A DNA stretch of 21,402 nucleotides, taken from positions 1 through 21,402 of IMG/VR virus record IMGVR_UViG_3300030419_004081. One strand, written 5' to 3'. Made by a program: the position numbers and the translations under genes. Below the pieces are notes generated by a model that was not told the DNA's origin, searched no databases, and saw nothing but the letters and a program-made list of their open reading frames with translations. Source of the stretch: a virus. Of the stretch, positions 1 to 21,402 are shown in pieces; position 1 is the first letter of the stretch; each line of letters begins with the position of its first letter.

Positions 1-1293
1 GGCGCACTAATCGTTGCACCAAAAGGTGTTTACAAAAACTGGATAGCACAAGAGATACCAACACATTTACCTGACCATATACAATGTCGAACGTTTCAAT
101 GGGTTGCTCCATCATCACGAACCAAAGAAGATCAAGAACTGTTGAGTCAATTGTATCAAGACACACGTGATCCGTCGTTGACTTTGTTTGTCATGAACAT
201 CGAAGCGTTCTCTTCTAAACCTGGACTTGAAGAAGCCACTAAGTTTTTATCTGCATATCGTGCGATGATGGCAATCGATGAAAGCACAACAATAAAAACA
301 CCATCTGCTAAACGAACCAAAAATGTCATAGCAGTCAGTCGTTATGCGTATTACAAACGAATCATGACCGGCAGTCCTGTCACCAAAAGCCCTCTTGACT
401 TGTATTCACAGTGTGAGTTTTTAGATCCTGACTTACTGGGTCACAGCTCGTACTATACGTTTCGTGCACGCTATGCGAATATGCAAACAATTAACGTTGG
501 CGGTCGTTCGGTAAGCATTGTCAGACCAAACAACAGCTATCGTAATCTTGGTGAGCTGTCAGATACCGTTGGTCGTTTTTCGTATAGAATACTCAAAGAA
601 GATTGTTTGGATTTACCAGACAAGGTATTTGAAAAACGAATTGTTGAGCTGACCAAAGAACAAAAGAAAGCATACGACATGATGCGAACAATTGCACTTG
701 CCGAACTTGACGGCAAAGTTTGTTCGACCGTGAATGTGTTGACACAGTTGCTTCGATTGCATCAGATAACTTGTGGCCATTTTAAGGCAGATGATGGCAC
801 AATTAAGCACTTAAAAAACAATCGACTTGATGAATTGATGGCACTTTTAGAAGAAACAGAGGGCAAGGTTATAATCTGGGCAAACTATGTCGAGGATATA
901 AAAAATATAGTCGCGACTCTGAAAAAAACGCACGGAGAGGCCTCTACAGTCGAATATCACGGGTCAGTAGACCAAAGGGTTCGCCAGAAGCAGATTGCTC
1001 TGTTTCAAGAGAAAAACGGCCCTGCGCGCTATTTCGTTGGAAACCCACAGACGGGTGGCTATGGAATCACGCTCACAGCTGCAAACACGGTAGTATACTA
1101 CTCTAACAACTATGACCTTGAAAAAAGACTGCAGTCCGAAGACCGAGCACACAGAATAGGGCAGACAAATAAGGTCACCTATGTTGACCTGATATGTGAA
1201 AAGACTGTTGATGAAAAAATTGTAAAGGCGTTGCGTAATAAAATTAATGTGGCGAATGAAATACTCGGGGAAGATTTGAAGAGTTGGATCTAA
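1..1293 (+). CDS. SNF2-family DNA helicase/ATPase, 5'-truncated at window edge
   Basis: The frame is open from base 1 to a TAA at 1291, giving 430 visible residues; the Walker A region lies beyond the left edge. The residues before the first internal TTG (LIVAPKGVYKNW) already form SNF2 motif Ia, so translation does not begin inside the window. Seen in order: motif II as DEST at about residues 93-96 followed by IKTPSAKRTK; motif III as MTGSP; then helicase lobe 2 with VIIWANYVEDI, YHGS, GGYGITLTAANTV and motif VI QSEDRAHRIGQ, which is diagnostic of SNF2 proteins. SNF2-like proteins in phages are usually assigned to DNA replication, recombination or remodelling; the exact job is inference. DEST replaces the usual DEAH/DEGH. 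It is the only + strand gene and converges on the structural operon, overlapping its last gene by 4 bp (1290-1293), so it probably belongs to the early/replication side. Confidence 0.93.
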   Translation, partial: GALIVAPKGVYKNWIAQEIPTHLPDHIQCRTFQWVAPSSRTKEDQELLSQLYQDTRDPSLTLFVMNIEAFSSKPGLEEATKFLSAYRAMMAIDESTTIKTPSAKRTKNVIAVSRYAYYKRIMTGSPVTKSPLDLYSQCEFLDPDLLGHSSYYTFRARYANMQTINVGGRSVSIVRPNNSYRNLGELSDTVGRFSYRILKEDCLDLPDKVFEKRIVELTKEQKKAYDMMRTIALAELDGKVCSTVNVLTQLLRLHQITCGHFKADDGTIKHLKNNRLDELMALLEETEGKVIIWANYVEDIKNIVATLKKTHGEASTVEYHGSVDQRVRQKQIALFQEKNGPARYFVGNPQTGGYGITLTAANTVVYYSNNYDLEKRLQSEDRAHRIGQTNKVTYVDLICEKTVDEKIVKALRNKINVANEILGEDLKSWI

Positions 1294-1520
1294 AGTATCT
1301 CTGCGATAAAATAGATAATACCAAGAATAATAGATATGGCTGCAAACGATGCTGCAGCACCCATAAACCATGTCATCATTTGGCGTAGTTCGAATGTGTG
1401 TTTGTTGATGCGTTCTTGGTGATTGTTTAAGTTGTCCAACTTCTCTTCAAATATTTTATAACGAAGCTCGCACTCTTTTAGATGAGCCTCAAGCGCGTAC
1501 TTTGTGTTATCGTCCGTCAT
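1290..1520 (-). CDS. Small coiled-coil plus single-TM protein, possible holin-like
   Basis: A 76-aa protein. Residues about 5-46 are charged and heptad-like (LKECELRYKIFEEKLDNLN), consistent with a coiled coil. Residues about 50-75 form one hydrophobic segment (GAAASFAAISIILGIIYF) ending two or three residues from the C-terminus. This layout, cytoplasmic helix plus C-terminal membrane anchor, resembles XhlA-type phage lysis accessory proteins, but no specific motif proves it. The ATG shares ATGA with the stop of the 1507-aa gene (1517-1520), and an AGAGGG ribosome-binding site lies inside that gene at 1526-1531, so it is translationally coupled. It is the last gene of the leftward operon. Last position in a late operon fits lysis, but no endolysin is visible nearby. 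A structural membrane-contact role is equally possible. Confidence 0.72.
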   Translation of the reverse strand: MTDDNTKYALEAHLKECELRYKIFEEKLDNLNNHQERINKHTFELRQMMTWFMGAAASFAAISIILGIIYFIAEIL

Positions 1521-4500
1521 GCTGACCCTCTGTTTCGTTGTCTTATAGCTAGTTCAGTCGGAGATAGCAAGGCAGTTTCTGTAGGCGTCACTCCTTGTGT
1601 TGTCCCCGTGGCCACAGGCGGTGCCACCTGAGGTGTTGCTGCAGTTGCCTGTGGTTGGGTTATTGGAAACTGAGGCACAGTTGTTTGCGTAACTGGTTGT
1701 TGAACAGGTGTTGCCGAAGATAAATCTATATCATCTATAGACTGTAAAAAATCATCAAAATTAAATTCCGTGTCGGGCATTTGTCCTGTTTTAATTATTT
1801 GAATAAAGTCTTCCAAAGATGTGTCTAAAGAAAGACCGTCAAGTTTGTCCGCTAAATCTTCTATTCTGTCAAAATCTATAATATCCTCAATGTCTTTTCC
1901 TAAATCTTCAGCTTTATTATTTAAATTGGTGTCATCATAATCAATAAATCTTGGATTAAATTCGTTATCCATTGCTCGTTCTAAACTTGTGCCCAAGTTA
2001 GGCCTTCTTATTTGTTCTAAAATAGTATCTTCATCAACGCCCAATACCATAAAATCATCAATAATTTTTTTTAATTTTTTAGATTGAATAAAATGAGAGA
2101 CCAATTCTTTTTTGTATGTGTCAAAACTAAGTTGTTTAGTTGGATTTATTGCACCGTTAATAGTTTTGTTAAATCCGCTTTTTCCAATCCCCATATTTCT
2201 ACTGACTTTACTCATTGTGTATCCATAAGATTTTTTAGGATTAAATTCAGATGTAGAAAATCCAGCAAACCATTTTAAAAGTTGTTGATTTAAGTTTCTT
2301 GGTTTGCCCGATGCCTCCAGTTCTTTGTTTAACGCCTGTGTAGTATCTTCAATTTGTGTAAATGTTGTAGGCCTTGCTTTTTCCCAAAAATAAGAAAAAC
2401 TTTTATTTAAAACTTCCTCTAAATTATCAAAATCTGGATCATAAATAGTGCTACCACTTCTCTTTCTGTTAAGTGCTATTTCTCCAAGAATCTCATAAAC
2501 TATTGGCACATCCATCAGCGGACCAAACAAATGATCGATTACTCCTGGATCTCTGTCTTCTCCTAAAGGAGACAAAATAGTGCCGCCGAAAATTCTCATT
2601 TTTAGTCTTTTAAAAAAAGCTTCCTCTGTTCTTTCTTTAAATAAATCATCAAAGGCGGCTATAAAAGCATAGTGAGGAAACACGGTTTGTAAATTATTAA
2701 TCCAAAAATTTCCGTCCTCATCTGGAGCACTTAAAGGTATGACACCTGTTTTTGCATAAGGCGGAGCAGCAGAATCTTTGTACGCCTGCATCATTTCTTC
2801 CGAGACTCCAGTCCCTTTCATTGCCATGGCTGTGACCGCGGCGGGAGCGCCCATCACCGTTCCTAGCCCTAACATTCGACGCCATCCCATGTAACGCACA
2901 GCCTCTTGAACTGCTTTATCAGGATGAACAAAATTAATTTCTCTTCTTAAATACAACATGTTTTGAGAAACACTTCTCAACATTTCAGAGGCAAATGACA
3001 CGAAGTTTCCAAGAAAAGGAAAATTTCTAATTTCTTGTGTTATGTATGGGACACGACTGTATGTTGGAAAAGAGGCGTTGATCATTTCGGCAGAAGTTTC
3101 ATTAACTATTTCTAAAATACTTTTTTCTTTGCCAGCTGCATCTAAAGGGTCAAAACGTCTTTTAAAAACTTGACTGTAGTAAGCTTCAGCAACTTCTCTG
3201 TTTTTTAATATTGGTTTGTATATGCTTTGTAACGCGTGATATCCGTAGATTCTCCAAATATAATCACCAGCTTGGTACACATCAATTAATTTTTTTGTAA
3301 CCACATTGTTAAAAAATTTTTGTGTTAGTTTTGCCGTTGTGTCTAACGTTCCGCTTCCTATTTCAGCCAAGAGTGTTTGTAATTCTCCAACCGTGGCTGA
3401 TTGGTCTGTGATGCCTCGTTTTGCATAATCTTCAACCAATTCTACAAAATCGTTGGAGTTCATTTTACTTTTACCAACTATGTCTCTTAAAACATATTGA
3501 AAAGCTGTTGTCATGTCTGTGCCAGCGCCAATCAAACCCATGATCATTGGAAATGTAGACGCTGTTGTAAAGTTACGAATAATTGTTTGCTGACTACCCA
3601 CGGTCTTACCAGCTGAAATGAGTGTTTTTGGAAACAAAGCAAGGCGCATAAATTCAAATTTATTTAACGTGTCAACAAACACTCCGTCATCATACAGTGC
3701 TTTTGCAAAGCTAGGTGTTGTAAAATATTCTCCAATTTCTTGTCCTATAGGTAAACGACTATTTTGCCTAACGATAATTCTTTCCAAAGGCGTTCCCACT
3801 ATGCCAGGAAAAAATTTATTAAAATTATTAACCGCTTGTTCAATACTTGGACCTTTAAACATAAAAGGCTTTTGACCTGCTGCTATCATGTCATCATTTA
3901 ACTGAATAAGTTTTGTATGAAAATTTGATTGTTGCACTAAATTAGCAAACTCATTAACTGTGCTCATGATCATACTTCTAGGGTCTGTTTCTTTGCCTAA
4001 TAATTTTTGCATCATTTGTGGCATTGTTTCTCCAGGGTTTAAAAGTGGGGCGTCTGGAGCAAAATCTTTTAATTTATTAGTAATTGTTTCTTCAAGAGTT
4101 CTTGGACTAAAATTACCAGCTCGAGCCTCTTTTACAATGTCAGTAATAACTTGTTTTGATTGACTCAGTGTCATGCCCGTGCCTTCAGCCGTTTCATGAA
4201 ACCACTTTGCCGCTTCGTCAACAATTTCTCTGTTTGGTTTAAATTTTTCTCTGCTTCTCAACACAGCATACGATTGAGTAAGATAACTTTTTACATCGTC
4301 ATAAAAAGAATTCATAGTTTGTTCAGTGCCATCAAGTAGTCTAGGAGCTATTGCTGAACTTTCTTTTTTTAAATTTTGAATAGTATTATAGACAGTTTGA
4401 ATATTGTTTCTCATTTCTTTTGTTGGAAACAATGTTTTATTTTGAGCAAAATACCCTGGTTTATTTTTAATAACTTTTACAATATTATCATATAGCATCT

Positions 4501-6040
4501 CTCTTCTAAGTGAGTTGTTCAACTGACCATATTGATTTACATCATCTCCTAATTTGTATACAGCGCGTTCTAACTCGTCCAGCGCTGCACTTACTTTTTT
4601 GTTTTTACCTCTCACGTTTAAAAGAAATTCACGTGACGCCACCTTACTTTCAGGAGTAAATCGACCCGTGCTACTTAAATATTCTAAGGTTCTGGCTGTT
4701 GCGCCTTTAAATTGTTCTTTTAAATTTGATGATGTCCAGTCATACATTCTCCAATCTTGAAATTTTGGAAACATATTTTTAGATGCATTATCAAACCAAG
4801 TCCCTAGTTTTTCACCTGGTTTTGTTTTGGAAATTATTTTTCCTGTGCCGTCCACTGCCCATTTCATTCCGTCGTATCCCTTTTGCAACATTAAAGCATA
4901 TAAATTTAAATTTGCATTAAGGCCTTTAACTGCAGCTCCTCCTACATAATACAACGGATAACCAACAGCATATTTTAAAGCTGGAGGTATTGCTGTTCCA
5001 AACAATCCTGTAAGTGTGCCTTCGTTTAAACCAATTCTAAGTCTGTTTCGTATTGCAGCCGCTGCCTTTTCAGAACCGTAAAGATTGGCTTCTTCTTCTA
5101 ATCTTGTTACTTTTCTAGTTCCCTCCATGCCAGGAACAAAACCCAACATGTTTCCAATATCATCAAGCGCATAAGCCGGCACATCTTTTTCGTCAGATGT
5201 AAATAAATATGCAGCTGGTATGCCTGGTATTGCCCAATAACCAAACTTAGCACCAACATTTGATATTTTGCCCATCGTGCCTGTTCGCCCCAAGTTAGCT
5301 AATTTTTGATAACCTTTTATTTTACCAAATAAGTTTACAGCCTTTGCGTAAGGTATACCATACTGTGTTGTAAATCTTGCAAAATCAGCAACACCGTTTC
5401 CTTCTAAATTAATTGTTGACCAGTTTTCTTCTATATCTGTTAAAAAATTTGTATCCAAGCCTAAATCAGCAAATTCTGCAAGAGTGGTGGCCACACCTTT
5501 CGTTGCTCGACTGAGTCCTTCAGATGTTCCAATCGATAATGATTCTGTAAAAGTGGGCTTCCAATCTTGTGCACCAAGTGGTTGTTGTCTTCTGGTTGCG
5601 TTGTAAATAGCTGTTAGTGCGCTTTGATCGTCTAAATTGTCTAGGGGATAGACCATTTTAGTGCCTGTTAGGTTAGAAAATCTATCCAGGTCAGTGTTTT
5701 TTTGTTCTCTGGCACTACTAAAAAAATCACTAAAAGATCCAAAATTTAATTCAGGAACATCTTCTTGAACTTTAAATTGTTTTAAAACATCTTCTGTAAT
5801 TTTAAAATTAGGGTCTTTTGATTTTTTGCTAAAATAGTGATCAACAACTTCTGGCTTGTTTTTAAACACATCTCGTAAAAGAGCTTCTTCACTGCCTGGA
5901 CCAAATCTTAAATCGTCTAATGCGTCTATTTCTTTCATGAAAAGATCAAAGTCAGAGTCTGCTGGAGTTGTTGGAACGCTTACGCTTGAACCGATGTCAT
6001 CTATTGATTTTAAAAAATCTTCAAACTCTTTGTCGTCCAT
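1517..6040 (-). CDS. Very large virion-associated protein (1507 aa), candidate internal/ejection protein
   Basis: I do not recognise a catalytic domain; no lytic transglycosylase, peptidase or polymerase motif was seen. The N-terminus is acidic with a FEDFLKSIDDI motif (6-16), a looser copy at about 30-44, and nearly the same motif FDDFLQSIDDI at 1428-1438. Several apolar, Gly/Ala-rich stretches (about 264-280, 343-373, 827-850, 1047-1077) could contact membrane. The segment FPFLGNFVSFASEML is of a kind I associate with very large phage inner proteins, at low certainty. The end is a Pro/Gln/Thr-rich linker followed by LLSPTELAIRQRNRG. Size and place after the 258-aa and 419-aa genes recall T7 gp16 in the gp14-gp15-gp16 ejectosome, which is inference. 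Start at 6040 is supported by TAAGGAG at 6049-6055, overlapping the stop of the preceding gene. An alternative is a polyvalent-type protein delivered with the genome. Confidence 0.8.
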   Translation of the reverse strand: MDDKEFEDFLKSIDDIGSSVSVPTTPADSDFDLFMKEIDALDDLRFGPGSEEALLRDVFKNKPEVVDHYFSKKSKDPNFKITEDVLKQFKVQEDVPELNFGSFSDFFSSAREQKNTDLDRFSNLTGTKMVYPLDNLDDQSALTAIYNATRRQQPLGAQDWKPTFTESLSIGTSEGLSRATKGVATTLAEFADLGLDTNFLTDIEENWSTINLEGNGVADFARFTTQYGIPYAKAVNLFGKIKGYQKLANLGRTGTMGKISNVGAKFGYWAIPGIPAAYLFTSDEKDVPAYALDDIGNMLGFVPGMEGTRKVTRLEEEANLYGSEKAAAAIRNRLRIGLNEGTLTGLFGTAIPPALKYAVGYPLYYVGGAAVKGLNANLNLYALMLQKGYDGMKWAVDGTGKIISKTKPGEKLGTWFDNASKNMFPKFQDWRMYDWTSSNLKEQFKGATARTLEYLSSTGRFTPESKVASREFLLNVRGKNKKVSAALDELERAVYKLGDDVNQYGQLNNSLRREMLYDNIVKVIKNKPGYFAQNKTLFPTKEMRNNIQTVYNTIQNLKKESSAIAPRLLDGTEQTMNSFYDDVKSYLTQSYAVLRSREKFKPNREIVDEAAKWFHETAEGTGMTLSQSKQVITDIVKEARAGNFSPRTLEETITNKLKDFAPDAPLLNPGETMPQMMQKLLGKETDPRSMIMSTVNEFANLVQQSNFHTKLIQLNDDMIAAGQKPFMFKGPSIEQAVNNFNKFFPGIVGTPLERIIVRQNSRLPIGQEIGEYFTTPSFAKALYDDGVFVDTLNKFEFMRLALFPKTLISAGKTVGSQQTIIRNFTTASTFPMIMGLIGAGTDMTTAFQYVLRDIVGKSKMNSNDFVELVEDYAKRGITDQSATVGELQTLLAEIGSGTLDTTAKLTQKFFNNVVTKKLIDVYQAGDYIWRIYGYHALQSIYKPILKNREVAEAYYSQVFKRRFDPLDAAGKEKSILEIVNETSAEMINASFPTYSRVPYITQEIRNFPFLGNFVSFASEMLRSVSQNMLYLRREINFVHPDKAVQEAVRYMGWRRMLGLGTVMGAPAAVTAMAMKGTGVSEEMMQAYKDSAAPPYAKTGVIPLSAPDEDGNFWINNLQTVFPHYAFIAAFDDLFKERTEEAFFKRLKMRIFGGTILSPLGEDRDPGVIDHLFGPLMDVPIVYEILGEIALNRKRSGSTIYDPDFDNLEEVLNKSFSYFWEKARPTTFTQIEDTTQALNKELEASGKPRNLNQQLLKWFAGFSTSEFNPKKSYGYTMSKVSRNMGIGKSGFNKTINGAINPTKQLSFDTYKKELVSHFIQSKKLKKIIDDFMVLGVDEDTILEQIRRPNLGTSLERAMDNEFNPRFIDYDDTNLNNKAEDLGKDIEDIIDFDRIEDLADKLDGLSLDTSLEDFIQIIKTGQMPDTEFNFDDFLQSIDDIDLSSATPVQQPVTQTTVPQFPITQPQATAATPQVAPPVATGTTQGVTPTETALLSPTELAIRQRNRGSA

Positions 6041-6048
6041 TGAGTCTG

Positions 6049-6055
6049 CTCCTTA
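6049..6055 (-). promoter_or_regulatory. Ribosome-binding site fused to stop codon (TAAGGAG)
   Basis: On the minus strand the TAA stop of the 419-aa gene (6053-6055) is the first half of TAAGGAG, the Shine-Dalgarno sequence for the 1507-aa gene. Eight bases separate it from the ATG at 6040. It fixes that start and suggests coupled translation. Confidence 0.85.
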
Positions 6056-7312
6056 TTTTAAAAGGTCAAGATTAAGAGTGTCTTGTCCAGCCTGTAATAA
6101 GTTAGCGTTTATTTTTTCTATGACTTGTGTAAACTGCTCAACTGTTAATTCTCCGTTAAAAAATCTTCTTTGCGCTTCTTGAGCTTTAATTACAGTTTTA
6201 GCAAGAGCGTCATCGTCTGCAGCTGCACTTAATAAATCTCCGCTGTTCGCTAAAAGATTTGGCAATTCGCTTCCCTCAGCAAGTCTTAAAAGATCAGCAG
6301 CGTTGTCCGCCATCGTAATTTGGTTTGTAGGAACAGAACTAACAGGATCTAATCCTGCCATAACCATTAAATTATTATACTGACTTACAAAATTATCGTA
6401 TTCTCCTCCACCTTCAAATATTTTCTTTTTAACATTATCTGGAAGTGTTCGTAATAATTCACTCATTATCGATAATTTTTGTTTTTTTAATTGAAATTGT
6501 TTTGTAGACTCTGTTGGTTCACCAGTTGCTAACGCTAAAGTATCCATAACTATTTTCGTGCCTTCTTCGCCCCATTCTTCAGGTTTATCAGGATCGATAC
6601 CTTGTGCAATCAAACTTTTATTTATGAAAGTAAATGCATTAGGTTGTTTTTCTTTCATTAAATCCAACTGTTTAATAGCAAGATTGGTGGTTAGACCAGC
6701 AATGTTTTCAGCAGTGCTTCTATCTTGTTCCGCACTTAGTAAACCTAATTCTTTACTTTGTTCTTTCATTTTAAGAGCTGTTTCAGCTCTTTGAGCCTGC
6801 GATAACAAATCTAGTTCTTTTCTACGTGCCGCGTAATCAGCTGCGTCAGCTGATAAATTACCAATAAAAGTTGCAAACTGGCTTTGCCCTTCTGGAATTG
6901 GATCAGCAATTGTTCGACCAGCGGCTGTTCCAACCGTTGAAAGAGGCGAGCCTTGTGTTTTGCTGTAATCTACAGCCAAAGCTGGATCAGTGTAGTCAAT
7001 TGCAAATTGACTAAAATCAGTTTTTGGCACATCTTTTAACATAAGTTCTGCTAATTGTTTAGTGGCGTCAATGTCTAAGCCACTACCCATAGAAAGACTA
7101 GGATTAACTATTCCTCCAACTTGTGTGTTAGCGGGTAAATTTATATTATGACCTGCATATCCGCCAGGCCCGTCAACCAAGCCTCGTTTAGGAGTTGTCA
7201 CTTGCCCGCCAACTGCATACCCTTCTCTATATTCCAGCCCACTTGCAATACCCGTGCTACGGTGTTCGTGCTGTGGTTGTTTAAACATAGCGCGTTGTAA
7301 AACTTTACTCAT
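6053..7312 (-). CDS. Virion structural protein (419 aa), helical, candidate internal protein
   Basis: The N-terminal 60 residues carry a glycine-rich stretch (EYREGYAVGGQV, KRGLVDGPGGYAG) of a kind very common in marine phage structural proteins. Residues about 150-235 are strongly helical and charged, with RRKELDLLSQAQRAETALKM, KELGLLSAEQ and KQLDLMKEKQ suggesting a coiled coil. The C-terminal third is also helical. No enzyme motif was seen. The gene begins three bases after the stop of the 258-aa gene; only a weak GGG precedes the ATG, so translation probably depends on coupling. Its own stop forms the ribosome-binding site of the 1507-aa gene. By position and size it could be the middle member of a three-protein ejection set (T7 gp15-like). 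That is inference; a scaffold or tail-spanning role cannot be excluded. Confidence 0.8.
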   Translation of the reverse strand: MSKVLQRAMFKQPQHEHRSTGIASGLEYREGYAVGGQVTTPKRGLVDGPGGYAGHNINLPANTQVGGIVNPSLSMGSGLDIDATKQLAELMLKDVPKTDFSQFAIDYTDPALAVDYSKTQGSPLSTVGTAAGRTIADPIPEGQSQFATFIGNLSADAADYAARRKELDLLSQAQRAETALKMKEQSKELGLLSAEQDRSTAENIAGLTTNLAIKQLDLMKEKQPNAFTFINKSLIAQGIDPDKPEEWGEEGTKIVMDTLALATGEPTESTKQFQLKKQKLSIMSELLRTLPDNVKKKIFEGGGEYDNFVSQYNNLMVMAGLDPVSSVPTNQITMADNAADLLRLAEGSELPNLLANSGDLLSAAADDDALAKTVIKAQEAQRRFFNGELTVEQFTQVIEKINANLLQAGQDTLNLDLLK

Positions 7313-7315
7313 AAT

Positions 7316-8092
7316 TTACCCAAATAAATTGCCAATACTTCCAGCAGCAGCGATGCCTGTTAAAATAGGGTTAGGCTGTTGGAACTGTTGGAATGTTGGA
7401 GCGCCACGTAGGGCACTTGCAAACTGACCGAGTCCATAGAATGGTGTTTGATATGTGCCTAAGTTCTGTGCGCCTAAAATTTGTCGTTGTGCTTCGCCAA
7501 GGTCGAACAATTGTCCGACGTCACCAAATAATCCACCTTGTGCAACTTGTCCAAGACGGCCGTAAAGTTGTCCAATACCTGCTTGTGTCTTAGCAGCTTG
7601 TTGCGCTGCTTTTTGTGCGTCTTGTGCTGATCTAAATCTTAATCCACCGACTGCTTTTGCAAGAGCGTCTCCTTGTGCTCGTGCAAGTTCCGCATCCATT
7701 ACTGCACCTCTTGTGCCTGATCCTGCAAAACTACCTGTTTGTATTTGTCTTTGTGCTTGCTGTGCTTGTTGTTGACCAAATAGACGATTAAGATCTGTAG
7801 TTGTTGCATCAACAACTTCTTGTGTATACGGATTCATGTATGCTTGTGCAGCATCTGGCCCTGTTGCACCCATTGCTGCTTGTAATGATTGTGCACCTGC
7901 TGTTAAAAATGGTTGATACGAGCCTAGTCCTGACTGTAATAATTGACCAGCGTCCAGCTGTTGTTGTGTTAAGTCTGGTGCGAGTTGTGCACCTGTTGGA
8001 ATATTGGATTGTTGTATTAAAGATTTATAAGCGTCAATAACCCCACCTGGATCGGCGTATGCGCTTGCTATCGTTTCGTCAAATGTTGCCAT
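7316..8092 (-). CDS. Gln/Ala-rich virion protein with MNPY...GSFAGSG motif, candidate DNA-ejection protein
   Basis: A 258-aa protein. The recognisable core runs from YMNPYTQEVVD (85-95) through a Gln-rich helix (QQQAQQAQRQIQ) to GSFAGSGTRG (120-129) and AELARAQGDALAKA. The pattern MNPY-x-x-x-VVD, helix, GAFGGSR-like turn, helix is widespread in proteins of marine and other podoviruses that are usually annotated as virion or DNA-transfer proteins. The C-terminus ends in a short Gly/Ala apolar segment (ILTGIAAAGSIGNLFG) that could insert in membrane. The start at 8092 overlaps the upstream stop as TAATG, with AGAGG at 8103-8107. Followed by the 419-aa and 1507-aa genes, it would be the smallest member of an ejection cassette (compare T7 gp14, P22 gp7). 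Function is inferred from motif and position. Confidence 0.82.
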   Translation of the reverse strand: MATFDETIASAYADPGGVIDAYKSLIQQSNIPTGAQLAPDLTQQQLDAGQLLQSGLGSYQPFLTAGAQSLQAAMGATGPDAAQAYMNPYTQEVVDATTTDLNRLFGQQQAQQAQRQIQTGSFAGSGTRGAVMDAELARAQGDALAKAVGGLRFRSAQDAQKAAQQAAKTQAGIGQLYGRLGQVAQGGLFGDVGQLFDLGEAQRQILGAQNLGTYQTPFYGLGQFASALRGAPTFQQFQQPNPILTGIAAAGSIGNLFG

Positions 8093-9081
8093 TATGCCTG
8101 TGCCTCTAACCTGTTCATTAAATCGTACATTCTTTGTGCTCCTAAATCAACACTACCGCCGCCCGCTGCCCGTACAGCGTCAGCTGTCATTACAAATTCA
8201 TTTTTCGATAGTCTAGCAGGCACATCATCTGCCCGTTCTTTGGCGCCGACAGGGATAAAGCCGCCTCCACGATAGTCCATTTCCATCGCTGGCTCACCAC
8301 CATTTGCGAGCCCTATAATACCACCATCTTTTGCCTGTTGTCCACCCCTATACTGAAGGTTATAAAAGTCTGTCGGTCGATCACGGAACAAAGCAAAATC
8401 GCTTCTTTCTTTTTTAGCGCTTTGATTTTCTAAATATTGAAGAACAGCTGACACCGTGCCTCCAAGAGCAGATACAATAAGCTTGTTTTTAGGGTCAGTC
8501 ATAAATTGATTAACAACTTCAAGTTTTTCTCCTATCCCCTCTGCTTTTTTAAAATTTTCAAAAAACTTAAATCTGCCAGCAGTTTCCGTGCCAGTTCCCG
8601 CCCCTGCTCCTGCAGAGGAAACACTAGGCCCAGAAACATCAGCTATTGTTGGTCTTGTTGATACCTCTGCTGCGGCCTGTGTGCCTGCATCAGTCGGTAA
8701 GTCTCCAAATACAGATCCTTCTCCTCTAAAAAACGATCCCTCTCCGGTAGATGTTAAACTGCCAGTTGGACCAAATAAAGGGTCGCCTGTAAATGGACTC
8801 GTAAATACATTTCCAGTTCCAGGTTGTGTAAAACCAAGTTGAGTTGGAGCTCCTCCTAAATACCGTGCACCTTGTCCAAGAGCATATGTTCCAATACCAG
8901 CTCTAACTGAACTACCAATACGACCTGTTTTATCAAAACTACCAAGTCCTGCCATGGTTGCAGCGAGCGCTGGGTTGAATGGAGCTACAAATGGAGCAGC
9001 TGTTACTGCAATTTCTGCTAATTCGTTTGGTACTGCTTTTCTAAATGCACTTTTAAGAGCACTGCCTATTCCAAATGCCAT
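8092..9081 (-). CDS. Marine-phage virion protein with C-terminal KERADDVP/EFVMTADAV domain
   Basis: A 329-aa protein. The N-terminal ~75 residues are Ala/Gly-rich and amphipathic (AEIAVTAAPFVAPFNPALAA). A low-complexity Gly/Thr/Ser middle follows, then a helical stretch near residues 170-220 (FENFKKAEGIGEKLEVV). The C-terminal ~75 residues are the diagnostic part: glycine-rich GGIIGLANGG and DYRGGGFIPVG, then KERADDVPARLSKN (about 281-294), EFVMTADAVR (295-304), AAGGGSVDLG and a helical end. This C-terminal block recurs in many marine phage structural proteins whose biochemical role is, to my knowledge, undefined. The start at 9081 is preceded by AGGAAAA and sits one base after a 16-codon micro-ORF. 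The stop overlaps the next start (TAATG). It stands at the head of the putative internal-protein block. Confidence 0.82.
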   Translation of the reverse strand: MAFGIGSALKSAFRKAVPNELAEIAVTAAPFVAPFNPALAATMAGLGSFDKTGRIGSSVRAGIGTYALGQGARYLGGAPTQLGFTQPGTGNVFTSPFTGDPLFGPTGSLTSTGEGSFFRGEGSVFGDLPTDAGTQAAAEVSTRPTIADVSGPSVSSAGAGAGTGTETAGRFKFFENFKKAEGIGEKLEVVNQFMTDPKNKLIVSALGGTVSAVLQYLENQSAKKERSDFALFRDRPTDFYNLQYRGGQQAKDGGIIGLANGGEPAMEMDYRGGGFIPVGAKERADDVPARLSKNEFVMTADAVRAAGGGSVDLGAQRMYDLMNRLEAQA

Positions 9082-9082
9082 A

Positions 9083-9133
9083 TTATTTTCCTATTTTCTC
9101 CAATCTATCGTATTTTGCGTCATTTTCAATCAT
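9083..9133 (-). CDS. 16-codon micro-ORF bridging two structural genes
   Basis: On the minus strand ATG at 9133 overlaps the TAA of the 223-aa gene as TAATG. The frame reads MIENDAKYDRLEKIGK and stops with TAA at 9083-9085, one base before the ATG of the 329-aa gene. It therefore fills the only apparent intergenic gap in this part of the operon exactly, using the same TAATG junction seen at several other gene borders. It also contains the AGGAAAA that serves the next gene. It could be a genuine micropeptide, or a translated linker that keeps ribosomes moving across the gap. The peptide is too short for homology to say anything, so coding status is uncertain. Confidence 0.45.
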   Translation of the reverse strand: MIENDAKYDRLEKIGK

Positions 9134-9804
9134 TATTGTCCTCTGATCGGTGGGTTTCTTATCTCTAAAAACGATGCATACACATTAAATGGTTGCTCGT
9201 CTGGGGTAAAATTAAGACTATCGCCCGACTCCAACACAAAAGTTCTGTTGAAACCAGCTATCCCATTATTGGCCACAGCACCTTTGTCTATAATTTTTGT
9301 AGAACTGGCCGAACTGTCAGTAATTGTAAAAGAATTATTGCTTGCTGTGCCCCCAGATTGATTGCAAAATTGAACAAAATTAACAATTATTGTGCTGCCA
9401 GCTGGACAAGTAATAAAAGAATCAGCTGAGTCCGCTGTCGTTAATTGTTTACAAATTCCTCTGTACCTTTGCCTAACGCCAGCATCTAATTGAACATAGT
9501 GTAGATTAATATGTTGATCAGAAACATCTGTTTGCCATTTAAGCTCATCTTGTTCTTCAAGAATAATTGGCACATTTAATGCTGTTAAACCACCCGCAGA
9601 AATTGTAATGGCTTGAATAGCTCGTGCTGACGTGCTAATTGAGTTATCTTCCACTGCTAAAAAATTGTTGGAGTCGCTAGCATTTTCATTTTGAACTATT
9701 AAATTTTTAACAATTATTGTTTTTCCTGCAGGGCAACGCAAAAGTAATTGAGCGCTACCTGTTGTATCTATTTCAGTAACTACGTTTTTAAATTGTGCTG
9801 CCAT
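9133..9804 (-). CDS. Two-domain beta-rich virion protein (223 aa), tandem duplication
   Basis: I choose the ATG at 9804 (MAAQFKNVV) over an in-frame ATG at 9825 because the former overlaps the upstream stop as TAATG, as at neighbouring junctions. The protein has two similar halves of about 109 residues: each begins with CPAG-x-TIIV (Cys24 and Cys133) and ends with a LE-x-x-D-x-L-x-x-x-x-D segment (LEEQDELKWQTD, LESGDSLNFTPD) and a terminal strand (INLHYVQLD, VYASFLEIR). The alternating polar/apolar pattern suggests beta-sandwiches. The same layout and ending occur once in the 119-aa protein at 17359-17718, so the two are probably related. Role unknown; a capsid decoration, tail or fibre-attachment protein would fit a small beta-domain in a late operon. 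Confidence 0.8.
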   Translation of the reverse strand: MAAQFKNVVTEIDTTGSAQLLLRCPAGKTIIVKNLIVQNENASDSNNFLAVEDNSISTSARAIQAITISAGGLTALNVPIILEEQDELKWQTDVSDQHINLHYVQLDAGVRQRYRGICKQLTTADSADSFITCPAGSTIIVNFVQFCNQSGGTASNNSFTITDSSASSTKIIDKGAVANNGIAGFNRTFVLESGDSLNFTPDEQPFNVYASFLEIRNPPIRGQ

Positions 9805-10052
9805 TACGATGAATTTAAAAACCAAGAAAGTTGATCACTAACTGAGATAGAGTCTTCTTCATCAATCTTGTGTGACATTTTTAATAACTCTTGTTCGACA
9901 GCCGCAGCTAAACGATTTAAGTCAACATCTAGTTGATTTATTTGAGCCATCATTTGAGCGTTGTTTGCTGCTTCTGCTGTGCCTAACGCTCTATTAAACG
10001 CGTCCATAAAAGAGCTTGTTGTTGGCATTCTGTTAAATCTATTTCCAGCCAC
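9804..10052 (-). CDS. Small helical protein (82 aa), GTG start
   Basis: Begins with GTG at 10050-10052 (GTG GCT GGA), supported by AAAGGAA at 10058-10064 with a normal spacing; no in-frame ATG would give a comparable N-terminus. Residues about 15-65 are predicted helical with a coiled-coil-like pattern (MAQINQLDVDLNRLAAAVEQELLKMSHKI), and the end is acidic and Ser-rich. No known domain is recognised. It follows the 43-aa Cys4 ORF by two bases and its stop forms TAATG with the start of the 223-aa gene. It could be a small virion component or an assembly chaperone; nothing in the sequence decides this. Confidence 0.75.
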   Translation of the reverse strand: MAGNRFNRMPTTSSFMDAFNRALGTAEAANNAQMMAQINQLDVDLNRLAAAVEQELLKMSHKIDEEDSISVSDQLSWFLNSS

Positions 10053-10054
10053 AG

Positions 10055-10186
10055 TTATTCCTTTAAATCTACAAATTTAAAATCGTCTGGCGGTAATTGT
10101 TTTGATTCTTTACCAGGACATGCCATGGTTGTACATGTTTTACCATCTTCAACAGTTTGTCCACAATGTTCACATTTAGTGCTCAT
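10055..10186 (-). CDS. 43-aa Cys4 zinc-ribbon-like microprotein
   Basis: ATG at 10184-10186 shares ATGA with the stop of the 508-aa gene, and TAA ends the frame at 10055. The 43-residue product starts MSTKCEHCGQTVEDGKTC and has four cysteines in the arrangement CxxC-x9-C-x4-C (Cys5, 8, 18, 23), with His7 inside the first pair. This is the pattern of a minimal zinc ribbon or knuckle. The C-terminal half (PPDDFKFVDLKE) is acidic. Exact overlap with the upstream stop, a following gene with a ribosome-binding site inside its last codons, and a coherent metal-ligand pattern all argue that it is real. Function unknown: it might bind nucleic acid, a virion protein or a host factor. Zinc binding itself is inference. 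Confidence 0.78.
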   Translation of the reverse strand: MSTKCEHCGQTVEDGKTCTTMACPGKESKQLPPDDFKFVDLKE

Positions 10187-11709
10187 GTGTTTCTCAATCC
10201 ATCTGGTTGCATGTTAAATCGATGGTCGCCCATACGCCAAAAAGAACTGGTCGCATTGCTTGATACCACCATCGACACTTGTCGTCCACGTGCACGTATG
10301 GTCTGGTGTGTTGTGCCTGTGGCTGATGTAATTGTTTCTTCTGTTCGTTGTGTGCCGTTTGGATGATCTCTAAACTTTAGTGTGACTGTGACATCACCTA
10401 CTTGATCATTGAAGTCAGGTATAAAATCACTGATATACATCATTTGTTCGCCGTCCGGCGGCAAGTCAATATCACCTGATGTTAGTGTGCACTCCATAGC
10501 CGAACCGTCGTCATCTGTGCCTGATTCGTGTTTAAATATTACAGAGCTGGATGCTGCAAGAGAACTTGCAAGCGGGTTATCATAGATACCGACCGGCGCC
10601 CAAGCTCCTCTGGCCAATGTGCCTACAGACCATGTGTTTTCTAAATAATTAAATATGACATAGTTTGTAATATCGTCTGATGCATCATTAGATCCTGTTG
10701 GATAGAACCACCAGACCTCGTTAAATTTAACATTGAGTGCTGCAAAACATTTTAGTTTTTGTTGTTTGGTAAGATTGTCAAACACATGTCGCTCCACTGT
10801 GCATGGTATGCTCTGCACTTGCCCACGATAAGCATAGAAACCATCATCGCCCATCCAATAAGCTGTGCCGTTATGTTCAACAACAGCGTTTGGTCCAACA
10901 AGTCCTGCGTTTTCCGCTAGTGTTTGAAAGGCATAAACATCTGGTTGTCCAACAAATGTCATAGAAAAAACAGTCGTGTCAGAAAACAATAAAATATTAC
11001 CTTTGGTTCTAACCGCACCAAGAAGCAGGTTGCCGCCTTGTAATTCTACAGCACCTGCAAAGTTGTCGAGTGTTGCTGTAAAATCATTGTCTGTTTCCAA
11101 ATCAGAAAAAGCCACACGCATTGGTGCATCGTTAGTGCCGTCGTGTGCACCATATAAAATAACTTGTCTTGATTGTTGGTTGACGATCACACCGTTGGCC
11201 GATGACGGTATACTGCTGCCCGATGCAGCTGTCACAGCAGCTGCGTTTGTGCTTGCATCACCTTGATATGCGCTCAAGTCTAATTTGTATAGTTTGCCAC
11301 CTATCTTATTAACACAGATTAAATCTTCACCAAACGTGTCCATTGTCCAAATGCCAGCAAATGTAAATACACCAGAACTGACCGTTGTGTGTTGTGCACC
11401 TGCCGAATAGCTTGATCCAGGTGTAATGTCTACATAACTACCTGCACCATCATCGTATAAATATAAATGACTGTGTGTTCCTATACCGATGTATCGTTTG
11501 TTATTAGCCACTTGACCACGGAATGGAAGTAGTGTTCTAACAACACCGCTTGCAATCGTATCCGTATCGAGTTTTGCCCAACCACCTAGTTTTTCTGCAC
11601 GACCTTTTAGAAAACGTATTTTGTTAGCGTCAACATACTTGCCCTCTTGTGAGTAGACTGTGTCATCCTTGAAGATACCAGGCTGTATTTGCATCTTTGA
11701 TAAAGGCAT
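10183..11709 (-). CDS. Tail hub / DNA-stabilisation-like beta-propeller protein (508 aa)
   Basis: The N-terminus (MPLSKMQIQPGIFKDDTVYSQEGKY) leads into KIRFLKGRAEKLGGW (30-44) and a series of strand-turn repeats, such as RYIGIGTHSHLYLYDDG, GNILLFSDTTVFSMTFVG and AYWMGDDGFYAYRG. This pattern is familiar from podoviral proteins annotated as tail or packaged-DNA stabilisation proteins of the P22 gp10 type; T7 gp12 plays a comparable nozzle role. The regular aromatic strands suggest a beta-propeller core, with a C-terminal beta-domain that includes an RGRQVSMVV strand. It probably forms part of the tail tube or hub below the adaptor. The ATG at 11709 follows the upstream TAA directly, with AAGGA a few bases before. 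The family assignment is recognition by pattern, not by alignment. Confidence 0.78.
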   Translation of the reverse strand: MPLSKMQIQPGIFKDDTVYSQEGKYVDANKIRFLKGRAEKLGGWAKLDTDTIASGVVRTLLPFRGQVANNKRYIGIGTHSHLYLYDDGAGSYVDITPGSSYSAGAQHTTVSSGVFTFAGIWTMDTFGEDLICVNKIGGKLYKLDLSAYQGDASTNAAAVTAASGSSIPSSANGVIVNQQSRQVILYGAHDGTNDAPMRVAFSDLETDNDFTATLDNFAGAVELQGGNLLLGAVRTKGNILLFSDTTVFSMTFVGQPDVYAFQTLAENAGLVGPNAVVEHNGTAYWMGDDGFYAYRGQVQSIPCTVERHVFDNLTKQQKLKCFAALNVKFNEVWWFYPTGSNDASDDITNYVIFNYLENTWSVGTLARGAWAPVGIYDNPLASSLAASSSVIFKHESGTDDDGSAMECTLTSGDIDLPPDGEQMMYISDFIPDFNDQVGDVTVTLKFRDHPNGTQRTEETITSATGTTHQTIRARGRQVSMVVSSNATSSFWRMGDHRFNMQPDGLRNT

Positions 11710-12132
11710 TTAACTAATCCTTATCAAAGCTGTTGTTGCAGATGCCGATGGTAAAGATACGGTTAGCGTGCCTCCAGATACAGACTTGGTGCCACCAAAA
11801 TCTAACACAGCGATCGCACGATTACTCGCTGATGAATTGTAGATAAGTGCCCCAGCAGCGTCAGATATAGTTGCGCTTGAAAAAGACACATCATCAAAGT
11901 CCACAAAAGCCACTGTGCCAGATGATGACACAGCAACGTTTGATATGGTTGCACCACCCGATGAGTAGTTGGTGCCGCTTGATTCGTTGGTTGTAGAAAA
12001 AGCAGTGGTCGTTGGCCCTAGCGTGGCGCTCGATGTATACAGGGCAAGTTTAAGTGTATGCCCATCAAGATCGTGTAGACCTTTCAGGAGTTCTTCTTTA
12101 AATGAATTGCATACCGCTTGTGTTATTGCCAT
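11710..12132 (-). CDS. Conserved marine-phage beta-rich virion protein (140 aa)
   Basis: I place the start at 12132 (MAITQAVCNSFKEELLKGLH), not at an in-frame ATG 33 bases upstream, because TAGGAG at 12138-12143 is five bases from the former. The N-terminal helix is followed by HTLKLALYTSSATLGPTT, TNESSGTNYSSGGATISNV, and strands ending VLDFGGTKSVSGGTLTVSLP. This is a recognisable, frequent family in marine tailed phages (MAITQA-x-C-x-SFK-x-ELL...LALYTS), normally annotated as hypothetical or structural. It is beta-rich and probably a small virion protein; no enzymatic residues are evident. Its TAA abuts the ATG of the 508-aa gene, which suggests coupled expression with the tail hub protein. 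Confidence 0.82.
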   Translation of the reverse strand: MAITQAVCNSFKEELLKGLHDLDGHTLKLALYTSSATLGPTTTAFSTTNESSGTNYSSGGATISNVAVSSSGTVAFVDFDDVSFSSATISDAAGALIYNSSASNRAIAVLDFGGTKSVSGGTLTVSLPSASATTALIRIS

Positions 12133-12137
12133 ATAAT

Positions 12138-12143
12138 CTCCTA
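12138..12143 (-). promoter_or_regulatory. Ribosome-binding site overlapping stop (TAGGAG)
   Basis: The TAG stop of the 79-aa gene (12141-12143) forms the first half of TAGGAG. It lies five bases before ATG 12132 and decides the start of the 140-aa gene against the longer alternative at 12165. Confidence 0.8.
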
Positions 12144-12239
12144 TGCAGCACTGATCTCCGACCAAGATTCTGTGTTTGATGAAGCTGATATACTAGACCA
12201 AGACTCAGCATTTGCTGACGCCGATATATCAGCCCAAAA
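12141..12239 (-). repeat. Three tandem 36-bp coding repeats (12-aa Trp-Ile unit)
   Basis: The C-terminal third of the 79-aa gene consists of two full and one shortened 12-codon units with conserved Trp, Ile, Ser-Ala-Ser and Asn. Period is exactly 12 residues by the Trp and Ile positions. Confidence 0.8.
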
Positions 12240-12380
12240 CTCTCGACCTACATCTGGGCTGCCTCCAAATGATACTACACCAAAAGCCACCGCACCAAAA
12301 GCAGAAGTTTCAAACTCGGTCGCAATATCTGTGCCGATTGCCTCTAATACAAATACTGGTGACCAATTTTCTGTTGCCAT
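12141..12380 (-). CDS. Small Trp-repeat protein (79 aa)
   Basis: The first 45 residues (MATENWSPVFVLEAIGTDIA) are followed by three copies of a 12-residue unit in which Trp falls at 49, 61 and 73 and Ile at 52, 64 and 76, with SAS-x-N between units. Short proteins with Trp-x-x-Ile repeats of 10-12 residues occur in marine tailed phages. The regular spacing suggests a beta-solenoid-like or extended binding repeat. The start at 12380 overlaps the stop of the 56-aa ORF as TAATG, and its TAG builds the ribosome-binding site for the next gene. Function unknown; a minor tail or fibre-associated protein is an inference from position between the fibre array and the tail hub. Confidence 0.75.
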   Translation of the reverse strand: MATENWSPVFVLEAIGTDIATEFETSAFGAVAFGVVSFGGSPDVGREFWADISASANAESWSSISASSNTESWSEISAA

Positions 12381-12550
12381 TAGTTAATTTTTTCCTCTTC
12401 TTTTTCCTCTTCTTTTTTCAACTCTGCTAGCTCCATTTGAGTTGTAATCAAATCAGCTTGTAGCTTGGTGTTTAAATCCAAAGCATCGTTTCTTTGTTTC
12501 GTTAACAACGCGATGACGTTGTTGACGTATTTAGATTGTTTGTCGTTCAT
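12380..12550 (-). CDS. Small coiled-coil protein (56 aa) with Glu/Lys tail
   Basis: ATG at 12550 is preceded by AAAGGAAG, and the frame ends with TAA at 12380-12382, which overlaps the ATG of the 79-aa gene as TAATG. The product (MNDKQSKYVNNVIALLTKQR...) is helical with heptad-like leucines from about residue 12 to 44 and ends in KKEEEKEEEKIN. It is too short for a domain call. The exact junctions on both sides and the good ribosome-binding site support coding. A trimeric coiled-coil assembly factor or a small fibre-associated chaperone would fit the location directly after the fibre array, but that is inference. Confidence 0.75.
   Translation of the reverse strand: MNDKQSKYVNNVIALLTKQRNDALDLNTKLQADLITTQMELAELKKEEEKEEEKIN
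12389..12412 (-). repeat. Two perfect 12-bp tandem copies
   Basis: On the + strand TTTTTCCTCTTC is repeated twice without change. On the coding (-) strand it encodes the EEEKEEEK tail of the 56-aa protein. It is a candidate slippage site that could change tail length by four residues without a frameshift. Confidence 0.85.
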
Positions 12551-12574
12551 ATTTCTTCCTTTCGTGGTTAATAA

Positions 12575-12868
12575 TTATCCTCCTAATTTATCGTGCAAAG
12601 CTATTTGATGTGCTTTAAAACTGTCTTTAACATCATCAGTCCAAACAACATCGGCTACTGCTTTTATCTCTGCATCCTCAGAGGACATATCAGTGTCAAC
12701 CCAGTTTTTAGAAGCATCTATGTGTCCAGATTCAAAAATTTTTCTAGAATGTTTTCTTGTTATCTCAGTTCCGTCTTCTTTGATAACAGTGTCAATTCTA
12801 ACTTGAACATGCTTAAATGGGCCAACCACCTCTATTTTTGATATCTCTGTTTCTTTAGTTATTGCCAT
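12575..12868 (-). CDS. MAITKE-family small protein, copy C (97 aa)
   Basis: One of three paralogues in the window. It begins MAITKETEISKIEVVGPFKHVQVR, carries an IKEDG turn, a DTDMSSEDAEIKA acidic segment and VWTDDVKDSFKAH near the end. This is a common small family in marine tailed phages that I know only as hypothetical, typically beside tail-fibre genes. It follows the 314-aa fibre gene, with AAAAGGAG at 12877-12884 in a 17-base gap, a strong ribosome-binding site like those of the other two copies. A fibre-assembly chaperone, fibre-cap or adaptor subunit matched to its neighbouring fibre is a reasonable inference. The sequence does not show mechanism. Confidence 0.78.
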   Translation of the reverse strand: MAITKETEISKIEVVGPFKHVQVRIDTVIKEDGTEITRKHSRKIFESGHIDASKNWVDTDMSSEDAEIKAVADVVWTDDVKDSFKAHQIALHDKLGG

Positions 12869-12876
12869 TGTTTTTC

Positions 12877-12884
12877 TCCTTTTA
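12877..12884 (-). promoter_or_regulatory. Strong ribosome-binding site, MAITKE copy C
   Basis: AAAAGGAG lies eight bases before ATG 12868, in a short spacer between the 314-aa fibre gene and its partner. Confidence 0.8.
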
Positions 12885-12885
12885 A

Positions 12886-13830
12886 TTATGATGTATGATA
12901 ACTTATACTTAGATTAATAGCCAGGTTAGAATCAAACTGTGCCAGTGCTGCGTTTGCTAATGCTGTTGTATCATGTCTATCAAAATACAATCTAGCTAAA
13001 CCAGAATACACATTAATGCAAAAAAGATTTGAGTTTACGCTTGCACCTAAAATTTGCACTTCACCAGTTCCAGTGTCGGCATCCTCTGTTTGTGCGGCCT
13101 GTGCAAAAGGTAAATCTATATAACCGATGCCTGAGGCACTACTATAAGCGTTTACTTTAATTTGACCCATTATATGAACAAGTTTACCAACTTTAATATA
13201 ATGTAGTGTATCGTTAGAAGTGTTTAAACCCCAACTACCACTTCCAGCGTAAGTTGTGGTAACTTGAAAATCACCTTCTTCATAGTCATCAAGTAAATTA
13301 GACGCTGTTTCAGAAGTTACTCCGAGATAAATACCATCACCCGATTGTGGAAAGTGTAATCCGTTTGCTGTTAATTTCAAAAGATCGTTGCCTCCAGCTT
13401 TAAAATGTATTTCATCATCAGTGTCTGCAGTGATTGATGTGTCTGCATCCGCGTCTAATATTAATTCTTGTCCATTAACATCTAATGTTCCAGGTGTAAC
13501 TAAGTTACCAGATAGTTTTGCACTTGTAACAGACGCATCAGTCGGTGTCACCGTGCCGCCATTATCTGAACCTAGTAGTATGGCAAAGAAACTTGTGTTG
13601 GCAGCAGGTGCCGTTGTGAATGTTAGTGTGCTACCTGATACGGTGAAGTCTGTGCCTGGCTTTTGTATTACACCACCAAGAGATAGTAGTATTTGATTCA
13701 CGTCACCGACGCTCACATTGGTCGAGTTGACCTGCATCGTGTGCGTGGTATCAGAACCGTCGAACCCTGATGAAATGTCATCGAGTTGTCTGAATGCTCC
13801 TGTGCGTAAATCTCTTCCTATGTATGCCAT
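12886..13830 (-). CDS. Tail-fibre-like protein (314 aa) with DYEEG module
   Basis: Residues 1-88 form a virion-attachment-type N-terminal domain (MAYIGRDLRTGAF, ...VIQKPGTDFTVSGSTLTF) closely similar to that of the 353-aa fibre. Residues about 115-150 contain LDVNGQELILDADAD and ADTDDEIHFKAGG, also shared with the 353-aa protein. A conserved NLLDDYEEG (178-186) opens the distal beta-rich domain, which extends to the C-terminus and includes the YIKVGKLVHIMGQIKV strand. The distal domain is probably the receptor-contacting part. The start overlaps the stop of the 57-aa ORF (TAATG). The 97-aa MAITKE protein follows. Function as a short fibre or receptor-binding protein is an inference from domain order and company. 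Confidence 0.82.
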   Translation of the reverse strand: MAYIGRDLRTGAFRQLDDISSGFDGSDTTHTMQVNSTNVSVGDVNQILLSLGGVIQKPGTDFTVSGSTLTFTTAPAANTSFFAILLGSDNGGTVTPTDASVTSAKLSGNLVTPGTLDVNGQELILDADADTSITADTDDEIHFKAGGNDLLKLTANGLHFPQSGDGIYLGVTSETASNLLDDYEEGDFQVTTTYAGSGSWGLNTSNDTLHYIKVGKLVHIMGQIKVNAYSSASGIGYIDLPFAQAAQTEDADTGTGEVQILGASVNSNLFCINVYSGLARLYFDRHDTTALANAALAQFDSNLAINLSISYHTS

Positions 13831-14003
13831 TAATCGGCCTCCTCTATTGTGTTACCGTCTATCTTCTCCCACTCAAGAACGTTTTGATAGTCTGAGTTAT
13901 CTTCGTTAAGTGGCACAAATTGCACAATGTCATTATCTGTAACAACTTTATAACCGTTATGTTTATCTTGAATGTCCAATGTTTTTTTTACTGATTTATA
14001 CAT
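13830..14003 (-). CDS. 57-aa protein with tail-fibre-assembly-like DYQ...LEW...GNTIEEAD motif
   Basis: ATG at 14003 lies two bases after the TAA of the 383-aa gene, with AGGAT before it; TAA at 13830-13832 overlaps the next ATG as TAATG. The product starts MYKSVKKTLDIQDKHNGYKV and contains QFVPLNEDNSDYQ, VLEW and GNTIEEAD. The pattern VP-x-(D/N)-x-x-N-x-DYQ-x-x-L-x-W...GNT-x-E-x-AD is characteristic of small proteins next to phage tail fibres, including the N-terminal part of tail-fibre-assembly (Tfa)-type proteins. It occupies the place that MAITKE proteins take beside the other fibres. An assembly or chaperone role for a neighbouring fibre is inferred; the family recognition itself is fairly secure. 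Confidence 0.8.
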   Translation of the reverse strand: MYKSVKKTLDIQDKHNGYKVVTDNDIVQFVPLNEDNSDYQNVLEWEKIDGNTIEEAD

Positions 14004-14005
14004 AA

Positions 14006-15157
14006 TTATCCTATCTCCGCACTTGCTTCATATTGAAATTCGTATGTTTCGTCAGCTGCTCCCGCATCAGTCATAGTAAAGTATCTACCTATACTTGTTT
14101 CAGATGTATTTCCTATTGAGGAAATTGTTTTATCAGCACCAGAGCTGTAGTTGTTTATTTCTCCAGAGGCGCCACCATCTGAAGTATAAAAAGTCATGGT
14201 TGGAGCGGCCCTTTTTCTAACGCTGAATCTACTATCAAGTATTTTAATTCTTGTTGTTGTTCCTTCGTTTAACAACTCAGCAAGGTGAGTGCCTTCATAA
14301 GTAGTCGATGTTCCAGGAACAACAGATAAGTTATAACTTTTTTCATAGTATCTTTGACATCTTTGTAATTGAACACTGTGAGGTAAATGTTCAAAGTCTG
14401 ATGCTGCATCTCCAACTTCTAATTGAACTCCTGTTATATATAAATTGTTACTCGTGCTGCTGTAAAAATTTACAAAGGTAATGTCTGAGTCTGCAAAATA
14501 AGCTGAGCTTGTCCATGTTGGAGTTCCGCTTTGACTACCTGTGTAGTTACTGCCCCAAGCAAGTCCCCAAAATATTTGAAAACCTCTTCCGTTATCATTA
14601 TTTATTGCACCACCACTTGCAGTTATAAGTGAGGTAGAACCCTCTGTGGGAGTCCAAGTAATTGTTTTTTTCTCCCAAGTGTTGGCACTTGATATGCTGT
14701 AACTTAACGGCAAATAATAAACAGTGTTATCATCTTTTTTTGCAGTGAGTGGAAAGTTACCCGTTAGGTTTGATTTTACCCAAAAAGAAAGAGTTAAAGT
14801 TTTAGCAGCGCTTGTGCCATATAAAAATCTACGACAGTCCTGAGCTTCAATATTATAAAAAAAATAAGACCTTTGCCCAGCCGCAATAGAGGTGTCTGCT
14901 GTTGTGCAATTTAATTCTAATGCTCTAGCTTGACCTGTAGTTGCTTGGTCTGCAACTGACAAATTATCAAGCTCAGAAGTTGCTGCTCCATCTGTGCCTT
15001 CTGAAAAACCAAAACGATCCACTGTTTGATAACCAGAACCTAATGTGGTAGCAGAAGTTGTTCTTTGAAAAATTTGCATGTCACCGTTAATAATTACATT
15101 TTTAGAACCTCCACCTACTCCCTCTACAAATGGTGCTTCTACTTTTGTCTGGCTCAT
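14006..15157 (-). CDS. Tail protein with glycan-binding-like jelly-roll domain (383 aa)
   Basis: The layout matches a family of phage tail proteins with a carbohydrate-binding-module-like fold. SKNVIINGDMQIFQRTTS (18-35) and GYQTVDRFGF open the domain; TLSFWVKSNLTG forms a central strand; YITGVQLEVGDAASDFEH (240-257) and CQRYYEKSYN (267-276) end it; a C-terminal beta-domain of about 110 residues follows. In this family the NLIINGxMQ...ITGVQLEVG...CQRYY frame recurs in proteins binding or decorating surface glycans. It lacks the MxYIG N-terminal domain of the 314- and 353-aa proteins, so it must attach differently. AAGGAT overlapping the upstream stop precedes ATG 15157. Glycan binding is an inference from family resemblance. 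Confidence 0.84.
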   Translation of the reverse strand: MSQTKVEAPFVEGVGGGSKNVIINGDMQIFQRTTSATTLGSGYQTVDRFGFSEGTDGAATSELDNLSVADQATTGQARALELNCTTADTSIAAGQRSYFFYNIEAQDCRRFLYGTSAAKTLTLSFWVKSNLTGNFPLTAKKDDNTVYYLPLSYSISSANTWEKKTITWTPTEGSTSLITASGGAINNDNGRGFQIFWGLAWGSNYTGSQSGTPTWTSSAYFADSDITFVNFYSSTSNNLYITGVQLEVGDAASDFEHLPHSVQLQRCQRYYEKSYNLSVVPGTSTTYEGTHLAELLNEGTTTRIKILDSRFSVRKRAAPTMTFYTSDGGASGEINNYSSGADKTISSIGNTSETSIGRYFTMTDAGAADETYEFQYEASAEIG

Positions 15158-15166
15158 ATTATATCC

Positions 15167-15418
15167 TTATATACCTTCGTTATCTTTAAATGTTTTCCAA
15201 GCTGCTTTTACATCGTCTGTCCACACAGTGTTACAAATGGCTTTTACATCCGCGTGTTCATTAGTTATATCAGCGTCTGGTGCTAAAACATGTCTGTGAT
15301 ATTTTCTAGAAAGCTCTACATCATCCTCTTTGACTATGGTGTCGGTTCTCACTTGAACGTGTTTGTAAGTTCCCACAACTTCTATTTTTGCTATTTCTGT
15401 TTCTTTTGTTAATGCCAT
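15167..15418 (-). CDS. MAITKE-family small protein, copy B (83 aa)
   Basis: Starts MALTKETEIAKIEVVGTYKHVQVR, the closest relative of copy C, then IVKEDDVELSRKYHRHVL, DADITNEHADVKA and VWTDDVKAAWK. It is the shortest copy: the middle segment between the RK strand and the acidic DADI segment is about 12 residues shorter than in copies A and C. A very strong AAAGGAGG at 15424-15431 precedes it, in a gap after the 353-aa fibre gene. As for its paralogues, the role is unknown; position suggests a partner of the 353-aa fibre just upstream or of the 383-aa protein just downstream. Confidence 0.78.
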   Translation of the reverse strand: MALTKETEIAKIEVVGTYKHVQVRTDTIVKEDDVELSRKYHRHVLAPDADITNEHADVKAICNTVWTDDVKAAWKTFKDNEGI

Positions 15419-15423
15419 TTTTT

Positions 15424-15431
15424 CCTCCTTT
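15424..15431 (-). promoter_or_regulatory. Strong ribosome-binding site, MAITKE copy B
   Basis: AAAGGAGG matches the 16S 3' end better than most sites in this operon and sits five bases before ATG 15418. Confidence 0.82.
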
Positions 15432-15435
15432 AATA

Positions 15436-16497
15436 TTATGCCACCCTATACGTGGCTGTAAAAATAAGTTGTCCGTTTCCTGTTAGTTCACCAACTGTCA
15501 TTGATGAAGTGCCTGTAGCAACATCAAACATTGTTAATTGAATTTGATTTGTGCCTGAATTAACATATCCACTTGCAGCATGACCAGCTGTGATACTCGC
15601 AGAGTCAAGATAACCGATTGTTATTGCTTGGTAGCCAACATTACCAGAGACCGCAACATAGGGTAATCCATCAACTAAAACTGAATCACTATCAGTTAAA
15701 CCTTCAGAAGAGCCAACTAAATATGCTTTCACAGTAACAATATTACCTATTCTGGTATAATTACCTGTTTGATAACTACTGTTCATAGAAAAGTGACCAG
15801 CAGAACTTCTAAAAGTTCCTGTCCATGTGCCTTCTTCGTAATCATCCAATAACTCTGATGCCATGCCACTAGCATCTGCATAAGTGCCTCCCGCTGCTGA
15901 TGCAAAACTTATGCCGTGTCCACTGGCAACACTTAAATCACCGTCTGATAGTGTCAGCCCATTATTAAGTGTGGCAGCACCTGCATCAGACATGTCGAGA
16001 GTGAGAGCTGTAACAGCAGAACCTCCATCGTTACCTTTGAATAATATATCTTTATCCTGAACACCTTGCGTAATAACTGCATCACTTGATGAATTAGTTA
16101 TATTTAAAATATCTGCGTCACCAACTTTAATATCTATCTGATCATCGGTGTCCGCGCTTATTGTTGTATCGGCATCTTCATCGAGAATCAGTTTGTCTGA
16201 TGCACCGTTGAGATCTAACTCAGAAGCACCACCGATGGGCAGTGGACCGCCCATGTGTATTGCATAGATTACATCACCATCAGCCACAGCTGTGCCAACG
16301 ATTGTTAGTGTTGTGCCTGATACAGTAAAGTTGGTTGTAGGTTTTTGTATAACGTTGTTGATGACAACGATTAGTGTGTCTTCGGAGAACGGCTCTTTGC
16401 TGAGTGTAAAAGTCGTGGCGCTACCATCGCCAGTAAAACTGTCGGTAGTAAAACCTTGAAAAGTATCAGCTGGTAAACCTTGTCCGATGTAACTCAT
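15436..16497 (-). CDS. Tail-fibre-like protein (353 aa) with shared repeat and DYEEG modules
   Basis: Modular. Residues 1-87 are the attachment-type domain (MSYIGQGLPADTF, VIQKPTTNFTVSG) shared with the 314-aa protein. Residues about 95-130 have LILDEDADTTISADTDDQID, also shared. Residues about 128-175 (NSSSDAVITQ, DKDILFKGNDGGS, LTLDMSDAGAAT) match the repeat unit of the 1058-aa fibre. DGDLSVASGHGISFAS and MASELLDDYEEGTW (212-225) match the start of the 184-aa protein. The distal ~130 residues are beta-rich and unique, so probably the receptor-contacting part. It follows copy A of the MAITKE family by three bases and is followed by copy B. Assigned as a tail fibre from domain order; function inferred. 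Confidence 0.83.
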   Translation of the reverse strand: MSYIGQGLPADTFQGFTTDSFTGDGSATTFTLSKEPFSEDTLIVVINNVIQKPTTNFTVSGTTLTIVGTAVADGDVIYAIHMGGPLPIGGASELDLNGASDKLILDEDADTTISADTDDQIDIKVGDADILNITNSSSDAVITQGVQDKDILFKGNDGGSAVTALTLDMSDAGAATLNNGLTLSDGDLSVASGHGISFASAAGGTYADASGMASELLDDYEEGTWTGTFRSSAGHFSMNSSYQTGNYTRIGNIVTVKAYLVGSSEGLTDSDSVLVDGLPYVAVSGNVGYQAITIGYLDSASITAGHAASGYVNSGTNQIQLTMFDVATGTSSMTVGELTGNGQLIFTATYRVA

Positions 16498-16500
16498 AAA

Positions 16501-16788
16501 TTACCCTAGTTTATTAGCTATTAAATGTGCTTTCCAAGCTGCTTTAACAGAATCAGTCCACACAAGATTTGCAATGCCTTTAACTTCATCCGACTCTGAT
16601 GATATATCAGTGTCAACTAAATTATCACTAGCATCTAGTTTGCCACAATTTAAAACATAACGATTAGTGTAAGATTTGCTTATTACAACATCGTCTTCTT
16701 TAATAGTTGTAAGTTCTCTAACTTGAATATGTTTAAAATCACTTACTATTTCTATTTTATCTTGTTTTACTTCTTTTGTTATTGCCAT
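16501..16788 (-). CDS. MAITKE-family small protein, copy A (95 aa)
   Basis: Starts MAITKEVKQDKIEIVSDFKHIQVR and contains TIKEDDVVISKSY, LDASDNLVDTDISSESDEV and VWTDSVKAAWKAHL. It is the most diverged of three paralogues but keeps the same order: N-terminal strand pair, KED turn, acidic DTDIS segment, VWTD-x-VK helix. AAAGGAGG at 16794-16801 precedes ATG 16788 by five bases. It lies between the 184-aa and 353-aa fibre-like genes and ends three bases before the latter. Family function unknown to me; an assembly or adaptor partner of a fibre is suggested by the repeated pairing. Confidence 0.78.
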   Translation of the reverse strand: MAITKEVKQDKIEIVSDFKHIQVRELTTIKEDDVVISKSYTNRYVLNCGKLDASDNLVDTDISSESDEVKGIANLVWTDSVKAAWKAHLIANKLG

Positions 16789-16793
16789 TGTTT

Positions 16794-16801
16794 CCTCCTT
16801 T
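16794..16801 (-). promoter_or_regulatory. Strong ribosome-binding site, MAITKE copy A
   Basis: AAAGGAGG begins one base after the TAA of the 184-aa gene and is five bases from ATG 16788, repeating the arrangement at copies B and C. Confidence 0.82.
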
Positions 16802-16802
16802 A

Positions 16803-17357
16803 TTATGCTATGTATGATCCCTGTATATATAATTGACCTGAGCTGCTTGGTTGACCAATTCCACCTCCAGCGTTATCTTTAGATGCTTGCATACCAGCTG
16901 TTGAGGCACCTTCACTTGTTAAAAAATATGGTGCGGTAGCATCGTTGGTAAAATCAACATTGTATGTCCCTACGCCTATAATGCACCTGCCTTGTTGGTC
17001 TGTCAAATTTCCCACCGTAAAAGGCAAAGTCATCGTTAAACCTCCAGATCCCCAACTTCCTGAAAAACTGCTAATAACTATAACGCCTTGAATAGAAACT
17101 CTTCTACCAACTTTTGTGTAAGCTAGTGTGTCATAAGATGAATTTAAAGCTATGCTTGTCACATCCCCAGCACTATCTGTTAAAGTTGGTGTATACGAAC
17201 CCTCTTCATAATCGTCAAATAATTCAGATGCCATGGTGGTTCCATCTGAAGTAGATGCAAAACTTATACCATGCCCATCAGCCAGTGTTATGTCACCATC
17301 GGCAACATTTAAGCCTGAATTTAAAACTATACCATTAGTTGGAATCGTAGCTGCCAT
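16803..17357 (-). CDS. Short fibre-tip-like protein (184 aa) with DYEEG module
   Basis: The start at 17357 (MAATIPTNGIVL) is preferred over an in-frame ATG at 17390: it is one base after the upstream stop and has GGAGA at 17367-17371. The N-terminus (GLNVADGDITLADGHGISFAS, then MASELFDDYEEG at 42-53) matches the middle of the 353-aa protein. It has no attachment domain of the MxYIG type. The remaining ~130 residues are beta-rich (YTKVGRRVSIQGVIVI, GGLTMTLPF). It may be a fibre tip that docks on the large 1058-aa fibre, or a remnant of a longer fibre now encoded separately. No frameshift remnant joining it to its neighbours is visible. Confidence 0.78.
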   Translation of the reverse strand: MAATIPTNGIVLNSGLNVADGDITLADGHGISFASTSDGTTMASELFDDYEEGSYTPTLTDSAGDVTSIALNSSYDTLAYTKVGRRVSIQGVIVISSFSGSWGSGGLTMTLPFTVGNLTDQQGRCIIGVGTYNVDFTNDATAPYFLTSEGASTAGMQASKDNAGGGIGQPSSSGQLYIQGSYIA

Positions 17358-17358
17358 C

Positions 17359-17718
17359 TTACGTAATCTCCATAAAAGACAACGCCGCATCTATTGATGA
17401 TGCTGTGTCTGATGTAATCTTTAATACATCTCCTGCTTCCATAACCACTTTACTGCCTGAAAGTATCTCCAAAGAACCTCCCGCAGGTATTGGTGCATTT
17501 GTTACTAATTCAACGTTGTCGTTGTTAAAATCACTGCCTGCACCATCATCATGATCTGTGTTACTTTCTAAAGTAACAGTTGCATTGATCGCTGAACCTG
17601 TCACGTTTCCTAGAATTAAACCAAGTATAATCGTAGTTGTGCTTGACCCTACGGTGTATAAAGTTACAGCACTGGTGCCTACCGCGTCCGCTGTATGTAA
17701 TCTAAAAGTATTAGCCAT
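17359..17718 (-). CDS. Conserved marine-phage beta-sandwich-like virion protein (119 aa)
   Basis: Begins MANTFRLHTADAVGTSAVTL, then TTTIILGLILGNVTGSAINATVTLE, PIPAGGSLEIL, MEAGDVLKITSD and a terminal strand AALSFMEIT. This is a frequent small family in marine tailed phages, usually annotated as hypothetical. The beta-strand pattern and last 40 residues resemble each half of the 223-aa protein at 9133-9804. AAGGAGA, merged with the stop of the 1058-aa gene, lies six bases before the ATG. It may be a virion decoration or fibre-base protein; being translated between the large fibre and the fibre-tip gene hints at tail assembly, which is inference. Confidence 0.8.
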   Translation of the reverse strand: MANTFRLHTADAVGTSAVTLYTVGSSTTTIILGLILGNVTGSAINATVTLESNTDHDDGAGSDFNNDNVELVTNAPIPAGGSLEILSGSKVVMEAGDVLKITSDTASSIDAALSFMEIT

Positions 17719-17724
17719 TTATCT

Positions 17725-17731
17725 CTCCTTA
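17725..17731 (-). promoter_or_regulatory. Ribosome-binding site fused to stop codon (TAAGGAG)
   Basis: The TAA of the 1058-aa gene (17729-17731) starts TAAGGAG, six bases from ATG 17718. Same arrangement as at 6049-6055. Confidence 0.85.
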
Positions 17732-20700
17732 TCCTAGTGCAATAGCCAAAGCTGTTACGTCGCTTGAAGCTGCAAACTGCTCGCTAAGCACGCTGACGTC
17801 CATTCTTTTAATGGTTCCGCCATCACTTATTAATAACTCATCTGTCGTCGCAAGTCCAGATGTTAGAGCCGTTTGCCCTGATATTATGTTGTCATTCAAC
17901 ATTCCTGATTCTATGGCATCATTAGCGATTGTAAGCGCTCCAGCATCGCTTGCCGTAGCATCGCCTGACATGGCAGAATATATATATTTTTTGACTCTAG
18001 TTAAATCCGATCTTCTGTTTGTGCCGCCACCACCATCATCCACAATAATTTCATCAGCATCTACTAGATCAGCTCCAATATCTGTGCCGCCATCAATATC
18101 TAAATCATCTATCGCAATGCTACCATCAGGAAACACAGGTGCCTGTGTGAAAGTGACAACACCATTTGATGCGATAGCAATAGCGTCAGCGTCAGAAGCA
18201 GAACCAATTTGTCCTCCATCTGCGATTCTTATGTCATGGTTCAATACCAGTGTTCCAGCGTCTGACATGTCAAATGTAGCAGCTGTGATTGCAGAGCCAC
18301 CATCATCACCTTTGATAATTAAATCTTTGTCTTGTGTGCTGACCGTTAAGACGGCATCAGTTGAACTGTTGCTAATATCAAGAACAGATGTACCACCATC
18401 CTTAAATGTTATATTTGCTCCATCTGCATCAAGTATAATATCACCTGCAACATCAACAGTTAGATCACCTGACGATAAATCAATCTCCGTGCCATCAATT
18501 GTAATGTTATCAACAGTAACACCACCATCTGCATCAAGAGATGTAGCACTGATTGCGCCAAAAGCAACATCGCCAGCACTGCCACTAAATACTTCAGAGG
18601 AGTTACTGGCATCTGCAATAAATGTAAATTTGCTTGCACTATCATCGTAACCAAAGAAACCAACCTTGGCCGCTGAACCATTGTGATATCTAAACTCAAT
18701 ACCTCTGTCTTTGTTATCATCAGATCCAGGAGCTGTATCGCCACCCAGTGTAAAGATAGGATCATCAATAGTAACAGTCGTGCTGTTGACCGTTGTCGTT
18801 GTACCATTGACTGTAAGATCACCACCAACGACCACTGCGCCATTGAATGTTGCCTTACCAGCGAGAGCCATATCAATATCAAGAGCTGTAATGGCAGACG
18901 ATCCGTCTGTTCCTTTGATTGCAAAGTTTTTATCAGCAACACTTACTGTGAATTCAACGTCACTAGAATTGTTTGCAATATCTAAAATAGATGTGCCGCC
19001 ATCTTTAAATATTATGTTAGCACCGTCGGCATCAAGTATAATGTCAGCGCCTGCGTCCAATGTAATGTCACTAGAGTTATCTATCTCTGCAATGACCGGA
19101 GTTGTTAATGTTTTATTTGTGAGTGTGTCTGTAGTTGCTCTACCAACAAGGGTGTCGGCTGATGCAGGAAGAACAACTGTTACGTTTCCAGAATAAGCAG
19201 AGTGTGGTGCCGCTTGTAATTGTGTGTAGTGGGCGTTAGATGACTCACAATAAAATCTAATATAAGACTCAGCACCACTGTTTTTAATAGAGATGGCACC
19301 AGACTGCATATCGATACCATTGGAACCGTCTACTCGAACGACACCTGTGCCGTTAGGTGTTAGTGTAATATTACCGTTTGATACGGAGACAATGTCCTCA
19401 CCGTTTACATCCAGTGATCCGCCAAGTTGTGGAGTTGTGTCCTCAACAACATTTGATATTGCTGCACCAGATACGGCAAGACCAGATACAATTGTGCTTC
19501 TTGTAATTTTTTTAAGTCCGCCACCTGATGTGTCAACAGCTAAGAATACATCATCGTTTGCAACTGTTGATATTTCAGATAGACCACCAACAGCAATAGA
19601 GTTAAAGTTTGTGCCATCTGCTATAAGTAAATTACCGGCTGTGTTTGTTCCCATGGTAATATCATCACCTGATACTGTTAGATCACCAGTCACTACAACA
19701 TCGCCGCTAAACGTGGCTTTACCAGCCAGCGCCATATCGATGTCTAAAGCTGTTATGGCTGAAGAACCATCTGTTCCCTTAATCGCAAAGTTTTTATCTG
19801 CTGTGCTGACAGTAAGTTCGACGTCAGTAGAACTGTTCGCTATGTCAAGTATCGATGTGCCGCCGTCTTTAAAGGTAACGTTACCGCCATCTGCATCTAA
19901 AATAATGTCTCCAGCCACATCAACAGTTAGATCGCCAGAAGACAAATCAATCTCTGTGCCGTCAATTGTAATATTGTCAACAACCACACCGGCGTTTGCT
20001 GTAACAACACCTGAAACACCAAGAGTGCTTGCCATATCAACAGCGCCATCAATATCGACTACATCTAAATTAGCTGTGCCATCAACATCCACATCACCTG
20101 AAATATCAAGCTCAGTTGCAACTATTTTATCGTTAAATGTTGCAGCTCCTGCAGCTGACATGTCTAAAGTTAAAGCAGTTATTGTTGATCCGCCATCGTT
20201 ACCTTTAACAATAAAATCTTTGTCAGATACTTTTGTTTCCAAAATAACATCACTTGATGAGTTGTGTATACGCATCATCTCTGTGCCATCATCTTCATAG
20301 ACAACACCACTACCAGCTGTGCCAGCGTCAAGTGTAATACCACCAGCAGATTCTAAATTTATTGAGTCAACAGCTGTGCCATCAGAAACTAAATCTAAAT
20401 CTCCATCAGCATTTGAATGTATAAATGTTCCTGTATCATTAAATGTTAGTTTGTTTGTAGAGTTTAGTGTAAGCCCTGTACCATCTGTGTGTGTTAAAGT
20501 GGTGTCAGAGTCTGCACCAAACTTTAATACTGCAGAGTCTGATCCAAGTATAAGATCGTCTGGGAGTGTGACATCAGCGTTGTTATCTTCAAACACAGCT
20601 TTGCTTGCTGGCTGTGTACAAAATACATCCTTTGTGCCTGCACTAAAACTTACTGCGCTGTTGCTGTTAGAGCTTGATAAAATAGTTGTTCTTGAAAGTG

Positions 20701-20905
20701 TGTCTGTTGATGCATCAGTGACTGTGCCAATACCTATTTCAAACTCTGCTGCTGTTCTGTGAACGATTGCGTAATAAGTTACGTTACCATCACCAATACC
20801 AGATACAAAAGTTCTAAAACCAGATACAGCACCAGCTAAATCAAGGGTGCCTGTCCCTGTGGTTGTCGTTGTTTCTCTTACTCTGTCCGCTACTGCAAAT
20901 GCCAT
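17729..20905 (-). CDS. Large repetitive tail fibre (1058 aa)
   Basis: Residues 1-106 are a well-recognised marine phage fibre N-terminal domain (VADRVRETTTTTGTGTLDLAGAV, IGDGNVTYY, GIGTVTDASTDTLSRTT, GTKDVF), thought to anchor the fibre to the tail. Most of residues 107-900 is Asp/Gly/Ser/Thr-rich beta-strand repeat, with four related units at about 202-258, 306-399, 611-688 and 794-888 (key residues: DIILDADG, FKDGGTS, ADKNFAIKG or DKD-x-x-x-KG, GS-x-ITA, DM). Between them, LTNKTLTTPVI near 580-590 is another common fibre motif. From about 930 the C-terminal part (LDIDGGTDIGADL, VKKYIYSAMSGDATASDAG) is a family-typical end region. No cysteine-rich or catalytic part is seen. Probably a trimeric adsorption fibre. 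It starts two bases after the adaptor gene stop, with only a weak ribosome-binding site. Confidence 0.88.
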   Translation of the reverse strand: MAFAVADRVRETTTTTGTGTLDLAGAVSGFRTFVSGIGDGNVTYYAIVHRTAAEFEIGIGTVTDASTDTLSRTTILSSSNSNSAVSFSAGTKDVFCTQPASKAVFEDNNADVTLPDDLILGSDSAVLKFGADSDTTLTHTDGTGLTLNSTNKLTFNDTGTFIHSNADGDLDLVSDGTAVDSINLESAGGITLDAGTAGSGVVYEDDGTEMMRIHNSSSDVILETKVSDKDFIVKGNDGGSTITALTLDMSAAGAATFNDKIVATELDISGDVDVDGTANLDVVDIDGAVDMASTLGVSGVVTANAGVVVDNITIDGTEIDLSSGDLTVDVAGDIILDADGGNVTFKDGGTSILDIANSSTDVELTVSTADKNFAIKGTDGSSAITALDIDMALAGKATFSGDVVVTGDLTVSGDDITMGTNTAGNLLIADGTNFNSIAVGGLSEISTVANDDVFLAVDTSGGGLKKITRSTIVSGLAVSGAAISNVVEDTTPQLGGSLDVNGEDIVSVSNGNITLTPNGTGVVRVDGSNGIDMQSGAISIKNSGAESYIRFYCESSNAHYTQLQAAPHSAYSGNVTVVLPASADTLVGRATTDTLTNKTLTTPVIAEIDNSSDITLDAGADIILDADGANIIFKDGGTSILDIANNSSDVEFTVSVADKNFAIKGTDGSSAITALDIDMALAGKATFNGAVVVGGDLTVNGTTTTVNSTTVTIDDPIFTLGGDTAPGSDDNKDRGIEFRYHNGSAAKVGFFGYDDSASKFTFIADASNSSEVFSGSAGDVAFGAISATSLDADGGVTVDNITIDGTEIDLSSGDLTVDVAGDIILDADGANITFKDGGTSVLDISNSSTDAVLTVSTQDKDLIIKGDDGGSAITAATFDMSDAGTLVLNHDIRIADGGQIGSASDADAIAIASNGVVTFTQAPVFPDGSIAIDDLDIDGGTDIGADLVDADEIIVDDGGGGTNRRSDLTRVKKYIYSAMSGDATASDAGALTIANDAIESGMLNDNIISGQTALTSGLATTDELLISDGGTIKRMDVSVLSEQFAASSDVTALAIALG
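18240..18525 (-). repeat. Fibre repeat unit R4
   Basis: Encodes about residues 794-888 of the 1058-aa fibre. It starts with the VDNITIDGTEIDLSSGDLTV block that is protein-identical to that of R2, and ends with a diverged DKDLIIKGDDGGSAIT segment. Limits are approximate. Confidence 0.8.
18842..19075 (-). repeat. Fibre repeat unit R3
   Basis: Encodes about residues 611-688. It lacks the VDNITIDG lead block but shares DIILDADGANI, FKDGGTSILDIAN and the ADKNFAIKGTDGSSAIT block with R2. Limits are approximate. Confidence 0.8.
19708..19990 (-). repeat. Fibre repeat unit R2
   Basis: Encodes about residues 306-399 and is the most complete copy: lead block, DIILDADGGNV, FKDGGTSILDIAN, DKNFAIKG and ALAGKATF. 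Limits are approximate. Confidence 0.82.
20131..20300 (-). repeat. Fibre repeat unit R1 (partial, diverged)
   Basis: Encodes about residues 202-258. It has NSSSDVILET, DKDFIVKGNDGGS and LTLDMSAAGAATFN, closer to the copy in the 353-aa fibre (about 15975-16110) than to R2 or R3. Confidence 0.72.
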
Positions 20906-20907
20906 AA

Positions 20908-21402
20908 TTAACTCGTAAAGCTGTTTGTCCGTCTAATCGCAAGTTCTTGATTAACACTCGCCACTGCCTCTTGATATCTTTTTTCATATAACTGAAGCAT
21001 CTGAGGGTTTTTATCATAAACCGCAGCCTCTATCAATGAACCATACAATAAAGCATCGTATGCGTTGTCTGTTAACCAGTTTGTTGTGTTGCTGCCTGAT
21101 AAAGAACTAAACCTTGTTCTATAGTTTATTTCAACTGTAAGAGCAGCACTTGGTGTTGGAGCAATAATATAAAAATCATTGTCCCAGTCTGCATAATATT
21201 TTGGCGTGCTTGTGCTTGTTCGTGTGGGCCAGTATTCGTTTATGTATCCAACGTCTCTGTATTCCAATGCTGTCCTGGCCGAGGCTGAGGACAGCACTTG
21301 AAAAGAAATGATCGTGATTAGATCAGTCGGTTTCGTCACAAAGGCGTCACCAATAGTTAATGTAGCGTTTTGATGTTTGTATAGTTCAGGAACATTTATC
21401 AG
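20908..21402 (-). CDS. Head-tail adaptor/connector protein, 5'-truncated at window edge
   Basis: The frame is open from the right edge to a TAA at 20908, giving 164 visible residues; a GTG at 21339 is internal, because the residues before it (VPELYKHQNATLTIGDAF) continue the same domain. The visible part includes SSASARTALEYRDVGYINEYW, then YYADWDNDFYIIAPTPSAALTVEINYRTRF, NWLTDNAYDALLYGSLIEAAVY, and a helical end LYEKRYQEAVASVNQEL. The IAPTP...YR...W...DALLYG-x-LIEA...Y-x-x-RY pattern is one I associate with podoviral adaptor proteins of the T7 gp11/P22 gp4 type, which sit between portal and tail tube. The gene ends two bases before the large fibre, consistent with a head-to-tail gene order. 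Confidence 0.82.
   Translation of the reverse strand: MINVPELYKHQNATLTIGDAFVTKPTDLITIISFQVLSSASARTALEYRDVGYINEYWPTRTSTSTPKYYADWDNDFYIIAPTPSAALTVEINYRTRFSSLSGSNTTNWLTDNAYDALLYGSLIEAAVYDKNPQMLQLYEKRYQEAVASVNQELAIRRTNSFTS

What the first reader, a model, noticed from the sequence alone, without database searches (positions are those of the whole stretch)
12575..17357. Alternating array of four fibre-like genes and four small partner genes
In transcription order the region reads fibre (184 aa), small (95), fibre (353), small (83), fibre (383), small (57), fibre (314), small (97). Three small genes are paralogues; the fourth carries a fibre-assembly-type motif. Most phages have one or two fibre genes with one assembly partner. 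A serial array with a dedicated small gene per fibre suggests a modular receptor-binding system in which fibre and partner are gained or swapped as a unit. The pairing is seen directly; the functional coupling is inference.
Basis: partly seen in the sequence, partly recalled or inferred. Interest (0 to 1): 0.75.

Follow-up and report, generated by a model that had tools for sequence, protein, structure and literature searches.

The report
Phage fibre heads with matching helper genes
A marine virus carries four tail-fibre genes, each followed by a small gene, and comparison with hundreds of related viruses indicates that each type of fibre head travels with its own type of small gene, most likely a folding helper, which would let these viruses change the part that recognises bacteria while keeping the rest of the fibre.

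Summary
The array is real: f1-s1-f2-s2-f3-s3-f4-s4 on the minus strand, 12575-17357. f1, f2 and f4 end in the same hypervariable receptor-binding head ('D', L-DDYEEG...Y-K-G...LPF). s1, s2 and s4 are one family (phrog_6228, function unrecorded). f3 and s3 are an unrelated pair.

In 174 independent viral loci, 141 of 162 S genes directly follow a D-headed gene (about 21 expected after shuffling gene order). On two nearly constant fibre anchors the head class predicts the next gene: D then S 14/15, other heads then S 0/43. C1q heads take other small genes. Heads with a self-cleaving intramolecular chaperone (Peptidase_S74, Peptidase_G2) mostly take none. DNA breakpoints fit: when D is replaced by another class, head and small gene go together.

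Within the D class the pairing is not fibre-specific: S stays at 85% identity or more while heads fall below 45%, and there is almost no co-divergence. So S serves the head class.

Best explanation: S is a minimal trans-acting chaperone or cap for a Det7/TP901-1-like trimeric head, of unmatched sequence and fold. Folding activity and complex formation are inferred. Similar arrays exist, unremarked, in cultured marine phages (RB11-B, Melnitz, HTVC100P).

The parts
16803..17357 (-). f1: short fibre (184 aa), N-terminal stalk segment plus D head (16806-17234)
   Evidence: ORF; D-head alignment; AlphaFold model pLDDT 82, head Z 13.8 to tailspike 6f7d
16501..16788 (-). s1: S-family partner (95 aa), phrog_6228
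   Evidence: strong Shine-Dalgarno AAAGGAGG
15436..16497 (-). f2: anchored fibre (353 aa): anchor 16171-16497, D head 15439-15864
15167..15418 (-). s2: S-family partner (83 aa), phrog_6228; modelled
   Evidence: AlphaFold pLDDT 96, three long antiparallel strands plus two helices
14006..15157 (-). f3: unrelated fibre class C (383 aa), phrog_4492 tail fibre
   Evidence: first about 273 aa conserved at DNA level in relatives, C-terminal part replaced
13830..14003 (-). s3: T-family partner (57 aa) of class C fibres
   Evidence: T directly follows C in 46 of 51 cases; no Pfam or PDB match
12886..13830 (-). f4: anchored fibre (314 aa): anchor 13495-13830, D head 12889-13308
12575..12868 (-). s4: S-family partner (97 aa), phrog_6228; its stop codon is the 3' edge of the replaced block in relatives
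17359..17718 (-). p119: conserved gene just upstream of f1 (phrog_1276/26609)
17729..20905 (-). p1058: long structural fibre-like protein, 5' flank of the variable block; in L192/L199 its homologue is 1289/1367 aa with a different C-terminus
10183..12550 (-). conserved 3' flank of the variable block (p56, p79, p146, 508-aa stabilisation-type protein G508)

Best explanation
The region is a four-position receptor-binding block. Fibre genes keep a constant N-terminal anchor and carry exchangeable C-terminal heads, each head class with its own small partner gene. The S genes (s1, s2, s4; phrog_6228) are most likely minimal trans-acting fibre chaperones or transient caps. The N-terminal three-stranded sheet would bind the conserved frame of the D head (L-DDYEEG, Y-K-G, LPF, C-terminal Y), and the two C-terminal helices would help the head trimerise. 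S thereby replaces the self-cleaving intramolecular chaperone that other heads on the same anchors carry. Because S reads the conserved frame and not the variable surface, a lineage can change D heads and keep S, whereas changing to another head class means losing or replacing S. Shown: gene order, class-level coupling, breakpoints, the predicted D head fold and the predicted S fold. Inferred: physical binding, chaperone activity, whether S leaves the virion, and receptor binding.
For: Coupling in three separate samples: seeded on S, 72 of 86 directly follow a D head; seeded on the D head, 57 of 77 D genes are directly followed by S; annotated phage records, mostly cultured isolates, 11 of 12. 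Shuffled gene order gives 20.8 where 141 were seen. Fixed-anchor test: D then S 14/15, non-D then S 0/43, Fisher 1.5e-12; mutual information beyond all 20,000 within-slot permutations. Head classes by Pfam: Peptidase_S74, Peptidase_G2 (intramolecular chaperones) and C1q. Chaperone-bearing heads are followed by a small gene in 3 of 21 cases, other heads in 31 of 36 (Fisher 1e-7, from the table). Breakpoints: anchors 88-93% identical in DNA, head and s4 unrelated, identity resuming at s4's stop codon within about 20 nt. D head: Z 13.8 to a phage tailspike C-terminus (6f7d), about 6-7 to TP901-1 and p2 receptor-binding proteins and reovirus fibre heads. S: pLDDT 96, strands then helices, the same order as the Pam3 chaperone gp25 (PMC9608196). 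S is more conserved than the head in 98% of comparisons, which fits a helper and not the receptor-contacting part. S genes have stronger ribosome-binding sites than fibre genes.
Against: No binding, folding or virion data exist for any S protein. S has no sequence or fold match to any known chaperone. 16 single-D and 2 double-D loci lack S, some through contig ends. L288 has a D head without an adjacent S, though it carries S in slot 1. Three heads without a recognised intramolecular chaperone (class h1) have no small gene, and three S74 heads are followed by another small gene, m104. Contigs are related, so the P values overstate independence.
Confidence: 0.66

Rival explanations
1. S is a permanent virion component: a tip or cap protein that stays on the D head, like the distal gp38 of T2-type phages or Tfa of Mu, and contributes to adsorption.
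For: Class-level coupling is the same. Mu Tfa is reported to stay on the fibre (PMC10579305, PMC7289586), and transient caps are proposed for Alteromonas phages (PMC10579305).
Against: S is much more conserved than the head (median identity 47% against 27%) and stays the same while heads change, the reverse of what a receptor-specific adhesin should do.
Confidence: 0.2
2. S has no physical link to the head; it is a neighbour in the late operon, inherited with the D gene and useful as a homology arm for recombination that exchanges heads.
For: D-to-D exchanges do break at the fibre stop codon, with homology running on through S, so S does flank head exchange.
Against: D-S adjacency holds in phages of different lineages and across very divergent heads. 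S is absent after S74 and G2 heads on the same anchors, and C1q heads carry different small genes. When another gene lies between them S is still usually near D (12 D-X-S).
Confidence: 0.1
3. The four pairs arose by recent tandem duplication in this lineage, with no modular exchange.
For: s1, s2 and s4 are paralogues and f1, f2 and f4 share a head class.
Against: s1 and s2 have closer relatives in other viruses than in this genome (s1 76% to L272, s2 75% to L058, s4 60% to L017; between themselves 54-58%), and the heads are only about 31-33% identical to one another. Close relatives with up to 98% identity in G508 have quite different blocks.
Confidence: 0.04

Closest known systems
Tail fibre plus intermolecular chaperone modules of Alteromonas phages V22 and A5 (gp26/gp27, gp8/gp9; DUF4376), PMC7289586 and PMC10579305
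   Same: Chaperone gene directly downstream of the receptor-binding fibre; fibre and chaperone shared between distant phage families; chaperone compared to an intramolecular chaperone; proposed transient cap.
   Different: Those chaperones are 195-239 aa with a DUF4376 helical domain and occur as one pair; S is 83-97 aa, matches no Pfam family and occurs as three copies beside a second kind of pair. Chaperone activity is shown for V22, not for S.
Myocyanophage Pam3 fibre gp24 with chaperone gp25 (3:3 complex), PMC9608196
   Same: N-terminal beta domain that binds the fibre head, C-terminal helices that trimerise; S is predicted to have strands then helices.
   Different: gp25 is about 162 aa and related by structure to Mu Tfa; no sequence or fold match to S was found.
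Mu and P1 invertible fibre/chaperone cassettes and lambda/T4 Tfa-gp38 type chaperones (own knowledge, and as cited in PMC7289586)
   Same: Fibre C-terminus and its partner change together.
   Different: No inverted repeats here; change is seen between genomes by replacement, with several positions in series.
Intramolecular chaperones Peptidase_S74 and Peptidase_G2
   Same: They occupy the same position, at the C-terminus of fibres on the same anchors.
   Different: They are part of the fibre polypeptide and cleaved off; the D heads lack them and have a separate S gene.
Alternating fibre/small arrays in cultured phages: Synechococcus phage RB11-B, Methylophilales phage Melnitz-3, Pelagibacter phage HTVC100P
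   Same: Serial fibre/small genes, including D-S and C-T pairs.
   Different: Mostly one S per genome; annotated as hypothetical or, for some other small genes, tail assembly chaperone.

Membership tests
phrog_6228 (small phage protein, unknown function) | profile match over full length | tested here: met
   s1 4e-21, s2 5e-29, s4 8e-22; all 62 aligned relatives match
Tfa / DUF4376 / gp38-type intermolecular fibre chaperones | gene directly downstream of the receptor-binding fibre gene | tested here: met
Tfa / DUF4376 / gp38-type intermolecular fibre chaperones | sequence match to a curated chaperone family in Pfam | tested here: not met
   no relevant Pfam match for s1, s2, s4 or 62 relatives, nor for s3 or its 36 relatives; so S and T are not filed as members
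Tfa / DUF4376 / gp38-type intermolecular fibre chaperones | beta domain binding the head plus helical trimerisation domain | tested here: inconclusive
   S is predicted as sheet then two helices; best PDB Z 3.9, no chaperone listed
Tfa / DUF4376 / gp38-type intermolecular fibre chaperones | required for functional fibre | not testable with these tools
   needs expression or a deletion
Trimeric phage receptor-binding head (Det7-type tailspike C-terminus, TP901-1/p2 RBP head) | head fold | tested here: met
   f1 model residues 50-184: Z 13.8, rmsd 2.4, 123 aligned to 6f7d; Z 6-7 to TP901-1, p2 and reovirus heads; Foldseek E 1.5e-3, TM 0.55
Trimeric phage receptor-binding head (Det7-type tailspike C-terminus, TP901-1/p2 RBP head) | trimer, receptor contact | not testable with these tools
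   only monomer prediction available
Fibres with intramolecular chaperone (Peptidase_S74 / Peptidase_G2) | C-terminal self-cleaving chaperone domain | tested here: not met
   no such Pfam match in f1-f4, while relatives on the same anchors have them
Invertible fibre cassette (Mu G segment type) | flanking inverted repeats | tested here: not met
   no inverted repeats of 30 nt or more in 12100-21402

The most novel reading that the evidence does not exclude
phrog_6228 is a new family of trans-acting fibre chaperones with its own fold, generic for one hypervariable head class (D) found across marine and other phages. 'Variable head on a constant anchor with a generic helper', with self-chaperoned and helper-chaperoned heads competing for the same fibre positions, is a widespread way for phages to change receptor specificity.
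Probability: 0.5. Interest if true: 0.75.

Novelty: new variant of a known kind. Interest (0 to 1): 0.6.

Why it matters
It gives a testable function to a common but unnamed marine phage gene family. It also suggests a grammar for reading receptor-binding blocks from sequence: head class predicts partner class, and self-chaperoned heads have no partner. If right, it explains how abundant marine phages change the receptor-contacting part of their fibres quickly without rebuilding the assembly machinery, and it shows which fibre and small gene must be co-expressed to obtain active receptor-binding proteins from uncultivated viruses.

Tried and rejected
Fine co-divergence of head and S within the D class: Mantel r 0.088, swap test 4/12, so fibre-by-fibre dedication is rejected. 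Natural fusion of D head and S in one ORF: none found. PDB, Pfam and NCBIfam relatives of S: none; a weak or absent fold match does not show that the fold is new. s3 as a recognised fibre-assembly protein: no support (phrog_20370, unknown function, matches 16 of 36 relatives). Close DNA relatives among phage records: none. S in bacterial genomes: two scans found nothing, which may reflect short peptide patterns. Invertible element: no inverted repeats. Recent tandem duplication as sole origin: rejected.

Full report
WHAT IS THERE. The window is a 21,402-base uncultivated virus contig. Its structural genes lie on the minus strand. s1, s2 and s4 are 54-58% identical and belong to phrog_6228, a family without recorded function. 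f1, f2 and f4 end in one C-terminal domain, here 'D', with a conserved frame (L-DDYEEG, Y-K-G, LPF, C-terminal Y) around very variable sequence. f3 is an unrelated fibre class (C; phrog_4492) and s3 belongs to a different small family (T). f2 and f4 begin with anchor domains of known marine phage fibres (phrog_18673); f1 and f3 do not. No cultured phage is close: no DNA match, and the 508-aa neighbour is at most about 36% identical to proteins of phages such as DSL-LC04, HTVC023P and CRP-901. The 164-aa protein at the window's end matches the SU10 adaptor family, so a short-tailed phage is likely (inference).

IS THE PAIRING REAL? Three samples were used, then pooled. Seeded on S: 72 of 86 non-redundant S genes lie directly after a gene with a D head, two more are cut by contig ends, and no ORF holds both domains. 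Seeded on the D head: 57 of 77 D genes are directly followed by S, and at least five of the other 20 are followed by a gene that looks like a distant S (the resemblance is by eye). Twelve annotated phage records with an S gene (11 isolates or sequenced phage genomes and one uncultured fosmid phage), with hosts including Pelagibacter, Prochlorococcus, Synechococcus, Roseobacter and Methylophilales: 11 have D directly before S. Pooled over 174 independent loci: 141 of 162 S genes directly follow D, against 20.8 on average and 35 at most after shuffling gene order; 12 of the rest are D-X-S. Class C is followed by T in 46 of 51 cases.

NATURAL EXPERIMENT AT FIXED ANCHORS. Searching with the conserved neighbour G508 and with the two anchors gave relatives whose flanks and anchors match the window while the rest differs. 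On the f2 and f4 anchors, 58 distinct fibres were classified by head and by next gene: D then S 14 of 15, any other head then S 0 of 43 (Fisher 1.5e-12); mutual information 1.23 against a maximum of 0.66 in 20,000 permutations within slot. C1q heads (Pfam) are followed by small families m94 (9) or x105 (2); class h30 by its own small family (6 of 6). Heads with Peptidase_S74 or Peptidase_G2, which are intramolecular chaperones, mostly run straight into the next gene: 3 of 21 have a small gene, against 31 of 36 for the other heads (Fisher 1e-7; classes assigned by HMM and by Pfam on representatives). Contigs are related, so these P values are descriptive.

BREAKPOINTS. In L200, L202 and L195 the f4 anchor is 88-92% identical in DNA, then head and s4 are unrelated, and identity resumes at the stop codon of s4; L193, L192, L199 and L201 show the same right-hand edge within about 20 nt. 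In slot 2, L200 has the same anchor with an S74 head and no small gene, and homology resumes at the start of f3. In slot 3 the first 273 codons of f3 are kept and the rest, with most of s3, is replaced. By contrast, where one D head replaces another (slot 1 in L200, L337, L005; slot 2 in L163, L279, L298, L337) homology begins at or near the fibre's stop codon and runs through S. So S is exchanged with the head when the class changes and is kept when it does not.

CLASS-SPECIFIC, NOT FIBRE-SPECIFIC. Over 128 D-S pairs, median identity is 27% for heads and 47% for S; S is the more conserved in 98% of comparisons. In 70 contig pairs S is at least 85% identical while heads are below 45%. The Mantel correlation is 0.088 and the within-genome swap test 4 of 12. 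The window's f1 head is 58% identical to that of L107, yet their S proteins share only 40%. Loci with two to four D genes and one S exist. The three pairs of the window did not come from recent local duplication: s1 and s2 have nearer relatives in other viruses.

STRUCTURE. f1's head (residues 50-184, AlphaFold, mean pLDDT 82 for the chain) matches a phage tailspike C-terminal domain (6f7d, Z 13.8, rmsd 2.4, 123 residues) and, more weakly, TP901-1 and p2 receptor-binding heads and reovirus fibre heads. S (s2, pLDDT 96) is three long antiparallel strands followed by two helices, with no convincing PDB match (best Z 3.9) and no sequence match. Complexes could not be predicted here.

MECHANISM. 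The simplest reading is that D heads need help to trimerise and that S supplies in trans what S74 and G2 domains supply in cis. Published parallels: V22 gp27 is essential for functional gp26 fibres (PMC7289586); A5 and V22 chaperones resemble intramolecular chaperones and may act as transient caps (PMC10579305); Pam3 gp25 has a beta domain that binds the fibre and helices that trimerise (PMC9608196). S works like these but is not a member of their families by any test run here. Its conservation argues against S being the receptor-contacting adhesin. Exceptions remain: D genes without S, h1 heads without partner, and the m104 gene after some S74 heads.

VERDICT. Observation confirmed; interpretation partly supported and refined. 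A new variant of a known kind: the general principle (fibre plus downstream chaperone, exchanged together) is known, while the family, the class rule, the intramolecular/trans alternation on fixed anchors and the serial arrangement appear undescribed in the papers that could be searched.

Noticed in passing
L192 5576-8266, L199 6424-9138: Relatives with 98% and 89% identity in G508 carry a wholly different block between the same flanks (fibre-like 1289/1367 aa ending in a chaperone-like tail, then 202/195-118-237-268/283-69 aa), with no D or S.
   Followed up: partly
L188, L195, L292 (downstream of anchor f4 fibres); L210, L212, L213: A small family (about 100-104 aa, AKTWVSAIPKKNADGNV...) follows fibres that end in a Peptidase_S74-like domain, which should not need a helper. 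Unexplained.
   Followed up: no
L119, L127, L162: S lies one gene further on, with a pectate-lyase-like tailspike between the D-headed gene and S (D-X-S).
   Followed up: partly
window 16789-16806, 15419-15436, 12869-12886: S genes have strong Shine-Dalgarno sites: a match of 5 nt or more before 71% of S genes against 44% of D fibre genes over all loci, perhaps for excess synthesis of S.
   Followed up: partly
window 1-1293 (+): Fragment of an SNF2-type helicase (PF00176, PF00271) converging on the minus-strand structural genes.
   Followed up: no
window 1517-6040 (-): 1507-aa protein with no Pfam match and only a short phrog_22602 (virion structural protein) match: a probable large internal virion protein.
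   Followed up: no
L135, L145, L153, L158, L181: D-headed genes followed by 81-134-aa proteins that resemble S by eye (I.EFNV...KDG..I..SYWR) but are missed by the S profile: possible distant S family members.
   Followed up: no
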